DNA from: Clostridiales bacterium
Lineage (GTDB): Bacteria > Bacillota > Clostridia > Peptostreptococcales > Acidaminobacteraceae
Length of the DNA stretch: 64,000 nucleotides
Direction: 5' to 3'
NCBI GenBank assembly: GCA_030446305.1
Contig: JASUSA010000009.1
Location: 1-64,000 of the forward strand
The notes under the pieces were generated by a model. It had not been told where the DNA came from. It worked only from the letters and a program-made list of their open reading frames with translations, and ran no database searches. Made by a program: the position numbers and the translations under genes. This document shows positions 1 through 64,000 of the stretch, piece after piece (positions within the stretch are counted from its first letter, which is position 1; the number at the start of each line of letters is the position of its first letter).

Positions 1-1
1 T

Positions 2-556
2 CGATTTGACCTAGCATTGGTCGACGTTGCACTTCCTGATGGGAATGGATTTGCTGTCTGCACAGAAATTAAAACTGCGTGGGATATTCCTGTCATTTTT
101 TTGACGGCATCTGGGGATGAAGCCAGTGTTGTGACGGGCCTAAACATGGGGGCGGATGATTATATCATTAAACCTTTTCGGCCGCGCGAGCTGATTGCCC
201 GCATTAAGGCGGCACTGAGGAAACGAGGTCGTTCACCGGCAGTTATTGAAGTTTGCGGTCTTAATGTGGACACGACAAGTGGCGTTGTCAGAAAAGACGG
301 AGCAGAAGTGCTGCTTTCAGCTTTAGAGTATCGATTGCTGCTGGTGTTTATTAATAATCCAAAAGTAATTATAACAAGACATAAGCTGCTTGATGAATTG
401 TGGGACGCAGCAGGTGAGTTCGTCAATGACAATACACTGACTGTCTATATCAAACGGCTTCGGGAGAAAATTGAAGCTGAACCGGCAAAACCGCAGATTA
501 TTCTAACGGTTCGTGGGATGGGGTACCGATTGGGGGAAACGCATGTTTCGGAATAG
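2..556 (+). CDS. OmpR-family response regulator, 5' end cut by window edge
   Basis: DNA-binding response regulator of a two-component pair. The frame is open to the window edge, so about 45-50 N-terminal residues lie outside. The first visible residues, RFDLALVDVALPDGNG, contain the phospho-acceptor Asp (bases 23-25); the conserved Thr (IFLTAS) and Lys (IIKPFRP) of the receiver follow. The C-terminal half is a winged helix ending in VRGMGYRLGE, typical of the OmpR/PhoB class. It overlaps the kinase gene by about 14 bases, so the two are translationally coupled. It probably controls the ABC exporter genes just downstream. Family assignment is secure; the signal is inferred only from context. 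Confidence 0.93.
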   Translation, partial: RFDLALVDVALPDGNGFAVCTEIKTAWDIPVIFLTASGDEASVVTGLNMGADDYIIKPFRPRELIARIKAALRKRGRSPAVIEVCGLNVDTTSGVVRKDGAEVLLSALEYRLLLVFINNPKVIITRHKLLDELWDAAGEFVNDNTLTVYIKRLREKIEAEPAKPQIILTVRGMGYRLGETHVSE

Positions 557-1532
557 AGAAATCCGCCAGTTTGCCGTTTTATTTTTCATAATAGCCGTTA
601 GTGCAGTGAGCATGGGCTTTGCCGTCAGTATGACAGCCGGCATGCTTGCCGTCGTCTATACCGTTGTCTTTGGGGTGATTTTTTTTGTGTTTACAAAAGC
701 GCGTTACAAAAAGATAGCACAAATTGCCGATCAAATTGATCTCGTGCTGCACAACGAAAACCGTCTTTATATTGATGAGACGGATGAAGGTGAACTTTCC
801 ATTCTTCAAAGTGAGATCAGGAAAATGACACTGCGAATACGTGAACAAAATAATGCGTTAAGAGGCGAAAAGACATATCTTGCAGATTCGCTGGCAGATA
901 TTGCACACCAGCTTCGCACGCCACTTACCTCTGTAAGCCTCATCTTGTCATTGCTTGAGGATAATCCCGATGAAAATGAACGTAAAAAACTGGTGCGTGA
1001 AATAAAGACATTATTCATACAGATGAACTGGCTGCTTGATTTTCTACTGAAAATTTCCAGATTGGATGCAGACATTGTGACGCTGAAAAACGAGTCAATT
1101 AGGGTTAGAGCATTGCTGGATTCGGCACTTCAACCCTTTCTAATAGCAATGGAAATCCACGGTATCGTCTTAAAGATGGATGTGCCGGAAACAGCAACTG
1201 TCAATGGCGATTTTGGATGGCTGTCGGAAGCCGTTCAGAATATATTGAAAAATTGCATTGAAAGTGTAGGCGACCATGGTCATATTGAAATCACTTGTGA
1301 AGATAACCCCTTGTTTCTTGAATTGACGATACATGACAGTGGAGGTGGTTTTAACAATGAAGATTTGCCCAACTTATTTGACCGATTTTATCGTGGAAAA
1401 AACGCGAATGCTTCCGGCTATGGCATCGGACTGGCGCTGTCAAAATTGGTAATAACAAAACACGGCGGTATGATCGCTGCGAAAAATCATTTTCAGGGTG
1501 GTGCTGTATTTGTCATACGCTTTACAAAGTGA
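543..1532 (+). CDS. Intramembrane-sensing histidine kinase (BceS-like)
   Basis: Membrane sensor kinase, 329 residues. Two transmembrane helices (about residues 7-24 and 29-49) are joined by a loop of only a few residues, so there is no extracellular sensor domain; this is the layout of the intramembrane-sensing kinases that work with antimicrobial-peptide ABC transporters. The phospho-acceptor is His122 in ADIAHQLRTPL. The ATPase part shows the N box NILKNCIES, DSGGGF and GYGIGLALS. An ATG at 513 is possible, but 543 has a GGGGG Shine-Dalgarno six bases upstream and gives the usual family N-terminus. The next genes are an ABC transporter, which fits a Bce-type sensing and detoxification module. 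Confidence 0.9.
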   Translation: MFRNREIRQFAVLFFIIAVSAVSMGFAVSMTAGMLAVVYTVVFGVIFFVFTKARYKKIAQIADQIDLVLHNENRLYIDETDEGELSILQSEIRKMTLRIREQNNALRGEKTYLADSLADIAHQLRTPLTSVSLILSLLEDNPDENERKKLVREIKTLFIQMNWLLDFLLKISRLDADIVTLKNESIRVRALLDSALQPFLIAMEIHGIVLKMDVPETATVNGDFGWLSEAVQNILKNCIESVGDHGHIEITCEDNPLFLELTIHDSGGGFNNEDLPNLFDRFYRGKNANASGYGIGLALSKLVITKHGGMIAAKNHFQGGAVFVIRFTK

Positions 1533-1588
1533 CGAATCTGTCATCTTAAAGTCACCGAGATGTAAGTTTAAAATTCTATGATAAAAAG

Positions 1589-1612
1589 TGAGGAAAAGTC
1601 ATCATTTCCTCA
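1589..1612. promoter_or_regulatory. Inverted repeat upstream of ABC exporter genes
   Basis: Perfect 8-bp arms TGAGGAAA and TTTCCTCA are separated by 8 bases, about 30 bases upstream of the exporter ATPase. No T-run follows, so it is more likely an operator for the adjacent response regulator, or a leader hairpin, than a terminator. Function is inferred from position only. Confidence 0.45.
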
Positions 1613-1642
1613 AGTAACAATACGAGAAAGGAAACTTACAGA

Positions 1643-2326
1643 ATGGCATTTTTAAGAACAGAAGGCTTATGCAAAGTATATGGTAAAGGTGAAAATCGGG
1701 TTGCCGCACTTGACCACGTCTCGATAGCTATCGAAAAGGGGTCTTTTACAGCTATTGTCGGTTCATCGGGTTCAGGCAAATCGACACTGCTTCATATGAT
1801 TGCAGGTGTGGACGTACCATCGAGCGGCAACGTGTATTTGGATGAACAGGATGTGTATGCCCAGAATAATGAGAAGCTCGCTATTTTTCGCAGGCGACAG
1901 GTTGGACTGATTTATCAGTTTCACAATCTTATACCAACGTTGAATGTTGTTGAAAACATAACGCTGCCAATTCTTATGGATCGAAGAAAGGTCAACGAAG
2001 AACGATTAAATGATCTTCTTAACATGCTGGGTCTTCAAGATCGAAGAACACATTTGCCTAATCAGCTCTCTGGGGGACAGCAGCAGCGCGTTTCGATAGG
2101 GCGGGCGCTGATGAATGCGCCGGCAGTGATGCTGGCAGATGAACCTACAGGAAGTCTGGATAGTCGAAATGGGCATGAAATTATAAAATTACTGAAAGAG
2201 AGCAATAAAAAGTACAATCAAACCCTCATTATTGTTACACATGATGAAAATATTGCTTTGCAGGCAGACCGTATTATTGGTATATCAGATGGAAAAGTCG
2301 TACGTGATGAGAAGGTGCGGCGATGA
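1643..2326 (+). CDS. ABC transporter ATPase, MacB/LolD/BceA type
   Basis: ATP-binding subunit of 227 residues that powers the permease encoded next. It shows Walker A GSSGSGKS (about residues 41-48), the Q-loop region, signature LSGGQQQR, Walker B VMLADEP and a His-switch (VTHDEN). The sequence falls in the MacB/LolD/BceA group, whose transporters work by mechanotransmission on lipids, lipoproteins or peptide antibiotics rather than by ordinary import. The stop codon overlaps the permease start (ATGA at 2323-2326). Together with the upstream sensor pair it most plausibly forms a cell-envelope stress or antimicrobial-peptide resistance module. The substrate cannot be read from the sequence. 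Confidence 0.93.
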
Positions 2327-4908
2327 ATATTTTTAATAAAGTTGCAATGCAGGGAATGAAAAGAAGTCGAACGCGTACGATTGTAACGATTATTGGCGTT
2401 GTACTGTCTGCTGCGATGGTTACTGGTGTCATTACTTTTGGCGTTTCATTGTTGCATTATATGACAGATGGTGCGACACAGAAATACGGCGATTGGCATG
2501 TTGCATTTCTGGATGCGGACGCTGTCTTCTTAAACGAAATTATTAATAATGATGCAGTGGCAGATACGGCAGCATTTACAAATATAGGCTATGCGGCGTT
2601 TCAAAATGACAAAGAGGACATCAGCCCCTATTTTTTCATTGCAGGTTTCGATGATAAAGCTTTTGATAAGCTGCCGGTCAGACTGCTTTCGGGTAGGTGG
2701 CCAGAAAACAGCAATGAGGTAATCATATCCGGACGCGCCATTAAAGCTGGCGGCAAGCAGTATGCATTAGGAGATACTTTCTCTCTTGAAATCGGGAAGC
2801 GCGTACACGATTCTGAAAAACTTGACCAAAATGATTCCTACATTGCCGCCAGCGAGACATTGATTCCTGAGGTGAAAAAGACATATACAGTCGTTGGCAT
2901 TTGTCAAACGCCTGTTTTTGAACCTGATAACGCAGCGGGATATACGCTTATAACTACGGTAGAAGATTCGACGATGACAGATGATTTCAGTTTGTTTGTC
3001 ATGCTAAAAAAGCCAAGAGAGGTGTATGCGTTTACAAACGGTATGACGGCAGGACATGCAGTTGTCTTTAACAACAATGTCCTCAGGTTTATGGGGCGAT
3101 CCAAAGATCCGGGAGATAGACTGTTTGTATCGCTGCTGGTTTCAATTGGTACGATTGTCATTGCCATTATCATGATTGGTTCGATTTTTCTGATTTATAA
3201 TTCATTTGATATTTCACTTAACGAACGCATGCAGCAATTTGGTATCCTAGCCTCTGTGGGTGCTACGGCAAAGCAGCTGCGTAGTTCGGTTCTCTTTGAA
3301 GGGCTATGTATTGGTGCAGTTGGCATTCCAATTGGGGCGGCTGTCGGAATTGGTAGTATTAGCCTTGTAATTGCTGCCGTGGCGAATAATTTTAGTAATA
3401 TACTTTACAGTGATGTTTCACTAACCTTACATGTGTCATCATTAGCGGTGGTTGCCGCTGCTGTGGTCAGTATGGCAACAATCCTGATTTCAGCATATTT
3501 GCCGGCGAGAAAAGCAGCCAGTACACCAGTGATGACCTGTATACGCCAGACAAATGAAGTGAAGGTAGTACCCAATGATGTGAAGACATCTAAATGGATG
3601 CAAAGGCTTTATGGTCTTGAAGGGACACTGGCGCTGAAAAATTTTAAGCGAAATAAGAAGCGGTATCGTAGTATTGTATTGTCACTGGTGTTGAGTATTG
3701 TGCTGTTTATATCAACCAGTGCTTTTGTCATCGATCTGCAGCAGGCGACTGCACAAGCAAAAGCCGTAACGAGTTACGACATTGGTTTAGGTGTACAGAA
3801 CGTGAATGATAAAGAAATGTTACAGCTTTATGAGAATCTGAAAACGGCTGAAGGTGTCACAGACAGTTCTTATCAGATTGTTATACAGCAAAACTGTACA
3901 GTCCAAAGTGGGATGCTCTCGGATGCTTACTGGGAAGCTTCAGAAAGTGGTTCGACAGATGGACCAGTGCCGTTGTCATTTGAGTTTCAATGTCTTGATG
4001 AGGCTGCCTATCTGAGAATTATTCATGACTTGGGACTATCTGAGGCAGCATATACTGGTGAAAATGCAAAATGGGTCGCTGTCGCCAAAATACAGGCTGG
4101 CAGCGATTCGGCAGACAATGCCGGTCAGCTAAAAGACCTGTTCGCAGATACATCACTGGAGATAATGATGCAATCGGCATTAAATGATGCTTCTGAGACG
4201 GCGTATGTCAAGACCGCAAAGATAACTTGTGTTGACATAACGCCGCCGGATATGCCGCCTGCCATAAAGTCTTTTGAGCCCGAACCGTACTTTTTTCAGA
4301 TCATTGTGCCATATGAAAGTGCTGCGTCATTTGCTTCACCAGATACAATTATCGTGAAAGGCTTAACCTTTCAGTCGGAAAATCCGTCGCTTTCGATGTC
4401 GGAAATGGAAAAGATGCTGCAGCATATGGGAACAGCAGATTCGTATATAATTGTAAATACATCTGAAATGCTAGAAGAGAGCCGAAACTATATTTTTATT
4501 GCCAATGTGTTTGCGTACACGTTTATTGTCATGATTTCATTCATTGCTGCGGCAAATGTTTTTAATACGATTGCTACCAATATTAAATTGCGTCGGCGAG
4601 AATTTGCCATGCTGCGGTCAGTTGGCATGTCTGATCGCGATTTCAATCGTATGATGCGTTATGAATGTGTCTTTTATGGTTTGAATGCATTGCTTATAGG
4701 CCTACCATTGGCCATACTCATTGCTTGGCTTATTTATAAGGGCATGTTTATAGGTGGTGCGGACAGCATCGCATTTGTGTGGCCTTGGACGAGCATTGGC
4801 ATTAGTATTATCAGCGTCTTGCTTGTTATTTTTACCACGATGATGTATGCTGTCAGCAAGATTAAAAAAGAAAATATTATAGATGCGCTGCGGGATGATA
4901 TGATGTAA
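2323..4908 (+). CDS. FtsX-like ABC permease with two extracellular domains
   Basis: Large permease of 861 residues. Pattern: one helix (about 17-40), a long extracellular region (about 45-270), three helices (about 275-400), then a second repeat with one helix (about 450-470), another extracellular region (475-715) and three helices (720-855). This duplicated 1+3, 1+3 layout with about eight helices differs from the ten-helix BceB permeases, whose extracellular domain is single. FtsX-type segments such as LASVGATAKQLRSS and MLRSVGMSDRDFNRM precede the helix bundles. It overlaps the ATPase gene by four bases. Role inferred: export or sensing of an envelope-active compound. Confidence 0.88.
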   Translation: MNIFNKVAMQGMKRSRTRTIVTIIGVVLSAAMVTGVITFGVSLLHYMTDGATQKYGDWHVAFLDADAVFLNEIINNDAVADTAAFTNIGYAAFQNDKEDISPYFFIAGFDDKAFDKLPVRLLSGRWPENSNEVIISGRAIKAGGKQYALGDTFSLEIGKRVHDSEKLDQNDSYIAASETLIPEVKKTYTVVGICQTPVFEPDNAAGYTLITTVEDSTMTDDFSLFVMLKKPREVYAFTNGMTAGHAVVFNNNVLRFMGRSKDPGDRLFVSLLVSIGTIVIAIIMIGSIFLIYNSFDISLNERMQQFGILASVGATAKQLRSSVLFEGLCIGAVGIPIGAAVGIGSISLVIAAVANNFSNILYSDVSLTLHVSSLAVVAAAVVSMATILISAYLPARKAASTPVMTCIRQTNEVKVVPNDVKTSKWMQRLYGLEGTLALKNFKRNKKRYRSIVLSLVLSIVLFISTSAFVIDLQQATAQAKAVTSYDIGLGVQNVNDKEMLQLYENLKTAEGVTDSSYQIVIQQNCTVQSGMLSDAYWEASESGSTDGPVPLSFEFQCLDEAAYLRIIHDLGLSEAAYTGENAKWVAVAKIQAGSDSADNAGQLKDLFADTSLEIMMQSALNDASETAYVKTAKITCVDITPPDMPPAIKSFEPEPYFFQIIVPYESAASFASPDTIIVKGLTFQSENPSLSMSEMEKMLQHMGTADSYIIVNTSEMLEESRNYIFIANVFAYTFIVMISFIAAANVFNTIATNIKLRRREFAMLRSVGMSDRDFNRMMRYECVFYGLNALLIGLPLAILIAWLIYKGMFIGGADSIAFVWPWTSIGISIISVLLVIFTTMMYAVSKIKKENIIDALRDDMM

Positions 4909-4955
4909 TTTGATAGTGTTTAATAGAATAGCGTTTTAAGAGTGGAGGTTCTATC

Positions 4956-5351
4956 ATGAAAAACGAAAAATACCTTTATTATTATCTGGTGCTGTTTCTG
5001 TTGATGACATTGGGCGCTTTTACTTGGCAAATGTTTATGCCGGATCTCGCCGATCAGTATTCTGTCTGGAATGCCAGCAGAGGATGGCAGACCGAAATAG
5101 CACTATGGAACCTTGGCGTAGATATAGGCATTGTCATAACGTTAAAGAAACGCAATTTTGCCTATGCTGAGATTCTTACCTTGATTGCCGTTCTGCTCTG
5201 TGTGCTCTTAGGTGGACATCATCTCATCTATGCACTTACTGCTGTTAGCGGCAATACCGCCCTGCATTGGCTGGGGGCTGTAGAAGTGCTGTTCATCGGC
5301 GGGGGTTCAGGTATTGGCGCGCTTTATCTATCACACAGTTTTCGCAGCTAG
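4956..5351 (+). CDS. Small four-helix membrane protein, unknown
   Basis: I do not recognise this 131-residue protein. It has about four hydrophobic segments (residues 7-27, 46-62, 74-98 and 105-125), a Glu/His/Trp-containing interior and a short polar C-terminus. A good ribosome-binding site (GGAGG) precedes the ATG. It lies 47 bases after the ABC permease on the same strand and may be co-transcribed with it. No catalytic or binding motif is visible. Confidence 0.7.
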   Translation: MKNEKYLYYYLVLFLLMTLGAFTWQMFMPDLADQYSVWNASRGWQTEIALWNLGVDIGIVITLKKRNFAYAEILTLIAVLLCVLLGGHHLIYALTAVSGNTALHWLGAVEVLFIGGGSGIGALYLSHSFRS

Positions 5352-5380
5352 TGCCAGTTATAAAGCCGTAATAATTTGAA

Positions 5381-5392
5381 GACCGATCGGTC
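5381..5392. promoter_or_regulatory. Perfect 12-bp palindrome GACCGATCGGTC
   Basis: The GACCGATCGGTC palindrome sits 20 bases upstream of a strong -35 box. Palindromes with this ACCG-CGGT core are common operators of TetR-family regulators, but no TetR gene is adjacent; the local regulator is MarR type. It is either an operator for a distant regulator or an activator site. Confidence 0.45.
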
Positions 5393-5412
5393 GTTTAAAC
5401 CTGTGCATCGAT

Positions 5413-5460
5413 TTGACAAGCTTTTAATTGCCATTTATACTTGTAGACAAGATACTTGTA
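5413..5460 (+). promoter_or_regulatory. Promoter with overlapping candidate MarR operator
   Basis: TTGACA (5413-5418) and TATACT (5436-5441) are separated by 17 bases, an excellent housekeeping promoter for the crotonase gene. The inverted half-sites CTTG-TAGA-CAAG (5440-5451), followed by another CTTGTA (5455-5460), lie over the -10 and start region. This is where a MarR repressor would block transcription; the marR gene is the second gene downstream. Confidence 0.55.
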
Positions 5461-5567
5461 TGCGTATAAAAAGGATACGAGCAAAGAAATACAATGAAGC
5501 ATGAGAGACGGACAAAGCAGCAATGACAATGGGCATGTGTTAAAGTGTATAAAAGGGAGGCGTTATC

Positions 5568-6362
5568 ATGAATCAACTGGAATATCAGCACATCGTATTA
5601 GAAGTGCGCAATCGCATTGCATGGGTAACACTTAATCGGCCAAATGATGCGAATGCATTTGACTTGGCATTGTCAAAGGATTTGCTCTACGCGCTGCTTG
5701 ACTGTGATGCGTCAGAAGAAGTGTTGGCGGTTATTATCACGGGAAATGGCAAGATGTTTTCGGCAGGTGGCGATTTGAAGGCATTTATGGGAAGTGAACA
5801 GGGTGCAGCTTATTGCCTGAAAGAAGTGACCGTCTATTTGCACAGTGCCATAGCCAAAATGGTACGTATGGCAAAGCCGGTTATTATCGCCGTAAACGGT
5901 GTTGCAGCAGGTGCCGGGATGAGTTTGGCATGTGCGGGTGACTTTATCATTGCATCGGAAAAAGCGAAGTTTACCATGGCCTATACCAAGGCAGGATTGA
6001 CGCCTGATGCAGCGTCAACGTATTTTCTGCCGCGAATTGTCGGCATGAATCGCGCAATCGAACTGGCGACGACGAATCGCGTATTGACAGCGCAGGAAGC
6101 GCTGGATTGGGGGATTGCGTACCAAGTGGTGCCGGCAGATCAACTGATGGAAAAAGCAGAAGCGCTGGCATCTGCACTGACAAACGGTTCTGTACAGGCA
6201 TTTGGCGCTGTAAAAAAACTGATGCACATTGGCTGGACGTCAACGCTGGAAACGCAGATGGAAAATGAAGCGGCCATGATTGCGAGCATTTCAACGACGG
6301 CAGATGGTCAAGAAGGTATGCAGGCGTTCTTGGAAAAGCGAAATCCAGTTTTTAACCGATAA
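5568..6362 (+). CDS. Enoyl-CoA hydratase/isomerase family protein (crotonase fold)
   Basis: 264-residue acyl-CoA enzyme. The oxyanion-hole segments NGKMFSAGGDLKAF and NGVAAGAGMSLACAGD are clear. The two Glu residues that catalyse hydration in enoyl-CoA hydratase are not at their usual places: the first falls on Met/Ser in GAGMSLACAG, the second on YTKAGL. Instead there is an Asp in GLTPDAAST, the position used by PaaG-type and delta3-delta2-enoyl-CoA isomerases. A double-bond isomerase is therefore more likely than a hydratase. Start supported by GGGAGG. No other beta-oxidation gene is adjacent; the neighbours are a MarR regulator and a DUF4256 protein. Confidence 0.85.
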   Translation: MNQLEYQHIVLEVRNRIAWVTLNRPNDANAFDLALSKDLLYALLDCDASEEVLAVIITGNGKMFSAGGDLKAFMGSEQGAAYCLKEVTVYLHSAIAKMVRMAKPVIIAVNGVAAGAGMSLACAGDFIIASEKAKFTMAYTKAGLTPDAASTYFLPRIVGMNRAIELATTNRVLTAQEALDWGIAYQVVPADQLMEKAEALASALTNGSVQAFGAVKKLMHIGWTSTLETQMENEAAMIASISTTADGQEGMQAFLEKRNPVFNR

Positions 6363-6511
6363 AAGAGCAGTGCTAAGCCGCATTGCTGAAAAGAATGCTG
6401 CGACAGTGACGCAGTTCGATGGATCACATGTTAAAATATAGCGAAAATAGGCGTCGAAGGCGTTTTGACATACAGTCAATGATGACGAGATAGAAAGTGT
6501 GGGAACATTAG

Positions 6512-6946
6512 ATGAATGAAAGTGATTGCATATTTTTTCAGCTCGCGAAAGTGAATCAGAAGGGTTCGCAGTACTGGGGAAAACAGATTGCCGACTTGGG
6601 AATTACGGCAATTCAGGGAATGATACTCAGTTTTCTCTATGAAGCGGACGGGATAACGGCGGTTGAGTTAGGGACTAAAGCGGTTTTAGACAGTTCCACG
6701 ATGACGGGGATCATTGATAGACTTGAGTCTTCCGGATTGATTGAAAGACGTGCTAATCCAAAGGATCGCCGATCGATTCTCATCTACTTGACACCCAGTG
6801 GCACCACAGTAGCAGAAGTTGTTAGAAAGCGCATGGAAGCAGCCAACACAGCCTTTTTATCAGTTCTTGATTCGCATGAAATTGAAGCGCTGAAACAACT
6901 CATTTCAAAAATCAGAGGGATACCGGAATCTTCTGGCGATAAATAA
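6512..6946 (+). CDS. MarR-family transcriptional regulator
   Basis: 144-residue winged-helix repressor. The recognition region ELGTKAVLDSSTMTGIIDR and the wing ERRANPKDRRSILIYLT are characteristic of MarR proteins, which normally release DNA on binding small phenolic or acyl-CoA ligands. It lies 149 bases after the crotonase gene and probably controls that promoter, where CTTG/CAAG half-sites overlap the -10 box. The likely effector is the acyl-CoA or acid handled by the enzyme, by analogy with FadR/PaaR-like MarR regulators; this is inference. Confidence 0.9.
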   Translation: MNESDCIFFQLAKVNQKGSQYWGKQIADLGITAIQGMILSFLYEADGITAVELGTKAVLDSSTMTGIIDRLESSGLIERRANPKDRRSILIYLTPSGTTVAEVVRKRMEAANTAFLSVLDSHEIEALKQLISKIRGIPESSGDK

Positions 6947-7028
6947 TTGATTAACACGGGTCAGATCGCGTATGAATAATAATGCGACAATTGTGTCGAT
7001 TGATAAAGCGTATGGAAAAGAGGTTGTG

Positions 7029-7583
7029 ATGACAATTTTATCGAAGGAAGAACAGCGCTTGTTTTTTGAACAATTAGAAGCGCGTTTTAATGAGCACGTG
7101 TCGAGACATCCAGCGATTCAATGGGAAGAGGTTGCTGTGAAACTAGAAGCAGACACTGGTAAACTGTGGTCGCTCTATCAGATGGAGACGACAGGCGGTG
7201 AACCGGATGTCATCGGCGTCGATGAGATCACAGGCGGGTTTGTCTTTTTTGACTGCTCGGCAGAAACGCCGACGAAACGTCGGCATCTTTGCTATGATCA
7301 GGCGGCATTGGAAGCTCGAAAAGCCAATAAACCAAAGGGCAGTGCCATTGAGATGGCAAATGAAATGGGCATCACCATACTGACAGAGATTCAGTATCGC
7401 ATGCTGCAAACACTGGGAACATTTGATCTAAAAACATCTTCATGGGTTAAAACCCCTGATCGCATTCGAGTGCTGGGTGGTGCAATCTTTTGTGATCGCC
7501 GTTATAATACGGTATTCACATATCACAATGGTGCAGATTCATACTATGCTGCGAGAGGGTTTAGGGGCATGCTCGTTATTTGA
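7029..7583 (+). CDS. DUF4256 family protein
   Basis: 184-residue cytoplasmic protein of the uncharacterised DUF4256 family: LEARFNEHVSRHPAIQWEEV near the start, then METTGGEPDVIG, DCSAETPTKRR and GGAIFCDRRYNTVF. An upstream ATG at 6972 has no ribosome-binding site; the ATG at 7029 has AAAAGAGG five bases upstream and gives the usual family start, so I chose 7029. The function of the family is unknown. It is the last gene before a strong terminator and may be co-transcribed with marR. Confidence 0.82.
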   Translation: MTILSKEEQRLFFEQLEARFNEHVSRHPAIQWEEVAVKLEADTGKLWSLYQMETTGGEPDVIGVDEITGGFVFFDCSAETPTKRRHLCYDQAALEARKANKPKGSAIEMANEMGITILTEIQYRMLQTLGTFDLKTSSWVKTPDRIRVLGGAIFCDRRYNTVFTYHNGADSYYAARGFRGMLVI

Positions 7584-7619
7584 ATTGAAAACATATGAAA
7601 GAAAAACATATGAAAGAAA

Positions 7620-7662
7620 GGCCATCTTTTTCGCGTATTAGCGCTGGAAGATGGCCTTTTTT
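7620..7662 (+). terminator. Rho-independent terminator
   Basis: Stem GGCCATCTT (7620-7628) pairs with AAGATGGCC (7648-7656) and is followed by TTTTTT. It ends the crotonase-marR-DUF4256 unit. A 15-base direct duplication containing ACATATGAAAG (7591 and 7606) precedes it. Confidence 0.9.
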
Positions 7663-7723
7663 AAAGGCTGTAAATCATTTCATTTAAGCGACATCAAGAC
7701 GATTCATCATGTTGATTGACAGA

Positions 7724-10700
7724 TTATTCTGCTGGAATTGTCAATGTCTGTCCAATCGCAATCATATCCGGGTTGGAGAGCAGCGTCTTGTTAAGGTTGA
7801 ATATTTCCATGTAGCGATCGCCGTCGCCTAGGGAAGATGAAGCGATTTTCCAGAGGCTGTCACCGCTGACGACTGTATAGACGCGCATGCCGCTTGCGGC
7901 TGTCGGTACAGCAGCTTCGGTTTGTACAGGTGCCGCCGCTGCGATTATATTGATACGCCCAGCAGGCTGACCGTATTTTGCTTCTGTTACCACGCCGCCA
8001 AGGATTTCAGTTGTATAGTTGACGAGTGCATCTTCCAAAGCAACATAGGTATTGAACGTTTCACAGTTTTTAAAGAGATAATAAGTGTCGCCGCCGCTTG
8101 CTGTAAAGTTGTTGGTTGCGACGGTATACGTTTTGTTGAGATCCAGTGCTTTTCCGGCAACTTTGACATTGGTAACACGCGTGCCGGGCTTAGCCGGTGC
8201 AAAGTAGGTCGAGTCTGGATACTGTGCACCCTTGGCATAAGGGATGGCGGTGTTAAGGGTGAATTCAATGCCTGCAACGTGCGGGAATGCGCCGAGGGAT
8301 TCAGGTGTGCTGAATGTCGCGGCTTCAATGAGTTCCAAGAGCTGAGCCCCTGTCACTTTTACAGTGGCGATCGTATTGCCGAATGGGAATACTGTCTTCA
8401 TATCTTTCATGGTAATATCACCGATTTCAATTGTTGCGCGGATACCACCGCCGTTGGTGATTGCTGCGTCCACAGTTCCTGCGCCGACAGCCTCATTGGC
8501 AGCCCATAAAATAGCATCTGCGGCAAAGTCACCGAGGTTTGTTTCCTGTGTTCGAACGCCCGGTGCACGATTGCCGTCGAGCAATACTTCGCTGACAGCA
8601 AATTTTGCTGCAAGCTGTGCATCGATTTCATCGGATTTTGCGTTTATAACGGCATTGATGGCAGGATCGACGCTACTGTAATCTTCTGCTGATACGAGCG
8701 TTGACATGATGCTAGTGCCGTCAAGCACGTCGACGCCGACGTATTCGAGACGCGTTCCCGCAGATGTGAGTACGGATTGGCTGACGAGATTACCTTCGAT
8801 AACGCTGTGGCTGTGACCGTCGATGAGCAAATTGATTCCCTTAACATTTTGAAGAACATCTGTTGATGTATTAGGCTCGCTGCCGGTATCTGTACCGAGG
8901 TGCGCGACACAGATGATCGTGCTGCATCCTGCTGCTTTTAGCGCATCAACTTGGGCTTGTGCAATGGCGTACATTGCTTTCCCCTCAGGGAATGAAAGTG
9001 AAGCGACGTTGTCTGGATTGGCTTTCGTCAATGTTTCCGGCGTCGTGAGACCAAAGACGCCAACTTTGCCAATGACCGTGTCAAAAATGACATGTGCATC
9101 AAAGACGGGTTCGCCGGTTGTTTTGTCTAATATATTGGCAGAGACAAACGGGAAGTCTGCACTGGCTTTGAGTTTGAGTAAATTGTCGTAATCGTAGTCG
9201 AATTCATGGTTGCCGGGAACCATCAGATCGTATTGTGCGAGATTCATAAAATCAATAGCGGTTGCACCTTTGCTAAGGTTCACGAGCGGGTCGCCCTGCG
9301 TCGCATCGCCTGCTGAAATAAGCAGGACTTCAGCGCCGGCTGCTTTGTAGTCCTCTGCGAGTTTTGCCACACCTGCGGTACCGATTGAAACGCCTTTAAC
9401 GGCAACGTCGCCGCCATGAGTATCATTGGTATGGAGAATGACGAGCTTGCCGGTAAGATCACCGGGATAAGCGGTTATTTCATAGACGGGCATTGTTCCC
9501 GTCACTTCACAGCCTGCGATCAGTAAAGCAGTACCGGTGACACTTTGTGAAGCGGGAATGAAGTGAATGCCTTCCGGTCCTGAATCGCCGCCGATGCCGT
9601 CTTCTGCATCAAAATCACGAGAGTTGATATAATTCACATAGCTGCTGTTTGACGGTGTCGTAATTTCATAAGCCATAATGCCGCCGATGCGTTCGAGGAC
9701 GACAAATGCATACGTATGACCGTTGATTTGACCGATGGTGACATTTTCAGGTTCAGGTCCTTTTTTAGTCGAACGGTCATTGAGTTTAAGTTTGCTGTTG
9801 GAAGTATTAAACCATTCCGGATACAGTTTTGAAGTGATGTCTTCAAAGTCACTGCCGCTGTCATAGACAGGAACGAGACTGTTGGCCGTCACTTCAAAAA
9901 TGGTCATTGAACGGCCGCCAAACATAACATCTGCGCCGCTTGGCAAACCATCAACCACTTCTGGATCTATGACGACGACTTTTTTTATTTCGTAGTCGCC
10001 TTCTTTTGAAAGGGTTATTTTTGTTTCATTTGAATAATATGACGTGTCATCGCTGTTGGGATCACCGGCATCTTCATGATCTTCTGGGAATACGGTTGAA
10101 GACCATTCTCTGCCGTCGCCCTCATTTGCAGTAATCAGGTATGTCTTGCCGCCTGTTTCATAGAGGCTGAGGCCGTCAGGCATATAGGCGCCGTAAAGAC
10201 CTTCATAACTGCGGGCACTGCCATCCAAGTAGATTTCATTGCCTTCCGCACCGTAATCTTTGAATCCGAGCGGCATGACTTTTGTAATGGCGGCAGAAGG
10301 AATATCCAATACGCCAATGGCGTTGTTTTCTTGCAGGGTGATATAAGCTGTTTTGCCGTCACCACTAATGACCATGTATTCAGGTTCTAAATCAACAGAC
10401 GGCGCTTGGCCTTTTGTCATGAGGACGCCTGATGCCGCTAATGCAGCTCGTTGTCCGTCAAAAGCAGTAAAATCAGCAATTTTAACGGTGCCTGAAGCGA
10501 GGCTGATGACAGAGATGCTGCCCTTTGGATCGATGACCGTGACGCCGGCTGAATTGGTGCCATAGCCCATGCGCGGTTCACCTTCATCAGCGGATAGTAC
10601 CGTTGTATTATCGGCAAAGATAACCATATCCGGCTGTACGCCAACAGCATAGTATACAGGTGTTCCTAAAGTATCGTCACTGCTGTCAATCGGGAAAACA

Positions 10701-11185
10701 GCGACGAGCCCCGTATCATTGTAACCGGCTGCTTGAATGGCAACGGCGAGTTTGGTATGATCGGGTGAAATGTCAACGCTGGTGATATCGCCGTATTCAA
10801 ATCCGCTGACAGCAGCTTCTGCAGCAGCTGCGAGGTCGATTTGATAACCGCTGGCACTAAGATCATTAAAGTTGTCGGCACTAAGCGCATTCATCGGTAC
10901 GGCGATGAGCACGCTGTTGATGCCATCAACGGCATAGGCCGTATGATTGGCCGGATTGTAAGTAACGATTTCCAGACCACCTTCGGGGTCATTAACATCA
11001 ACATCATAACGTGCTGTTAAATTCATTTCGATGCGACCGGGTACATCGGTCACATAACCAGTCGTCATTTCATCTGCCGAAACTGGTATCGCACACATGA
11101 CGAAGGTCAAAAGTGACAGCAAAATGAGATTTAATGCCAGTTTTGCCTTGGAAATATGTGCAGTTGCAGGTTTTCCATTTACCAT
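7724..11185 (-). CDS. Secreted 5'-nucleotidase/metallophosphatase with choice-of-anchor I and LysM domains
   Basis: Exported enzyme of 1,153 residues that probably scavenges phosphate or nucleosides from extracellular nucleotides. Signal peptide (LALNLILLSLLTFVMC region) at residues 9-38. Residues 40-565 form a beta-propeller-like region of the choice-of-anchor I type (YVTDVPGRIEM, VVIDPEVVDGLPSGADVMFG). Metallophosphatase about 575-850 with HTNDTHGGD, SAGDATQGDP, PGNHEFDYD and DGHSHSVIEG metal motifs; 5'-nucleotidase C-terminal domain about 890-1060 with NGGGIRATI; LysM about 1100-1150 (YTVVSGDSLWKI), which should bind peptidoglycan. The start at 11185 has GGGAGG five bases upstream and gives a proper signal peptide; the ATG at 11236 is less likely. 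Monocistronic. Confidence 0.9.
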   Translation of the reverse strand: MVNGKPATAHISKAKLALNLILLSLLTFVMCAIPVSADEMTTGYVTDVPGRIEMNLTARYDVDVNDPEGGLEIVTYNPANHTAYAVDGINSVLIAVPMNALSADNFNDLSASGYQIDLAAAAEAAVSGFEYGDITSVDISPDHTKLAVAIQAAGYNDTGLVAVFPIDSSDDTLGTPVYYAVGVQPDMVIFADNTTVLSADEGEPRMGYGTNSAGVTVIDPKGSISVISLASGTVKIADFTAFDGQRAALAASGVLMTKGQAPSVDLEPEYMVISGDGKTAYITLQENNAIGVLDIPSAAITKVMPLGFKDYGAEGNEIYLDGSARSYEGLYGAYMPDGLSLYETGGKTYLITANEGDGREWSSTVFPEDHEDAGDPNSDDTSYYSNETKITLSKEGDYEIKKVVVIDPEVVDGLPSGADVMFGGRSMTIFEVTANSLVPVYDSGSDFEDITSKLYPEWFNTSNSKLKLNDRSTKKGPEPENVTIGQINGHTYAFVVLERIGGIMAYEITTPSNSSYVNYINSRDFDAEDGIGGDSGPEGIHFIPASQSVTGTALLIAGCEVTGTMPVYEITAYPGDLTGKLVILHTNDTHGGDVAVKGVSIGTAGVAKLAEDYKAAGAEVLLISAGDATQGDPLVNLSKGATAIDFMNLAQYDLMVPGNHEFDYDYDNLLKLKASADFPFVSANILDKTTGEPVFDAHVIFDTVIGKVGVFGLTTPETLTKANPDNVASLSFPEGKAMYAIAQAQVDALKAAGCSTIICVAHLGTDTGSEPNTSTDVLQNVKGINLLIDGHSHSVIEGNLVSQSVLTSAGTRLEYVGVDVLDGTSIMSTLVSAEDYSSVDPAINAVINAKSDEIDAQLAAKFAVSEVLLDGNRAPGVRTQETNLGDFAADAILWAANEAVGAGTVDAAITNGGGIRATIEIGDITMKDMKTVFPFGNTIATVKVTGAQLLELIEAATFSTPESLGAFPHVAGIEFTLNTAIPYAKGAQYPDSTYFAPAKPGTRVTNVKVAGKALDLNKTYTVATNNFTASGGDTYYLFKNCETFNTYVALEDALVNYTTEILGGVVTEAKYGQPAGRINIIAAAAPVQTEAAVPTAASGMRVYTVVSGDSLWKIASSSLGDGDRYMEIFNLNKTLLSNPDMIAIGQTLTIPAE

Positions 11186-11343
11186 AATATCCTCCCAATT
11201 ACAATTTGTTATGCGTGTCATTTTATCACAGTACATTTAGCGCCATTCGCAAGAGCAGGTTAAATCTGTGTGAAGATCGTGTTTGGCGGTGTTTAACAAA
11301 GTGTTTTTGGGAACGATAAATTATAAATACACGATTGTTCACA

Positions 11344-11405
11344 TTGACATACAAGCGTGAAAAAATGTATAATATACTGAAATATATTTTAAGGTTAACC
11401 ATAAA
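11344..11405 (+). promoter_or_regulatory. Promoter and candidate DtxR/MntR operator
   Basis: TTGACA (11344-11349) and TATAAT (11368-11373) are separated by 18 bases with an extended TG. Just downstream, 11388-11405 is an 18-base near-palindrome centred on AGGTTAACCA with TTTA/TAAA flanks and only one mismatched pair. Its position over the initial transcribed region suits a repressor. DtxR/MntR proteins bind such AT-flanked palindromes, so autoregulation of the next gene by metal is likely. The rest of the 346-base gap (11186-11531) holds a 20-base duplication (AGAGATTAA at 11491 and 11511). Confidence 0.6.
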
Positions 11406-11531
11406 AATTCACAGTACCATTAAGCGCATATTGAAAAGGACAATTGAAATAATGGGCAAGATTTTTTTATGGAACCATCGCAAGGGCAGTAGAGATTAAT
11501 AGCGTTTAATAGAGATTAAGAGGGATAGGCC

Positions 11532-12290
11532 ATGAACAATCAGCAAGCGATCAAGGAGAAACCTGCGATCAAGGACAAACCTGTCATCAAGGCGAAACAA
11601 GTGACAAATAGAGGCGAAGAAGATTATATCAAAGCAATCTATAAATTAAGCGATGAAGCAGAGGGCGATAGGGTCACCAATCATCAGTTGGTCACTTACT
11701 TTGCCCATACTGCCCAAACGGTGAATGAAATGGTTCGAAAGTTAGAAAAGAAAAAGATTCTGGTTTATCAGCCGTATAAAGGATCGTTATTAACAGCGCT
11801 CGGCAAAGATGAAGCCGTAAGACTTATCCGTGCGCATCGCATATGGGAAACATTCCTGACGGAAAAGTTAGGTTATGCTTGGGAAGAGGTTCATGAAGAA
11901 GCTGAAATGCTGGAACATCTCACTTCTTCAAAATTGGCAGATAAACTGTATGCATTTTTAGGGGCGCCGACAGTGTGCCCCCATGGCAATTATATTCCGG
12001 TGCTGAGTGACATGAACCGTGATGATTTGGACACATGTGGTCGATTAAAGCTTTCTAAGGCGAAGAAAGGCAAACAGTACTGCCTTAAAGGCGTTGTTGA
12101 CGATAAGGCTTTACTGGTTTACCTAAACGGCTTGGCTATTTATATTGATTTGTGCTTTACGATCATTGAAAGAGACTTGATAAGTGATATTGTGACACTG
12201 GCGTATGGCGGGCGAAACACCTCGCTCAGCGGTGCGGTTGCCCAAAAGTTGTTTGTATGTGAGGTGTACGATGCGGAAGATAACACATAA
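11532..12290 (+). CDS. DtxR/MntR-family metal-dependent regulator
   Basis: 252-residue iron- or manganese-sensing repressor. Winged helix at about 30-95 (GEEDYIKAIYKL, TVNEMVRKLEKKKILVYQPY), dimerisation and metal domain about 95-160 (EEVHEEAEMLEHLTSSKL; CPHGNYIP), then an SH3/FeoA-like tail. Length fits the longer DtxR/IdeR group better than the 142-residue MntR. The first 27 residues are unusual: three 18-base tandem copies (11547-11600) encode a Lys-rich repeat (AIKEKP, AIKDKP, VIKAKQ) ahead of the conserved start. The next gene is a ZIP metal transporter 60 bases away, a likely target or partner. Confidence 0.88.
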   Translation: MNNQQAIKEKPAIKDKPVIKAKQVTNRGEEDYIKAIYKLSDEAEGDRVTNHQLVTYFAHTAQTVNEMVRKLEKKKILVYQPYKGSLLTALGKDEAVRLIRAHRIWETFLTEKLGYAWEEVHEEAEMLEHLTSSKLADKLYAFLGAPTVCPHGNYIPVLSDMNRDDLDTCGRLKLSKAKKGKQYCLKGVVDDKALLVYLNGLAIYIDLCFTIIERDLISDIVTLAYGGRNTSLSGAVAQKLFVCEVYDAEDNT

Positions 12291-12350
12291 GCGCCTTCCC
12301 CATCGAAATATATAGTATCGGCAAAATAGGTATATAAAGGAGTTGTTGCA

Positions 12351-13160
12351 ATGGATTTCAATGCGGTTATTTTTGCGTTTTCACTAACCCTTTTAGCGGG
12401 GTTATCCACTGGGATTGGCAGTGCGCTTTCACTGCTGACCAATCGAACAAATACGAAATTTTTATCTGTGGCACTTGGATTCTCAGCAGGTGTAATGATT
12501 TACGTCTCTTTTGTTGAGATCTTTTCAAAGGCGCAAGCGGCACTCACATCAGTTTTGGGTGTGCGTTTGGGAACGTGGGCCACTGTCGGCGGTTTTTTCT
12601 TTGGGATCCTGATCATTGCTGTCATTGACAAGCTGATTCCCGATGTCGAAAATCCACATGAGGTGCATACGGTAGAAGAAATGGATGGTAAAAGCGAAGA
12701 ACATCAATCCAATTTGATGCGTATGGGGCTGTTTACAGCTTTGGCGATTGGGATTCATAATTTTCCTGAGGGACTTGCCACGTTTACAGCGGCATTAAGC
12801 GATCCGTCACTGGGGATTCCCATTGCCTTTGCGATTGCCATCCACAATATTCCAGAGGGGATTGCCGTAGCCGTTCCAATATTCTATGCGACCGGCAGTC
12901 GTCGCAAGGCCTTTCGCCTATCATTTCTATCCGGCCTATCAGAGCCGATTGGCGCTCTTGTTGGTTATGTATTGCTCTACAAGTTTTTCAATGATGCGGT
13001 CTTTGGTTTTATCTTTGCATCCGTTGCAGGGATTATGGTTTACATAAGCTTGGATGAATTGCTGCCGTCTGCAAGGGAATATGGCGAACATCATTTATCG
13101 ATGTATGGCCTTATTGCTGGGATGGCCGTTATGGCGCTGAGTTTGCTGCTCTTCGTCTAA
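12351..13160 (+). CDS. zupT: ZIP-family metal transporter (ZupT-like)
   Basis: 269-residue membrane importer for divalent metals (zinc, iron, manganese). About eight helices. The two metal-site helices carry [10 protein letters not shown] and [10 protein letters not shown], the classic ZupT motifs, and a charged cytoplasmic loop ([17 protein letters not shown]) lies after helix III. AAGGAG ribosome-binding site nine bases before the ATG. It follows the DtxR-type regulator on the same strand, so the pair probably responds to metal status. The bacterial ZIP assignment is firm; the actual metal is not determined. Confidence 0.93.
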
Positions 13161-13428
13161 CATTGATTATCCATCATACCCATCAAAACAAGCGGTATGA
13201 TGTTGAATACTGTGAAAGCAGGTATTCAAACTAGAAGATAAGCTGGATTTTGAGTTGCGTTTGAATTGTATTTTTAGCCATGGCGAAAATGAAGTATGTT
13301 ATTGCCGTTTACGAAAGGCGCTCTGTTTGCATTAAAACAGCGCGTCTTTTCTTTGGCAAACAAAATGGCGTCTAATTTATCCGGCAGTACGATGCGATAC
13401 ATTGACTGGCTGAAGGGATTTTAGGACG
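13161..13428. other. Intergenic gap, imperfect hairpin only
   Basis: No supported gene. An imperfect hairpin (GGCGCTCTGTTT near 13318-13329 pairing with AAACAGCGCG near 13335-13344, followed by TCTTTTCTTT) could terminate zupT transcription. A minus-strand frame at 13377-13592 has no ribosome-binding site and crosses the suf promoter. Confidence 0.5.
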
Positions 13429-13494
13429 TTGACGACGTGATAAAAGTGTGTTAACATAATTACGAAAACAATTCCGACTAATTTACTAAGGTAT
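13429..13494 (+). promoter_or_regulatory. suf promoter with IscR-like operator
   Basis: TTGACG (13429-13434) and TAACAT (13452-13457) are spaced 17 bases apart. At 13470-13494, over the expected start region, lies a 25-base site containing CCGACTAATTTACTAAGGTAT. It matches the IscR type-1 consensus (ATAnnYGACT-RWWWY-AGTC-RRSTAT) at GACT, the AT-rich centre and the final AGGTAT. IscR is an Fe-S-sensing Rrf2 repressor of cluster-assembly operons, and the operon downstream is suf. No iscR gene is in the window. Confidence 0.6.
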
Positions 13495-13573
13495 AAATGA
13501 TAGGTAGCTGTAAAACCATTGCGATTACCTGCTTGACAAGCTTTTTTAAATGCAGATTTAAAGGTGGTGTGTG

Positions 13574-13639
13574 ATGATGCAGCTGGCGGCAACAGTGGCT
13601 AAAGCAATAGGAATTGCACAAATAGAGAGCTGTTCATAG
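13574..13639 (+). CDS. Possible 21-residue leader peptide before sufC
   Basis: A short frame (MMQLAATVAKAIGIAQIESCS) starts 4 bases after GGTGGTG and ends 30 bases before sufC, inside the suf leader. It could be a translated leader or chance; one Cys near its end is notable for an Fe-S operon but proves nothing. No homologue is known to me. Confidence 0.2.
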   Translation: MMQLAATVAKAIGIAQIESCS

Positions 13640-13669
13640 AAAATTAACAGAAGAGCGAAAGCGAGGCAG

Positions 13670-14419
13670 ATGATGTGTGAAAGCATTTTAAAGGTTAGCG
13701 GTCTTCGTGCAAAAGTAGGAGATCAAGAAATATTAAAGGGTGTTAATTTAGAAATCAAACCAGGCGAAGTACATGTGATTATGGGGCCGAATGGCGCCGG
13801 AAAATCAACGCTGGCAAATGTGCTCATGGGGCATCCGGCGTATGAAGTCACAGGGGGCGAAGCCCTTTTTATGAACAAAGACTTATTGGCGATGAAAGTA
13901 GATGAGCGCGCGAGAGCGGGTCTTTTTTTATCTTTTCAGTACCCTCAGGAAGTCTCCGGTGTGACCGTGGAAAATTTTCTGCGGACGGCGAAAAAAGAAG
14001 TTTCGGGCATTATGCCGATGATGGGGCGATTTAACGCGACTGTCAAAGCCGAGATGCAGTCATTGGAAATGGATGAAAAATACCTTGCGCGATATTTGAA
14101 TGAAGGTTTTTCAGGCGGCGAGAAGAAAAAGAGTGAAATTTTGCAAATGGCTGTCTTGGCGCCGAAGCTCGCTATTTTAGATGAAACAGATTCGGGACTG
14201 GACGTCGATGCGATTCGCGTCGTTTACGAAAAGGTTCAGTCACTGGCAAATGCCAATAATGCCATTCTCGTGATAACCCATTACAATAAAATTTTAGATT
14301 ACATTAAACCGGATTTCGTACACGTTCTCGTCGACGGCAAGATTGTTAAAGAAGGCGATCTCGCCCTTGCAAATGCCATTCAAGAATCGGGCTACGAAGC
14401 GTTTCGGGCTTCCGTGTAA
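13670..14419 (+). CDS. sufC: Fe-S cluster assembly ATPase SufC
   Basis: 249-residue cytoplasmic ABC-type ATPase that drives conformational change in the SufBCD scaffold during Fe-S cluster assembly. Walker A GPNGAGKS (about residues 42-49), the SufC-type signature FSGGEKKKSEI, and Walker B LAILDETDSGLDVDAI with the typical Asp-Ser instead of the transporter Pro-Thr. A second ATG lies one codon in; the ribosome-binding site (GAGG, 13660-13663) is compatible with either. First gene of sufCBDSU; sufB follows after 11 bases. Confidence 0.96.
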   Translation: MMCESILKVSGLRAKVGDQEILKGVNLEIKPGEVHVIMGPNGAGKSTLANVLMGHPAYEVTGGEALFMNKDLLAMKVDERARAGLFLSFQYPQEVSGVTVENFLRTAKKEVSGIMPMMGRFNATVKAEMQSLEMDEKYLARYLNEGFSGGEKKKSEILQMAVLAPKLAILDETDSGLDVDAIRVVYEKVQSLANANNAILVITHYNKILDYIKPDFVHVLVDGKIVKEGDLALANAIQESGYEAFRASV

Positions 14420-14430
14420 AGGAGGCGGCC

Positions 14431-15834
14431 ATGGCACAAAAAACATATATTGCAGATATCGAACGCGGCGTCTACGATGTCATTAATCCCGAACACCATC
14501 GTTTTGTGACGGACAAGGGGCTGTCGGAAGCCGTGATTCGCGAAATATCAAGAGAAAAGGGAGAGCCCTCATGGATGCTCGATTTCAGGCTGGAATCCCT
14601 TGAAATTTATAAATCAAAACCCGTTCCAACTTGGGGAGCTGATCTTGAAGATCTCGATATTGAAAATATCGTTCACTATGTCAAACCCGATACCGATATG
14701 AAGCACGACTGGGCAGATGTCCCGGATGACATCAAGGCGACTTTTGATCGGCTTGGCATTCCGGAAGCTGAAAAGAGAAGTCTTGCCGGTGTTGGTGCTC
14801 AATATGATTCAGAAGTTGTTTACCATTCGATACGAGAAGATTTGCTGGCGCAAGGCGTTGTTTATACGGATATCGAAACGGCGCTGCGAACACATGAAGC
14901 CATTGTTCGAGAACATTTTATGAAATTGATTACCAATCGGGATCATAAATTTTCTGCACTGCATGGTGCGGTGTGGTCAGGTGGTTCATTCGTCTATGTA
15001 CCGGAAGGCGTGAATGTAGACTTTCCGCTGCAATCCTATTTCCGTCTCAATGCTAAGGGAGCAGGTCAGTTTGAACATACGCTGATTATTTTGGAAAAGG
15101 GTGCTAAACTTCACTTTATTGAAGGCTGCTCCGCGCCAAAATACAGTGTCAACAATCTGCATGCGGGTGCGGTGGAATTATTCGTTGCGGAGGATGCAAC
15201 GCTGCGCTATTCAACCATAGAAAACTGGTCGCGCAATATGTACAATCTCAATACCAAGCGGGCAACAGTGGCGCGTAACGGTAAGATCGAATGGGTTTCG
15301 GGTTCGTTTGGATCGCGTGTTTCCATGCTCTATCCCATGAGCATTTTGCGCGGCGAGGGCGCATCCTGTGAATTTACAGGCATCACATTTGCTTCGACGG
15401 GGCAATACCTCGATACGGGCACAAAAGTCGTACATGCGGCACCGAATACCCATTCCGTGGTTAATTCTAAATCCATTTCCAAAGATGGCGGACACGCATT
15501 TTATCGCAGTTTGCTTCGTATTGCCAAAAACGCCGTTAACAGCAAAGCGGTTGCCAATTGTGAATCGCTTATGCTCGACAATCGATCGAAATCCGATACA
15601 CTGCCGATCATCGAAGCGCATACGGACAGTGTGGACATTGGACATGAGGCGAAAATTGGTCGGATCAGTGATGAAACCATCTTCTATTTAATGAGTAGGG
15701 GCATCAGCGAAGCAGAGGCAAAGGCAATGATTGTCAGAGGCTTTGTCGAACCGATTACGAAAACACTGCCGCTGGAATACGCGGTAGAGTTAAACAGGCT
15801 CATTGAACTGGAACTGGAAGGCACAATTGGTTAG
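14431..15834 (+). CDS. sufB: Fe-S cluster assembly scaffold SufB
   Basis: 467-residue scaffold subunit on which clusters are built. The beta-helix core is recognisable by GAVWSGGSFVYVPEGVNVD and FPLQSYFRLNAKGAGQFEHT. The C-terminal cluster and sulfur-accepting region has ANCESLMLDNRSKSDT (essential Cys) and DIGHEAKIGRISDETIFYL. Length matches the usual 465-495. A strong AAAGGAGG site precedes the ATG. It is coupled to sufC and sufD in one operon, so its product should form the SufB-SufC2-SufD complex. Confidence 0.97.
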   Translation: MAQKTYIADIERGVYDVINPEHHRFVTDKGLSEAVIREISREKGEPSWMLDFRLESLEIYKSKPVPTWGADLEDLDIENIVHYVKPDTDMKHDWADVPDDIKATFDRLGIPEAEKRSLAGVGAQYDSEVVYHSIREDLLAQGVVYTDIETALRTHEAIVREHFMKLITNRDHKFSALHGAVWSGGSFVYVPEGVNVDFPLQSYFRLNAKGAGQFEHTLIILEKGAKLHFIEGCSAPKYSVNNLHAGAVELFVAEDATLRYSTIENWSRNMYNLNTKRATVARNGKIEWVSGSFGSRVSMLYPMSILRGEGASCEFTGITFASTGQYLDTGTKVVHAAPNTHSVVNSKSISKDGGHAFYRSLLRIAKNAVNSKAVANCESLMLDNRSKSDTLPIIEAHTDSVDIGHEAKIGRISDETIFYLMSRGISEAEAKAMIVRGFVEPITKTLPLEYAVELNRLIELELEGTIG

Positions 15835-15852
15835 TGGGAGAGGAGGTATAAA

Positions 15853-17043
15853 ATGGCCAACCAAGATCAAATTAAAAAACAGACAGAAAAAACAGATATA
15901 AACGCAGCGCAAAGTCAAATGCCTAAATGGCATCGTATCACATTGCCGGAAGGCCTCTTTGATCAGACTGATAACAACGTAGAAACGAAGATTGCCGTTG
16001 AGGGACAAGCTGAAATTCATGTGAAGGACAACGCGCAGAGCGATGAAACTTTTAAAAGTGCAATATCTCAAAACAACGACAATGACCAAAACAACAACCA
16101 TAACGGCGAGGTGGCATGGCTGCTGGATAAACGCCTTGTGTCACGTCTGGATGATAGCATCTTGGCGTGGATTAGGCAGCATGCGACAAAAAACGCTTAT
16201 ATTCACAGCAAAGCGCGTATAGGACGGGATGAAACGCCGGTAGTTCGCATGACCACCGCGTTAGCAAATACAGACAGTCAATTTAATCATATTGCAAGCG
16301 ATACCGTCGTCGTGGACGATCAATGTGCGCTGACGCTGGTGATGGATTATGACAATCAGTCGGCAATGCGTGGACAGCATTTGGGGATAACGCGATTGAT
16401 CGTTGGGCGCGGTGCCGTGGCTACATTGTTTAAGTGTCAACGGCTTGGTGCGGAAGATGCGTATTTGGATCAAACACTTATTGAAGTGGCCGAAGGCGGC
16501 GAGGTCAACATTGTGGACGTGCAGTTGGGAAGTCGTTTTAGAGGTGTCAACTACAGCGTTGCACTGAGTGGCCGCCATAGCCGTGCAACCTTAAATTCAC
16601 TTTATCTTGGCTGTATGGCACAGCGTATGGATCTTTCTTTTACCATGAATCACATTGGCGCAAATACGGAATCGGTCATTGAATCAAAAGGTGCGCTGGA
16701 TGGCAATGCCAAAAAAGTATTTAGAGGCAATTTGCAGTTTGAACAGGGCGCAGCCAAGTCGGTTGGGCGTGAACGCGAGACGGTTATGCTGCTAGATGAA
16801 CGCGTACACGCCGAATCCATACCGGCACTTCTTTGTGCTGAGGATGATGTCATCGGCGAACATGCGGCAAGTATTGGCCGTGTCGATCAGCAAAAATTGT
16901 TTTATCTGATGAGTCGTGGGCTGACCATGGCTGCGGCGAAAAAGCTGGTTGTCAAAGCTGCTTTTGAAGAGGTGCTTGCAGAAGCGGCAACCGTGAACTT
17001 GCGGGATGAGATTGAAGCACTCATTGATCGGAGGCTGTCATGA
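15853..17043 (+). CDS. sufD: Fe-S cluster assembly protein SufD
   Basis: 396-residue partner of SufB. The C-terminal half is conserved: YLGCMAQRMDLSFTMNHIG, ALDGNAKKVFRGNL, and ALLCAEDDVIGEHAASIGRV with the His used in iron acquisition, then KLFYLMSRGL. The N-terminal 80 residues are poorly conserved and contain an Asn/Asp-rich stretch (about residues 74-85, NNDNDQNNNHNG) that looks like low-complexity linker. The stop overlaps the sufS start (ATGA at 17040-17043). Confidence 0.94.
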   Translation: MANQDQIKKQTEKTDINAAQSQMPKWHRITLPEGLFDQTDNNVETKIAVEGQAEIHVKDNAQSDETFKSAISQNNDNDQNNNHNGEVAWLLDKRLVSRLDDSILAWIRQHATKNAYIHSKARIGRDETPVVRMTTALANTDSQFNHIASDTVVVDDQCALTLVMDYDNQSAMRGQHLGITRLIVGRGAVATLFKCQRLGAEDAYLDQTLIEVAEGGEVNIVDVQLGSRFRGVNYSVALSGRHSRATLNSLYLGCMAQRMDLSFTMNHIGANTESVIESKGALDGNAKKVFRGNLQFEQGAAKSVGRERETVMLLDERVHAESIPALLCAEDDVIGEHAASIGRVDQQKLFYLMSRGLTMAAAKKLVVKAAFEEVLAEAATVNLRDEIEALIDRRLS

Positions 17044-18245
17044 CGTGGCGAGAATCGTTTCCAATTTTAAAGGCGCACCCGGACCTTATTTATTTGGATC
17101 ATGCGGCAACCGCTCAAAAACCCCAATATGTGATTGATCGCATGACGGCTTGGTATGAGACCGAAAATGCAAGTCCTAACCGCGGGGCTTATGGACTGAG
17201 TGCCAGTGCGACGATTACCTATGAAAATGCACGGGAGGCTGTTTTAAAATTCATAGATGCCGGCAAAGACGCGGCTGCGATTTTTACTAAAAATGCGACG
17301 GAAGCACTCAATCTCGTCGCGTATGCTTATCCCTTTAGACCTGGAGATGAAATCGTCGTGGCCATTTCTTCGCACCACAGCATCATCGTACCGATGCAAA
17401 TTGCAGCAAAGCGTGCGGGTGCTGTACTGAAATACCTGTATGTCGATGGTGTTCACGGTGATTTTTCTGAGCAGATACTGGCTGTGATTGGCCCTAAGAC
17501 GCGTTTGGTGGCATTGCCACTCATTGATAATGCGCTGGGCGTTCTATATGATGTTGAAACGGTTGTTAAAAAAGCACGGCAACATGGTGCGGCGGTTTTA
17601 GTAGACGCCGCGCAGGCGGTTGGTCACAGACCTGTTTCGATGCAGAAACTCGACGCTGACTTCCTTGTTTTTTCAGGTCATAAAATGTATGGACCACAGG
17701 GGATTGGCGTTTTGGCAGCCAAATACGAACAACTCGAACAAATGACGCCGTTTTTAGCTGGTGGTGATATGATCGCTTATGTGACAGAACAGTCAACCAC
17801 CTATGCGCCCATTCCAAAGCGCTTTGAAGCGGGAACGCAGAATGTCGGTGGTGCTGTCGGGCTGGAGGCGGCTATTCAATGGATTGATGCGCAAGGACTT
17901 GATCGCATTGCCGAGCGTGAAGCAGCGATGACGCGGTATGCCCTGCTGCGTCTATCAGAACATCCGGCGGTAACGGTTTTAGGACCGAAACTGAACATGG
18001 CGCGCGGCGCGCTGGTAAGCTTTGAAGTGGAAGGGATTCATCCGCATGATATGGCGACATTGCTCGATCAGAATGGTATTGCCATTAGAGCCGGGCATCA
18101 CTGCTGTCAGCCTTATATGCATCATTTAGATAAGGCGGGAACTTGCCGCGCCAGTTTTTCAGCTTTTACGGAAGAGCGTGATATTGATGCGCTCATAATG
18201 GGTATTGATCATGCAAGGAAGGTGTTTGGCTATGACAGATCATAA
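17040..18245 (+). CDS. sufS: Cysteine desulfurase SufS
   Basis: 401-residue PLP enzyme that removes sulfur from cysteine for cluster assembly. The PLP Lys is in FSGHKMYGPQG, the cofactor Asp in LVDAAQAVGH, and the active-site Cys in RAGHHCCQPYMHH near the C-terminus. Length and motifs match group II (SufS) desulfurases. It overlaps sufD by 4 bases and sufU by 14 bases, so the desulfurase and its sulfur acceptor are made together. Confidence 0.96.
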   Translation: MTWRESFPILKAHPDLIYLDHAATAQKPQYVIDRMTAWYETENASPNRGAYGLSASATITYENAREAVLKFIDAGKDAAAIFTKNATEALNLVAYAYPFRPGDEIVVAISSHHSIIVPMQIAAKRAGAVLKYLYVDGVHGDFSEQILAVIGPKTRLVALPLIDNALGVLYDVETVVKKARQHGAAVLVDAAQAVGHRPVSMQKLDADFLVFSGHKMYGPQGIGVLAAKYEQLEQMTPFLAGGDMIAYVTEQSTTYAPIPKRFEAGTQNVGGAVGLEAAIQWIDAQGLDRIAEREAAMTRYALLRLSEHPAVTVLGPKLNMARGALVSFEVEGIHPHDMATLLDQNGIAIRAGHHCCQPYMHHLDKAGTCRASFSAFTEERDIDALIMGIDHARKVFGYDRS

Positions 18246-18672
18246 CATGTATTCTGAAATTATTTTAATGCACAATCGAAGCGGGCATAATCGGCATGCG
18301 CTATCAGGCGAAACCCATGCAGAGAGAGGCCATAATCCTAGCTGCGGGGATGATTTGACGCTGCATCTACGCGTTGTGGACGGCATCATCGAATCGGCAT
18401 CCTACACCGGATCAGGCTGTGCGCTCAGCCAAGCATCCATTTCTATTATGATTGATCTCATAACGGGCATGGACGTGGATTCGGCGAAAAATTTGGCGAA
18501 TGACTTCTTTAATATGGCACGTGGTGAAACGATTTCGCCTGAGGCGGAAGAAGCACTTCAAGACGCTATGGCTTTTCAAAATATTGCAAAGATGCCTGCG
18601 CGAACCAAATGCGGGACACTGGGATGGCATTGTCTGACGGCGAGCATCGAAGCTGATGGTGAACAGCAGTAA
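18232..18672 (+). CDS. sufU: Sulfur-transfer protein SufU
   Basis: 146-residue zinc-dependent sulfurtransferase that takes persulfide sulfur from SufS and hands it to SufBCD. The zinc-site and catalytic residues are visible: NPSCGDDL, GSGCALSQAS and RTKCGTLGWHC. The spacing and the insertion before the last Cys are those of SufU rather than IscU. An in-frame ATG at 18205 lies deeper inside sufS; the ATG at 18232 has AAGGAAGG upstream and gives the standard start. Confidence 0.95.
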   Translation: MTDHNMYSEIILMHNRSGHNRHALSGETHAERGHNPSCGDDLTLHLRVVDGIIESASYTGSGCALSQASISIMIDLITGMDVDSAKNLANDFFNMARGETISPEAEEALQDAMAFQNIAKMPARTKCGTLGWHCLTASIEADGEQQ

Positions 18673-18684
18673 AGCAATCGACAC

Positions 18685-18715
18685 TTGACCTATAGTAGGC
18701 TTGAGGTGGTATGAT
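18685..18715 (+). promoter_or_regulatory. MerR-type promoter with 19-bp spacer
   Basis: TTGACC (18685-18690) and TATGAT (18710-18715) are separated by 19 bases, two more than optimal. The spacer holds a dyad CCTATAG-TAGG-CTTGAGG. Over-long spacers with a dyad are the hallmark of promoters activated by MerR-family regulators, which untwist the DNA. Downstream lie a flavodoxin and an aldo/keto reductase, typical MerR-family targets in Firmicutes. No merR gene is in the window. Confidence 0.6.
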
Positions 18716-18758
18716 GATAAGGAAGGCGTACGGATTTGTATCGGTTAAATGAATCAAC

Positions 18759-18786
18759 GCGAAACGAACCAGTGCGAAACGAACCA
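18759..18786 (+). repeat. Tandem duplication, 15-base period
   Basis: GCGAAACGAACCA occurs at 18759 and 18774 in the leader between the MerR-type promoter and the flavodoxin gene; a partial third copy (ACGAGAAAAGG) follows. Non-coding; purpose unknown. Confidence 0.75.
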
Positions 18787-18800
18787 ACGAGAAAAGGATA

Positions 18801-18864
18801 AACTGACGCCTGCCAACGTAAAGCGCTGTCCGCTGAAACATGTGCTCAGGCGTCAGTTATTTTA
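18801..18864 (+). promoter_or_regulatory. Leader hairpin with 12-bp perfect stem before flavodoxin gene
   Basis: AACTGACGCCTG (18801-18812) pairs perfectly with CAGGCGTCAGTT (18847-18858); the loop is 34 bases and the tail ATTTTATG is only moderately T-rich. It ends about ten bases before the ribosome-binding site. It could be an attenuator, an RNA-stability element, or a terminator for readthrough from suf. Confidence 0.55.
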
Positions 18865-18881
18865 TGAAGAGGGGGATACAT

Positions 18882-19394
18882 ATGTCTAAAGTACTAATCG
18901 CCTTTTTTTCGCGAAAAGGCAATAACTATGTTAATGGTGTGATTAAAGATTTAGAGGTTGGCAATACGGAGAAAGTTGCCAATACCATTCAGGTGTTGAC
19001 AGGCGGTGACCTGTTTCACATCGAACCTGTTGATGCATACGATGCAGATTATCACGAGTGTGCAGCGGAAGCCAAAAAAGACCTTCGCGCAAATGCTCGA
19101 CCGGCGTTTCAAAACCCTTTAAAGGCGATTGATGGCTATGATACGGTTTACCTTGGATACCCGAACTACTGGGGAACGATGCCCATGCACGTTTGGACTT
19201 TTTTAGAGCAGTATGATTTTGCAGACAAAGTGATTATGCCATTTTGTACACATGAAGGCAGTGGTCTCGGCCGCAGCGAAAAGGATATCGCCGGACTCTG
19301 TCCAAAAGCGAAGGTCGAAAGCGGTTTGGCGATAAATGGTGGCGATGTCGAAAGTGCTCAGGCGAAGGTTGAAACGTGGATAAGACGTTTGTAG
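18882..19394 (+). CDS. Flavodoxin-family protein
   Basis: 170-residue flavodoxin-fold electron carrier or NAD(P)H:quinone-type oxidoreductase. The FMN phosphate loop is the modified FSRKGNNYVNG at residues 9-19; PNYWGTMPMHVWTFLEQ and CTHEGSGLGRSEKDI form the isoalloxazine-binding parts. I chose ATG 18882 (AGAGGGGG six bases upstream) over an in-frame ATG at 18840 that lies within the leader hairpin. Aldo/keto reductase follows 74 bases later, probably in the same transcript. Flavodoxin could supply electrons to that Fe-S enzyme; this is inference. Confidence 0.88.
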   Translation: MSKVLIAFFSRKGNNYVNGVIKDLEVGNTEKVANTIQVLTGGDLFHIEPVDAYDADYHECAAEAKKDLRANARPAFQNPLKAIDGYDTVYLGYPNYWGTMPMHVWTFLEQYDFADKVIMPFCTHEGSGLGRSEKDIAGLCPKAKVESGLAINGGDVESAQAKVETWIRRL

Positions 19395-19468
19395 GATACA
19401 TCTTATAGGCAGTAACTTGTTGGAAGCGATTTGTAGGATGTGAGACGATTTGAAGAGGGGACAAATGA

Positions 19469-20596
19469 ATGGAATATCGAAAAACGTCAAAAGGGGATGC
19501 GATTAGCGTCATTGGCATTGGTTCAACCATGATGCACGAAATACCGGCAGAGGCAATGACACCTCTGTTTGATGAGGCAGAACGACAGGGTGTCAATCTC
19601 GTCGACTTGGCAATGTCTTATCCGGAGCCGTTTAAGCATATTGGCACCGCGTTGGCAGGCAGACGCGAAAAGTTTTTTATACAGATGCATTTGGGGATGA
19701 TCTTCCCAAATGGTCAATACGAGCGAACACGAGATTTAGAAAAAGTAAAACAAGGCTTCGAAGAACAACTGCAGTGGCTTCAGACGGATTATATCGATTT
19801 TGGCTTTATTCATTATGTCGATGATCTAGAAGATTATCAGCGCGTCTTTGATTCAGGTGTCTTTGACTATGCGAAACAACTGAAACAGGAGGGTGCAATA
19901 CGATACTTAGGGGTCGCTTCACATGTTGCAGATATATGCCTGTGCTTTATCGAAACAGGTGATGTCGATCTGGTGATGTTCAGCGTCAATCCGGCGTACG
20001 ATTTAAACCCCATTGTCAATCTGCCGTTTGACGATCTTGACATGGGCAATTATGAAAAGGCGGAGGCTTATGAACAGCGCCAGCGCTTATACCGAGAATG
20101 TGAGAAGCGCGGCATTGGCCTTCAAGTCATGAAGGCCTTTGGCGGCGGCATCTTGCTGGATGAACAGCGTTCACCGCTGGGACGTGCTTTGAATGTTTAC
20201 CAGTGTCTGCAATATGCGCTGGATCGTCCCGGAGTCTTATCATGTCTGCTTGGTGTCCGATCAAAAGAGGATTTGATTTTAGCGGCTGGTTATGACGATG
20301 CGCCGGCGGCGGATAGAGACTATGCTTTTATTTCCGAATGCCAGACGGTAGACATGAAAGGCGTTTGTGTTTATTGCAACCACTGCTTGCCGTGTCCCGT
20401 GAATATCGACATTGCCGCAGTGAATAAATTTTTAGACTTGTACCATGCGGGCGATTTGCTGGCAAAGAAGCATTATCAGTTGCTGCCGCATCGCGCGGAA
20501 GACTGTATTCAGTGTGGGCACTGTATGGCAAATTGCCCGTTTGGCGTCGATGTCATGGCAAAACTGGCGCAGGCGCAGGCAGAGATGACACTTTAA
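19469..20596 (+). CDS. Aldo/keto reductase with C-terminal 4Fe-4S domain
   Basis: 375-residue fusion. Residues 1-280 are an aldo/keto reductase barrel (LVDLAMSYPEPFKHIGTAL with the catalytic Asp/Tyr region, IQMHLGM, DYIDFGFIHYVDD, IRYLGVASH). Residues 290-370 form a ferredoxin-like domain with two Cys clusters: CVYCNHCLPCPVNIDI and CIQCGHCMANCPFGVDV. Such fusions are common in anaerobes and may couple carbonyl reduction to ferredoxin or flavodoxin instead of NADPH alone. Part of the MerR-type transcription unit with the flavodoxin. Confidence 0.92.
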   Translation: MEYRKTSKGDAISVIGIGSTMMHEIPAEAMTPLFDEAERQGVNLVDLAMSYPEPFKHIGTALAGRREKFFIQMHLGMIFPNGQYERTRDLEKVKQGFEEQLQWLQTDYIDFGFIHYVDDLEDYQRVFDSGVFDYAKQLKQEGAIRYLGVASHVADICLCFIETGDVDLVMFSVNPAYDLNPIVNLPFDDLDMGNYEKAEAYEQRQRLYRECEKRGIGLQVMKAFGGGILLDEQRSPLGRALNVYQCLQYALDRPGVLSCLLGVRSKEDLILAAGYDDAPAADRDYAFISECQTVDMKGVCVYCNHCLPCPVNIDIAAVNKFLDLYHAGDLLAKKHYQLLPHRAEDCIQCGHCMANCPFGVDVMAKLAQAQAEMTL

Positions 20597-20676
20597 ACCT
20601 GCTTTTCTACACGAAACATTGGCACGAGACGTTATTCGCCATACCGATTGCCGGATTGAACCATTAAATTGTTTTT

Positions 20677-20707
20677 TCACATTTTTCTCACATTTACATG
20701 TTACACT
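20677..20707 (+). promoter_or_regulatory. Direct-repeat operator with promoter before response regulator
   Basis: TCACATTT occurs at 20677-20684 and again at 20688-20695, an 11-base period, followed by a possible -10 TACACT at 20702-20707. Direct repeats one helical turn apart, upstream of the -10, are the standard target of OmpR/PhoB-class regulators, so autoregulation is likely. Confidence 0.55.
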
Positions 20708-20752
20708 GACAGACAAAACCTTTAATGAAATGCGATAACAGGAGGCAGTAAA

Positions 20753-21421
20753 ATGCCGAATCTACTGATTGTAGACGACGATATTTACTTAAGAAAACTG
20801 ATACTGAATTATGGTGAACGCGAGGGCTTTAACTGTTTTGAAGCAGGAAACAGCATTGAAGCGAAGACGATGCTAAAAGCACATGCTTTTGATATGATTA
20901 TTTTAGATGTCATGATGCCGGGAGAAGATGGCTTCGACTTGCTGGTCGATATTCGCACGGAAAGTGCCGTGCCTGTTATTATGCTGACTGCACGGGATGA
21001 AGAGTACGACAAGCTGTACGGTTTTGAAATAGGTGCCGATGATTATGTTGCCAAGCCGTTTAGTCCTAAAGAGTTGATGGCGCGCGTACATGCCGTTCTA
21101 AAGCGGTACAGGTGCCTAACATCTGATGAGATATGCTTTGGCAAGCTGGCCATTCATCCTGCTTCACGTCAAGTTCGCATTGATGAAGACGTCATCTCGC
21201 TGCCGCCAAAAGAATACGATCTCTTGATTTACTTGACGCAAAATGTGAATATTGCCCTCCATCGCGAACAGCTTTTGAATCGCATATGGGGATATGATTA
21301 CAGCGGCGATACGCGAACGCTGGATACCCATATAAAATCGCTTCGCGATCATTTGGGAGAGTATCGAGAAAATATAAAAACCGTGTGGGGTGTGGGGTAC
21401 AAATTTGAATATCATTCATAA
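20753..21421 (+). CDS. OmpR/PhoB-family response regulator
   Basis: 222-residue response regulator. Receiver: acidic pair at residues 8-10 (VDDD), phospho-acceptor Asp52 in IILDVMMPGEDG, MLTAR, and Lys101 in DDYVAKPFSP. C-terminal winged helix ends with VWGVGYKFEYHS. The kinase gene overlaps its 3' end by 32 bases. TCACATTT direct repeats upstream suggest it controls its own promoter. The regulated function cannot be deduced from the neighbours. Confidence 0.95.
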   Translation: MPNLLIVDDDIYLRKLILNYGEREGFNCFEAGNSIEAKTMLKAHAFDMIILDVMMPGEDGFDLLVDIRTESAVPVIMLTARDEEYDKLYGFEIGADDYVAKPFSPKELMARVHAVLKRYRCLTSDEICFGKLAIHPASRQVRIDEDVISLPPKEYDLLIYLTQNVNIALHREQLLNRIWGYDYSGDTRTLDTHIKSLRDHLGEYRENIKTVWGVGYKFEYHS

Positions 21422-22865
21422 AATCGTTTATTTACTGCAATCGAAGATTACGGTGCGCCTATGGGCTATTATGATGGGGCTTATCATCTTTATGTTGGCC
21501 TTTCTTTGGGGTGTCCAGTTTTTTCTCTTTGAAGAAAATTACGTCAATTCAACCGTTGAAACGGTACAACTGCGCTTAAAACCGCTGGTTGACGAACTAA
21601 AGACGAAAGATCTCAAAACGGATGAAGATTTAATTATAACCCTCAGTAAAGCGACGAACAGCAAGATGATGCTCATGGATGCTGAAGGCGAGATTGTGGC
21701 GATGTACAGTCAAGGCCACAAGTTGATGGATTCGTCGTCGTTTGACTCAATGAGCTGGCTATTGCCGTATCTGCGCGCCTCTGAATCTTTTCAAAAAGTA
21801 TATGAAGGCATTGCCTATAATCGCGTTATTCGGAACGAGGACAGCCCCATTGCGCTGGAAATAGGCATTCCGGTGCTTTACAATGGGGATGCCTGTGCCG
21901 TGATCCTATATCATACAATGGATGAACTGCATACGGTACTTCAATTAAATCGATACTATTTAAGTATTCTTACGGTCATCCTAATCGTTGTGGCGGCTGT
22001 TATATCGGCGATTTTATCCAAGCACTTCGTCAGGCCTATTCACAAAATTAAGGGCACTGTTGATGAGCTGGCAAAGGGCAATCTTTCGGCAAAGCCGGAT
22101 GTTGAATTGAAAGATGAGCTCGGGCAGCTTTCAAATGCTGTCAGAGATTTGGGAACGGCGCTTCAACGGGTGGATGTCTTGCGGAAAGAAGTCATTGCCA
22201 ATGTATCGCATGAACTGCGATCACCGCTGTCATTGATTCGCGGCTATGCAGAAATGCTGAGGGATCTGCACGGCGAAGACCCTGAAAAGCGTGAAGAGGA
22301 TTTGACGCTGATTATTAATGAATCCACGCGCATGAGTACCATGGTTAATGATATTCTTGACTACTCTCAGATTCAAGCGGGCTATATTCAGCTTAAGAAA
22401 ATAGAAGTCAATCTCGTTGAATTTATTCAAACAGAACTGACGCACTTTGATAAAATTGCCGAAACCTATGCGGTTACTATCGAACTGAAAGCGCCTGATG
22501 AACCAATTCGAACACAGGTAGATGTGCTCAAGATGGGACAGGTCATTGGCAATCTTATGAACAATGCCATCAATCACACGGAAGATTACGGTGTTGTGAA
22601 AGTTGAGATAACAGCAAGCGAACAAACCGCCCGCGTGTCGATCGGCAATCCCGGAACGCCGATCCCCGATGAAATGAAAGACGTCATATGGGAGCGATTT
22701 CAAAGAGCACAACATGCCGGGAGCCGCAAATCGGGAACGGGATTGGGACTGTCCATTGTAAAGACGCTGCTGGAAGCGCATCAAATGGCCTATGGTGTTG
22801 ATTCGGCTGATGGCTGGAATTACTTTTGGTTTGAATGTCAATTAAGCATTAGAACGCGTGCATAA
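21390..22865 (+). CDS. Sensor histidine kinase with HAMP domain
   Basis: 491-residue membrane kinase, partner of the preceding regulator. One helix at about 18-42, an extracytoplasmic domain of about 140 residues, second helix at about 190-212, HAMP at 213-265, His-box VSHELRSPLSLIRGY, then ATPase boxes (NLMNNAINHTEDYG; SGTGLGLSIVK). The start is a GTG at 21390 inside the regulator gene; a TTG at 21405 is an alternative. The stop codon lies inside a terminator stem, so translation end and transcription end coincide. Confidence 0.93.
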   Translation: MWGTNLNIIHKIVYLLQSKITVRLWAIMMGLIIFMLAFLWGVQFFLFEENYVNSTVETVQLRLKPLVDELKTKDLKTDEDLIITLSKATNSKMMLMDAEGEIVAMYSQGHKLMDSSSFDSMSWLLPYLRASESFQKVYEGIAYNRVIRNEDSPIALEIGIPVLYNGDACAVILYHTMDELHTVLQLNRYYLSILTVILIVVAAVISAILSKHFVRPIHKIKGTVDELAKGNLSAKPDVELKDELGQLSNAVRDLGTALQRVDVLRKEVIANVSHELRSPLSLIRGYAEMLRDLHGEDPEKREEDLTLIINESTRMSTMVNDILDYSQIQAGYIQLKKIEVNLVEFIQTELTHFDKIAETYAVTIELKAPDEPIRTQVDVLKMGQVIGNLMNNAINHTEDYGVVKVEITASEQTARVSIGNPGTPIPDEMKDVIWERFQRAQHAGSRKSGTGLGLSIVKTLLEAHQMAYGVDSADGWNYFWFECQLSIRTRA

Positions 22866-22887
22866 TTATTTATGCTCGCGTTTTTTT
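22853..22887 (+). terminator. Terminator overlapping kinase stop codon
   Basis: AACGCGTGCATAA pairs with TTATGCTCGCGTT and is followed by a T-run. The UAA stop is within the stem, so ribosomes reach the hairpin. Confidence 0.88.
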
Positions 22888-23092
22888 ATGATTGATCTTC
22901 ATTAGGGATGTGGCAATTGTTGGAATAGGCTGAAATGCAGGGGGAACGCTAATTGACGCTGATAGTGAAAAACAATTCAATATGCTAATTTAAAGGCTTT
23001 TAGCGGGTTTTAACAAAATGCTAGATGGAAAAACACACAAGAAGCATTTTTTGTAATAAGCGATAAAATAAAGGGAGTGATGAAAAAATAGA

Positions 23093-23121
23093 TTGCATAA
23101 ATAATCATAAAAAGCTATAAT
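23093..23121 (+). promoter_or_regulatory. Promoter of ArgD-type aminotransferase gene
   Basis: TTGCAT (23093-23098) and TATAAT (23116-23121) with a 17-base spacer, 29 bases before the start codon and followed by a GGGAGG site. The rest of the gap 22888-23092 shows nothing I can assign. Confidence 0.7.
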
Positions 23122-23149
23122 AATACAAAATTACCCATAGGGAGGACTT

Positions 23150-24358
23150 ATGCAATCAATTGATAAACACACGACAAATGAATGGCTGACCGCAGCAGAT
23201 CAGCATATACTCTATACGACCAACCGCCCGGCAGTAATTATGGAACGCGGCGAAGGCATGTATTTATGGGATACAGAAGGCAAGTGCTATTTGGATTTCA
23301 TTGGCGGTTGGGCTGTGACATGTCTGGGACATGCACCAAAAGCCATTGAAAAGGCACTGATAGAACAGGCTGGGCAGCTCATCAATGCCAGCCCGGCTTT
23401 TTACAATGTGCCAATGATCGCGTTCGCGAAAATGCTCACGGAGTTGACGTGTTTTGATAAAGTTTTTTTCACCACAAGCGGCTCGGAAGCCAATGAAGGG
23501 GCAATTAAACTTGCGAGAAAGTACGGTCAGAAATATCTTGGTGGTGCTTATGAAATCATTACGACTGTCAACAGTTTTCACGGCAGAACGCTGGCGACGA
23601 TGTCTGCCACGGGCAAGGATTACTGGGAACCGCTGTTTGCGCCAAAGGTATCGGGGTTTATTCATGTGCCTTTTAATGATATTGAGGCGATCAAGGCTGC
23701 AATTACAGATAAGACGTGTGCGATCATGCTGGAACCCGTCCAAGGTGAAGGTGGTGTCAATGTTGCAGATCCAGTTTATGTAAAAGCAGTTCGAAAAATA
23801 TGCGACGCGCATAACATACTGCTTATTTTTGACGAGGTACAGACGGGTATGGGCAGAACCGGCAAGATGTTTGCTTATGAACACTATGACATAGAGCCGG
23901 ATATCATGACACTGGCAAAGGGGATTGGCGGCGGGTATCCGCTTTCGGCAATGCTTACCAAAGCGGCATATAATATTTTTGATGCAGGTGACCAAGGTGG
24001 TACTTATACGGCGCAGCCGTTGGGCATGGCGGTTGGCATGGCAGTTCTCGAAACGATAGTAAAGGAGAAAATCGTTGAAAATACAGTGGCTCAAGGTGCC
24101 TATCTCATGGAATGCCTCAATGCAATGGGGGGAGACTATGGCATAAAATCTGTTCGAGGCATGGGCTTGCTCATTGCCTTTGACCTGCCTGAACCTAAAG
24201 GGGCAGAGGTGGTTGCTGCCTGTCTTGAAAAGGGCTTGCTCATTAATTCACCAAAGCCGGCTACCATTCGATTGATGCCGCCGCTCATTGTCACACGTGA
24301 AGCGATTGACAGTATGTTAAAGACGATGACGGAGGTTTTGGCGTCTGTTTTGAAATAA
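23150..24358 (+). CDS. Class III aminotransferase, acetylornithine aminotransferase-like
   Basis: 402-residue PLP enzyme of the ArgD/OAT group. Landmarks are TTSGSEANEGAIKLARKYG, SFHGRTLATMSATG, LIFDEVQTGMGRTGKMFAYE and the PLP Lys in TLAKGIGGGYPLSAML. It most likely transfers the delta-amino group of N-acetylornithine (arginine biosynthesis). It stands alone with its own promoter and terminator rather than in an arg operon, so another omega-amino acid is possible (ornithine, succinylornithine or 4-aminobutyrate). Confidence 0.85.
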   Translation: MQSIDKHTTNEWLTAADQHILYTTNRPAVIMERGEGMYLWDTEGKCYLDFIGGWAVTCLGHAPKAIEKALIEQAGQLINASPAFYNVPMIAFAKMLTELTCFDKVFFTTSGSEANEGAIKLARKYGQKYLGGAYEIITTVNSFHGRTLATMSATGKDYWEPLFAPKVSGFIHVPFNDIEAIKAAITDKTCAIMLEPVQGEGGVNVADPVYVKAVRKICDAHNILLIFDEVQTGMGRTGKMFAYEHYDIEPDIMTLAKGIGGGYPLSAMLTKAAYNIFDAGDQGGTYTAQPLGMAVGMAVLETIVKEKIVENTVAQGAYLMECLNAMGGDYGIKSVRGMGLLIAFDLPEPKGAEVVAACLEKGLLINSPKPATIRLMPPLIVTREAIDSMLKTMTEVLASVLK

Positions 24359-24461
24359 TGCGTGTATAACGAGATTATTTAGCAATGCCATCGTGATGAT
24401 TAAGAAATTATTTAGAAACCATTTAAAAATCACTTTACAGAGATTTTGCCGATGAAACATG

Positions 24462-24490
24462 AAAGCGTTCTTCATATGAGCGCTTTTTTT
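24462..24490 (+). terminator. Rho-independent terminator after aminotransferase gene
   Basis: AAAGCGTTC (24462-24470) pairs with GAGCGCTTT (24478-24486) with one G-T pair, followed by T-run. The remaining gap to 24720 shows only the GGGGGG ribosome-binding site of the next gene. Confidence 0.88.
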
Positions 24491-24720
24491 AGTGAGAAGA
24501 TTGCGGCGCATCCAATCCTTTGGATCATCTTGGTGCGATACAAGCGCACGCAAGGGGTTGCAAAGCTGGTGTCTTTTACAGCCGTGCTGCGTGTGATGCC
24601 ATGCTTTCAAAAATATAAAGCGCAGTTGCCTTCTCAACAATTGTCGAAGTGCCTTGAAAAAGCGCAGTGGACACAGTAAAATGGAAAGGGAGAACATTTT
24701 AACCGGGGGGATTGGCTGCA

Positions 24721-26670
24721 GTGCGAGCATTCTTACACAATCAAAGACAAAAGTTCATACAAGTCATGCAATTCAACAGCATTTTTTTCAAGGCGATCTT
24801 TATTTTGTTCGTCTTGATTTTTATTATAATCCTAGGGTTTTATTATTATGTCAATTCCAGCTATCAAGCGGCGTATAAAGACAAACGCGTTGATGAAAAC
24901 ATCACGGTACTCGCATCGATAAACCGTGAAGTCGATTTGAATATATCGGCGCTGGATGTTCAAGTTCAAGATATTCTCAAAGGCGATGAGACGCTGAGCA
25001 TGGCGATCAGCGGTAATGATGATGCATTTTATCCCATTGATATTGCACTGACGCTCTATACGTTTGCCGCTCGAAATCCTTGGGTTGATACGGCGACATT
25101 ATACATAAAGAACTGCGGGATTGCGATGGATTCTGATAAGAATATAATAGAGGATGTATCCGATGATTTATTTAAGGAACATCGTTATTTTGGCGATGGT
25201 TATCTGAGGTGGTATGAAGGTGAACTCTATTACATGGCTGGCTTTCCCACTGAAAAGCATTTGGCAGTCATGGCGATTCGCCTTGATCGTGAGCGCATGT
25301 ACAATTATTTAGTCGATGAAGTAAATATGGACCCAACACATAGTTTTCTTTATTTTGAAGATATACCTGTTTTTGATTCGTTTTGCAATTATCCAAAAGC
25401 GTTACTCAGTTCGATTGATTTTTCAGAAAAGCTTAGCAGTCAGGCAACCATTGCAAAGGCTAATGAACAGGGCAAGTTAAAACTTAGGTACATTTCTCAG
25501 AAAACGGGGTTTGACTGGCTGATTGATATGGAAGAATCCTATTTGTATCCTGGGCTGAGTGATGTGCTCATACAGATGTCGCCGTTTTTAATCGGTATTC
25601 TGCTGTTGTCGATGGGCGCTTTCTATTATATGCTGAATTATGTTTATAAGCCGATTAAACAAGTTATGGAATCGGTAAAGGGTTATCAGCAAAACAAGGC
25701 AGATCATGAAGCGATGAATGAACTCGATACGATACAGCGGTTTTTTGAAGATAACCTGCAAAAGCAAGCGCTTTTGGAAAGGGCACTTTCAAGTGTAGAA
25801 CAGGAAGTATCAGACCGCTTTATCATGAATTTAGCACAGAACGAGCATGTTGATGCCGACTATGTCAATCAATTCTTGGATGAGATTAATACACCGTATC
25901 GTGATGACGGCAGGTATCAGGCAATGGTTTTAAAGCGCTTGAAACCCGGTGGTGATCATTATTTGACAATGTACATGCAAATCAGCTTTTTGCATCAGTT
26001 GAGAGCTTTTTGGCATGATAAGGCCTATAGCTGTATTTGCGAAACTTCTACAGGCGATATTGTGCTCATTCATCAGTATCCTCCCAAGCATTCGTCTGTG
26101 ACGGTGAAAAGCGATCTGACACAATTTGAAAATTATTTGCATGGAATCGAGGCGGGCGAATACTATTGTCTGGGCATTGGCAGAATTTACGATGCGCTTT
26201 TGCAGGTTCGCCAGTCATATACAGATGCTGAAACCAATGCGATGATGCGCATGGCGAAGCGCAACGGCAGTATGACGATAAAGAAAATACCAACCGTTCG
26301 TGAACCTGAAACAGTGGAAACCGGTAAAGACATTTTGCATATTGCACATGCGAAAAGCTATATTGAAGAACATTTTGCCGACAGCAATCTTTCACTCAGT
26401 GAAGTCAGTGAGGCCTGCGCCATCAACAGTTCCTATTTGTCCCGACTATTTGTTGAATATCTCTCACAAGGTTTTTTGGAATACCTGAACAAGCACCGGA
26501 TTGCATATTCTGAAACGCTTCTGATTGGCAGCGAACTGACGGTTTCAGAAATTGCTTCAAAGTCAGGGTTTAATTCATCTCAGAGTTATATTCGCGTCTT
26601 TAAGAAGTATAATCATGAAACACCGGGTCTCTTTAGGGCGAGAAAGGTAGGTGCACATGAAAAGTCATAA
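24721..26670 (+). CDS. Membrane-anchored AraC-family regulator with extracytoplasmic sensor
   Basis: About 649 residues. One helix at about 20-47, an extracytoplasmic sensor of Cache type to about 285, a second helix at about 287-310, a cytoplasmic linker, then two AraC helix-turn-helix motifs at about 545-640 (DSNLSLSEVSEACAINSSYL; TVSEIASKSGFNSSQSYIRV). This one-component transmembrane layout is known in Firmicutes (YesS/YtdP type), usually beside sugar ABC transporters. The GTG at 24721 is preceded by GGGGGG at the right distance; the TTG at 24712 is too close. The next gene, a TRAP-type binding protein, overlaps its end by 14 bases, implying the two act together. Confidence 0.87.
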   Translation: MRAFLHNQRQKFIQVMQFNSIFFKAIFILFVLIFIIILGFYYYVNSSYQAAYKDKRVDENITVLASINREVDLNISALDVQVQDILKGDETLSMAISGNDDAFYPIDIALTLYTFAARNPWVDTATLYIKNCGIAMDSDKNIIEDVSDDLFKEHRYFGDGYLRWYEGELYYMAGFPTEKHLAVMAIRLDRERMYNYLVDEVNMDPTHSFLYFEDIPVFDSFCNYPKALLSSIDFSEKLSSQATIAKANEQGKLKLRYISQKTGFDWLIDMEESYLYPGLSDVLIQMSPFLIGILLLSMGAFYYMLNYVYKPIKQVMESVKGYQQNKADHEAMNELDTIQRFFEDNLQKQALLERALSSVEQEVSDRFIMNLAQNEHVDADYVNQFLDEINTPYRDDGRYQAMVLKRLKPGGDHYLTMYMQISFLHQLRAFWHDKAYSCICETSTGDIVLIHQYPPKHSSVTVKSDLTQFENYLHGIEAGEYYCLGIGRIYDALLQVRQSYTDAETNAMMRMAKRNGSMTIKKIPTVREPETVETGKDILHIAHAKSYIEEHFADSNLSLSEVSEACAINSSYLSRLFVEYLSQGFLEYLNKHRIAYSETLLIGSELTVSEIASKSGFNSSQSYIRVFKKYNHETPGLFRARKVGAHEKS

Positions 26671-27724
26671 GCGGATGCTAAAAGTGCTTCTTTTGATCGT
26701 GGGAGTAATTGTCGGTGCAGCTGCATACAAGCATTTTGTTATTTCTGCGCCGACAGAGATTGCGAAACATTCGAGTACGGTTCAAAATATTGAACCAAAC
26801 GGCAAAGTCATTATATTAACGCATTCAGAGCAGACGAACAGTGTTACCCATGAGTTGGCCGTTTATTTCAAAGAACGCCTTGAACATCTTTCGAATGGTG
26901 AACTGCACGTTAGCATTTACGGAGAAAATACTCTGGGAAGTTTAAATGATGGCATCAACGGCATCTCGAACGGCACGTTTGAAATGCGGCTGGGCATGGG
27001 CCCCTCAAGGATTATGCGCGTGATTACATGGCTTCCCTCTATTCTCGGAACGAGTTCGCAGGTAATTGACCAAGCGCTGGCAAACAATGAACAGCTCAAG
27101 GCAATGATCGAAGCAGAAAATAATGCGGACGGTGTCTATTTACTGGGCATGATGCCGTCTCGTTATCGAATTCTGACGAGCAATAAACCGGTAGAGACGT
27201 TGGCAGATCTCAAAGGTATGAAAATTCGTACCATTAATGACGGGATTGAATCTGATTTCTGGCGGTGTCTTGGTGCTGAGCCAAGTGCTTTTAATATTGA
27301 ACAGGTATATATGGCGCTTAAGCAAGGCATTGTGGAGGCGCAGGAAAATACAATCCCAAGCATTGTGAGCAATAAAATTTACGAATGTCAGACGAACGTC
27401 ATACGCACCAATCACAAAGTATACTTTGATTCCTTCTATATCAATTTGGATTACTATAATGCGCTTTCAGATACAGAGCGGATGTGGATCGCCTCAGCGG
27501 TATCAGATGCCATAGACTTTGGGCGAGACAAACTAAAGGATTATGAACGTGAGGGGCTTGAAACCATTATAGAAAGTGGCGTGGAAGTGAGTTCCATCTC
27601 AGACGTAGAGAAGCAGAAAATGATTGATATTGCATCACCGCTTCTCGTTAAAAGTTTCGAAGACGCAGACGGCGAGGCGTTGGTTAATGACGTCATTACA
27701 CTGTTTCGTGATGAAATGAACTAG
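26657..27724 (+). CDS. TRAP-type substrate-binding protein (DctP-like), no permease genes nearby
   Basis: 355-residue extracytoplasmic binding protein of the DctP family. Hydrophobic N-terminal segment (residues 9-25) without a lipobox Cys, so it is exported or stays N-anchored. Family features: NSVTHELAVYFKERLEHLSN, GNGELHVSIYG-type strand, and LADLKGMKIRTINDG followed by GAEPSAFNIEQVYMALKQG with the Arg that binds substrate carboxylates (KIRT). TRAP uptake needs DctQ and DctM membrane subunits, and none is here. Overlap with the membrane AraC gene suggests a sensory role: the loaded protein would dock on the regulator's outer domain. That is inference. Confidence 0.85.
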   Translation: MKSHKRMLKVLLLIVGVIVGAAAYKHFVISAPTEIAKHSSTVQNIEPNGKVIILTHSEQTNSVTHELAVYFKERLEHLSNGELHVSIYGENTLGSLNDGINGISNGTFEMRLGMGPSRIMRVITWLPSILGTSSQVIDQALANNEQLKAMIEAENNADGVYLLGMMPSRYRILTSNKPVETLADLKGMKIRTINDGIESDFWRCLGAEPSAFNIEQVYMALKQGIVEAQENTIPSIVSNKIYECQTNVIRTNHKVYFDSFYINLDYYNALSDTERMWIASAVSDAIDFGRDKLKDYEREGLETIIESGVEVSSISDVEKQKMIDIASPLLVKSFEDADGEALVNDVITLFRDEMN

Positions 27725-27788
27725 AGCACAGTGAATAAAAAAGATGAGTTCCTGTGCTGCACAACTAAAATTTTATATAAGCAATAAG

Positions 27789-27821
27789 AAAAATGTCGGT
27801 ATAAAATACCGGCATTTTTTT
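27789..27821 (+). terminator. Rho-independent terminator
   Basis: AAATGTCGGTAT and ATACCGGCATTT form a nearly perfect stem followed by TTTTTT, separating the AraC/TRAP pair from the tat operon. Confidence 0.9.
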
Positions 27822-27993
27822 ATGCGATGAACAATTTTATCAATACAAGCGATCAATATTCAATAATTGACATTTTCAAATGAAGTGTTATTGGAAGCCG
27901 CTAAATGACAAGGATTGTAAATGTACAAATATCTGAACAACGTGATATAACAGTGTTAACACCGCTATAAGCCTTTAACAGGAGGTGATTTGT

Positions 27994-28197
27994 ATGAGGC
28001 TTGGAACAAATGAACTAATGCTAATATTGTTAATTGCTTTGGTCATATTTGGACCGACTAAGTTGCCTGAGCTTGGCAAGCTCGCAGGGTCAATGATGGG
28101 AACGGTCAAAAAACAGATCGACAGCATGGGTGAAGAAATCAAAGAGGTTGATGAAATCATCAAGGAGACGGTTGTTGAGAAAGGAGACATATCATGA
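27994..28197 (+). CDS. tatA: Twin-arginine translocase subunit TatA (first copy)
   Basis: 67-residue pore-forming subunit of the Tat exporter. One N-terminal helix (NELMLILLIALVIFGPTKLP) with the FGP hinge, then an amphipathic helix and a charged tail. Start at 27994, after AGGAGGTGATTT. The stop overlaps the next start (ATGA at 28194-28197). In Gram-positive bacteria TatA is bifunctional (TatA and TatB roles). Confidence 0.95.
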   Translation: MRLGTNELMLILLIALVIFGPTKLPELGKLAGSMMGTVKKQIDSMGEEIKEVDEIIKETVVEKGDIS

Positions 28198-28367
28198 GAT
28201 TGGGAACGACAGAATTAATGGTTATATTGGGGATCGCCGTTTTAATATTTGGTCCTTCAAAGCTGCCACAGCTTGGCAAGGCGATGGGACAAACCATCGG
28301 GAATTTTAAAAAGAGCATGGTTGATACAGAAAGCGATTCTTTAAAAAAGGAAGGAATTGATGCTTAA
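28194..28367 (+). CDS. tatA: Twin-arginine translocase subunit TatA (second copy)
   Basis: 57-residue second TatA-type protein: MRLGTTELMVILGIAVLIFG, then PSKLPQLGKAMGQTIGNF and a short tail. It is clearly homologous to the preceding 67-residue copy, probably from local duplication, but has diverged and lost most of the acidic tail. It starts inside the stop of the first copy and its stop overlaps the tatC start (TAATG). A TatA/TatB-like division of labour between the two copies is possible. Confidence 0.93.
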   Translation: MRLGTTELMVILGIAVLIFGPSKLPQLGKAMGQTIGNFKKSMVDTESDSLKKEGIDA

Positions 28368-29170
28368 TGGAGCACACCGGCAGTGACGCTTTAACAAAGC
28401 GTAAACCACGGTTTCAAAAATTGCATAATCTCTTTAATGAAGGTGCATCAGAAAATAAAATGTCGATAATAACGCATTTGGCTGAATTTAGAAGACGGCT
28501 TATTGCATGTCTCGTGGTCTTTGCGGTCACATTTTTCGTCAGCTTCTATTATGCAGAATGGATTGTAACCCATTTAAGAGCATTGGGTGAGAATTTTAGT
28601 TTTATTTATATTTCACCAACGGAGTTAATGCTTTCCTACATTCGGATTGCCGTTATTGCCGGCATTGTGATTTCTTTTCCAGTGATCGGTTATAATTTGT
28701 GGCGATTTTTGTGCCCTGGACTGACGGTTAAGGAGAAGATGGGTTTCTTTGCAATCTTGACATTTGGCGTCCTACTGTTTTTAACAGGTGCGGCTTTCTG
28801 TTACGTGATTGTAATGCCCTTGGCACTGAGATTTTTAGGCGGTATTAACATGGACGGCAGCATTATGCCGATGGTATCTATTCAGAATTACCTTTCATTC
28901 GTATTAAGCATGTTAATCACATTCGGTATTGTCTTTGAACTGCCGATTGTCACGATTTTGTTAACGAAAATAGGATTGCTAAATCCGCTGTTTCTTAAGA
29001 AGAATCGAAAGTATGTCTTTCTGTTGACATTTGTGGTCGCCGCAATTATAACGCCGCCGGATATCACAACGCAGATTTTGGTAGCACTGCCGATGATGGT
29101 GCTCTTTGAAATCAGCATTGCACTATGTAGTATTTTATTTCGAAAACGGCTGAAAAATATGTCGTGTTAG
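28367..29170 (+). CDS. tatC: Twin-arginine translocase subunit TatC
   Basis: 267-residue six-helix receptor that recognises the twin-arginine signal. SIITHLAEFRRRLIACLVVF contains the conserved H-L-x-E-x-R-x-R; LWRFLCPGLTVKEKMGF and FGIVFELPIV (conserved Glu) follow. Compared with typical TatC (about 240-260 residues) it has an extra polar N-terminal extension of roughly 25 residues. Last gene before the large Tat substrate, 33 bases away. Confidence 0.95.
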   Translation: MEHTGSDALTKRKPRFQKLHNLFNEGASENKMSIITHLAEFRRRLIACLVVFAVTFFVSFYYAEWIVTHLRALGENFSFIYISPTELMLSYIRIAVIAGIVISFPVIGYNLWRFLCPGLTVKEKMGFFAILTFGVLLFLTGAAFCYVIVMPLALRFLGGINMDGSIMPMVSIQNYLSFVLSMLITFGIVFELPIVTILLTKIGLLNPLFLKKNRKYVFLLTFVVAAIITPPDITTQILVALPMMVLFEISIALCSILFRKRLKNMSC

Positions 29171-29203
29171 TTTATTCAAAATAATATTGATGGGGGATAG
29201 AAA

Positions 29204-31855
29204 ATGAATATTCAGACCAAAGAACCACATGGTATTACGAGAAGAACGTTTTTAAAAGGCCTCGCAGCAGGTGCTGCAGGGATTAGCATTGCCTCAATTA
29301 TGCCCGGCAACGTCATTAGTGCCGCAATGGTTGCAGCAGACGATGTCGTACATACAACAGACAGCGATGCGAAAAAGCTAAAAGATGGTATTTACATTGA
29401 CGGCAATACGACGAACATGAGCGGTAGCCGCTATCGTCTTGAATTTATTCAACCGGTTAAACTTATTGCCGTTATTGGCGGCGTTATTCAAACAGAAGGG
29501 ACTTGGCGCTCAGAAAATAAACACCTTGTCTCCGTTGATCCGGACGGTACCATCGTTATGAGAGATGGTGTCGGCGGTTATGATGTTGCCGTTTCTTTTA
29601 CAGAAGGCAACAGTGTACACAAAGTTACATTTACCACCAGCCAAACAGCAGGTGCTTATGCCATTGAAGTCGACAGACCGATTAACAGAGGTGCTTTTAT
29701 GATCCGCCTTGCCAATTACTTTGGATGGCCGCATTATAATGCCGTGATGGATGATGGGACGGATATTGACGAAAAAGGCAATATCTTAAAGAAAGAACGC
29801 GTGCGTAATTTCTATGATGTAACGGGTAACAGCGATTATGTCAAAGCGATTGAAAGCGCACTGGATATGGGCGTGATCAGTGCGGCGAGCATTGATGACA
29901 AATTCTATCCAATGTCTGTTATGACGCGTGAAGATGCAGCGGTTATTATTTGCAGTGCTTTTAAACTAGAACCGCTGGATACAGATTATCTATCACTTTT
30001 CAGTGATGTGAAACAAGTGAGCAAGGAAGCCTATAGTGCATTAAATACTTTATTTGGCATGAATATTATGCGCGGCAGAACCAATGACAGCATTAATCCA
30101 CTGGATGGCATTACGGATACAGAAGAGCGTATTATGATTGAATCGCTTAACAAAAAAATCGTTTCACCTGTATGGTCAATGCCTGTATCGCTTCGTAAAT
30201 TCGTTAGATGCCGTCCTGAATGGTTTACGCCGACGGAAGGTGCAACCGTGCACTGGCGAACAAGAGCATTTAATATTTCGCATAAAGAACTGCTTGGCTT
30301 GTTTATTCAGGACCGTGGCGTGGGCGTAACACTGGAAGAAAATTGGGGACCATGGTATGACTACATTCCAGGTTTTTCAACAGACCCTATGTTCGGTCTT
30401 AACAATAACAAGGACTTGCCTTATGACAATATTTATTTCTGCGTTGAAGTAGAAGCATATGCAACAAAAGAAGGCATGAAGGACAGCCCGATGAGTCGCT
30501 TTATTTGGCGCATCGACAGACCGGCTTGGCATGATTTCGCCATTGATAAACTGCATGAGGGTTCTGCAAACTTCCCGACAGTTTATCGTTTCTTTGATAA
30601 TTTCCAAGCAGCGGCATTCTACATCGAAGGCAGCAAAATGGGCATTCTCTATGATGGGCTAGTACCAACCAATACGAGCACATCGCTGGTTGACGTTATC
30701 AAAGCAAAATATGCGACGAAACCATTTATCTTTGTATTGGGACACAACCATCCGGATCATATGGGTGCAATGGCTTCTGCCTATGACATGGGACTGGATG
30801 TCTATATCTGTGACCGCGTTGGACCGATGGGCGGCAATTGGAGTATTGATGTTTACGGTAAAGACTATACCAGTGCGAATCAGAATATTGTCAGCTCGAA
30901 AGCGGGAACGTATACGGGTTCTAAAATGCATCTAATGAAAGAAGGCGACAAAATAGATCTTGGCAACGTTACCTTTGAAATGATGCGTCTGCCGGGTCAC
31001 TGCGATGACCAGATGATGCTTTACAGCAAAGAAACTGGTTTATTGTTCTCATCCGATATCTATGGTGTCAATCGCTACTGGGTAGCTGACCAGTTTGGCG
31101 CAAGAGGGATTAAACTCGATCTGCTGCTGTCGCTGCATCAACAGCTCTTTGATAAATACAATGAAGGCGGCAGTGCCGTTAAGGAGCTCTACACAGGTCA
31201 TAATCGAATTGGTGTAGGTTCAGATTATTTGATGGTTTGGGAGCAATGTATTCAAAAACTCGTCAACTTTGGCCAAGATAGTATTTCGGATGACAGACGC
31301 GGTGACGGTGCTGTGATGGTCATGGATGGCAATAGCTATGACACATTGAACTGGACGGCATTTGCCATTAGCGGGAAACAAATTATTTCCGATTACAGCG
31401 GTAAATACGACAAACAAGGATTCAGCAGACTTGAAGTTGACAACACGGGTGAAAATCCACTGATCGAAAGCAATCTCTTATATGATATTAAGAGCAATGC
31501 ACAGCTCAGCAATGTTTATTTTAAAGACGCCAAACTCGTCGGGCATGACTTTAATTACAAAACCGGATTTGATACAGTCAATGACCGTTTGGCAGATGGC
31601 AGACTGAAATATGTCATCGAAAACAAGTTCGTACCTTATGAATACAAATACGATGTTAAAATAGCACTGGGACAAACCAGTGTGACACTGACGCCGATCG
31701 CAATGTCAGACATGATTTCCGGCCTGACAGTGAACGGTAAAAAAGCATCCAGCAGATGTCCGGTTACCGTATCAACACTCAAGCCTGCTGTGATTAGAAT
31801 CGTTGCACCAGACGGAAAATCCGTTCAGCAATATACGTTTAACTTCACAGTTTAA
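29204..31855 (+). CDS. Tat-exported metallo-beta-lactamase-fold hydrolase with SLH-like region
   Basis: 883-residue exported enzyme. Tat signal: TRRTFLKGLAAGAAGISIAS at residues 13-32. Residues 60-165 look like an Ig-like domain. Residues 210-310 resemble S-layer-homology repeats (VISAASIDDKFYPMSVMTRE; YLSLFSDVKQVSKEAYSALN). A metallo-beta-lactamase domain spans about 440-700 with HNHPDHMGA (His514, His516, Asp518, His519), His599 in LPGHCDDQ, Asp618 in SSDIYG and His666 in TGHNRIG, a complete two-metal site. A C-terminal Cadherin-like/Ig-like tail follows (about 790-883). Substrate unknown. It directly follows tatAAC and is the only protein with a twin-Arg signal in the window, so it may be the dedicated client. 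Confidence 0.88.
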   Translation: MNIQTKEPHGITRRTFLKGLAAGAAGISIASIMPGNVISAAMVAADDVVHTTDSDAKKLKDGIYIDGNTTNMSGSRYRLEFIQPVKLIAVIGGVIQTEGTWRSENKHLVSVDPDGTIVMRDGVGGYDVAVSFTEGNSVHKVTFTTSQTAGAYAIEVDRPINRGAFMIRLANYFGWPHYNAVMDDGTDIDEKGNILKKERVRNFYDVTGNSDYVKAIESALDMGVISAASIDDKFYPMSVMTREDAAVIICSAFKLEPLDTDYLSLFSDVKQVSKEAYSALNTLFGMNIMRGRTNDSINPLDGITDTEERIMIESLNKKIVSPVWSMPVSLRKFVRCRPEWFTPTEGATVHWRTRAFNISHKELLGLFIQDRGVGVTLEENWGPWYDYIPGFSTDPMFGLNNNKDLPYDNIYFCVEVEAYATKEGMKDSPMSRFIWRIDRPAWHDFAIDKLHEGSANFPTVYRFFDNFQAAAFYIEGSKMGILYDGLVPTNTSTSLVDVIKAKYATKPFIFVLGHNHPDHMGAMASAYDMGLDVYICDRVGPMGGNWSIDVYGKDYTSANQNIVSSKAGTYTGSKMHLMKEGDKIDLGNVTFEMMRLPGHCDDQMMLYSKETGLLFSSDIYGVNRYWVADQFGARGIKLDLLLSLHQQLFDKYNEGGSAVKELYTGHNRIGVGSDYLMVWEQCIQKLVNFGQDSISDDRRGDGAVMVMDGNSYDTLNWTAFAISGKQIISDYSGKYDKQGFSRLEVDNTGENPLIESNLLYDIKSNAQLSNVYFKDAKLVGHDFNYKTGFDTVNDRLADGRLKYVIENKFVPYEYKYDVKIALGQTSVTLTPIAMSDMISGLTVNGKKASSRCPVTVSTLKPAVIRIVAPDGKSVQQYTFNFTV

Positions 31856-31929
31856 TGACGTGTACGAACCGTATATGATGTACCTGCAAATTTGAACATG
31901 ACGTTCACGGTCATTAGCTGTGTTGACTA

Positions 31930-31975
31930 AAGAACCCTGGCCCGTAAGTATATACCGAGGGACAGGGTTCTTTTC
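31930..31975 (+). terminator. Rho-independent terminator
   Basis: AAGAACCCTG (31930-31939) pairs with CAGGGTTCTT (31963-31972), then TT. It ends the tat-hydrolase unit. Confidence 0.85.
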
Positions 31976-32037
31976 AAAATCGCTCTGACGGGGTGTGTCA
32001 TAGCTTTACTGCGATAGAGATCAATAAGGGGAACTAA

Positions 32038-32640
32038 ATGAAAGAGAAGCATAGAATAAATGATGAGCTGAAACGGACAAATCGTTCTCAAAACCTCAAG
32101 CGAGAAAGAATGAAATCTTTTTTTATCGAAGCGGCAAAAGACATCGTCGTCGAATCGGGTGCAAGTGCACTTTCAGTCAGAAGCGTTGCAGACAGAGCTG
32201 GGTATTCTTATGCGACGATCTACAATTATTATGAAGATTTGGATGCACTGCTCTGGGATGTGAAACAGTCGTTTATTAAAGATTTACATACATTTCTCAT
32301 TCGATATATGCCCGACGTCAGTGAACCTGAGGCATTAAAAAAACTATTTAGACAGTATGTGGCTTTTTATATTGAAAATCCCAATATTTTTTCCTTTTTC
32401 TATTTTACGATTTTAGATGATGAACGGGATCATATTGAGATGATGCATAATTGTTTTATCGCGATTCGTATTTTAGAAACAGAGCCACTGATCGTCAAAG
32501 CACGTCAAAGAACGGATGCATCCGCAACGACCTGTGCCTATGCTATCCACGGATTGCTGATGCTTCACTTTTCATCCAACGGCGCAGCAGATGCATTGTG
32601 GCGAGACTTGGAAAATGCATTGCTGCTGCTGGATGGGTAA
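32038..32640 (+). CDS. TetR-family transcriptional regulator
   Basis: 200-residue regulator. N-terminal helix-turn-helix at about 30-75 (SVRSVADRAGYSYATIYNYY). The ligand domain (LLWDVKQSFIKDLHTF; FFYFTILDDERD) is not diagnostic. GGGGAAC site before the ATG. It ends 2 bases before the convergent end of the alcohol dehydrogenase gene, which is a plausible but unproven target. Confidence 0.9.
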   Translation: MKEKHRINDELKRTNRSQNLKRERMKSFFIEAAKDIVVESGASALSVRSVADRAGYSYATIYNYYEDLDALLWDVKQSFIKDLHTFLIRYMPDVSEPEALKKLFRQYVAFYIENPNIFSFFYFTILDDERDHIEMMHNCFIAIRILETEPLIVKARQRTDASATTCAYAIHGLLMLHFSSNGAADALWRDLENALLLLDG

Positions 32641-32642
32641 AC

Positions 32643-33755
32643 TTAATCCAAATTGATGACGACTTTAACGGCGCTCGATGGATCGGAAGCGATTTCAAAA
32701 GCTTTTTCAGCATCTTCAAGCGGAAAGACGTGCGAAATAATTTCGGTTACTTTGGAATTGTGATTGTCTAAGTTTTGGATAACTTCTTCAATATCGGCAC
32801 GGTCGTAACCGCGAGATCCCATGATGGCACACTGTGTGCTCATTACTTCGTGAAAACGAATGGGAACAGCGTCTTTGTGCACGGCGATACAGCAAAGTCT
32901 GGCATGCTGTTTCGCATGTTTCATGAAGAGATCCACATACTCAGGGCGTCCGGCACAGTCGATAACAGCGTCAATGTCGAATACAGGATTGGCTTCAACC
33001 GTCATTTCGCCATTATTCATACTGATGCGGTGATTGGTATTAAACATCGTACCGAAATGTGATGTTAAGAATTCAACAATCGCTTCCTGACCTTTTGAGG
33101 CGTTAAAACCAGTGCCGCCCATTTTCTCAGCTAATGCCAGACGTCTGTCGTCAATATCCAATACAGCTACATGGCTGTTGCCTTGTGCAATGAGACTGCT
33201 CAGTGCACAGAGCCCAATGGTGCCTGCACCAATAATGAGAACGTTTTCCCCCGGTTTGGCGCCGACGGTGTTTTTGCCGTGTGTTGCGACGCTGAAGGGT
33301 TCAATGAGGACGGCATCTGAATAGGGAAGTGAGTCCGGCAAGAGGAAGAGGTTGTCGTTTACTTTTGCGTTATAAACGCGAACGAACTGTGAAAATGCAC
33401 CGGCCATGTCGGCATTATATGGGTTTGGCGTACATCGCGCAGGCTCTACAAAAACCCTGGCACCAACGGCGATATCATTGACGTTGGTGCCTTTTTTATA
33501 GACGTAACCAACCATTTCATGACCAAATTCACTGCCTTTATTAATGAGAACTTTTTCGCCCCCATAGAGATAGCCGGTGATATCGGTACCGCAAATACCT
33601 GCGCGGACATTTCTGACGATTACATCATTGGGACCGCATTCAGGGACATTTTTCTCGACGAGTTTAACATCTTTGATGTCTTGATAAATAAGTGCCTGCA
33701 TTGTTTGTGTGCTTATAGAAGCTTGTGTGTTTTCATTTGTCATTTGATTATTCAT
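32643..33755 (-). CDS. Zinc-type medium-chain alcohol/polyol dehydrogenase
   Basis: 370-residue NAD(H)-dependent dehydrogenase. Catalytic zinc ligands: Cys in GICGTDITG, His-Glu in FGHEMVG, and the Glu of LIEPFSVATHG. Rossmann motif IIGAGTIGLCALSS followed by AVLDIDDRRL, where Asp predicts NAD rather than NADP. The four Cys of the structural zinc lobe are absent (PARCTPNPYNADMAGAFSQF has just one), so the lobe is degenerate. Compared with threonine or butanediol dehydrogenases the N-terminus has a 20-residue Gln/Thr/Asn-rich extension; a GGAG site supports the ATG at 33755. Substrate unknown. Confidence 0.87.
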   Translation of the reverse strand: MNNQMTNENTQASISTQTMQALIYQDIKDVKLVEKNVPECGPNDVIVRNVRAGICGTDITGYLYGGEKVLINKGSEFGHEMVGYVYKKGTNVNDIAVGARVFVEPARCTPNPYNADMAGAFSQFVRVYNAKVNDNLFLLPDSLPYSDAVLIEPFSVATHGKNTVGAKPGENVLIIGAGTIGLCALSSLIAQGNSHVAVLDIDDRRLALAEKMGGTGFNASKGQEAIVEFLTSHFGTMFNTNHRISMNNGEMTVEANPVFDIDAVIDCAGRPEYVDLFMKHAKQHARLCCIAVHKDAVPIRFHEVMSTQCAIMGSRGYDRADIEEVIQNLDNHNSKVTEIISHVFPLEDAEKAFEIASDPSSAVKVVINLD

Positions 33756-33947
33756 ATCTTTAACTCCTTGTTTTTTATTTTTTGAATTATCTTTTTTAGT
33801 TTAGTATTGGCTTATTAAAAGTGATTGCCTACTGACACCCTTATTATGAAGGGCAACTATTTTTAAGTTGTTTCAAAAGTGTTTGCAGTATATTAATCCG
33901 TCATCATTTTGATGCAATTAAGATTTTATTTTTGCATGTTTGGATCG

Positions 33948-33956
33948 TGGTATAAT
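33948..33956 (+). promoter_or_regulatory. Extended -10 promoter of MalT/LuxR-type regulator
   Basis: TGGTATAAT (33948-33956) is an extended -10 with no convincing -35. It starts a leader of about 180 bases carrying repeats. Confidence 0.5.
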
Positions 33957-33976
33957 AAGAAATAATGTGGCGAAAC

Positions 33977-34048
33977 GGTATCGTTGTGAAAACGATACCA
34001 CTGAAAAACGGTACTATTGTGAAACTTCACCATTGTGAAAACTGCACG
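33977..34048 (+). repeat. Inverted repeat and imperfect tandem repeats in regulator leader
   Basis: GGTATCGTT (33977-33985) and AACGATACC (33991-33999) form a perfect 9-bp inverted repeat. TTGTGAAA-like words recur at 33984, 34001 (CTGAAAAAC), 34017 and 34033, a period of about 16 bases. The block lies at and after the transcription start, so it could bind a regulator, perhaps the LuxR protein itself. The remainder of the gap 33756-34142 shows nothing else. Confidence 0.55.
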
Positions 34049-34142
34049 GTGTAGACAGCACATTAACGAATTGTCCAATCGGGATATTAATCTTAAATCT
34101 TATAGGCAGACACATTAACCTTATTTTGAGGAGATTATAGGG

Positions 34143-36854
34143 ATGCAAATGGCGCTGATCGAATCGAAATTGAATAGACCGAAAACACTGGCAACCCATA
34201 TCAATCGGCCTCATTTGACAGCACGGCTCATTGAAGCGAATGTACCGATGGTTTTGGTTTCTTCAGTTGCCGGCTCCGGAAAGAGTTCGCTCATTAGCAG
34301 CTGGTTGAAAGAAAGCCATATAAAACGGTATGTATGGTATTCGCTGGATGAATGGGACAGTGATTTTATACTCTTTTTTAACTATTTAGCAGAGGGCATT
34401 CGACGAATTGAGCCCAGCATAGGCGACACTTTGACGTCACTGCTGTTAAATGCATCTTCCTTTGATCATGCAGGCCTTGTCAGAGCGGCTGTGGGCGTTC
34501 TTCAGACGCTTGAACAGCCAATTTATCTGGTACTTGATGATTATCATCTCGTGGAGAATGCTGATATTGACAATGCAATACGGGCATTTGTAACTTATCT
34601 AAATAGCCAGCTGGTCGTGGTTCTTATTTCGCGGGAAGATCCAATGATTGATCTCAGTACGCTGAGGATGCGCCAAAAATTACTGGAAATCCGACAGGCG
34701 GATTTAAGCTTGAACGAAATGGAAACAGCGGCGTATCTGCGGACGTTCTTAGGTGCGTCTTATGCATTGTCAAAACAGCATGTCATGATGCTGTACCAGC
34801 GAACAGAGGGGTGGCTTGCAGGGCTTCAACTCGCTGGCATTTCGCTTCAAAGTCAGCGCGACACGTCAGCGTTTATCGAATCGTTTTCAGGCAATCACCG
34901 ATATATTATGGATTATTTGATACAGGAAGTTGCAGCAAAACTTACCGCGGATGAAACCATTTTTTTAATGACCAGTACAATACTTGAAAAGTTTTGTGCA
35001 CCACTTTTGGATTCGCTTATAAAGGGCTTGCCAAATGAAACTGTGAATCATACAAATGCGCAGCAGCTTATACGACAGCTTATGAAGAAAAATTTATTCG
35101 TGATTGAACTGGATGCCGTGCAGTATTGGTATCGTTATCACCATCTTTTTCGCGACAGTTTGATCCGTTATTTTTTAGAAAAGGAACCTGCTGTATATCG
35201 ACAATATGCAGCAGCGGTAAATTGTCTTGCTGGGGACTGGTATGCTGTTCAAAATCAAGGACTTGAGGCCTCTCGATATTATTTGAAAGGCAATTGTGAT
35301 CAAAAGGCGGCAATGGAACTGGAACGATTGTGGGCGCCAATGGATATGATGCTTCAGACGGCATCATGGTTAACGCTTGCGAATCAATTGCCTGAATCAG
35401 TTATTGCTGAACGGCCTTTATTTTCCTTGGCATATGGATGGGCACTGATTGACAATGGCAGGCTCGGTGACAGCAAGCAGTGGCTTGATAACGCATCGGC
35501 TTTAGTTGAAGCACTGCCTGCACCTTTATTAAAAGAAAAGCAGCTCGTTTCCGACTGGGAAACTTACGTGCATTTTCATGCGCTTTTGGCATCGGCAAGA
35601 GGCTTTATAGCGGGTGCAGCAGGTGATTTTGACAGTTTGATGCAGTATGGCGAGCAGGCATTGGCAACTGGGTCAGCCAAAAAAAGCGGTGTCACCCACA
35701 TGATGATGGCATTTGCCAATTGGGGACAGGGCAATCATGTCGGAGCTGAACAGCAGCTGAAAAATGCCGTTTCGGCTGAAGGCATTCATGGCGAATGGCT
35801 TAACGTACAGAATTTTAAGATGGTTTTAATGGAGCATTATATCCAGACTGGTAGGCTTGCCAAAGCAGACACGCTGATACAGCAGTTGCTAAATGAAGGT
35901 GAAAATGATAGTGTTTTATATCCAACGCTTTATTTGGGAATGGCGCGCATTGCTTACAGCAGAGGTGAAACACGGCTATGTGGCGAATGGCTAGAGCGTG
36001 CGGCAAAAGCGGGAAACGTTTGCGCTTTGATGGACTTTCAATATAAATATGCCTTTTTTACAGCTATTTTCCATGCAGATCAGGGCGCATTTGAAGAGGC
36101 TTTTAAGCAGCTTGAAATTGGGAAAAAGCACTTTTTTCCCAATCCAATTCCCGATATGTATACGGCATCAGCCGTTGAAGCGTGGCTGACGGCGATGAAA
36201 CATCAAAGGGCAGCAGAAATTGTCGAAACTGTCGATACAGATTTATTATTCGATCAATGTCGCGCAACAACATCTCAATATGTGAACGCCGCGATTCTGA
36301 TTGAAAAGACTGCTGTGATGATGACACTTGTTAGAGCCTGCGAAGTCTTAAATGATGAAAGCGATTTATCGAGGCAGCGCGTGGAAGCGGTCATTGTACT
36401 GTGTACCGATTTAGAAGCAATTGCTCAAGAGCACCTGGCGCTTGAAGCGGTAGTCCATTTCAAACTGATGCAGTGGCGTCTGCTAAAGTGTCTGAATGCC
36501 GTGACGGCAGCAGAAGCGCTTGCGTCGTCACTGAAAGCGTTTTCCAAAAAGACGCAAATTGTGCGGCCTTTTATCCTTCAGCTACAGCCGTCCGCTTATA
36601 GGCAGTGGCTTGGCATGAGCCTTGATGAAGATACAAAAAACGTAAGTGCAAGCATGCTTTCAGAGCCGTTGACAGCAAGAGAACTTGAGGTAATGTTTCT
36701 CATTGCCGACGGTTATTCTAATCAAGAAATTGCCGACCGGCTTTATATAGCGCTGAGCACGGTGAAAGGTTATATACAAAATATTTACGGCAAACTAGAA
36801 GTGCGCAGACGCACAGAAGCTGTTCAAAAAGCGCGTCAGTTAGGACTTGTCTAA
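34143..36854 (+). CDS. MalT-like LuxR-family STAND ATPase regulator
   Basis: 903-residue signal-transduction ATPase. Walker A AGSGKSSL at 43-50, Walker B YLVLDDYHLV near 130-140, a winged-helix region, a long helical TPR-like sensor (about 400-800) and a LuxR helix-turn-helix at the C-terminus (LTARELEVMFLIADGYSNQE, then STVKGYIQNIYGKL). Domain order matches MalT, which is switched on when the TPR region binds an inducer. GAGGAG site before ATG. The likely targets are the genes that follow on the same strand, but a terminator-like hairpin lies between. Confidence 0.92.
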   Translation: MQMALIESKLNRPKTLATHINRPHLTARLIEANVPMVLVSSVAGSGKSSLISSWLKESHIKRYVWYSLDEWDSDFILFFNYLAEGIRRIEPSIGDTLTSLLLNASSFDHAGLVRAAVGVLQTLEQPIYLVLDDYHLVENADIDNAIRAFVTYLNSQLVVVLISREDPMIDLSTLRMRQKLLEIRQADLSLNEMETAAYLRTFLGASYALSKQHVMMLYQRTEGWLAGLQLAGISLQSQRDTSAFIESFSGNHRYIMDYLIQEVAAKLTADETIFLMTSTILEKFCAPLLDSLIKGLPNETVNHTNAQQLIRQLMKKNLFVIELDAVQYWYRYHHLFRDSLIRYFLEKEPAVYRQYAAAVNCLAGDWYAVQNQGLEASRYYLKGNCDQKAAMELERLWAPMDMMLQTASWLTLANQLPESVIAERPLFSLAYGWALIDNGRLGDSKQWLDNASALVEALPAPLLKEKQLVSDWETYVHFHALLASARGFIAGAAGDFDSLMQYGEQALATGSAKKSGVTHMMMAFANWGQGNHVGAEQQLKNAVSAEGIHGEWLNVQNFKMVLMEHYIQTGRLAKADTLIQQLLNEGENDSVLYPTLYLGMARIAYSRGETRLCGEWLERAAKAGNVCALMDFQYKYAFFTAIFHADQGAFEEAFKQLEIGKKHFFPNPIPDMYTASAVEAWLTAMKHQRAAEIVETVDTDLLFDQCRATTSQYVNAAILIEKTAVMMTLVRACEVLNDESDLSRQRVEAVIVLCTDLEAIAQEHLALEAVVHFKLMQWRLLKCLNAVTAAEALASSLKAFSKKTQIVRPFILQLQPSAYRQWLGMSLDEDTKNVSASMLSEPLTARELEVMFLIADGYSNQEIADRLYIALSTVKGYIQNIYGKLEVRRRTEAVQKARQLGLV

Positions 36855-36903
36855 ATGATGTGATTTCCTTATTGACAAAAACCCTACTTTAGTAGCTAAT
36901 AAT

Positions 36904-36956
36904 AAACACCTGTATCCTGTAGACTGTTTATAGTCACACGAGGCGACAGGTGTTTT
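36904..36956 (+). terminator. Likely terminator after MalT-like gene
   Basis: AAACACCTGT (36904-36913) pairs with ACAGGTGTTT (36946-36955). The loop is 32 bases and the U-tract is short, so efficiency may be modest. Confidence 0.6.
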
Positions 36957-37066
36957 GCTGTTTTAAGGAAAGGGCTTTCGGAAAGTGAGCACATGCTTGT
37001 CATGAAGTGCTTTAAACATAGATTGCGAACAGGAACACCGCTTAGATTTTTCGAAATGAGGTTCAG

Positions 37067-37318
37067 ATGATAAAATCAGCAGACGATTATAAACAATCAG
37101 AAAGTGTGGCTTACGAAATGATTATTCAATCGTGGTTCAATATTGTAGAAAGTGAAATGACAGTCGAAGTGTTGGAGCCGGGCGTCATCTATACGGCATC
37201 GGGTGAAACACATATACGCCTTAGATTTCGAGATCAGGCAGCGCTTATCGGATTTTTAAGGAAGATTCACCAATTGGGACTCAAACTCATTAAAGTGGAA
37301 CGACTGCCGACTGCATAG
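37067..37318 (+). CDS. Hypothetical 83-residue protein
   Basis: Small acidic cytoplasmic protein that I do not recognise. It has a predicted alpha-beta pattern (EMTVEVLEPGVIYTASGETH, then IRLRFRDQAALIGFLRKIHQ) and ends VERLPTA. The start follows GAGG six bases upstream. It lies between the MalT-like regulator and a membrane protein, and could be a small partner of either. Confidence 0.6.
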   Translation: MIKSADDYKQSESVAYEMIIQSWFNIVESEMTVEVLEPGVIYTASGETHIRLRFRDQAALIGFLRKIHQLGLKLIKVERLPTA

Positions 37319-37426
37319 GTGATCTGACTGGACAGATCCCTTAAAACGCGATTGATAGAGCAAGTGCCTTGCCAGTAATTTTAATTGAATGATGCAAGTA
37401 GAAGCATCTATGCAAAGGAGTCTTTT

Positions 37427-38080
37427 ATGAAAAACGAAAATACAATGCCGTCACTTCGCTGGGGTGGTTACGCGGCAATCGGATTAACGCTGATTTATAT
37501 CGTTGGAATCGTTATGCAAGCAACACTGCTGCATATGCCTGAGTCTGCAACACCGTCAGAATCAATTGCCTTTATTGCCGACAATCAGTTATTGGTATTT
37601 GGATGGATCACGTTGCTTTACATTGTCTTTGGTGCCGTCCTCATGGCGTTGACAACTGCTTTGATGCTGAAATTTATTGATGACAGCCGGATGGCAATAT
37701 TTATTGGCGGTGCCGGCATTATATGGTCGACACTGGTAATCGCCAGCGGTATGATCTATCAGTCCGGTATGCAAATGGCCATTCAAATGTATGCGGGAAA
37801 AGCGCTGAATGCTGAAACCATTTATCAGATTACACAAATGCTACATGGGGCGATTGGCGGCAACAATGAAATTGTTGGCGGCATTTGGACGCTTCTTATA
37901 AGTATTGCGAGCTTGAAAAGACATATGTTCAAACCTTGGATGAATGTTTTGGGAATTATTGCAGGGATTGCAGGCTGCCTGACAATGCTGCCGATTTTTT
38001 CTGAACCGGCAACCATGGTATTTGCGTTTGGCCAAATGATCTGGTGGGTCGGCATTGGTGTGAAAATGCTAAAATGGTAG
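37427..38080 (+). CDS. DUF4386-like integral membrane protein
   Basis: 217 residues with about six helices (WGGYAAIGLTLIYIVGIVMQ; LVFGWITLLYIVFGAVLMAL; GIWTLLISIASL; VLGIIAGIAGCLTMLPIF). The arrangement resembles DUF4386, a family of unknown function. The ATG at 37427 has AAAGGAG seven bases upstream; an in-frame ATG at 37385 does not. Function not known. Confidence 0.65.
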   Translation: MKNENTMPSLRWGGYAAIGLTLIYIVGIVMQATLLHMPESATPSESIAFIADNQLLVFGWITLLYIVFGAVLMALTTALMLKFIDDSRMAIFIGGAGIIWSTLVIASGMIYQSGMQMAIQMYAGKALNAETIYQITQMLHGAIGGNNEIVGGIWTLLISIASLKRHMFKPWMNVLGIIAGIAGCLTMLPIFSEPATMVFAFGQMIWWVGIGVKMLKW

Positions 38081-38284
38081 GCTTCATGATGAGATTTTGA
38101 TTCAGTATTGTTACTGATTTGAATGCGGCATTTAAAGGGTATCAATGCAATCGTTTTTTTGAAATCATGTTTAGATTTGTATCCAATGAACTGAAAAACG
38201 TGTATGATAAAAGTTAAAGTACGAAGAGTGGCAAATTGTAATTGATCGACTGTATAAAAAGAATAATGATAAGTAGGAAAGAAA

Positions 38285-39568
38285 ATGTCAGATAATACAA
38301 ACAATAAAAATAGGCAGCAGATGAAAACACTGTATGTTCTGCTCATAACACAGGCCGTTTCAATGGTGGGTTCTCGAATGACCAGTGTGGGCATTGGCAT
38401 TTGGCTTTACCAGATGACGGGACGGGCGACGGATCTGCTGTTGATGCCCTTCTTTAACGAGCTGCCGGGTCTTTTGTTGAGCCATTATTTTGGGGCGATC
38501 GTCGATCGGTTTTCCCGCAAAAAAGTAATCATTCTTTCAGATATGGGACAAGCAGTTAGCACAGTGCTGTTGATGGCGATGGTTTTGAGCGGAGATGTGC
38601 ATTTAATGTTGCTCTATCTTGCAGTATTTATTCAAGGGACTTTTGGCGCTTTGCAGAGCCCTGCATCTGATGCTGTCATCAGTCAGCTGATTGTTGACGA
38701 ACACCGCGACCGGGTCAATGGAATCAAGGAGATGACGTTTCCGGTTTCGGGCATGCTGGCACCAGCACTTGCAGGCATCATGCTTTTACAGTTTGGTATC
38801 AAAAGTGTGCTCATCGTGGATTTTTTGACGTTTCTAGCAGCGGTGGCATCAGTGAGCAACATGACGTTTCCGGCATTTGAACCCTTGCCGTCGGATGAAG
38901 GTGAAACATTGTGGCGGCAGAGTTTTGAAGGATTTAAATTCTTGAAGCAAAGCAAAGCGCTGCTGGTAATGGTCATCTACGTCGCTTTGGTAAACATTTT
39001 GCTGAATGGGCCGCTGGAACTGATCGTGCCGTTGGTGATGACGCGGCTGAAAGCCCCTGAACACGTAGGCTGGATGCTGTCGCTTATGAGCATTGCCACG
39101 TTTTCAGGTGCATTGCTCGCCAGTGTGAATAAATTGAAGATCCCAAGGCATTATGTGCTGATTGGTGCCGTCATCGTTAGTGGGACTGGGATGGCGGGGT
39201 TAAGCTTTCAGCAGCATATCGTGGGCGCCGCCGTTATGCTAGTCTTGACGATGCTGCCGTTGCCGATGATCAACGTCGCCTTTAAAGCAATTTTACAGAT
39301 TAAAACGCCAACTGCACTTCAGGGACGGGTATTTGGCACAGTGTTTCAATTGGCATATGGTCTGGCGACCGTCTCGTTTGTCATTACGGGGCCGTTGTTG
39401 GATCAGTGGGTTGAACCGGCAATGCAAGGTCAAATGCTGGGTGCGTTTAACCAGTGGTTCGGTTATGAGGCAGGGGCAGGTATTGCCGTCGTACTCTTTG
39501 TGACAGGGATATTGTTGGTGATGATTTCAATTGGGGCACTGCTGGTGAAAGGGTTTAAAGCGAGCTGA
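38285..39568 (+). CDS. MFS transporter, macrolide-efflux-like
   Basis: 427-residue permease with about 12 helices. The first cytoplasmic loop shows HYFGAIVDRFSRKKVIILSD, matching the MFS signature G-x-x-x-D-R-x-x-R-R/K. It is nearest to the MFS_3/macrolide efflux group (ITQAVSMVGSRMTSVGIGIW; LYQMTGRATDLLLMPF). Drug or metabolite export is likely; the substrate is not predictable. An AraC-type regulator follows 82 bases later on the same strand. Confidence 0.88.
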   Translation: MSDNTNNKNRQQMKTLYVLLITQAVSMVGSRMTSVGIGIWLYQMTGRATDLLLMPFFNELPGLLLSHYFGAIVDRFSRKKVIILSDMGQAVSTVLLMAMVLSGDVHLMLLYLAVFIQGTFGALQSPASDAVISQLIVDEHRDRVNGIKEMTFPVSGMLAPALAGIMLLQFGIKSVLIVDFLTFLAAVASVSNMTFPAFEPLPSDEGETLWRQSFEGFKFLKQSKALLVMVIYVALVNILLNGPLELIVPLVMTRLKAPEHVGWMLSLMSIATFSGALLASVNKLKIPRHYVLIGAVIVSGTGMAGLSFQQHIVGAAVMLVLTMLPLPMINVAFKAILQIKTPTALQGRVFGTVFQLAYGLATVSFVITGPLLDQWVEPAMQGQMLGAFNQWFGYEAGAGIAVVLFVTGILLVMISIGALLVKGFKAS

Positions 39569-39650
39569 AAATAGCACTTTTTTCATCTGTTAACAGCTGA
39601 TAACCTTTGGTAAAATAGAAGAGGACAACGGATTTACAGGAGCTTATTGC

Positions 39651-40508
39651 ATGAAGGAAAACAGTATTGTTAAACAGCCGCTGCCGCATTTTGTTGTTGA
39701 TGACAGCGAATTAAAGGTGTATCCAAGCAACAAAATGACGATCTTTAAATCAATGCGGGCAACACATGTTTTAAAGGGAGAACACGTCCATACAAATTAT
39801 GAATTTGTCATTGCCCGATCGAATATCGAGGGATTTATGCTTGGAAATAAAAAAATTGATTTCAAGCCGGATCAGATGGTGGTGGTTTATTCGGGGCAAA
39901 ATCACGGTACGCAGTTGCTCATGACGGATATCGAATTTGTCAACATTCAATTTGAGAGGGAATTTTTGCATGAAGTCATGTATGCAGTTTATCAATCAAA
40001 GGAGATGGTGATCACACAGGATGTCGTATCAGTGGATGAGACACTAAAAGATTTGATAGAGCAGTATATTTTAGAATTCGAGCAACAGCATTCAGGCTAT
40101 TTGCTGGTACTGGAACAGCTTTGTATCACTATCGCGGTGAAATTGCTGAGATTGCTGGTAACCCCTGCCCCAGTGATGTCTACAGAAGTTGAAACCATTA
40201 TTGAATACATGAAGGCGCATCTTGAAAGCGAATTCTCATTGGATGAGATTTCATCGGAACACAACATGAGTAAGTCATGCCTAATCCGAAAATTCAAAGA
40301 AAAAACCGGGATCACACCATATGATTATTTTTTAGAACTCAAAATTTCAAAAGCGCTGCGGTTACTAAACGATCCAAATAACAAGGTTATTGATGTTGCA
40401 TTGCAATGTGGTTTTAGTAATCACAGCCACTTTTCAAAAACATTTAAAAGGGCAACGGGCATGACGCCAACTGCATATCGCGAAAAGATATTGTTTATAA
40501 AAAAATAG
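39651..40508 (+). CDS. AraC-family transcriptional regulator
   Basis: 285 residues. N-terminal cupin-like ligand domain (HVLKGEHVHTNYEFVIARSN; DQMVVVYSGQNHG) and two C-terminal helix-turn-helix motifs (FSLDEISSEHNMSKSCLIRK; KVIDVALQCGFSNHSHFSKT). Soluble, unlike the membrane AraC at 24.7 kb. The adjacent MFS gene or the surface protein that follows are candidate targets. Confidence 0.9.
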   Translation: MKENSIVKQPLPHFVVDDSELKVYPSNKMTIFKSMRATHVLKGEHVHTNYEFVIARSNIEGFMLGNKKIDFKPDQMVVVYSGQNHGTQLLMTDIEFVNIQFEREFLHEVMYAVYQSKEMVITQDVVSVDETLKDLIEQYILEFEQQHSGYLLVLEQLCITIAVKLLRLLVTPAPVMSTEVETIIEYMKAHLESEFSLDEISSEHNMSKSCLIRKFKEKTGITPYDYFLELKISKALRLLNDPNNKVIDVALQCGFSNHSHFSKTFKRATGMTPTAYREKILFIKK

Positions 40509-40528
40509 CGCAGGAATGCGCTTTTTTT
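40503..40528 (+). terminator. Rho-independent terminator
   Basis: TAGCGCA-GGA-ATGCGCT hairpin overlapping the stop codon, followed by TTTTTT. Confidence 0.85.
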
Positions 40529-40709
40529 ATTGCAGCGCAATGAGCTCATCGGGAATGTATGCGCCCATAAGGGATCGCTTTACATACGATGAGGAAACAG
40601 AAAACATTTGAATATAAAATTGGCAATATTGGAACAGAATACGCCTTCTTTTTTTGTTAAACTACTCCTGCAGTCATATAAATACAGAATCAGCGGGGAG
40701 GTAGCATAA

Positions 40710-43700
40710 ATGGGAAATACAAGTAAAAACCAAAGAAATCATGTAATCATTGAGGGCGAAATAAAAGATCATAAATATTGCGCTTTCGGACATATTTCAA
40801 GAAGCAGGTATATGGCAGTACTTTTGGCGATAATGCTAATTTTGAGCCATTTTAACAGTTATGACGGATTAGCGTATGCCGCAAGCGTCGTTCGACTGGA
40901 CGTTTATGCCAATCCAAGCTATGGGGGCACTGCAACGGCGAAAACGGGTGAAAGTACCGTGACCGCATATTACAATGTAGGCGATGCTCCGACTGTTAGC
41001 GCAAAAGCAAATGAAGGCTATTTGTTCGTGCGATGGCGGAATGGAAGTGGTGAAACCCTCAGCACTGCGGAAACGTATTCATTTAAAATAAGTACAGACA
41101 TGAGTATGACAGCAGAATTCAAGAAATCTGTAAATGTTGTTTTTTCAGGTGGTTCGGGAACGTCAAAAGATCCGTATCAAATTGACAACGCAGAAGATTT
41201 GTCAATGGTGGCTCAATACCCAGGTATGTATTTTAAACAGACATCTAATATAGATTTAAAAGATGTTTCTGCAATGACATCTATCGGCAAAGCGAGCACA
41301 CTTTTTTCGGGTGTTTATGACGGCAATGGCAAAATCATCAAAAATTTAACGATGAATCGTCCGGATGAATACAATGTGGGGCTTTTTAACATTGATGCAA
41401 ACGGTGTTGTAAAGAACCTGAAAATAATAGATGCCAATATCAAAGCAACGGGAACGGCTGGGATTTTGGCAGGTATTAACCTTGGAAAAATCACAGACTG
41501 CGATGTAGAAGGCAGCGTTGTTGTGACACATAATAATCAAGGTGCAGGGCTCTTAGCAGGCGAAAATAGGAATCTCATATTAAATTGTTCAGCCAAGGGC
41601 AGTGTAACCGGGAAAAATCAAATAGGTGGATTGGTTGGTTTAAACACCAGTGCTTTTGAATCAACAGGACGTATTGAAAACAGCTACGCTGATGCAACCG
41701 TCACATCACAGAACTGCGGTGGCGGTTTGACAGGCGCCAATGAAAGCGGCGAGTATTCAACTTATCCATTCACAGGAAATGTCCAAAGAAGTGCAGAGAT
41801 TGTATCAAGTTTTGCAAAAGGGAATGTTGGTGGTGGATGGCAGCTAGGTGGGCTAATTGGAAATAATAATGGTTCAATCAGCAATTGCTATGCAACAGGT
41901 GATGTTACAGGATCTGCAGATGGTGAAATAATGGGCGGCTTTGTCGCCTATAACGGTGGCTCAATTATAAATAGCTATGCAACTGGCCATGTTGAAGGAT
42001 TGGCAGATACTGGCGGCTTTGCAGGCATTAACAGTGGCGGCACCATTACACAATGCTATTACAACAGGATAACAACCGGTAAATCTGATACGGGAAAAGG
42101 CGAGGCAAAAGAAACTGAAGCTATGATTGAGCAGTCTACCTATGCAAGCTGGTCTTTTACTGACATCTGGACGAAGCAGAGCAGCACCTATCCTTACCTT
42201 AGCTGGCAAACGGCCAATTTCCCCATAGCGCCTGTAGTGACGGGAACGCCGGTATTGAAGGTGGATTCTGTCGGAAGTCATCAGACTGCACTATCATGGT
42301 CTACAGTGGATAATGCAAGTGCATATAGACTTTATCGCGGTGAGTCAGCCGGCAATTATTCAGATACGTATACACTGGATGTCGTTAATTTCACCACAAA
42401 TGCAGCCGTTACATTTACAACAGGTGCCATTCAATATGTGGTAAGTGGGCTTGATAATAATAAGGCGTATTATTTTGCCGTTAGGGCGAAAAGCGACAAT
42501 GGGGACAGTAGCTATTCAAATGAAGTGTCTGCGATGCCACATGAAAAAGTATCCGGAACGTCACTCACAGCATCCTTTTCGATGATACCGTCAGGCGAAA
42601 GTACGGTGGGAACGGCAATAACTTTGGATGCTTCACTCAGCAAGGCGGCGGATACGGATACGATTGTGCTCTACACATGGGATTTTGGCGATAGCGTTGT
42701 ATCGCAAGGCGAGCAGGTTCATCATACCTATGCTGCTGCAGGAACATTTACGGTAACATTGACAGTGACAGATGATAAAGGCAATAAGGCGCATACAAGC
42801 CAAGAACTCGTCATAAAAGCACCTAATCACGCGCCAAATGCCGATGCCGGCGGGCCATACGTTTTGTATGAGCATGGCAAATGCATTTTAGATGCAAGCC
42901 AGTCATCAGATATGGATCATATGTCAGGAGATGCAATTGTTCAATATAGCTGGGATTTAAATGAGGACGGCTATGATGAGATTACTTCAACTGAACCAAC
43001 CTATGAACTGACTTGGGATAATCTGCTGCACTTTTTGCCAAACCCTGAATTTACAGATAAATCCACCGGCCTCCCAGTACATCACCTGGCATTAAGTGTT
43101 ACGGACCGTGAGGGGACAAAGGGCAACGCAACAGCAAATCTTGTCATTTACGCAGTTGGGGATGGCGGTAATATAAATGAAGACGATAAGGCAGTACAAA
43201 CAGATACGACGATGCTTGAGATAGCGACTCATTTGGCAGCCGGTGATACGACAAATTATGTGACGCAAAACTTCACAGTGCCGTTGGCAGGGGCGAACGG
43301 TACAACGATTGCTTGGACTGAAAACAGCAATTATGTCGCAATCGATTCTGCAACCGGACAAGTAACCATTACGAGACCCACCACCACCGGTTGGGAAGCG
43401 GCGACAGTTAGTGCAACAGTGTCAAAGGGCAGTGTCAGTGACGGCAAGCATTTTCTGCTTTATATACCAAAGGCGGGATCTGATTTAACCCCGGTAATCA
43501 TCTCAGATGTTAACTTAAAAACAATTTTACTGGCAAGTGAAATCAATGCGAATCATGATAATGAAATCAGTAAAGAAGAAGCCATGGCGACAGCATACAT
43601 TGTGACAAACAGCGTCAATATGGATTCTGAATGGATAGACGAACCAGTGGTTATTGAGAGCTTTGAGGGACTGGAAGCCTTTGAAAACCTAAAGGGCATT

Positions 43701-45416
43701 CAGATTCGAAATGTAGCGTATAAAAACGGCGGGACTAGATTTATTAAGCTGGCATTGAATGATTTAGAACCGCTGCGAAATCTGACACATCTTGAAGTGC
43801 TGAATATGGACGTTGCGATACCGAGTGTACTTGGCGATGCCAGTGCGGTCTATGCACTGAAAAACCTTAAGGTTTTGAACCTTACGAATTTTGGGTTAAC
43901 GGAGATCTCGGGCATTCGCAGTTTGGCGAAACTGACTGAACTATACCTTGGCAGCAACCGTATTGCCGATATTGAGCCCATCAGTGACATTGCAGGAGGA
44001 TTGACAAAACTCGTGCTCAATGATAACCCGATAAACAACAAGGACACCGCCGGCTATTATCATAAAACTGAAAAAGACTTTACGGTCGACAATGTAGCTT
44101 ACGAAGTTTGGGCTATTCGGACAGTCAATCATACGGGAAATAGCGATACGAACGTAAAGAAACCTATTAGTGAAAATCCGCTGTTACAGCAATCAGATGA
44201 CAGTCAGCAGTTATCACCTCAAGATGCGGCGAAAATAGATGTAAGCAAAGACTTCGTGAGCAGGTCGGGTAATCGCGCCAATGCCGATTTGTCCGGCTTA
44301 GATTTGACACAGACACTGGCACGCATTGCAGGGAATGCTGTTCCAAGAGACGGAGGTACTGTGACGCTTAGCCCTATCACACGAGGAGAAGATAAACTCA
44401 TCCTGAACATACCGGCTGATGAAGATATTAAAATGCTTGCGATCACGCTGCCAAAACTGACAGGCGCATTTGAACAGGTTGATCGCGTCAGCATTGAATC
44501 TGCCGTAGCATCCTTTGAAATTCAAAAGGATACCTTTGGCACACTTGGCAACGACGGCATTAAGCTCAGCGCTGAAAAGCTGGATCGAGAATCACTGCCG
44601 GCAAACTTAAAGGCTTATCTGCCGGCAGATGTCGAATCGATTATTGACCTGAATGCATATGTGAACGATCAAAAGGTTTCCAACTTTAATGTGCCAATTG
44701 AAGTGTCTGTGCCCTATATATTAAAAGCGGGTGAAGACCCGGAAAAGGTGTCCGTTTATCTGTTGAATGACAGCGGTGAAATCGAAAAAGTGGCAGGTAC
44801 GTACAATGCAGCAACTGGAAAGATCACCGTCAAGCGAAACCATTTTAGCAGATACTTCATTCGCGAGTCGGATGATTCTTTCTCGGATATTCAAACGAAC
44901 TGGGCGAAACAAGCCATAGAGGTGCTTGCTGGAAAAGGCATAATCGGTGGTAAAGGCAATGGCATGTTTGATCCAAACGGCATTGCCACGAGAGCCGAGT
45001 TTGCAGCAATCGTAGCAAAAGTACTCATGCTTGAACCGGTAGAGGCGCATATTATATTTGAGGATATCAATCCAAACAGTTGGTATGCAGAACCTGTAAA
45101 TGCGATGTATCAAGCTGGAATTGTCGGTGGTGTTGCGGTACATTCATTTGCGCCTGATCAAGCGCTTACAAGAGAAGAAGCGGCGGTAATGCTGAATCAT
45201 ACGCTGGACTATTTAGGGACAGCGCCATTGGACGATAGTGAAGGAAAGATATTTTCCGATGAAGATCAAATAGCCGATTGGGCAAAAGATAGCGTTAAAC
45301 GTATTTCAGACCAGAAAATAATGAATGGCTATCCGTCGGGTGAATTTATGCCTAAAAAGTTTTTGATAAGATCCGAAATGGCACAACTGATTTATCAAAT
45401 CTATTTTGAAAAGTAG
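40710..45416 (+). CDS. Giant S-layer-anchored surface protein (GLUG, Fn3, PKD, LRR-like, SLH)
   Basis: 1,568-residue exported wall protein. A long polar N-region precedes the signal helix (YMAVLLAIMLILSHF, cleavage near LAYA-ASV, about residue 57). Then a repeat of the InlB-B type (65-135), GLUG repeats (150-480; for example IGGLVGLNT, LGGLIGNNNGSISNCYATGD), a fibronectin III domain (about 515-605), PKD domains (615-815; YTWDFGDSVVSQGEQVHHTY), an atrophied Ig-like domain (825-925), a leucine-rich section (930-1100; NLKVLNLTNFGLTEISGIRS) and three SLH domains (1390-1568; FSDIQTNWAKQAIEVL, FEDINPNSWYAEPVNAM, FSDEDQIADWAKDSVKR). Adhesion or binding to polymers is the likely role. Confidence 0.92.
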   Translation: MGNTSKNQRNHVIIEGEIKDHKYCAFGHISRSRYMAVLLAIMLILSHFNSYDGLAYAASVVRLDVYANPSYGGTATAKTGESTVTAYYNVGDAPTVSAKANEGYLFVRWRNGSGETLSTAETYSFKISTDMSMTAEFKKSVNVVFSGGSGTSKDPYQIDNAEDLSMVAQYPGMYFKQTSNIDLKDVSAMTSIGKASTLFSGVYDGNGKIIKNLTMNRPDEYNVGLFNIDANGVVKNLKIIDANIKATGTAGILAGINLGKITDCDVEGSVVVTHNNQGAGLLAGENRNLILNCSAKGSVTGKNQIGGLVGLNTSAFESTGRIENSYADATVTSQNCGGGLTGANESGEYSTYPFTGNVQRSAEIVSSFAKGNVGGGWQLGGLIGNNNGSISNCYATGDVTGSADGEIMGGFVAYNGGSIINSYATGHVEGLADTGGFAGINSGGTITQCYYNRITTGKSDTGKGEAKETEAMIEQSTYASWSFTDIWTKQSSTYPYLSWQTANFPIAPVVTGTPVLKVDSVGSHQTALSWSTVDNASAYRLYRGESAGNYSDTYTLDVVNFTTNAAVTFTTGAIQYVVSGLDNNKAYYFAVRAKSDNGDSSYSNEVSAMPHEKVSGTSLTASFSMIPSGESTVGTAITLDASLSKAADTDTIVLYTWDFGDSVVSQGEQVHHTYAAAGTFTVTLTVTDDKGNKAHTSQELVIKAPNHAPNADAGGPYVLYEHGKCILDASQSSDMDHMSGDAIVQYSWDLNEDGYDEITSTEPTYELTWDNLLHFLPNPEFTDKSTGLPVHHLALSVTDREGTKGNATANLVIYAVGDGGNINEDDKAVQTDTTMLEIATHLAAGDTTNYVTQNFTVPLAGANGTTIAWTENSNYVAIDSATGQVTITRPTTTGWEAATVSATVSKGSVSDGKHFLLYIPKAGSDLTPVIISDVNLKTILLASEINANHDNEISKEEAMATAYIVTNSVNMDSEWIDEPVVIESFEGLEAFENLKGIQIRNVAYKNGGTRFIKLALNDLEPLRNLTHLEVLNMDVAIPSVLGDASAVYALKNLKVLNLTNFGLTEISGIRSLAKLTELYLGSNRIADIEPISDIAGGLTKLVLNDNPINNKDTAGYYHKTEKDFTVDNVAYEVWAIRTVNHTGNSDTNVKKPISENPLLQQSDDSQQLSPQDAAKIDVSKDFVSRSGNRANADLSGLDLTQTLARIAGNAVPRDGGTVTLSPITRGEDKLILNIPADEDIKMLAITLPKLTGAFEQVDRVSIESAVASFEIQKDTFGTLGNDGIKLSAEKLDRESLPANLKAYLPADVESIIDLNAYVNDQKVSNFNVPIEVSVPYILKAGEDPEKVSVYLLNDSGEIEKVAGTYNAATGKITVKRNHFSRYFIRESDDSFSDIQTNWAKQAIEVLAGKGIIGGKGNGMFDPNGIATRAEFAAIVAKVLMLEPVEAHIIFEDINPNSWYAEPVNAMYQAGIVGGVAVHSFAPDQALTREEAAVMLNHTLDYLGTAPLDDSEGKIFSDEDQIADWAKDSVKRISDQKIMNGYPSGEFMPKKFLIRSEMAQLIYQIYFEK

Positions 45417-45622
45417 TGATACAGGGAAATGACATAGTAGCCTTTCTTAGGATAACAATGATCCACTGCCAAAATACGTTAAATGCGTGACGGGAATGTG
45501 CAAATCATATTGTGGTGAACAGACTCAAATTGAATGCTGCAATTGTCTCATCTCTGCATGAAAGTTTGAACTAAAACCTGAAATGAAAATAAATAAAAAG
45601 CGCAAGCATGGCTGTATTATAT

Positions 45623-45665
45623 AAAAAGTGAGGGCCCTCATACGAAGGCACCTCACTTTTTGTTG
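45623..45665. terminator. Bidirectional terminator between convergent genes
   Basis: AAAAAGTGAGG (45623-45633) pairs with CCTCACTTTTT (45651-45661), giving U-tracts on both strands. It separates the surface protein and the hydroxyacid dehydrogenase. The remaining gap from 45417 to 45761 contains no gene. Confidence 0.9.
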
Positions 45666-45761
45666 TAATTGCTGCAAAAGCGGTATATTAATCAATGTTT
45701 TATTGGTTAATCAGAATTTTAATATGCTTAGCGAAAAGAGAACCATACGATGTTATTAAGA

Positions 45762-46745
45762 CTAACGTAAATCGTTTAAATAAGCGAATACATTGTCGTG
45801 TTCACCTTTCAGCGCATAAATGAGATTCATAACGGAGATATGATCGCAGTCGTGGATTGCTTCTTCCGAGTAGAAAGCGGCGTGCGGCGTGACAAAGATG
45901 CGCTCATGACCAATCAATGGATGTGTTTCTGGGTTGGGATCTTCAGATTTCAAGACATCCAGACCTGCATATGATAAATTGCCGTTTTCAATGGCTGTGA
46001 GCAATGCTGTCTCGTCAACGCTCTGTCCCCTGGAAACATTGATAAAAATAGCGGGATTTTCAAGGGCACTGAAATAGGCATCATTAAAGAAATCCGTGTT
46101 TTCTGCTGTGGCATTCATGTGATTGGAAATAATGGTCGCGTGTTTTTGAATATAGGCACTGTCGACAAGTTTTACATTCATTGCAGCAGCGACTGACTCA
46201 GGAAGATAGGGATCATAAGCAATGACATTCATACCGAAAGCCAGTGCGCGTTTAGCAACGGCTTGACCAATACGACCGAGACCGTAAATGGCAAGTGTAT
46301 GGGCGCTTAAGCGCTTGATAGGCTTGAAGGCTGCAAAATCCCACTGCTTTTCAATGCGTACAGCGTGATCATACAGAGGGAGTTTTCGAGCCAGTGTGAG
46401 TATTAGTGCCAGCGTATGATCTGCAACTTCTTGTGTACAGTACTCTTTAATACTGCTGACACGAATACCGTTTCGCGTAGCGGAATCAAGATCAATATTG
46501 GAAAAACCGGTACTGCCAATGGAAACCATTTTAAGTGATGGTGCAGCGGATAAAACATCATCGCCAATGGGAATAAAATAAGTGAGTAGACCGTCGACAC
46601 CGTCGAGATCTTGAATGAGTGTTTTTGAATCAATATAGGGCTTTATTGTAACCGATGCAGCTGGCAGGTGCTGCGCCAGCGCGTTTACGGCATATTCTGT
46701 TGAACCTTCAAGCAGTGCGGCATAACTGGTGATTAATACTTTCAT
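45762..46745 (-). CDS. D-2-hydroxyacid dehydrogenase family protein
   Basis: 327-residue NAD-dependent oxidoreductase that interconverts 2-oxo acids and D-2-hydroxy acids. Rossmann motif YGLGRIGQAVAKRALAFG, followed by AYDPY (Asp for NAD). Catalytic triad: Arg in NVSRGQSVDE, Glu in KSEDPNPETHP, His in TPHAAFYSEEA. The ATG at 46745 with AAGGAG seven bases upstream is preferred to the ATG at 46769. It diverges from the importer operon and may use the same 2-oxo acid that the aminotransferase at 53 kb produces. A 14-bp inverted repeat lies about 55 bases upstream. Confidence 0.88.
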   Translation of the reverse strand: MKVLITSYAALLEGSTEYAVNALAQHLPAASVTIKPYIDSKTLIQDLDGVDGLLTYFIPIGDDVLSAAPSLKMVSIGSTGFSNIDLDSATRNGIRVSSIKEYCTQEVADHTLALILTLARKLPLYDHAVRIEKQWDFAAFKPIKRLSAHTLAIYGLGRIGQAVAKRALAFGMNVIAYDPYLPESVAAAMNVKLVDSAYIQKHATIISNHMNATAENTDFFNDAYFSALENPAIFINVSRGQSVDETALLTAIENGNLSYAGLDVLKSEDPNPETHPLIGHERIFVTPHAAFYSEEAIHDCDHISVMNLIYALKGEHDNVFAYLNDLR

Positions 46746-46781
46746 GGTTAGCTCCTTCCGGGTGTTCATTTGACATATGTG

Positions 46782-46836
46782 TTGATATACAATATACTAT
46801 AACATAAATATATAATATATAGTATATTTATGTTAT
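46782..46836. promoter_or_regulatory. AT-rich inverted repeat upstream of hydroxyacid dehydrogenase
   Basis: ATAACATAAATATA (46799-46812) and TATATTTATGTTAT (46823-46836) are perfect 14-base arms around 10 bases. TTGATATACAA (46782-46792), a near-palindrome, overlaps on the gene side. Either could be an operator for the GntR-type protein at 51 kb; the first may also form a hairpin. Confidence 0.5.
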
Positions 46837-46926
46837 GCGTCTATTTAACAGGCACTTTAGTCTATACAGTGGTTTAAAACTAAGGTGACAGCGTCCGGTA
46901 TATAGGTCGGCGCGGTAAGTATCCAT

Positions 46927-47026
46927 TAGCCCAAGCTGTTTCATACAGTGGGCTATTCTAGATTTTCAGACTCACTTCTGAGTCTTAATGCACGAAGCGT
47001 TTCTTCTTGAGATGGCAATCATCTCA
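46927..47026. other. Three consecutive hairpins in 528-base intergenic gap
   Basis: TAGCCCA-AG-CTGT pairs with ACAGTGGGCTA (46927-46955); AGACTCA pairs with TGAGTCT around CTTC (46968-46985); TGAGATG pairs with CATCTCA around GCAAT (47008-47026). The cluster lies in the gap between divergent genes (46746-47273). It fits no riboswitch class I recognise. It may be a small structured RNA or the leader of the importer operon. The stretch 47027-47260 shows no gene. Confidence 0.4.
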
Positions 47027-47273
47027 TTCTGCACAAAACATATAATCTTTAACTGTAGAAACCTAAAAATTAAATATGGCCAATCAAAAACACCTTCCAT
47101 TGGTAAAATACAATTATGAGATGTAAATATATGACATTTTTGTTTTTCTTAAGGTGTATTCGTTGTATGTTTATGTTGCTTTAATAGAAAAAGTATTGCA
47201 GAAAAGCACTTGATCATCATGGTTGGCCAAGATTTTAGGTATGTGCTTAAATAGACAAACTAGGAGGCATAAG

Positions 47274-48389
47274 ATGGTCTATTTTGAAAATGTTGAAAAG
47301 CGATATCCCGATGGGACATTGGCCGTTGACGGCTTAAATTTAGAAATACAATCGGGTGAGTTTGTGGTTCTGATCGGACCGAGCGGCTGTGGTAAAACCA
47401 CAAGCTTAAAAATGATTAACCGGCTGGAGGAATGCACAGGCGGTAAAATTTACGTCAACGGCAAAGATATCATGACGCTGAATCCCGTTAAATTGAGGCG
47501 GCAGATTGGTTATGTCATTCAAGAACGCGGTTTGATGCCGCATCATACGGTTGCCGAGAATATCGCCACTGTGCCGCTCTTGCTTGGATGGCCCAAAAAG
47601 AAAATTGATGCACGTGTAGACGAATTACTCGACATGGCAGGGCTTCCAAAAGAAAAGTATAAATATAGATTGCCCGCGCAGATGAGTGGTGGGCAGCAAC
47701 AGCGGATTGGCGTGCTTAGAGCGTTGGCGTCCGATCCAGAAGTTGTTTTGATGGATGAGCCCTTTGGTGCACTAGACCCAATAAGCCGTGACAACTTACA
47801 AAACGAGCTTTTGACAATCCATAAAAAGCTTAAGAAAACCATTATTTTTGTAACCCATGATATCAGTGAAGCCTTAAAACTGGCAGACCGAATCGTCCTC
47901 ATGAGACGTGGCAAAATTGAACAGATTGGGACACCGGAGGAACTACTGAATAATCCTGCAACAAAATTTGTTGAAGAATTTATTGGAAGTGACCAACTTT
48001 CACAAATATCTGGGGAGGCATCGGTAACGGCACTTCTTGAAGATGTCATTATGGAAGTGAATTTAAAAGCGGCGATTTCAGACGTTTTGGAAGATATGCA
48101 GGATAGAGATGTTAAGTCGGCGCAAGTAACAGATGCCAAAGGGAAATGGCATGGGTCGGTGTATTTATCAACACTTAAAAAGGCGCAGCGCGAAGGCAAA
48201 AAACTCGTGAAAGAAACGTTGAGCGTCAACCGTAAACTCTATGTCGAAGATGGTAATTTGAAAGATGCGGCAGAAATGTTGGTTGATATGGAAGCGCCAA
48301 TCCCAATTATCAACAGTGACAACGAACTGCAAGGCATCGTCACTGAAAAGGGCATGGCAAAATACACCATCAATAAACTCATTAAATAA
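47274..48389 (+). CDS. Glycine betaine/quaternary amine ABC transporter ATPase with CBS domains
   Basis: 371-residue ATPase of the OpuA/ProV/OpuC group. Walker A GPSGCGKTT at about 36-44, signature MSGGQQQRIG, Walker B VVLMDEPFGALDP, VTHDIS. Tandem CBS modules occupy about 255-370; in OpuA-type importers these sense ionic strength or nucleotides. AGGAGG six bases before the ATG at 47274 decides the start against an ATG at 47223. A 179-base gap separates it from the permease gene, unusual because such genes normally overlap. Confidence 0.92.
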   Translation: MVYFENVEKRYPDGTLAVDGLNLEIQSGEFVVLIGPSGCGKTTSLKMINRLEECTGGKIYVNGKDIMTLNPVKLRRQIGYVIQERGLMPHHTVAENIATVPLLLGWPKKKIDARVDELLDMAGLPKEKYKYRLPAQMSGGQQQRIGVLRALASDPEVVLMDEPFGALDPISRDNLQNELLTIHKKLKKTIIFVTHDISEALKLADRIVLMRRGKIEQIGTPEELLNNPATKFVEEFIGSDQLSQISGEASVTALLEDVIMEVNLKAAISDVLEDMQDRDVKSAQVTDAKGKWHGSVYLSTLKKAQREGKKLVKETLSVNRKLYVEDGNLKDAAEMLVDMEAPIPIINSDNELQGIVTEKGMAKYTINKLIK

Positions 48390-48392
48390 TCC

Positions 48393-48447
48393 AGAGCGCA
48401 ATCAGAGCGTAATTAAAGCACCATCAAAGCGCAATCAAAGCGCAATC
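48393..48447 (+). repeat. Five tandem copies of an 11-base unit
   Basis: AGAGCGCAATC, AGAGCGTAATT, AAAGCACCATC, AAAGCGCAATC, AAAGCGCAATC run without interruption from four bases after the ATPase stop. The 11-base period equals one helical turn. It splits an operon that is normally tightly packed. Confidence 0.9.
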
Positions 48448-48499
48448 CAAATAAAAATAATTGCGGATGATGATCAACATATCGTATGTATCAACATAT

Positions 48500-48507
48500 T
48501 GTATACA
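48500..48507. promoter_or_regulatory. Candidate GntR operator TGTATACA
   Basis: The 8-base palindrome TGTATACA, in context ATTGTATACATC, lies 62 bases before the permease gene. The same word is at 51265-51272 before gntR. FCD-type GntR proteins typically bind TTGTATACAA-like sites. Confidence 0.5.
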
Positions 48508-48568
48508 TCAAAATAAACGGATACCAATACATGAATGTATTACAACAAATGCTGGGAAGGAGTGGCCT

Positions 48569-49260
48569 ATGAACAATCCAGGTTTTATAGAAGCTTTTAT
48601 TGACTATGTTTCAAAGAACTACATGCGCATCTTAACGGCGACGGGTGAGCATATTTATATTTCATTGATTGCACTTGCAATTACGTTGGTAACGTGTACC
48701 CGCTGGGTATTTACTTGACGCGGAATGAAAAGATCGCACCTTATGTAATTTCAGTTGCCAATGTTTTTCAAACAATCCCAAGCTTGGCGCTTTTGGGATT
48801 TTTAATCTTCATATTTGGGATCGGCAACGACAATGCAATTTGTGCACTTGTTATGTATGCGATGCTGCCGGTACTCCAAAATACTTATACAGGCATTAAG
48901 AATGTCGACAAAGCCACTGTTCAAGCGGCAAAGGGCATGGGGATGACCAATTTTCAAATTTTAATGAAAGTGCAGATTCCACTGGCGCTTCCGGTTATTA
49001 TCAGCGGTGTCCGCGTCGCATCAGTATGGATAATTGGCACGGCAGCACTTGCGGCTGCCATTGGTGGAGGCGGACTTGGACGCCTTATATTCTCAGGGCT
49101 GTCACTGATCCGCGATGAAATTATTTTTGCAGGGGCACTGCCAGCAACGTTGCTGGCACTTTTAACAGACATGGTGCTTAAAAAGTTCCAAAAGTACACG
49201 ACACCTGAGGAACGCGCTAAACGCATTGCCAAAAAGATGAAGGTAAATTTCAACCACTAA
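48569..49260 (+). pseudogene. Quaternary amine ABC permease, frameshifted near 48690-48716
   Basis: Membrane subunit of the importer. The gene starts at ATG 48569 (AAGGAG six bases upstream) and reads 49 residues to ...LIALAITLVT, then runs out of frame to a stop at 48716-48718. The conserved continuation PLGIYLTRNEKIAPY and the BPD_transp_1 domain, with the EAA-like loop AAKGMGMTNFQILMKVQIPL, lie in the next frame (48694-49260). Family proteins read x-x-P-L-G-I without a break here, so one base is missing. Either a sequencing error or a real mutation that destroys transport. No slippery heptamer for programmed frameshifting is present. Otherwise intact, about 230 residues when joined. Confidence 0.85.
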
Positions 49261-49281
49261 TATAAAAACAAGGAGTTTAAC

Positions 49282-50184
49282 ATGAAAAAGAAATTGAGAA
49301 AATCGATGGTGCTATTGCTGGTGATGAGCCTGATGGTTTTAGCACTTGGGGGATGCAGTCAGAAGAAATCAGCAACGCTTAATATTGCTTCGCAAAACAT
49401 TAACGAAGTCGTGATCTTGGCGAATATGGCAAAATTGCTGGTAGAAGATCAAACGGATTACGAAACGACCATTAACACGGAATTTAACGGCTCATCTGTT
49501 TTGCATCAAGCGATGACACAAGGTGAAATCGACCTCTATCCAACTTGGACGGGGACACAGTTAACGGGTATTCTACGCTATGAAGGTGAAAACATGCCGC
49601 AGCGCGATACTTTCGAGTACGTCAAAAAAGGATTTGAAGATCAATTCAACATGACTTGGTCAGAACCATTTGGTTTTAACAACACGTATGTCTTCGTCGT
49701 TACAGAAGAAACCGCAGAAACATATGGATTGGAAAATTCATCACAATTGGCGCCGTATGCACCAGACTGGATTTTAGCCGGTGATGAAAACTTTGATACG
49801 AGACCGGATGCTTATCCGGGTTGGTCGGAAGCCTATGGCATCGAGTTTAAAGAAGTATTGCCAATGCAGTATGGCCTCGTTTATCGCGCTGTTAATGCAG
49901 GTGAAGTGGATGTTGCCGTTGCCTATGCAACCGATTCAAGAATTCAGGAAATGAACCTTAAAATTTTAGAGGACGACAAAGGATTCTTCCCTGACTACAG
50001 CGGTGCATATGTACTCAGCGAAAATGTTGTCAACAGTTACCCTGAAGTTATAGACATCGTGAATCAGCTTGGCGGTCTAATTGACAATGAACAAATGGTT
50101 GAGCTTAATTACCGTTATGATAATGGCGATGATCCGGCAGTGATTGCAAAAGACTTTTTACAGGAACACAATTTGATTAAATAA
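49282..50184 (+). CDS. Quaternary amine/betaine-type substrate-binding lipoprotein
   Basis: 300-residue binding protein of the OpuAC/ProX family. Lipoprotein signal with lipobox LALGGC and Cys25 as the lipidated residue. Then LNIASQNINEVVILANMAKL, DLYPTWTGTQLTGIL, and aromatic-rich parts (ADQ-type loop APDWILAGDENF; YPGWSEAYGIEFKE) that could provide the aromatic cage for a cationic ligand. It is intact although the adjacent permease is frameshifted. Ligands in the family include glycine betaine, choline, carnitine and ergothioneine; amino-acid-like ligands are possible. Last gene before a terminator. Confidence 0.9.
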   Translation: MKKKLRKSMVLLLVMSLMVLALGGCSQKKSATLNIASQNINEVVILANMAKLLVEDQTDYETTINTEFNGSSVLHQAMTQGEIDLYPTWTGTQLTGILRYEGENMPQRDTFEYVKKGFEDQFNMTWSEPFGFNNTYVFVVTEETAETYGLENSSQLAPYAPDWILAGDENFDTRPDAYPGWSEAYGIEFKEVLPMQYGLVYRAVNAGEVDVAVAYATDSRIQEMNLKILEDDKGFFPDYSGAYVLSENVVNSYPEVIDIVNQLGGLIDNEQMVELNYRYDNGDDPAVIAKDFLQEHNLIK

Positions 50185-50302
50185 GCCGAATCAGCATTTA
50201 AATGATGCAAAATAAATGAAGCAAAATGCTCGCATAAAAATTAAATTCAGCGTACAGAAACTAGATTATGGTGAAAGACGCTGTATCGAATGACTAAAAC
50301 TA

Positions 50303-50338
50303 AAAATGGAGACAGCCTTGGCTGTCTCCATTTAAAAC
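50303..50338 (+). terminator. Strong terminator after importer operon
   Basis: AAATGGAGACAGCC and GGCTGTCTCCATTT are perfect 14-base arms around a very short loop (effectively 4 bases), with A and T runs on both sides, so it may work in both directions. The rest of the gap 50185-50579 holds only repeats. Confidence 0.92.
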
Positions 50339-50519
50339 CTATTTTAGGGAATTGCTTCATTATATTTTGTCACCCCTTCATTCCCCTTCATGACAAGCTG
50401 TTGCATTTTCGTCTTATGAAATAATACAGGCTGTCGATAAAGGATAAAAATATAAATGGTGCCATTTCGCATTCGTAAACATTTGAGGCAATCGTAGCAG
50501 TGATGAAGTTTAGTGAACC

Positions 50520-50582
50520 GTGAATAGTAGGTAGCGAACAGTGAATAGAGAATAATGGATCGTGAATAGTAGATGGATACTA
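50520..50582 (+). repeat. Three tandem 21-base units with GTGAATAG core
   Basis: GTGAATAG occurs at 50520, 50541 and 50562, exactly 21 bases apart (two helical turns); the intervening bases are partly conserved. The block ends at the 3' end of gntR (stop at 50580-50582). Confidence 0.8.
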
Positions 50583-51227
50583 TAAAAGATCTATATAATC
50601 CGTTGCCCAGTGAACATCGCGAATATAATTTTCGATGCCATCTGCATCTTTATTTTCAAAGCATTCGATAATATGATGATGTTCATCGTTTGTTTGAAAA
50701 AGGATTTGTTGGTACTGTTTTGTATTAACCTTTTGCTGATTGTAAGTGATGGGAATATAGCGATAGCGCAATGACTGTATCGTCTCGATAAGCGGTGTGT
50801 TTTGACAGCGATTGATGTAGATATCGTGAAAATCCTGCTGCAGATCTAAATAGCGTTCAAAATTGCTGAATTCAATAGCAACATTAATATTAGCCGCGAT
50901 CTCCTTCATTTTTACAATTTCCTGACCTGCCATATACGGCATTGCAAGCTTGGCGGCAAAAGCGTCGAGATTGCCCATCAGTGCATAATATTCGAGCATA
51001 TCTTCAGCTGTGACTTCGCGCACGTAGAAGCCTTTGCGTGGAATGAAATCGATGATGTGATCGGTTGCCAGCATAATAAGTGCTTCACGCGCAGGTGTGC
51101 GGCTGATTTCAAGATCTTTGCATATTCTGGGTTCGTTTAGCTTTTCGTTTGGTCGCAATTCACCGGATTTGATCTTTTCGTTGATATATGAGCACACGTG
51201 GTCGCGCAGAGATTTGATTTGTGACAT
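50580..51227 (-). CDS. GntR/FadR (FCD)-family transcriptional regulator
   Basis: 215-residue repressor or activator. N-terminal winged helix (LRDHVCSYINEKIKSGELRP; ICKDLEISRTPAREALIML), C-terminal FCD ligand domain with metal-type His and Asp residues (DLQQDFHDIYINRC). Upstream sequence could extend the frame, but ATG 51227 has GGAGG ten bases upstream and gives the standard length. It diverges from the TPP enzyme, aminotransferase and aldehyde dehydrogenase genes and is their likely regulator, with the importer. The effector is probably a 2-oxo or carboxylic acid of the pathway. Confidence 0.92.
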   Translation of the reverse strand: MSQIKSLRDHVCSYINEKIKSGELRPNEKLNEPRICKDLEISRTPAREALIMLATDHIIDFIPRKGFYVREVTAEDMLEYYALMGNLDAFAAKLAMPYMAGQEIVKMKEIAANINVAIEFSNFERYLDLQQDFHDIYINRCQNTPLIETIQSLRYRYIPITYNQQKVNTKQYQQILFQTNDEHHHIIECFENKDADGIENYIRDVHWATDYIDLL

Positions 51228-51264
51228 GAAATGCCTCCAAGCATTGGGAATAAAATGATGAAAA

Positions 51265-51334
51265 TGTATACAAAATAGAAAGTAATAGAATATATTGGAA
51301 AATAAAAATATACAAAATATATTTGTATATTTTT
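51265..51334. promoter_or_regulatory. Candidate GntR operators in divergent promoter region
   Basis: TGTATACA (51265-51272) lies 38 bases upstream of gntR. A second element, AAAAATATACAAA (51304-51316) and TTTGTATATTTTT (51322-51334), is a perfect 13-base inverted repeat with a 5-base spacer. Both contain the TATACA/TGTATA half-site. This very AT-rich region (51228-51497) separates the divergent genes. Confidence 0.55.
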
Positions 51335-51497
51335 TAAAACGATATATAAATATATAATATATTATTTGTTTTGGTTTTTCAATTATTGTTTTTATTGAAT
51401 ACGAAATGAAATCGAAAATGACAAGCGCCATTTAATCATACAATGAAATGGCTTGTTTTGCACGAAGAATCTAACGCATAATGGATGGAGGTTATGT

Positions 51498-53135
51498 ATG
51501 ACAGAACAAATGACAACAGGTGCGGCACTGCTCGTCAAGGCAATGCAAAATGCTGGGGTCGAGACGGTATTTGGTATTCCGGGTGTTCACAATTTAAAAA
51601 TTTATGATGCTTTAACCAAAAGTAAGATACGGCATATTGCAACTCGCAATGAGAGTGGCGCTGGTTTTATGGCGGATGGCTATGCGAGGCGTTCCGGAAA
51701 GGTGGGTACGGCAATCGTCATCACTGGGCCTGGGCTTACCAATATCATGACGCCAATGGGGCAAGCCTACCACGATTCGATTCCGATGGTCGTTATCTCC
51801 AGCCAGCTTCCGACAAATATTGTTAATCAGCGCACAGGTTTTCTGCATGAACTCAAAAACAGCACGATTATGGCACAGTCTGTTACAAAAATGAGCAAGA
51901 CGATTACATCCGCAGATCAGATTGAATACGCGGTTTATGAAGCTTATGCGCTTGCGCAATCAGGGAGGCCGGGGCCTGTTCACTTAGAAGTGCCACTGGA
52001 TATTTTAGCTGAAAGTGTTAGATTGAGTGATGCGGTCAAAACAGCAGATCCAAAAGAAGCTTATTCATTCAGGGGATATCAAACGGTTAATGACGCTGCA
52101 CTGGAACAGGCAGTTGCACTCATTGACAGCAGTGACAAAGTGGCGATCATCGTTGGCGGCGGGGCATGCAGCGCCGTGAATGAAGTTAATCAACTGGCAG
52201 TTCAACTGTCGGCACCTGTGGTTCAAACATGCGCAGGCAAGGGGATTGTCTCCGATATGCACCCGCTTTGCATTGGAACGCGCCTGCCATTTGCAGGTGT
52301 GCGTGCTTTTCTTGAAGAACAGGATGTGATCCTCGCAATTGGAACGCAGCTTGCACCGACAGATCTGTGGGAAATGGATTTAACGCTTCAGGGGGAACTG
52401 ATACAGATTGACATAGATGCAGAAGCTTTCTATATGAATATACCGGCGGACCTTGGACTGAAAGGCGATGCAAAAACAATGACAGCAGTACTGCTCGAAA
52501 AAGTTCAGCCGAAGAATCGTGACATAGAGGCGACGGTAAAGGCATTAAAGGACGAGGCCATTCAAACGGGGCCTGCTGTTACAGGCAATACAAAGACGTA
52601 CCACATTGCTATGGATTTTATTGAAGCTGCTGAAATTGCATTGGGTGAAGACGGTGTATTGGTTGCCGACATGACGACAGCGGCTTATATCGCCTTAAGT
52701 GAATACCACGCTCAGACAGCGCGCAGCTTCTTGCATCCCGTCGGCTTCGGGACGCTTGGTTATGCAATGCCCGCCGCCATCGGTGCGAAAGTCGCCGATC
52801 CAGATCGATCAATCATCGCGCTTAATGGCGACGGCGGTTTCCAATTTACCATGCAGGAGCTCGCCGTTGCCTGTACACTAAAATTGCCGCTTCCGATTGT
52901 CATATGGAATAACGGCGGTTATGGTGAAATTAAACGAAATGAACAGGCGATGGCTTTTGAGACGCTCATTGCTGTTGATCAGCAAAATCCGGATTTTACA
53001 GCACTTGCTGCCGCTTATGGGCTTGAAGGGATTCGCGTACACAATAAAACAGAGCTTTTAGACGTACTGACGGAGAGCCTGAAAAAACAGGCGCCAACAG
53101 TGATTGAAATCAACGTTGAAAAATGGGAAGGATGA
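51498..53135 (+). CDS. TPP-dependent 2-oxo acid decarboxylase, AruI-like
   Basis: 545-residue thiamine-diphosphate enzyme of the acetolactate synthase/decarboxylase superfamily. N-terminal motif VFGIPGVHNLKIYDAL and HIATRNESGAGFMADGYARR (catalytic Glu52), then GPGLTNIMTPMGQAYHDSIP. The GIPGVH signature is that of AruI, the 5-guanidino-2-oxopentanoate decarboxylase of the arginine transaminase pathway. TPP motif LNGDGGFQFTMQEL ... WNNGGYG at the C-terminus. GGAGG before ATG 51498. Neighbours provide transamination and aldehyde oxidation, so it likely decarboxylates the 2-oxo acid made by the next gene. The exact substrate is inferred. Confidence 0.86.
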   Translation: MTEQMTTGAALLVKAMQNAGVETVFGIPGVHNLKIYDALTKSKIRHIATRNESGAGFMADGYARRSGKVGTAIVITGPGLTNIMTPMGQAYHDSIPMVVISSQLPTNIVNQRTGFLHELKNSTIMAQSVTKMSKTITSADQIEYAVYEAYALAQSGRPGPVHLEVPLDILAESVRLSDAVKTADPKEAYSFRGYQTVNDAALEQAVALIDSSDKVAIIVGGGACSAVNEVNQLAVQLSAPVVQTCAGKGIVSDMHPLCIGTRLPFAGVRAFLEEQDVILAIGTQLAPTDLWEMDLTLQGELIQIDIDAEAFYMNIPADLGLKGDAKTMTAVLLEKVQPKNRDIEATVKALKDEAIQTGPAVTGNTKTYHIAMDFIEAAEIALGEDGVLVADMTTAAYIALSEYHAQTARSFLHPVGFGTLGYAMPAAIGAKVADPDRSIIALNGDGGFQFTMQELAVACTLKLPLPIVIWNNGGYGEIKRNEQAMAFETLIAVDQQNPDFTALAAAYGLEGIRVHNKTELLDVLTESLKKQAPTVIEINVEKWEG

Positions 53136-53136
53136 T

Positions 53137-54240
53137 ATGTTGTTAAAAGGTATTCGAAAAGAAGTTGAAAACGTCAATCCCTATATCGCCGGGATGACCA
53201 TTGATGAAGTAAAAGAAGCTTATGGGCTTGAAGAGATCATCAAGCTGGGATCTAATGAAAATGCTTACGGCCCGTTCAAGCATGCCAAGCAAGCGATGAT
53301 TGATGAAATCAATCAGCTCTATATGTATCCTGATAAAACGTATGAAACCCTTAAAATACAATTGGCAAAGCTTTATGATATTTCACCGTCGCAGCTGGCA
53401 TTGTCTCATGGTGCAGGCGGGATGTTGGAAACATTGGCGCGAACATTTATCGAAAAAGATGACGAAGTGCTGTTGCCCGATCAAACCTATGGTCTCTACC
53501 GGGAAATTACTCATTTGATGGGCGGCAAGATTGTCAGCGTTCCACTGGATTCGACATATCGCATTGACATTGAGGCGATGATTCAGAAAATGACGCCAAA
53601 GACTAAGCTCATTTGGTTATGCAATCCCAATAACCCAACGGGGACAGTTATTGCAAAAGATGATTTTGAACGTTTACTCGCGCAGATGAATCCACATACA
53701 TGGCTCGTACTGGATGAGGCTTATGCCGAATTTGCAGCACAGCACGCATTGCCGGATGCCATTGAAAAAATTGCAGCAGGTCATAACATGATCATCGTTC
53801 GAACCTTTTCAAAGGCATATGCACTGGCAGGTGCACGTGTGGGCTATGCCATTGCAAGTCCTGAAATGATTAAAGTGATCGAAACCGTGGCGGAACCGTT
53901 TAATGCGAATCGCATCGGGCTGGCAGGTGCGATTGCGACCTTGAAAGAAGATCAGCAGGAATACCAGCAGGCGCTGGATGCGATTATCAAAGATCGCGAA
54001 GACTTAACAGAAGCGCTGAATGCATTGGGGCTTCAATGCGTGCCATCACATGCGAACTTTATCTTTTGCAGAACGCCATATGACGTGGCACAGCTTTCAG
54101 AACAATTACTTTTGAAAGGCGTGATTATTAGACCCTGTGCAGGCTGGGGCTACCCTGATGCCTTTCGGATAACGGTGGGAACGACTGACGAAAATAAACG
54201 CTTCTTAGCAATTTTTAAAGAAGTCATCAAAGCGCTTTAA
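53137..54240 (+). CDS. Class I/II aminotransferase, HisC-like
   Basis: 367-residue PLP enzyme related to histidinol-phosphate aminotransferase. Landmarks: IIKLGSNENAYGPFKHAKQA, LWLCNPNNPTGT-type motif, VLDEAYAEFA, the PLP Lys226 in TFSKAYALAG, and the final substrate-binding Arg in FRITVGT. It starts 2 bases after the TPP enzyme, whose 3' end holds its ribosome-binding site (GGAAGG). No his genes are nearby; many HisC-like enzymes transaminate aromatic or basic amino acids. It should supply the 2-oxo acid for the decarboxylase. Confidence 0.88.
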   Translation: MLLKGIRKEVENVNPYIAGMTIDEVKEAYGLEEIIKLGSNENAYGPFKHAKQAMIDEINQLYMYPDKTYETLKIQLAKLYDISPSQLALSHGAGGMLETLARTFIEKDDEVLLPDQTYGLYREITHLMGGKIVSVPLDSTYRIDIEAMIQKMTPKTKLIWLCNPNNPTGTVIAKDDFERLLAQMNPHTWLVLDEAYAEFAAQHALPDAIEKIAAGHNMIIVRTFSKAYALAGARVGYAIASPEMIKVIETVAEPFNANRIGLAGAIATLKEDQQEYQQALDAIIKDREDLTEALNALGLQCVPSHANFIFCRTPYDVAQLSEQLLLKGVIIRPCAGWGYPDAFRITVGTTDENKRFLAIFKEVIKAL

Positions 54241-54353
54241 TGACGCCGGCGCACTGTACGGCAGCGATCATATCATTTGAGGTAAAGCATGAATCTAATC
54301 GGTAATACGAACATACGACAAATGCAATCATTCAGAAAGGGGTGTACAGCACT

Positions 54354-55829
54354 TTGAAAGTTGAAAAGAGCACATTTGATTTATTCATAGACGGACAATT
54401 TATAAAGCCGGCAGCGCAGCAATACATTCAGGTAAAAAATCCGGCAAATGGCGAAGTGATCGCCACAGTGGCATCTGGCACAGAAGCCGATGTCGATGCT
54501 GCCGTTGCGGCAGCCAAACGTGCAAAACAATCGTGGAAACAACTGGGGGCAGCAGGCAGAAGCGATATACTCTTCCGCATCGGTGAATGTATCCTGGAAA
54601 ACGAAGCGCGATTAGCACATATCGAAACCATCGACAGCGGCAAGCCCATTGTCGAGACACTTGAGGATATACGTGCCATTGCAGATCAGTTTAAATACTT
54701 TGCAGGTGTTATTCGAAGTGAATCCGGGACGTTTACCAAACAGGACGGCGAATACATGACGCTTATTTCAAGAGAGCCATACGGTGTCGTTGGACAGATC
54801 ATCCCTTGGAATTTTCCGTTTCTGTTGGCCGGATGGAAATTGGCACCGGCTCTAGCTGCGGGAAACTGCGTCGTTATTAAACCGGCGGAATTGACGCCGC
54901 TTTCACTTCTAGAGCTGGCGAACTTAACGAAAATCATTTTGCCGCCGGGGGTGCTGAATATTGTCACAGGCCGAGGCAGTGTCGTCGGCGAGCATCTCGT
55001 ACAGCATCCAGATGTTCAGAAAATCGCTTTCACAGGCTCAACCGCAGTTGGCAAGCGCATATCTAAAAGCGCAGCAGATTCTGTAATTCCGCTGTCCATG
55101 GAACTCGGAGGCAAATCGGCGAATATTATTTTTCCGGATGCGCCGATGGCAAAGGCCATTGAAGGCGCGACGATGGGGATTCTCTACGGTCAGGGACAGG
55201 TTTGCAATGCCGGATCAAGGCTCTTTGTCCACCAGTCGATTTATGATGAAACGGTGGCGGCACTCGTTGCGCATTTTAAAAAAGTCAAAGTGGGCGATCC
55301 GCTTGATGAAGCAACGCGAATGGGCACGCTGATTAGTGAGGCGCAGCTTGAAGTGGTTTCAAATTATGTTGAAACGGGCATAGCAGAAGGTGCAAAATTG
55401 GCATTTGGCGGCAAACGTATGATGACAGCGCCATTTGACAAAGGCTACTACTTTGAACCGACGCTTTTCACACATGTCACCAATGAGATGCGCATTGCTC
55501 AAGAGGAAATCTTCGGTCCTGTACTGGTGGTCATTCCATTTGACAGTGATGAAGATGTGATTGAAATGGAAAATGATTCCGAGTATGGCTTGGCAGGTGC
55601 ATGTTGGACACGTGATATTTATAAGGGACTTAAAATTGCAGCGGCTATTGAGACAGGGCTCTTCTGGATTAACGAATACCACTTAGCACCATCCGGTACA
55701 CCATTTGGCGGGTTTAAAAAGTCGGGCTATGGACGCGACAACGATAAGTCGGCACTGGAAGCCTACAGCCAAATTAAGACGATTTACATCAGCTTATCCG
55801 ATGCGCCAGTTGGTTGGTATCAATCGTAG
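54354..55829 (+). CDS. Aldehyde dehydrogenase, betaine-aldehyde/aminoaldehyde type
   Basis: 491-residue NAD(P)-dependent dehydrogenase. IIPWNFPFLLAGWKLAPALA, catalytic Glu250 in MELGGKSANI and Cys284 in GQGQVCNAGSR, FGPVLVV and GGFKKSGYGRD. The group includes betaine-aldehyde and 4-guanidinobutyraldehyde/aminobutyraldehyde dehydrogenases. Start uncertain: TTG at 54354 is at a normal distance from AAAGGGG, whereas the GTG at 54342 abuts it. It would oxidise the aldehyde released by the TPP enzyme. Last gene of the locus; 113 bases separate it from the aminotransferase gene. Confidence 0.9.
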   Translation: MKVEKSTFDLFIDGQFIKPAAQQYIQVKNPANGEVIATVASGTEADVDAAVAAAKRAKQSWKQLGAAGRSDILFRIGECILENEARLAHIETIDSGKPIVETLEDIRAIADQFKYFAGVIRSESGTFTKQDGEYMTLISREPYGVVGQIIPWNFPFLLAGWKLAPALAAGNCVVIKPAELTPLSLLELANLTKIILPPGVLNIVTGRGSVVGEHLVQHPDVQKIAFTGSTAVGKRISKSAADSVIPLSMELGGKSANIIFPDAPMAKAIEGATMGILYGQGQVCNAGSRLFVHQSIYDETVAALVAHFKKVKVGDPLDEATRMGTLISEAQLEVVSNYVETGIAEGAKLAFGGKRMMTAPFDKGYYFEPTLFTHVTNEMRIAQEEIFGPVLVVIPFDSDEDVIEMENDSEYGLAGACWTRDIYKGLKIAAAIETGLFWINEYHLAPSGTPFGGFKKSGYGRDNDKSALEAYSQIKTIYISLSDAPVGWYQS

Positions 55830-55963
55830 TTTCCTGTTGCGAAAACATCTGCATGCATGATTGTGCGAAATACGGCAACAATACAGAAATTTAACGTTTA
55901 GACTATCGACATAACCTCCTATGAAGTAGTATAATCAAGTATCATGAGAATCGAGGTAACGAT

Positions 55964-56311
55964 ATGACTGAATTTAAAGATAATGAAAATACTTGCGGCT
56001 GCGGCCATGACCATGATCACGATCATGACCACGCGCATACTGTAACGCTGGAGCTTGAAAACGGCGAAGAACTTGAATGTCCAATCATTGATATTTTTGA
56101 AGTCAACGATAAAGAGTACATTGCGCTGTTGCATCCAGAAGAAGAAATCGCATTGCTCTATGGCTTCATTGAGTATGAAGATGATACCATTGAACTCACA
56201 GAAATTGTAAGTGATGAAGAGTATGAACTGGTATCGGAAGCGTTTAATGAATTGCTTGATTCTGAGGACGATGACGAAGAAGATGACGAAGATGAGGACG
56301 ATGAAGCTTAA
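55964..56311 (+). CDS. DUF1292 protein with His-Asp repeat and acidic tail
   Basis: 115 residues. The core (VTLELENGEELECPIIDIFE, then YIALLHPEEE, YGFIEYEDD) is DUF1292, a small Firmicutes family of unknown function often next to RNA-metabolism genes. N-terminus GCGHDHDHDHDHAH is a likely metal-binding run; the last 20 residues are nearly all Asp and Glu. The DNA encoding the His-Asp repeat is itself repetitive. Confidence 0.87.
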   Translation: MTEFKDNENTCGCGHDHDHDHDHAHTVTLELENGEELECPIIDIFEVNDKEYIALLHPEEEIALLYGFIEYEDDTIELTEIVSDEEYELVSEAFNELLDSEDDDEEDDEDEDDEA

Positions 56312-56340
56312 GGCTTCGAACAATTGAAACATTAGAGATG

Positions 56341-56377
56341 AGCACGCTCAATGCAATTTGCATAGCGTGCTTTTTTT
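56341..56377 (+). terminator. Rho-independent terminator
   Basis: AGCACGCT (56341-56348) pairs with AGCGTGCT (56364-56371), with an inner ATGCAA/TTGCAT pairing, followed by TTTTTT. Confidence 0.9.
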
Positions 56378-56465
56378 ATTGAAAAATCGGGCTTGTCAAA
56401 TTGCTTATTATGACAGGATTATGGCATAGATTGTTATCATGAATGTTAAAACATGTTAAATGATG

Positions 56466-56510
56466 TTGACACAGAAGAAAAATGAATTATAATAGTATAC
56501 GACGTATACT
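56466..56510 (+). promoter_or_regulatory. Promoter with TetR-type operator
   Basis: TTGACA (56466-56471) and TATAAT (56488-56493), spacer 16. Immediately after the -10, AGTATAC-GAC-GTATACT (56494-56510) is a perfect 7-base-arm palindrome covering the start site. Its position and form fit an operator of the TetR protein encoded downstream. The remaining leader to 56636 (126 bases) shows no other signal. Confidence 0.7.
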
Positions 56511-56636
56511 TTTGGAGGCGATCGCTTTTCCCAAAACGATTAAGAAACAGATTAATAGAGATTGCTTTTTTAGCTGCAGACAAAAGAAGCGATCGAATAT
56601 GGTGTAAAGTGAGCACGAGAGATTCGAGGAGACCTT

Positions 56637-57242
56637 ATGAAACTGACAAAAAATGAAATAAAGCGATTGATGCTCAGCCGACGTATTGTTGAAACTACCA
56701 TAGAAATGGTAAAAAATCAGGGATATGAGCAAACGACAATGGAGGGTATTGCAAAATCCTGCGAAATAACAAAACGGACGCTCTACAAGTATTATCCAGT
56801 GAAAGAAGCTATTTTAGCGGATTACGTGCAGATGATGTTTACAGAACAGCATGCGGCGCGCAGTGAAGCATTTGAAGCGATGACCGCAACATCTGAACGC
56901 GTTGATTATTATATGAAAGCGCTTATGTCGGGGGTTTTAAGGGAGCCTGTTATTTTTGAACACTATATTGTATATGTCATGAGAATGCTCGTCAGTTATC
57001 GCGAAACCGGTGAGCGCGGCAGCGGCGTCAGTGTTTTGATCGAACAAATCATCACATCAGGGCGCGCAGAAGGTGTCATTGATTTTGAGATGCCTGACGG
57101 GTTGATTGCCGATTTATTTTTATTTGTATTTGTTGAAATGACGAAGCAATATTACACAGCACCTGAAAAATTTGATATAGACACCGCGTGCAAATACAGT
57201 GTGGCAATGTTTATGAAAGCCATTGCACCGGACAAGGCGTAG
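56637..57242 (+). CDS. TetR-family transcriptional regulator
   Basis: 201 residues. N-terminal helix-turn-helix (TTMEGIAKSCEITKRTLYKY), variable ligand domain. It is preceded by a promoter with a palindrome at the start site, so it is probably autoregulated. The esterase gene follows 12 bases later and should be co-transcribed and co-controlled. Confidence 0.92.
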   Translation: MKLTKNEIKRLMLSRRIVETTIEMVKNQGYEQTTMEGIAKSCEITKRTLYKYYPVKEAILADYVQMMFTEQHAARSEAFEAMTATSERVDYYMKALMSGVLREPVIFEHYIVYVMRMLVSYRETGERGSGVSVLIEQIITSGRAEGVIDFEMPDGLIADLFLFVFVEMTKQYYTAPEKFDIDTACKYSVAMFMKAIAPDKA

Positions 57243-57254
57243 AGGAGAACGATT

Positions 57255-58190
57255 ATGCAAAGTATTCGAAGCAAGTTGTTATTAGGCGTTGTTAGGCATC
57301 GCCATTTACTTAAGGGACAGTTAAAGCGTCCTGTCATCGACAAACACTTTTCGGTAGCAGATTTTCGCGAGGGGATCGACAAAGCGTCAGTCAGCATGAA
57401 TAAAAGGCTGATTGATGCCCTGATAACACCGGTTGATATTGACGGCATGTACGGTGAAATCATCGCTTTAAAATCACAGCCGCTTCCAGAAGAAAAGATT
57501 ATTTTATACATTCATGGCGGCGGTTTCATTTCCGGGTCATGCCACACACACCGTGCACATGTTTATAAATTTGTTAAAGAAACCGGTGCAAAAGCGCTCG
57601 TATTTGACTATCGACTTGCGCCGGAGCACCCTTATCCCGCTGCGACAGATGATTGTCTGAGCGCTTACAAGTGGCTTGTTGAAATGAATGGATACCATCC
57701 TGATAACATTGTCATTGCAGGTGAGTCAGCAGGCGCAACACTAACGCTGGTAACACTGCTGCGCATTAAAGCGGCTCGTATGGCACAGCCGGCAGGTGCT
57801 GCAGCAATTTCGCCTGTGACCGATCTAAGATCGCTGGCCGATTCTTTTAAGCGAAATGCGCCTAAAGACATCGCGCCTTATAACTCATGGCACGTCTGGC
57901 AGGGATTTTACATGGGCGAAACGGAACCGATGACGCTGTTTGTATCGCCGATCTTTGGCGAGTTGGATGGTTTGGCGCCAATCTACTTGTGTATTGGTAC
58001 CTATGAAATCCATTATGATGATACCGTTAATTTTCATGAACGCGTTTTATCCACTGGCGGGTCGTCTGAAATAAAGATATATGAGAAAATGGTGCATGCA
58101 TTTCCGATTATGGCACCAATGTTTCCGGAAGCGACGGCGGCACTTAAAGACATTTGTCGATTTTTATCAGAAAAACTGTGTTTGCGCTGA
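57255..58190 (+). CDS. Alpha/beta hydrolase, hormone-sensitive-lipase (HSL) type esterase
   Basis: 311-residue cytoplasmic esterase. HGGGFISG provides the oxyanion hole, GESAGATL the nucleophile Ser, and the Asp and His are probably in IYLCIGTYEIHYDD and MVHAFPIM. Substrates in this family are short-chain acyl or acetyl esters and some xenobiotics. Cotranscribed with the TetR gene (12-base gap), so a ligand related to the ester may induce both. A direct repeat of AGGGCTCTTTT follows the gene (58207 on) without a clear hairpin. Confidence 0.9.
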   Translation: MQSIRSKLLLGVVRHRHLLKGQLKRPVIDKHFSVADFREGIDKASVSMNKRLIDALITPVDIDGMYGEIIALKSQPLPEEKIILYIHGGGFISGSCHTHRAHVYKFVKETGAKALVFDYRLAPEHPYPAATDDCLSAYKWLVEMNGYHPDNIVIAGESAGATLTLVTLLRIKAARMAQPAGAAAISPVTDLRSLADSFKRNAPKDIAPYNSWHVWQGFYMGETEPMTLFVSPIFGELDGLAPIYLCIGTYEIHYDDTVNFHERVLSTGGSSEIKIYEKMVHAFPIMAPMFPEATAALKDICRFLSEKLCLR

Positions 58191-58480
58191 TGCAATATGA
58201 ATGAAAAGGGCTCTTTTTTAGGGCTCTTTTCTTATTTAAGGAAATCGCATAATGACTTTGCGTTGAGCTCTTTCTACAATATGTTGATGTTCTGTCTTAT
58301 AGGAAATATACATATTGTAGTAAAGGGCTAAAGTTTAAATGATGTAATTTATTCATGTGAAAGCGCAAAAGATTATTGATGACATTTGGACTGCAGTAGC
58401 GTATGCTATGAATAAAACAGGTGAATTTTGAAAAAAATTTTGCTGTCAAAGCAGGTATTTGCAAAGCGGGTGGATAATTA

Positions 58481-59587
58481 ATGAAGCGATTTAAAATCAG
58501 TTTTTTACTGGTACTGATGATGCTGTTAACAGTATGGTCACCTGTTGGCACCGCACAGCGCGACACAACACGTCAAATGACAAATAATGATGAGACTGCC
58601 GAAATCATGGAAGCACTTTTTGTATTAAAACAGCAAGCAGATGCAGCGAGCCGCCGGGTAAAGGTACTTGAGGCAACATGCGTGCAGCTGGATGAGACCA
58701 TCGCGGCAAAAAAACAGCATGTTTTGATGATGGAAGCGTCGGCAGACCGGCAGCAGTCTCTAATGGGAAATTTTTTAAGGCAATATCAGCGAATGGGCGC
58801 GGGTTCAGCTGTTGAGATACTGCTTCGTGCTCAAAACCTCAGCGATCTTATATGGCAGATCAATGTCATGAAGGACTTTTCATATAAGATGACAGAACAA
58901 GCCAATACACTATCAGTCGAACTTCAAAAATTAGCAGAAGAAAATGAATCGCTGGCGGCATCAAAAGATGCATTTGAAAAAGAACAGCGGACACTTCTCA
59001 AACAGATGGAAGAAGCACAGCTTCGTCAGGCGACACTCAATGAAAGACTAAGTGTACTGCAGGCAGAGGGAAAAGACTATGAGGCACAGCTTATGGCAGT
59101 GGATGCCAGCTGGCAGGTGGCGCAGACAGAAATTGGGAAATTGTCAGCGCGATTAAATGCACTGCGCGATGGCACGGCATTATCCGCATCTGATTATTCG
59201 CTTGCATTCTCTTTTTCAGGCATTAATGTAACCTTTTCTGAAGCGACGCTTAACAAATTGTTTAACACAGAAGAAGACGCTTTAGATGGTTCTGATGTGC
59301 CTTTTGTGATGATCAATTGCGAGCCCGATGCGGTGCAGTTGATCTTGGATGAGGGCAGGCTGAAGATTGACGGACAATTTGAAATAGAAACGGCAACATC
59401 GCTTCGATTTGTTCCGCTAACAGCTTCATACAATGAGATGACAATTGAACCTGAGACACTGGCGGCGATCTTTCATTCAGAGCCGGCCGTGATTGATTTG
59501 TCCTCTGCACTTGAGAACGGGACGATCAAACGTATTGAAATGAAAGAAGATGCACTTTCACTGACGTTGAGTTATTTTAATTTTTAG
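58481..59587 (+). CDS. Exported coiled-coil protein, PcsB/CwlO-like, lacking hydrolase domain
   Basis: 368 residues. Signal peptide at 1-26 (FLLVLMMLLTVWSP; cleavage near TAQ). Long coiled coil about 35-235 (EILLRAQNLSDLIWQINVMK resembles the coiled coils of PcsB, CwlO and EnvC). Those proteins bind FtsEX and usually end in CHAP, NlpC/P60 or M23 hydrolase domains. Here the end (about 240-368, GINVTFSEATLNKL, EGRLKIDGQFEI, SYNEMTIEPETL) has no such domain and resembles lipid-binding LmeA/YpmS-like folds. It starts the operon with FtsE and FtsX, 9 bases ahead of ftsE. Likely a regulator of a separate hydrolase, or an envelope lipid handler. Confidence 0.72.
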   Translation: MKRFKISFLLVLMMLLTVWSPVGTAQRDTTRQMTNNDETAEIMEALFVLKQQADAASRRVKVLEATCVQLDETIAAKKQHVLMMEASADRQQSLMGNFLRQYQRMGAGSAVEILLRAQNLSDLIWQINVMKDFSYKMTEQANTLSVELQKLAEENESLAASKDAFEKEQRTLLKQMEEAQLRQATLNERLSVLQAEGKDYEAQLMAVDASWQVAQTEIGKLSARLNALRDGTALSASDYSLAFSFSGINVTFSEATLNKLFNTEEDALDGSDVPFVMINCEPDAVQLILDEGRLKIDGQFEIETATSLRFVPLTASYNEMTIEPETLAAIFHSEPAVIDLSSALENGTIKRIEMKEDALSLTLSYFNF

Positions 59588-59596
59588 GAGTAGGCA

Positions 59597-60301
59597 ATGA
59601 TTGAAATCAAAGGAGCACAACTTATCTATAGCAGCGGTGCCGTTGCACTTGAAGCGATTGATTTAACAATAAAACCCGGCATGCTCGTGTTTATTACCGG
59701 GGAAAGCGGCTCTGGCAAAACCAGTTTGCTGAAATTGATGATGGGAATTGAAAAACCGACGCAGGGAAAGGTGTATGTTGACGGAAGTGATATGGCCGAT
59801 CTGCATGGCAATGCACTGGCTAAAGTGCGTCGGAAAATTGGGCCTGTCTTTCAGGAACTTAAGCTGCTGGAAGGTAAAACAGCACTTGAAAATGTTATTT
59901 TTGGCATGCGCTTTTATGGCATGCGCCTTGAAACCATACGGAAAAAATCAAGCGAAGCACTGGCACAAGTAGGGCTGCAGATAAAAGCAGACATGCCGAT
60001 TGAAACCCTCTCTTGGGGTGAACGGCAACGCGTTGCCATTGCCAGAGCAATTGCACGTAAACCGGCGTATATCATTGCGGATGAACCCACGGGAAGCTTG
60101 GATGAAGCAAATGCCATAAAGATATTAAGTTTGCTGGCTGAACTGCAAACACCAGAAACCGCAGTCATTATTACAACGCATGCAACCCATTTAATAAAGG
60201 CAATGGCACCTTTTAATCATGTGTCGCTTGCCGGTGGGCGAATGATCGCACTATCTGATGAATTTCACGACGGCAAACAGGGCGAGACGACGAAAGGGTG
60301 A
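59597..60301 (+). CDS. ftsE: FtsE-type ABC ATPase
   Basis: 234-residue ATPase. Walker A TGESGSGKTS, signature LSWGERQRVAIA (Trp instead of the usual Gly), Walker [14 protein letters not shown]. FtsE with FtsX passes ATP-driven conformational change across the membrane to activate a peptidoglycan hydrolase. Between a coiled-coil exporter-partner gene and ftsX, so function is well supported; the changed signature LSWGE, shared by few FtsE, is worth noting. Confidence 0.88.
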   Translation: MIEIKGAQLIYSSGAVALEAIDLTIKPGMLVFITGESGSGKTSLLKLMMGIEKPTQGKVYVDGSDMADLHGNALAKVRRKIGPVFQELKLLEGKTALENVIFGMRFYGMRLETIRKKSSEALAQVGLQIKADMPIETLSWGERQRVAIARAIARKPAYIIADEPTGSLDEANAIKILSLLAELQTPETAVIITTHATHLIKAMAPFNHVSLAGGRMIALSDEFHDGKQGETTKG

Positions 60302-60305
60302 TCCA

Positions 60306-61172
60306 ATGGGCAATGTTAAATATTATACGGGTGAAGTATGGTTTTTACTAAAGCAGCAAAAAACAGGCAATGCAGTGATGCTGATGAGCATGACACTGCT
60401 GATGGCACTACTGACTTTAACCATTGCCTGGGCACTGGTTGTAAATGATGCGGCATCCGCAGTTAGAGCTGAAAGTGAGATCGACGTCTATTTGACGGAT
60501 GATACCTATGATGTCGTATCGGATCGTATTGAACGCATGTTTCAAGGTACTGAAACGAGAGTTGTCTCGGCAGAAGAGGCGTATCGCAATATGGATTCAA
60601 TACTTGGAGAAGGACAGAATGTCCTTTCGCTATTTGATGAAAACCCACTGGAAAGTTATATTGAAGTGAAATTGCCAATTGAAATGGCGGGGGAAACTGC
60701 CGCAAAAATTGAAAAAATAACGGGTGTCGACTACGTACGTGATAATAAGGCGGTTCTAGATGCTGTTAATTCCTTTACAAAGCTGTCGATACGCTTAAGC
60801 CTTTTTTTGCTTGCAGGCGTTGGCATGGGTACTTTTCTAATTTTATCCGGTTTAATTCGCCAAAGCATCCATCAATATCGGGATCATATTGACACCATGC
60901 AGCTGCTGGGCGCGCCAAATGCGTTTATTCAAATTCCCTTTTTCGGTGAGGGGATTTTTCTGAGTTTTTTGAGCATGCTAATTGCATTCTCAGCCAGTGC
61001 GTGGGGGATAACAGCGCTGCTGAATAAAATGCGTACAGCTGTGATGTGGTTTCCGATACCACAGGGGCATGCTGTCATGTTGAAGACCGCAGTCTTTATG
61101 GCAGGGTTCAGCCTATTGATTGGCATAACCGGCAGCATATTTGGTTTTAGATCGGCAATCAAAAAAGCATAG
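60306..61172 (+). CDS. ftsX: FtsX-type membrane protein
   Basis: 288 residues with four helices (about 23-45, 165-190, 220-245, 258-285) and an extracytoplasmic loop of about 120 residues between the first and second (INDVYLT-type strand IDVYLTDDTYDVV; ESYIEVKLPIEMAGE), the part that contacts the coiled-coil partner. MQLLGAPNAFIQIPF-type cytoplasmic segment matches FtsX. The ATG at 60306 with AAGGGTG upstream is preferred over the in-frame start at 60258 inside ftsE. The whole module has no divisome gene next to it. Confidence 0.9.
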   Translation: MGNVKYYTGEVWFLLKQQKTGNAVMLMSMTLLMALLTLTIAWALVVNDAASAVRAESEIDVYLTDDTYDVVSDRIERMFQGTETRVVSAEEAYRNMDSILGEGQNVLSLFDENPLESYIEVKLPIEMAGETAAKIEKITGVDYVRDNKAVLDAVNSFTKLSIRLSLFLLAGVGMGTFLILSGLIRQSIHQYRDHIDTMQLLGAPNAFIQIPFFGEGIFLSFLSMLIAFSASAWGITALLNKMRTAVMWFPIPQGHAVMLKTAVFMAGFSLLIGITGSIFGFRSAIKKA

Positions 61173-61242
61173 AAAACTTGCGGATGAGGGTTATCTATGA
61201 TACTTTGAAGAAGAATATAGACGTGTATGCGGAGGTAAGGAT

Positions 61243-61875
61243 ATGGCGGTTCAAGTCAATGCAGAAAAGTTAAAACATGCAGAACAGATCTTTTTTAACA
61301 TGTATCCGGACGGTTTTGAAGCCGATGAAATGAAGGCTATTGCCAAAAAACACAAAGTTGAAAAAATGCGACAGTTTGTTGAAACACAGTTTAATGAGGC
61401 GGCTTTTGAAAATACAGATCAGCTCTTCGAAGATTATGTGAAACTCATTGCGCGTTCCTCACTGGTTTCTGTTTTTGAAAAGGCTAAATTTAGAGATGCT
61501 GCAAAAGTGATGTCTGCTGTCGAAAAAGACATGATGGTCAAGGGAATGAAGGCCTTTTTATATGGCAATCAAGCCGCTGGATTTGAGATGCAAATCGAGG
61601 TGCTGGAACGTTATAAGCTTGCGAAGTGGCCAATTTTAACGGTATTGGGACTCTATCAGTTCCCGGCAGTTGAAGTGCTCGTAAAGCCAACGACGGTGAA
61701 AGGCATTTTAAAATATTTTGAAGTAACCGATATTCAGTATACCTCAAAGCCGACCTATGCATTCTATAGCCAGTATCGTGAACTCGTCAATGCGATAAAG
61801 GCTTTGGCGCATCCAATGCTGATGGTGGATAATGCCGCATTCTGCGGCTTTCTGATGATGACAATGACACTGTAG
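61243..61875 (+). CDS. Hypothetical 210-residue protein
   Basis: I do not recognise this soluble protein. It is predicted alpha-helical in the first two-thirds (AEKLKHAEQIFFNMYPDGFE; MKAIAKKHKVEKMRQFVETQ) with a motif-poor C-terminal part (IQYTSKPTYAFYSQYRELVN) and ends FCGFLMMTMTL. GGAGG before the ATG. It follows ftsX by 70 bases on the same strand and may be in the same transcript. Confidence 0.7.
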   Translation: MAVQVNAEKLKHAEQIFFNMYPDGFEADEMKAIAKKHKVEKMRQFVETQFNEAAFENTDQLFEDYVKLIARSSLVSVFEKAKFRDAAKVMSAVEKDMMVKGMKAFLYGNQAAGFEMQIEVLERYKLAKWPILTVLGLYQFPAVEVLVKPTTVKGILKYFEVTDIQYTSKPTYAFYSQYRELVNAIKALAHPMLMVDNAAFCGFLMMTMTL

Positions 61876-61886
61876 ATTATCATGAA

Positions 61887-61935
61887 TATGCTATAGATTA
61901 TGTGATTATGCTATATATCGTGATTATGCTATAGA
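61887..61935 (+). repeat. Three imperfect copies of TATGCTATA with 18-20-base period
   Basis: TATGCTATA at 61887, 61907 and 61925, each followed or preceded by ATGTGAT-like bases, in the 290-base gap (61876-62165). No gene is seen in the gap. Confidence 0.65.
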
Positions 61936-62165
61936 TGATGACAGCATAGGCACCTTTGTCGATCGTGCAGATAGATGACTGTGATGACGCTTTAAATGTG
62001 TCTTTTTATTAATCAGCGTCATGACTTTAAAGTTCTTGGATGAACATTGCCATTTTTTTTCAATATGATAAAATAGAATCGTTCATGGGGGCGCTGCTTG
62101 GCGAAGATCTTACGGGAGTTTCGTTTTGGAGTGCCTTTTAAAAATTTGACAATTGGGAGCGGCAG

Positions 62166-62846
62166 ATGAGATCTTTGAAGGCGTATTTATCAGAAAACAA
62201 GCATTTTTACTGGATTCTATTGCTATTGCCATTACTGGTTTGGTTTAAACTCTTAGAATTCAATTTAGTGCCTAAATACATGGTGCATTCATTTATTGAT
62301 GACCTTATTCCCTTTTCAAAAGTATTTATTATACCTTATATTCTATGGTTTCCATACATTGCCTATGGCGTCCTGTTTACGGGTCGGCATAATCGATCGG
62401 ATTATCTGAAGCTATTGATTTTTATTGGTGGCGGGATGTCAATTGCTTACATATTTTATATGTTTTTTCCAAATGCGCAGGAGCTGAGGCCGACGATTAC
62501 GGCCAATGACCCGCTGTCGCTGCTGGTTCGTTTTATTTATTGGTCAGATACGCCGACCAACGTCTTTCCAAGTATTCACGTCATCAATGCAGTGGCAGTC
62601 GATGTGGCACTGCATCATTCAGAAGCCTTTTCTCAGAAAAAAGGCGGCAAGTGGCTGTCGTCACTGATCATGATATTGATTTGCCTGTCCACGATGTTTG
62701 TCAAACAGCACTCTGTATTGGATGTTGCCGGAGGGCTTGTCGTATCGGCATTCTTCATTGTACCGCTTTATCTGATTCCTAAGCGTCGCGTTGTGATCGA
62801 ATCAATGACGGCTCAAACGGCGTCGGAACAGCACGAATTTTCTTAA
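62166..62846 (+). CDS. PAP2-superfamily membrane phosphatase
   Basis: 226 residues with about six helices. The PAP2 motifs PSIHVINAVAVD (motif 2, His) and KQHSVLDVAGG (motif 3, His) are present; motif 1 is degenerate (AQELRPTITAND). Of the type acting on lipid phosphates such as undecaprenyl or phosphatidylglycerol phosphates, or transferring inositol-type headgroups. No ribosome-binding site other than GGGAGC is seen. It stands alone. Confidence 0.82.
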   Translation: MRSLKAYLSENKHFYWILLLLPLLVWFKLLEFNLVPKYMVHSFIDDLIPFSKVFIIPYILWFPYIAYGVLFTGRHNRSDYLKLLIFIGGGMSIAYIFYMFFPNAQELRPTITANDPLSLLVRFIYWSDTPTNVFPSIHVINAVAVDVALHHSEAFSQKKGGKWLSSLIMILICLSTMFVKQHSVLDVAGGLVVSAFFIVPLYLIPKRRVVIESMTAQTASEQHEFS

Positions 62847-63075
62847 CTCGCTATAAAGCAGACTGCTGTAAATTGATAAGAGCCAGGTTGATGCCTTTAG
62901 ATCATCTGAAACAGTATCATTCAAATACTGCGGCAAGTGAAATGCAATGCGGTCAAAACAAAACAATACAATACAATGCCATTCATACAGAATGAATGGC
63001 AGCGTTAATAAGCAATCATAAAATACAAGCGGAAATATTTCGTATGAATATATCGTATTAAATATAGGATATAAA

Positions 63076-63123
63076 TACACCTTAAAGAATACCTTAAAAT
63101 ATACTTTAAAAAAACACCTTAAC
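63076..63123 (+). repeat. Four tandem copies of a 12-base unit
   Basis: TACACCTTAAAG, AATACCTTAAAA, TATACTTTAAAA, AAACACCTTAAC are head to tail in the 382-base gap (62847-63228). An open frame on the other strand (62802-63125) reads through this repeat and the end of the PAP2 gene; I regard it as chance. No other signal in the gap. Confidence 0.8.
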
Positions 63124-63228
63124 ATGTTAGCAAAACGGCAGCCTTATCTGATCGCTGCCCAAACGTATGTCTACGATACAATCTGATAAAGACTTCAGCA
63201 AGCAGTAGACAATCAATGGAGGCAAAGG

Positions 63229-63798
63229 ATGCGTTTAAAACTATTTATCAACGGCCTCTTCGTTCTTTTCATCGAATCCGTCATCAGCACATTGGTCTTT
63301 TTGGGAATCCCCGAAAAGTATTTAGATTATCGCCGCTGGCCTTTCCGAGAGAAGAAGTGGGAAGATGGCGGCAATGTATACCAGCGTTTATTTAAAGTGA
63401 AAGTGTGGAAACACCAGTTGCCTGAACTGAGTGATTTTTTCAGCAAGTCGTTCTCTAAAAAGAAAATTGAACCGAGAAATCAGGCTTATTTAGAAAAATA
63501 TGTAGCAGAATCCTGTCGGGCTGAAATGGCCCACTGGAGTATCATTTTATTGGCTTTTATCAGTGTAGTTGCCAATGACTGCGTCGTTAGCATGCTGATG
63601 GTTGCGATTGCACTCAATATGCCCTTTATTGTGATCCAGCGCTATAATCGACCGAGGATTATGCGATTGCTAAGGCAGTTGAATCGCCGAAACAGATCCT
63701 TTGGTGATATTGACAGCAGCTATGAGGTTGACTGGCGAGGGCAGATTGTCGTTTCTGACGAGCACACATACCATTTTCAAGACTACAGAGGCGATTAA
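63229..63798 (+). CDS. CrtO-like acyltransferase family protein
   Basis: 189 residues, with an N-terminal helix (LFINGLFVLFIESVISTLVF) and further membrane segments near 115-140. The family signature of glycosyl-4,4'-diaponeurosporenoate acyltransferase (CrtO) is seen: YRRWPFREKKWEDGGNVYQR, FKVKVWKHQLPEL, RAEMAHWSIILL. CrtO in Staphylococcus finishes staphyloxanthin; no crt genes are visible here, so another glycolipid substrate is likely. GGAGG site before ATG. A TauE/SafE-like exporter follows. Confidence 0.8.
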   Translation: MRLKLFINGLFVLFIESVISTLVFLGIPEKYLDYRRWPFREKKWEDGGNVYQRLFKVKVWKHQLPELSDFFSKSFSKKKIEPRNQAYLEKYVAESCRAEMAHWSIILLAFISVVANDCVVSMLMVAIALNMPFIVIQRYNRPRIMRLLRQLNRRNRSFGDIDSSYEVDWRGQIVVSDEHTYHFQDYRGD

Positions 63799-63831
63799 AA
63801 CCGTTAACGAACGCAAACTGGGGGAGACAAA

Positions 63832-64000
63832 ATGACATTTTTACAGAGCTTTGATTTTACCACACTTCAGTGGAGCTTGATTATTTTGGCGGCAATGCTG
63901 ATCGGTTTTTCAAAGACGGCAATTGGCGGGGTAACGTTGCTGGCAGTCCCTATTCTAGCCGGCGTTTTTGGCGGCAAGGCATCAACGGGCGTCATGCTGA
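63832..64000 (+). CDS. TauE/SafE-family membrane protein, 3' end cut by window edge
   Basis: First 56 codons of a sulfite exporter TauE/SafE-family (DUF81) protein. Starts with ATG 63832 after GGGGGAG; LIGFSKTAIGGVTLLAVPIL in the first helices is the family signature. Export of sulfite, sulfoacetate or a similar anion is the family role. Confidence 0.8.
   Translation, partial: MTFLQSFDFTTLQWSLIILAAMLIGFSKTAIGGVTLLAVPILAGVFGGKASTGVML

Follow-up and report, generated by a model that had tools for sequence, protein, structure and literature searches.

Two overlapping genes of the window (the whole 64,000-nt stretch of DNA analyzed here) probably form one sensory unit, in which a solute-binding protein (SBP) of the DctP family, dedicated to sensing, would serve a membrane-spanning one-component regulator of the AraC family without any kinase. 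The AraC gene (24721–26670) and the DctP gene (26657–27724) overlap by 14 nt, as the first-pass annotation had described, and the same 14-nt overlap is present in Fusibacter paucivorans DSM 12116 (locus L057), which is the nearest named relative and the sole genome matched in the contig scan. Between the two species, AraC was 91.5% and DctP 84.8% identical, with dS of 0.94 and 1.62 and dN/dS of 0.047 and 0.054, respectively, indicating that both proteins are maintained by purifying selection. Plasmid records gave 0 matches. The source assembly comprises 3.40 Mb in 126 contigs with a completeness of 90.55%. The features of the unit are as follows.

24654–24682, + strand: candidate promoter of the pair, sigma-70-like (TTGAAA-17-TAAAAT), 10/12 match to the consensus
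24721–26670, + strand: membrane-spanning AraC-family regulator, 649 aa, GTG start (alternative TTG at 24712); ORF, Pfam, hydrophobicity
24781–24837, + strand: regulator hydrophobic segment 1, residues 21–39; hydrophobicity
24838–25563, + strand: regulator outer (extracytoplasmic) domain, without a Pfam match, collinear with the dCache_1 regulators among its relatives; alignment
25564–25620, + strand: regulator hydrophobic segment 2, residues 282–300; hydrophobicity
25900–26232, + strand: GGDEF-like (GGDEF_2) domain of the regulator; Pfam
26362–26643, + strand: AraC DNA-binding domain (HTH_AraC/HTH_18) of the regulator; Pfam
26657–27724, + strand: DctP, TRAP-type SBP, 355 aa, ATG start, without a lipobox; ORF, Pfam
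26687–26743, + strand: DctP N-terminal hydrophobic segment, residues 11–29, probable membrane anchor; hydrophobicity
27227–27229, + strand: Arg191 codon, in the column of the conserved carboxylate-binding arginine; DctP alignment
27794–27821, + strand: terminator-like hairpin plus T-run, end of the unit; sequence, kept in F. paucivorans

The regulator, the binding protein and their surroundings

The regulator was matched in Pfam by HTH_18 (9e-15) and HTH_AraC (1e-12), both above the cut-off, and by GGDEF_2 (1e-5). Its AraC-type DNA-binding domain places it in the AraC/XylS family, and the Pfam search returned no kinase domain, indicating that it is a one-component AraC protein and not the partner of a two-component system. 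The kinase/regulator pair at 20753–22865 is a separate unit, separated from the AraC-DctP pair by an aminotransferase gene. The window regulator gave no match to Cache domains even at E 10, and its first 540 residues gave no match to solved structures up to E 10. It aligned end to end with the regulators of family f32 described below, of which 3 of the 4 tested were matched by dCache_1 (E 5e-14 to 2e-18). A fold model of the outer domain, built from two sequences, reached a pLDDT of 40.7 and was discarded as a basis for fold searches.

The binding protein was matched by PF03480 at 1.3e-45 over profile positions 3–284 of 286, which assigns it to the DctP family, and its homologues of solved structure reached E values down to 2.9e-26. 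A ribosome-binding sequence that we judged good, AAAGGTAGG, lies ahead of its ATG, inside the AraC gene. The N-terminal hydrophobic segment is a probable membrane anchor that would stay uncleaved; a cut by signal peptidase there is also possible. Arg191 and Arg171 are both present, two residues conserved across almost all DctPs in the alignment. The column of Arg191 holds R in 47 of 51 DctP rows, being A in three anchored DctPs of f32 and absent in a DctP fragment of genome G144 (see below), and Arg191 is the presumed counterpart of SiaP Arg147 (R147), judging from the K-I/L-R motif column. As given in an excerpt of PMC4646407, the conserved arginine occurs in 5943 of 6142 DctP sequences, and the R147A and R147K substitutions of SiaP abolished high-affinity transport.

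The candidate promoter stretch consists of identical letters in F. paucivorans. The terminator proposed after the pair in the first-pass annotation was also borne out, in that a hairpin, TGTCGGTA-TAAAA-TACCGGCA, followed by T7, was seen at 27794–27821; its weight comes from the hairpin with a T-run at the equivalent place in F. paucivorans, as the pattern scan alone stood at chance level (5 terminator-like sites versus 4.0 in shuffles, with this hairpin listed on the − strand only). The Rfam search over 22800–34000 gave 0 families at the gathering score. The genes upstream of the pair differ between the source genome and F. paucivorans. At 24508–24627 of the window, a remnant of an amidohydrolase C-terminus was observed (40 codons, 70% identical, with a stop inside), the remainder of the gene being absent; the same amidohydrolase is intact in F. 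paucivorans, upstream of the AraC-DctP pair.

Relatives of the regulator and their TRAP loci

Within the host family, the full-length regulator was found in the genus Fusibacter only (2 of 41 genomes at E 1e-20). When the class was searched with the sensor part, the best foreign match was the regulator of G369, located directly upstream of DctP-DctQ-DctM; the second was that of G211, with no TRAP gene near. In both the class and the order scans, at most 3 candidates per genome were scored, such that weaker regulators may escape. In the family of G369 (f32, 6 genomes), three genomes yielded 8 regulators at E 1e-40. Each of the 8 lies ahead of a full DctP-DctQ-DctM set in the same orientation, with an opposite-strand ORF intervening in L079. 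At three of these eight loci (L073, L074, and L075), an extra DctP of 363–369 residues overlaps the AraC gene or lies within 30 nt of it, placed ahead of the transporter's lipoprotein DctP; the other five regulators have no extra DctP adjoining.

Searching the host's order with the aligned f32 regulators added one further TRAP-linked regulator, that of G144, which stood outside the alignment used as the query. The gene order there is AraC, a gap of ~15 nt, a 166-residue DctP-like gene, an RraA-like gene, a mandelate-racemase-like gene, a lipoprotein DctP, DctQ, and DctM. The 166-aa DctP-like product (L149, 7898–8398), which adjoins AraC, matches the family over its first part and one late part only, the middle of the fold being missing. 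It has a hydrophobic N-terminal segment, and its best matches are the anchored DctPs of f32 (47% over 64 residues).

All nine related regulators found outside Fusibacter (eight of f32 and that of G144) thus precede a complete TRAP operon, and four of the nine have an extra non-lipobox DctP no more than 30 nt away from AraC. The first-pass annotation had read the binding protein as a co-sensor of the membrane AraC regulator and had looked to conserved, transporter-free pairs of the two families as support. The four abutting loci outside the genus, together with the TRAP-linked branch of regulators described next, lend comparative support to the co-sensor idea. The transporter-free state was confined to the two Fusibacter genomes.

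The regulators were compared in a quick tree with long branches (n = 40), which omits L108 (split frame) and L116 (internal stop) and in which one branch (SH-aLRT 99) split 11 TRAP-linked regulators from the 29 others; the 11 include those of the window and F. paucivorans, counted through their DctP. Label shuffles were as low as the observed arrangement in 0 of 500 cases. The window regulator groups with L065 on a long stem, and the program marks this grouping as possibly false. In the DctP tree (n = 47), the Fusibacter orphans and the three anchored DctPs of f32 stand in different places, on long stems of 2.48 and 1.01, respectively. This points to two separate origins for the regulator-abutting DctPs, such that their recurrence would be convergent, or else to an ambiguous history.

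The DctPs abutting AraC also differ from those beside permeases in their N-termini. None of the six AraC-abutting DctPs carries a lipobox, compared with 39 of 45 permease-adjacent ones by the strict rule and 42 of 45 when S-x-G-C is allowed; the Fisher p values for this contrast (5e-5 and 5e-6, respectively) are overstated because the six are partly kin. Three permease-adjacent DctPs with a hydrophobic N-terminus (L036, L042, and L045) are likewise without any lipobox and apparently tethered, so the trait alone is no marker of a sensor.

A DctP was found at the locus of G144 alone among the order-scan loci examined (L121–L148, n = 28), and at none of six weaker f32 regulators (L089, L112, L113, L115, L116, and L119) within the stretch compared. 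The other membrane AraC regulators of Clostridia from the class scan (L084–L109, many beside ABC-type genes) have an identical order of parts but differ in that a DctP stands beside the regulator in 0 of 26. Four of these 26 loci (L084, with its pair at 1543–4716, L094, L095, and L108) carry an SBP gene of another family (Peripla_BP_4 or SBP_bac_1) within 20 nt, and such close SBP-AraC pairing may be more widespread in Clostridia.

Direct ligand binding is common among dCache_1 domains, and the AraC protein might accordingly sense the ligand by itself via its Cache-like domain, DctP being merely a co-transcribed SBP that makes no contact with the regulator. The dCache_1 matches in the related regulators and the five f32 regulators that manage without an adjoining extra DctP are in line with such direct sensing. 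We nevertheless consider it unlikely, since the two genes are tightly coupled with a conserved overlap, the extra DctP recurs next to AraC only, and an SBP without its own permease would have nothing to deliver to.

Orphan status of the binding protein

No DctQ or DctM gene was found among the ORFs of 18000–34000 around the pair, in agreement with the initial view that neither belongs to the unit. A functional TRAP subunit would be encoded together with DctQ and DctM, but neither stands beside the pair in the window or in F. paucivorans, and the DctM genes of the assembly lie elsewhere. Assembly-wide, 7 DctP and 9 DctM matches were obtained. Each of six full-length DctM genes is adjoined by a lipoprotein DctP; two further DctM matches are long fused permeases, each with a binding-protein-like lipoprotein gene nearby, as read from ORF order and N-termini; and the remaining match is weak (29 bits). 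Among the seven DctP genes, that of the window alone has no DctM neighbor. At the order level, 28 of 28 examined foreign DctP loci adjoin DctM, a count that stands beside 21 further matches outside it.

The window DctP could alternatively be an uptake SBP whose DctQM permease is encoded at another site or in sequence that the assembly lacks, a role with which the retention of Arg191 and Arg171 agrees and for which the incompleteness of the assembly leaves room. This is quite improbable, as the six full-length DctM proteins have a DctP of their own, the two fused permeases have an SBP-like gene, and the pair of F. paucivorans likewise has no DctM in the 11.9 kb around it. The case that the first-pass annotation had set against its own reading, a TRAP permease elsewhere in the genome that depends on this binding protein, is unlikely on the same grounds. 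Very hard to credit, and already disfavored by purifying selection, is the view that the pair is decaying after an AraC-DctP-DctQ-DctM operon lost its permease genes: the regulator's relatives all head complete TRAP operons, the upstream amidohydrolase of the window is reduced to 40 codons, and the partner DctP of G144 is truncated, yet both genes are intact in two species, with dN/dS ~0.05 at dS 0.9–1.6 and the overlap kept.

The proposed sensor and its known counterparts

In the sensory unit that we propose, DctP would be tethered to the membrane on its outer side, where it would bind a carboxylate, the canonical arginine being present, and would dock on the regulator's Cache-like outer domain. 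Docking in the ligand-loaded state would act through the two membrane helices on the linker and GGDEF-like domain and from there on the AraC DNA-binding domain, which would then switch its target genes. In the relatives, the TRAP operon directly downstream is probably what is regulated, with its own lipoprotein DctP performing the uptake. The Fusibacter pair stands alone, so its target would lie elsewhere, or the TRAP genes have been lost. The anchored DctPs of f32 are without the arginine kept by the window DctP and hence may work differently. The conserved gene pair is real, and an SBP-assisted one-component sensor is a plausible reading of it.

DctB of Bacillus subtilis is an orphan of the DctP family. 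It is the accessory co-receptor of the C4-dicarboxylate sensor unit DctB-DctS-DctA (Graf et al. 2014, as excerpted from PMC6978683). Similarly to DctB-DctS, an accessory binding protein would act here with a membrane sensor; however, a histidine kinase and response regulator are used there with participation of the transporter DctA, whereas the membrane AraC protein would bind DNA itself. The CuaD-CuaSR system of Ruminiclostridium cellulolyticum has a second SBP for sensing, which is distinct from the uptake SBP and encoded beside the sensor, and the discussion of the same report mentions similar systems with two SBPs in C. beijerinckii and G. stearothermophilus (PMC10384115). The division between a sensing-dedicated SBP beside its sensor and a separate uptake SBP is shared with the unit proposed here, although CuaD-CuaSR combines an ABC-type SBP with a two-component system, as against a TRAP-type SBP with a one-component regulator. 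In the BctC-BctDE citrate system of Bordetella pertussis, the SBP of a tripartite transporter contacts the sensor and is needed for induction, according to PMC5812351. Here too, an SBP of the tripartite-transporter type is paired with a sensor, the contact known for BctC-BctDE being proposed from the genes in our case; unlike here, BctC belongs to the TctC family, a single SBP serves both transport and signaling, and the sensor is a histidine kinase.

In the portion of PMC9602780 on which we draw, SBP-activated receptors are chemoreceptors, kinases, c-di-GMP enzymes, and Ser/Thr kinases; membrane-bound transcription factors do not appear among them. Our literature search, which covered titles and abstract openings and had most subscription journals outside its coverage, found no description of an AraC-DctP sensor. 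We tentatively raise the possibility that these loci represent a sensor class undescribed in the literature searched, namely a membrane one-component AraC protein with its own tethered TRAP-type SBP apart from the uptake SBP, with at least two origins in Clostridia. In f32 and G144, where the arginine or the middle of DctP is lost, the SBP might be a pure relay or adaptor detecting something other than free carboxylate, perhaps the permease or the transport DctP in its loaded form, while Fusibacter would retain a ligand-binding form without a linked transporter. If this is true, SBP-assisted sensing would extend to the simplest signaling architecture, with one protein reaching from the outer domain to DNA, and TRAP systems too would use one SBP for sensing and another for uptake. 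Because some tethered DctPs have lost the arginine, signaling by an SBP in the absence of its usual ligand becomes open to test.

F. paucivorans shares with the window the block in which the pair is followed by tatA, tatC, an SLH-domain gene, TetR, and alcohol dehydrogenase. This tat/SLH block was considered as the target of the regulator and is not favored, as it has a highly conserved upstream region of its own with a GTGTTAACAC palindrome and a terminal TetR gene. In the window (27994–31855), inspection of the sequence shows two small TatA-like ORFs in it; TatC comes next, then a protein of 883 aa that has an SLH domain and a match to the Tat signal. This protein also carries a metallo-beta-lactamase-like HxHxDH motif. 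It is possible that 27994–31855 encodes a dedicated Tat system together with its substrate.

Follow-up and report, generated by a model that had tools for sequence, protein, structure and literature searches.

FtsEX is commonly regarded as a dedicated switch of cell wall hydrolases. Where it works with PcsB, CwlO, RipC or EnvC, this type VII ABC system consists of an ATPase and a permease with one extracellular domain, encoded together with a secreted coiled-coil partner that ends in a CHAP, NlpC/P60, M23 or LytM domain; the canonical gene order is ftsE-ftsX-partner. LolCDE, another type VII ABC system, handles lipidated molecules via its soluble lipid-binding partner LolA. LmeA (DUF2993, Pfam PF11209) is a secreted protein which, to our knowledge, has no tie to an ABC transporter. 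Phospholipids are bound by LmeA (PMC7643837), and the C-terminal half of DUF2993 is predicted to form a TULIP domain, its N-terminal half being Chorein-N-like (PMC6791001). The YbbAP-TesA system of E. coli, in which TesA is a lipid hydrolase, is a type VII relative that extracts hydrophobic molecules and presents them to its extracytoplasmic partner (PMC12646458).

The operon analysed here lies in a window of 64,000 nt (positions 1–64,000 of contig JASUSA010000009.1, Clostridiales bacterium, assembly GCA_030446305.1), to which all coordinates refer unless another locus is named. ORF calling returned three genes within 58481–61172, at the positions given in an earlier reading of this DNA made from the letters alone (the sequence-only reading), all on the + strand and with almost no intergenic gaps. 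The first encodes P1, a 368-aa secreted protein made up of a coiled-coil hairpin and a C-terminal LmeA/TULIP-like domain (58481–59587, +; ORF, relatives and AlphaFold2 model). It is followed by FtsE', a 234-aa ATPase assigned to a clade of FtsE paralogues (59597–60301, +; TIGR02673 and tree), and FtsX', a 288-aa four-helix permease with one extracellular domain (60306–61172, +; Pfam and family profile against the PDB). The start of ftsX' was taken as the ATG at 60306, the longest ORF opening at 60258, within ftsE'.

The operon thus resembles the FtsEX systems in its homologous ATPase, its one-domain permease and the secreted coiled-coil partner encoded with them, and differs in the order partner-ftsE'-ftsX', in an ABC signature of the form LS[WFY]G[EQ] and in a partner that ends in an LmeA-type domain. 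We read it, at a rough probability of 0.55, as encoding a second type VII (mechanotransmission) ABC complex of FtsEX type that serves a lipid-binding effector of its own, the lever-driven C-terminal domain (CTD) of P1. The architecture behind this reading, namely the operon, the homologies, a domain swap, a separate clade and coexistence with a canonical FtsEX-M23 system, is well supported by profile comparisons and structural models, while complex formation by the three proteins and ATP-driven movement would follow by analogy with FtsEX. Our literature search, outside which many subscription journals lay, found no publication describing this module or treating FtsEX and TULIP together.

P1 begins with a hydrophobic segment that reads as a Sec-type signal peptide without a lipobox (residues 1–25; 58555 being its last nucleotide, 58481..58555, +), and its relatives have similar hydrophobic N-termini. 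Residues 26–231 (58556–59173, +) are assigned to a coiled-coil hairpin homologous to that of canonical FtsX partners. The window protein gave nothing above the Pfam threshold, its match to CC_PcsB reaching an E value of 0.026 only; all 12 aligned members of the P1 family matched the same model (best E = 3.3e-9), and the P1 profile found PcsB in the PDB at 9.8e-8. The first Foldseek match of the whole P1 model (AlphaFold2, pLDDT 74) was EnvC, as present in the FtsEX-EnvC complex of V. cholerae (E = 3.8e-4), followed by PcsB; the RipA N-terminal domain and EnvC-FtsX were also among the matches. The FtsX-partner-type coiled coil proposed for the first gene in the sequence-only reading is therefore borne out. 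Conservation over the entire protein (profile of 59 sequences) peaks at residues 97–144 (58769–58912, +), and in the P1-PcsB alignment this stretch covers PcsB 101–114 and 130–148, predicted to bind FtsX from the crystal structure of EnvC-FtsX (PMC7668044). As in the systems with PcsB, CwlO, RipC or EnvC, the docking segment is conserved, and residues 97–144 represent putative FtsX'-docking sites.

The expected holder of the coiled coil is the extracellular domain of FtsX' (60477–60737, +; residues 58–144 by PF18075), in which alignment with canonical FtsX revealed a conserved X-lobe ENP motif (DENPLESY). FtsX' matched both PF18075 (FtsX_ECD, E = 2.6e-8) and PF02687 (E = 1.6e-7) above cut-off. 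The FtsX' family profile matched FtsX structures in the PDB at 5e-30 and LolE at just 0.008, a marginal value which separates the module from LolCDE-LolA, as does a partner consisting of an LmeA-type domain on a coiled coil rather than LolA.

The P1 profile also matched the canonical coiled-coil partners with an M23 domain (CC-M23 proteins) of the same organisms (16/16, E = 8e-9 to 6e-21), with reversed control sequences reaching 0.0013 at best and shuffled ones giving no match. These alignments end at about P1 residue 211–243 and homology stops near residue 229; beyond this point the canonical partner carries its M23 domain and P1 a new domain. At the level of profile comparison, the picture is that of a domain swap, with different end domains carried by a common lever. 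P1 thus has the N-terminal hairpin of an FtsX coiled-coil partner (FtsX binding being predicted) and an LmeA-like domain in place of the C-terminal hydrolase or LytM domain. Pfam found no CHAP, NlpC/P60 or M23 match in the window protein or in 12 members of its family, in agreement with the earlier description of P1 as hydrolase-less, and judged by its domain content P1 is no peptidoglycan hydrolase.

The CTD (residues 232–368, ~135 residues; 59174–59584, +) was modelled separately because coiled coils dominate fold comparisons of the whole model. Taken by itself it gave a model with pLDDT 84 and pTM 0.75, for which VIA-align returned BPI (Z = 8.1 over 132 residues) and YceB (Z = 7.9 over 113 residues), then CETP (6.5), P47 (5.8), LBP (5.2) and BPI again (5.0). 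These six top rows represent five TULIP proteins, BPI occurring twice, and the first unrelated chain scored 4.6. A Z near 8 is borderline according to the tool's own note, so that sequence evidence counts for more here. Foldseek matches of the CTD model were weak (best E = 0.019), the first three being TULIP proteins, and the CTD profile, searched against PDB sequences, gave no match up to E = 10. The TULIP-type fold was thus found on the CTD model only.

In sequence comparisons, the CTD profile found LmeA proteins with E values down to 2.5e-11 (reversed control 4.9), the LmeA profile found P1 C-termini down to 1.1e-7, and hhalign gave a probability of 97% for the two profiles. The Pfam LmeA model itself was matched by 2 of 21 CTDs (best 7.7e-4), the window CTD giving no match to it; distant P1 relatives from other classes matched it directly at ~1e-4, in its C-terminal half only and at 22.8–23.8 bits against a cut-off of 27.3. 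P1 therefore contains the homologous C-terminal domain of LmeA/DUF2993 (~115–135 residues by profiles) but lacks a full-length domain that passes the Pfam gathering cut-off. The N-terminal, Chorein-N-like half of LmeA (PMC6791001) is absent from P1, an FtsX-type coiled coil standing in its place. For YpmS/DUF2140 the hhalign probability was 0.5%, with only three YpmS sequences aligned. Profiles and model together support the assignment of the CTD as an LmeA/DUF2993-type (TULIP) domain, from which we infer lipid binding. Of the LmeA/YpmS-like domains suggested in the sequence-only reading, LmeA is supported and YpmS, with three sequences compared, is not, and its guess of a lipid-binding fold in the last ~130 residues agrees with both the homology and the model, for which TULIP proteins were the best matches.

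On the main reading, FtsE' would bind and hydrolyse ATP in the cytosol. If it works like FtsEX, the FtsE' dimer would, on binding ATP, close the permease, move the extracellular domains and shift the P1 hairpin, which the FtsX' extracellular domain would grip where canonical FtsX grips PcsB or EnvC. The coiled-coil lever would then reposition or un-gate the CTD, allowing it to take up, hold or hand on an amphipathic molecule from the external side of the membrane, candidate cargoes being phospholipids, glycolipids and precursors of lipoteichoic or undecaprenyl-linked type. Since the payload of the hairpin is a domain of lipid-binding type, loading, release or positioning of such a molecule is the likely output. 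We advance with less confidence, and as a tentative idea, a fuller version in which the operon encodes an ATP-powered lipid machine of the single-membrane clostridial envelope, its lever loading, unloading or positioning the TULIP domain so that a lipid, or a polymer precursor linked to one, is extracted or shuttled through the space next to the wall. YbbAP-TesA offers the nearest parallel for such presentation of hydrophobic molecules; its permease family and its partner differ, TesA having no coiled-coil lever and P1 no esterase domain.

Clustering of the genes neighbouring 91 loci revealed no consistent fourth linked gene, the next clusters reaching at most about 20 loci (19/91), and no lipid-synthesis gene consistently linked to the module, so lipids are indicated by nothing but the CTD. 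TULIP/LmeA-like folds could alternatively be used for protein-protein contacts. A rather unlikely but serious competitor is that the CTD acts as a sensor or anchor instead of a carrier, reporting membrane state (tension, a lipid-linked precursor or curvature) or tethering the arm while the complex signals to other proteins. The small size of the CTD, which resembles the shortened TULIP core of DUF2993 (PMC6791001), would suit this; however, no partner gene was linked across the 91 loci, and the CTD is strictly paired with a coiled coil of lever type and an ATPase whose motifs are intact, which suits output as well as input.

FtsE' matched ABC_tran in Pfam, and its best NCBIfam family was TIGR02673 (FtsE) at 218.9 bits, below the cut-off of 264.85. 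In the window protein both Walker motifs and the Q-loop are intact; these three motifs (with the Walker B glutamate) and the switch histidine are invariant among FtsE' proteins, which should therefore still bind ATP. The sequence-only reading had pointed to LSWGE in place of LSGGE/Q; the motif is present (60008–60022, +), and far from being an oddity of one protein it recurs throughout the group. Position 3 was aromatic in all 57 FtsE' proteins (51 W, 5 F, 1 Y) that searches with the CTD or P1 had yielded and in 70/70 overall (62 W, 6 F, 2 Y) when the window protein and 12 from the wider phylum were included. Among canonical FtsE proteins of the same genome set (n = 27), 26 have LSGGE and one LSAGE. 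The 80 loci of the large genome scan given below were chosen by the LSWGE pattern, so that the case for a universal aromatic residue is made by the CTD- and P1-driven sets. A maximum-likelihood tree placed 30 FtsE' proteins on one branch (support 100/100) apart from 17 canonical FtsE, the window copy being a divergent member. By alignment and phylogeny, LSWGE is the mark of a distinct FtsE' clade, and an aromatic third residue across the entire clade amounts to a natural experiment on the ABC signature.

The same residue raises an alternative that we also hold to be unlikely, in which FtsE' is slow or non-hydrolytic and the complex serves P1 as an ATP-binding switch or clamp instead of a cycling motor. 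In its favour, an aromatic position 3 in all 70 FtsE' implies functional constraint at the ATP sandwich, but the invariance of Walker A, of the glutamate in Walker B, of the Q-loop and of the switch histidine speaks against it, as do the active ABC proteins with substitutions at signature position 3 that occur.

A second FtsX, 25% identical to FtsX', is encoded in the assembly from which the window comes (3.4 Mb, 126 contigs), in an operon where FtsE (LSGGE) and this FtsX are joined by a coiled-coil protein of 384 aa with Peptidase_M23 at its C-terminal end. The FtsX extracellular-domain model, run on 28 genomes, detected exactly two FtsX genes in 24 of the 27 carrying the module; in the other three, no canonical copy was found in the MAG (G004), FtsX' falls below threshold (G002) or FtsX' is cut by a contig end (G500). 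In canonical operons from 18 genomes the coiled-coil gene came third, after ftsE and ftsX, and an M23 motif was recognised in 16 of these coiled-coil genes. FtsX', for which the best NCBIfam models were those of FtsX, scored like FtsE' well below its equivalog cut-offs (FtsX_Gneg 124.6 against 255; FtsX_Gpos 109.8 against 225), which marks both as relatives of the standard division pair. The module thus shares the one-domain FtsX fold with canonical FtsEX, lies below the equivalog cut-offs, lacks LSGGE and groups outside the canonical clade, which coexists with it as a separate one. As far as sequence can tell, P1-FtsE'-FtsX' is a paralogue of FtsEX and not the canonical division FtsEX, so that the earlier label 'FtsEX' was right as to family and wrong as to the system itself.

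The sequence-only reading had left a choice between control of a separate hydrolase and a membrane-lipid task. The LmeA/TULIP-type CTD favours the second, and the first is not needed because the M23 hydrolase partner of this genome already has its canonical FtsEX. A related proposal, that P1 is an EnvC-like activator which uses its CTD to bind another protein, a wall hydrolase, and turn it on, appears quite improbable. EnvC does act in this way through a non-catalytic LytM domain (PMC7668044), and the P1 coiled coil is of EnvC type; the CTD, however, is homologous to LmeA and not LytM, CC-M23 proteins with an FtsEX of their own are already present in these genomes, and no hydrolase gene was conserved beside the module among the 91 loci.

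Full-length P1 homologues were found in 11 of 60 related genomes, followed every time by the genes for FtsE' and then FtsX'. Across 394 genomes of the order, the P1 profile gave 30 full-length matches (E = 1.7e-89 or better), after which the next matches dropped to 1.1e-27 and covered the coiled coil only, leaving two clean classes. The CTD is carried by 36 of 391 genomes of the class, and all 29 loci uncut within the operon have the order P1-FtsE'-FtsX'. A scan of ~85,000 named genomes, performed with FtsE'-specific stretches since the CTD alignment is too divergent, confirmed 170 loci; of 80 kept, 76 have the whole operon in the same order and four stop at contig ends. Hosts include Fusibacter, Geosporobacter, Natronincola, Alkaliphilus, Anaerosolibacter, Tissierella, Herbinix, Mobilitalea, Petroclostridium, Clostridium homopropionicum, Desulfosporosinus and many MAGs, all clostridia sensu lato; no relative of the module was found on viral contigs. 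That the module is merely an ordinary division FtsEX minus its hydrolase domain, a decaying or redundant duplicate, is very hard to believe, for although distribution is patchy (G001, of the same genus as the window genome, lacks it) and the window copy is divergent, many clostridial families keep the module with strict gene order and a conserved CTD, its Walker, Q-loop and aromatic signature positions are invariant, and FtsE' forms one old, fully supported clade.

Many clostridia thus retain, alongside the normal system, an FtsEX lever joined to a domain of lipid-binding type, and ATP-driven machinery of FtsEX type has probably been turned to membrane lipids in these organisms. FtsEX as a general extracellular actuator becomes a testable idea, and bacterial LmeA/TULIP domains gain a concrete candidate for an ATP-driven partner.

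At five loci (L025, L026, L028, L032 and L033) the module lies between a divergent germane-domain gene (spore germination type) and prfC (RF3), an arrangement that is local synteny of the family, shared by several close relatives. The germane-domain neighbour prompted consideration of a strict link to sporulation, which was rejected as SpoIVA is absent from the window genome and several other carriers. A complete module was also seen on a contig labelled as an Anaerolineaceae (Chloroflexota) MAG (L136), otherwise outside the phylum; either the contig is mis-binned or the module was transferred horizontally. Other classes of the phylum contain proteins with a P1-type coiled coil and an LmeA-like domain and no adjoining FtsE or FtsX gene (L254, 2434–3564, +; L256, 3330–4496, −; L269, 1498–2598, −; further examples at L270, L272–L275, L277 and L278). 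These orphan relatives of P1 may serve canonical FtsEX or work alone.

Elsewhere in the window, a 210-aa protein encoded directly downstream of ftsX' (61243–61875, +) matched no Pfam or NCBIfam family above cut-off. On the same strand, ~1 kb downstream of the operon (62166–62843, +), lies the gene for a membrane protein of the PAP2 superfamily that resembles lipid phosphatases; the clustering of 91 loci gave no sign of its being a conserved neighbour. A DUF1292 protein (55964–56311, +) has a His/Asp-rich stretch near its N-terminus, CGCGHDHDHDHDHAH, a possible metal-binding insertion, and a 1170-aa secreted protein (7724–11236, −) combines choice-of-anchor I, metallophosphatase, 5'-nucleotidase C-terminal and LysM domains.
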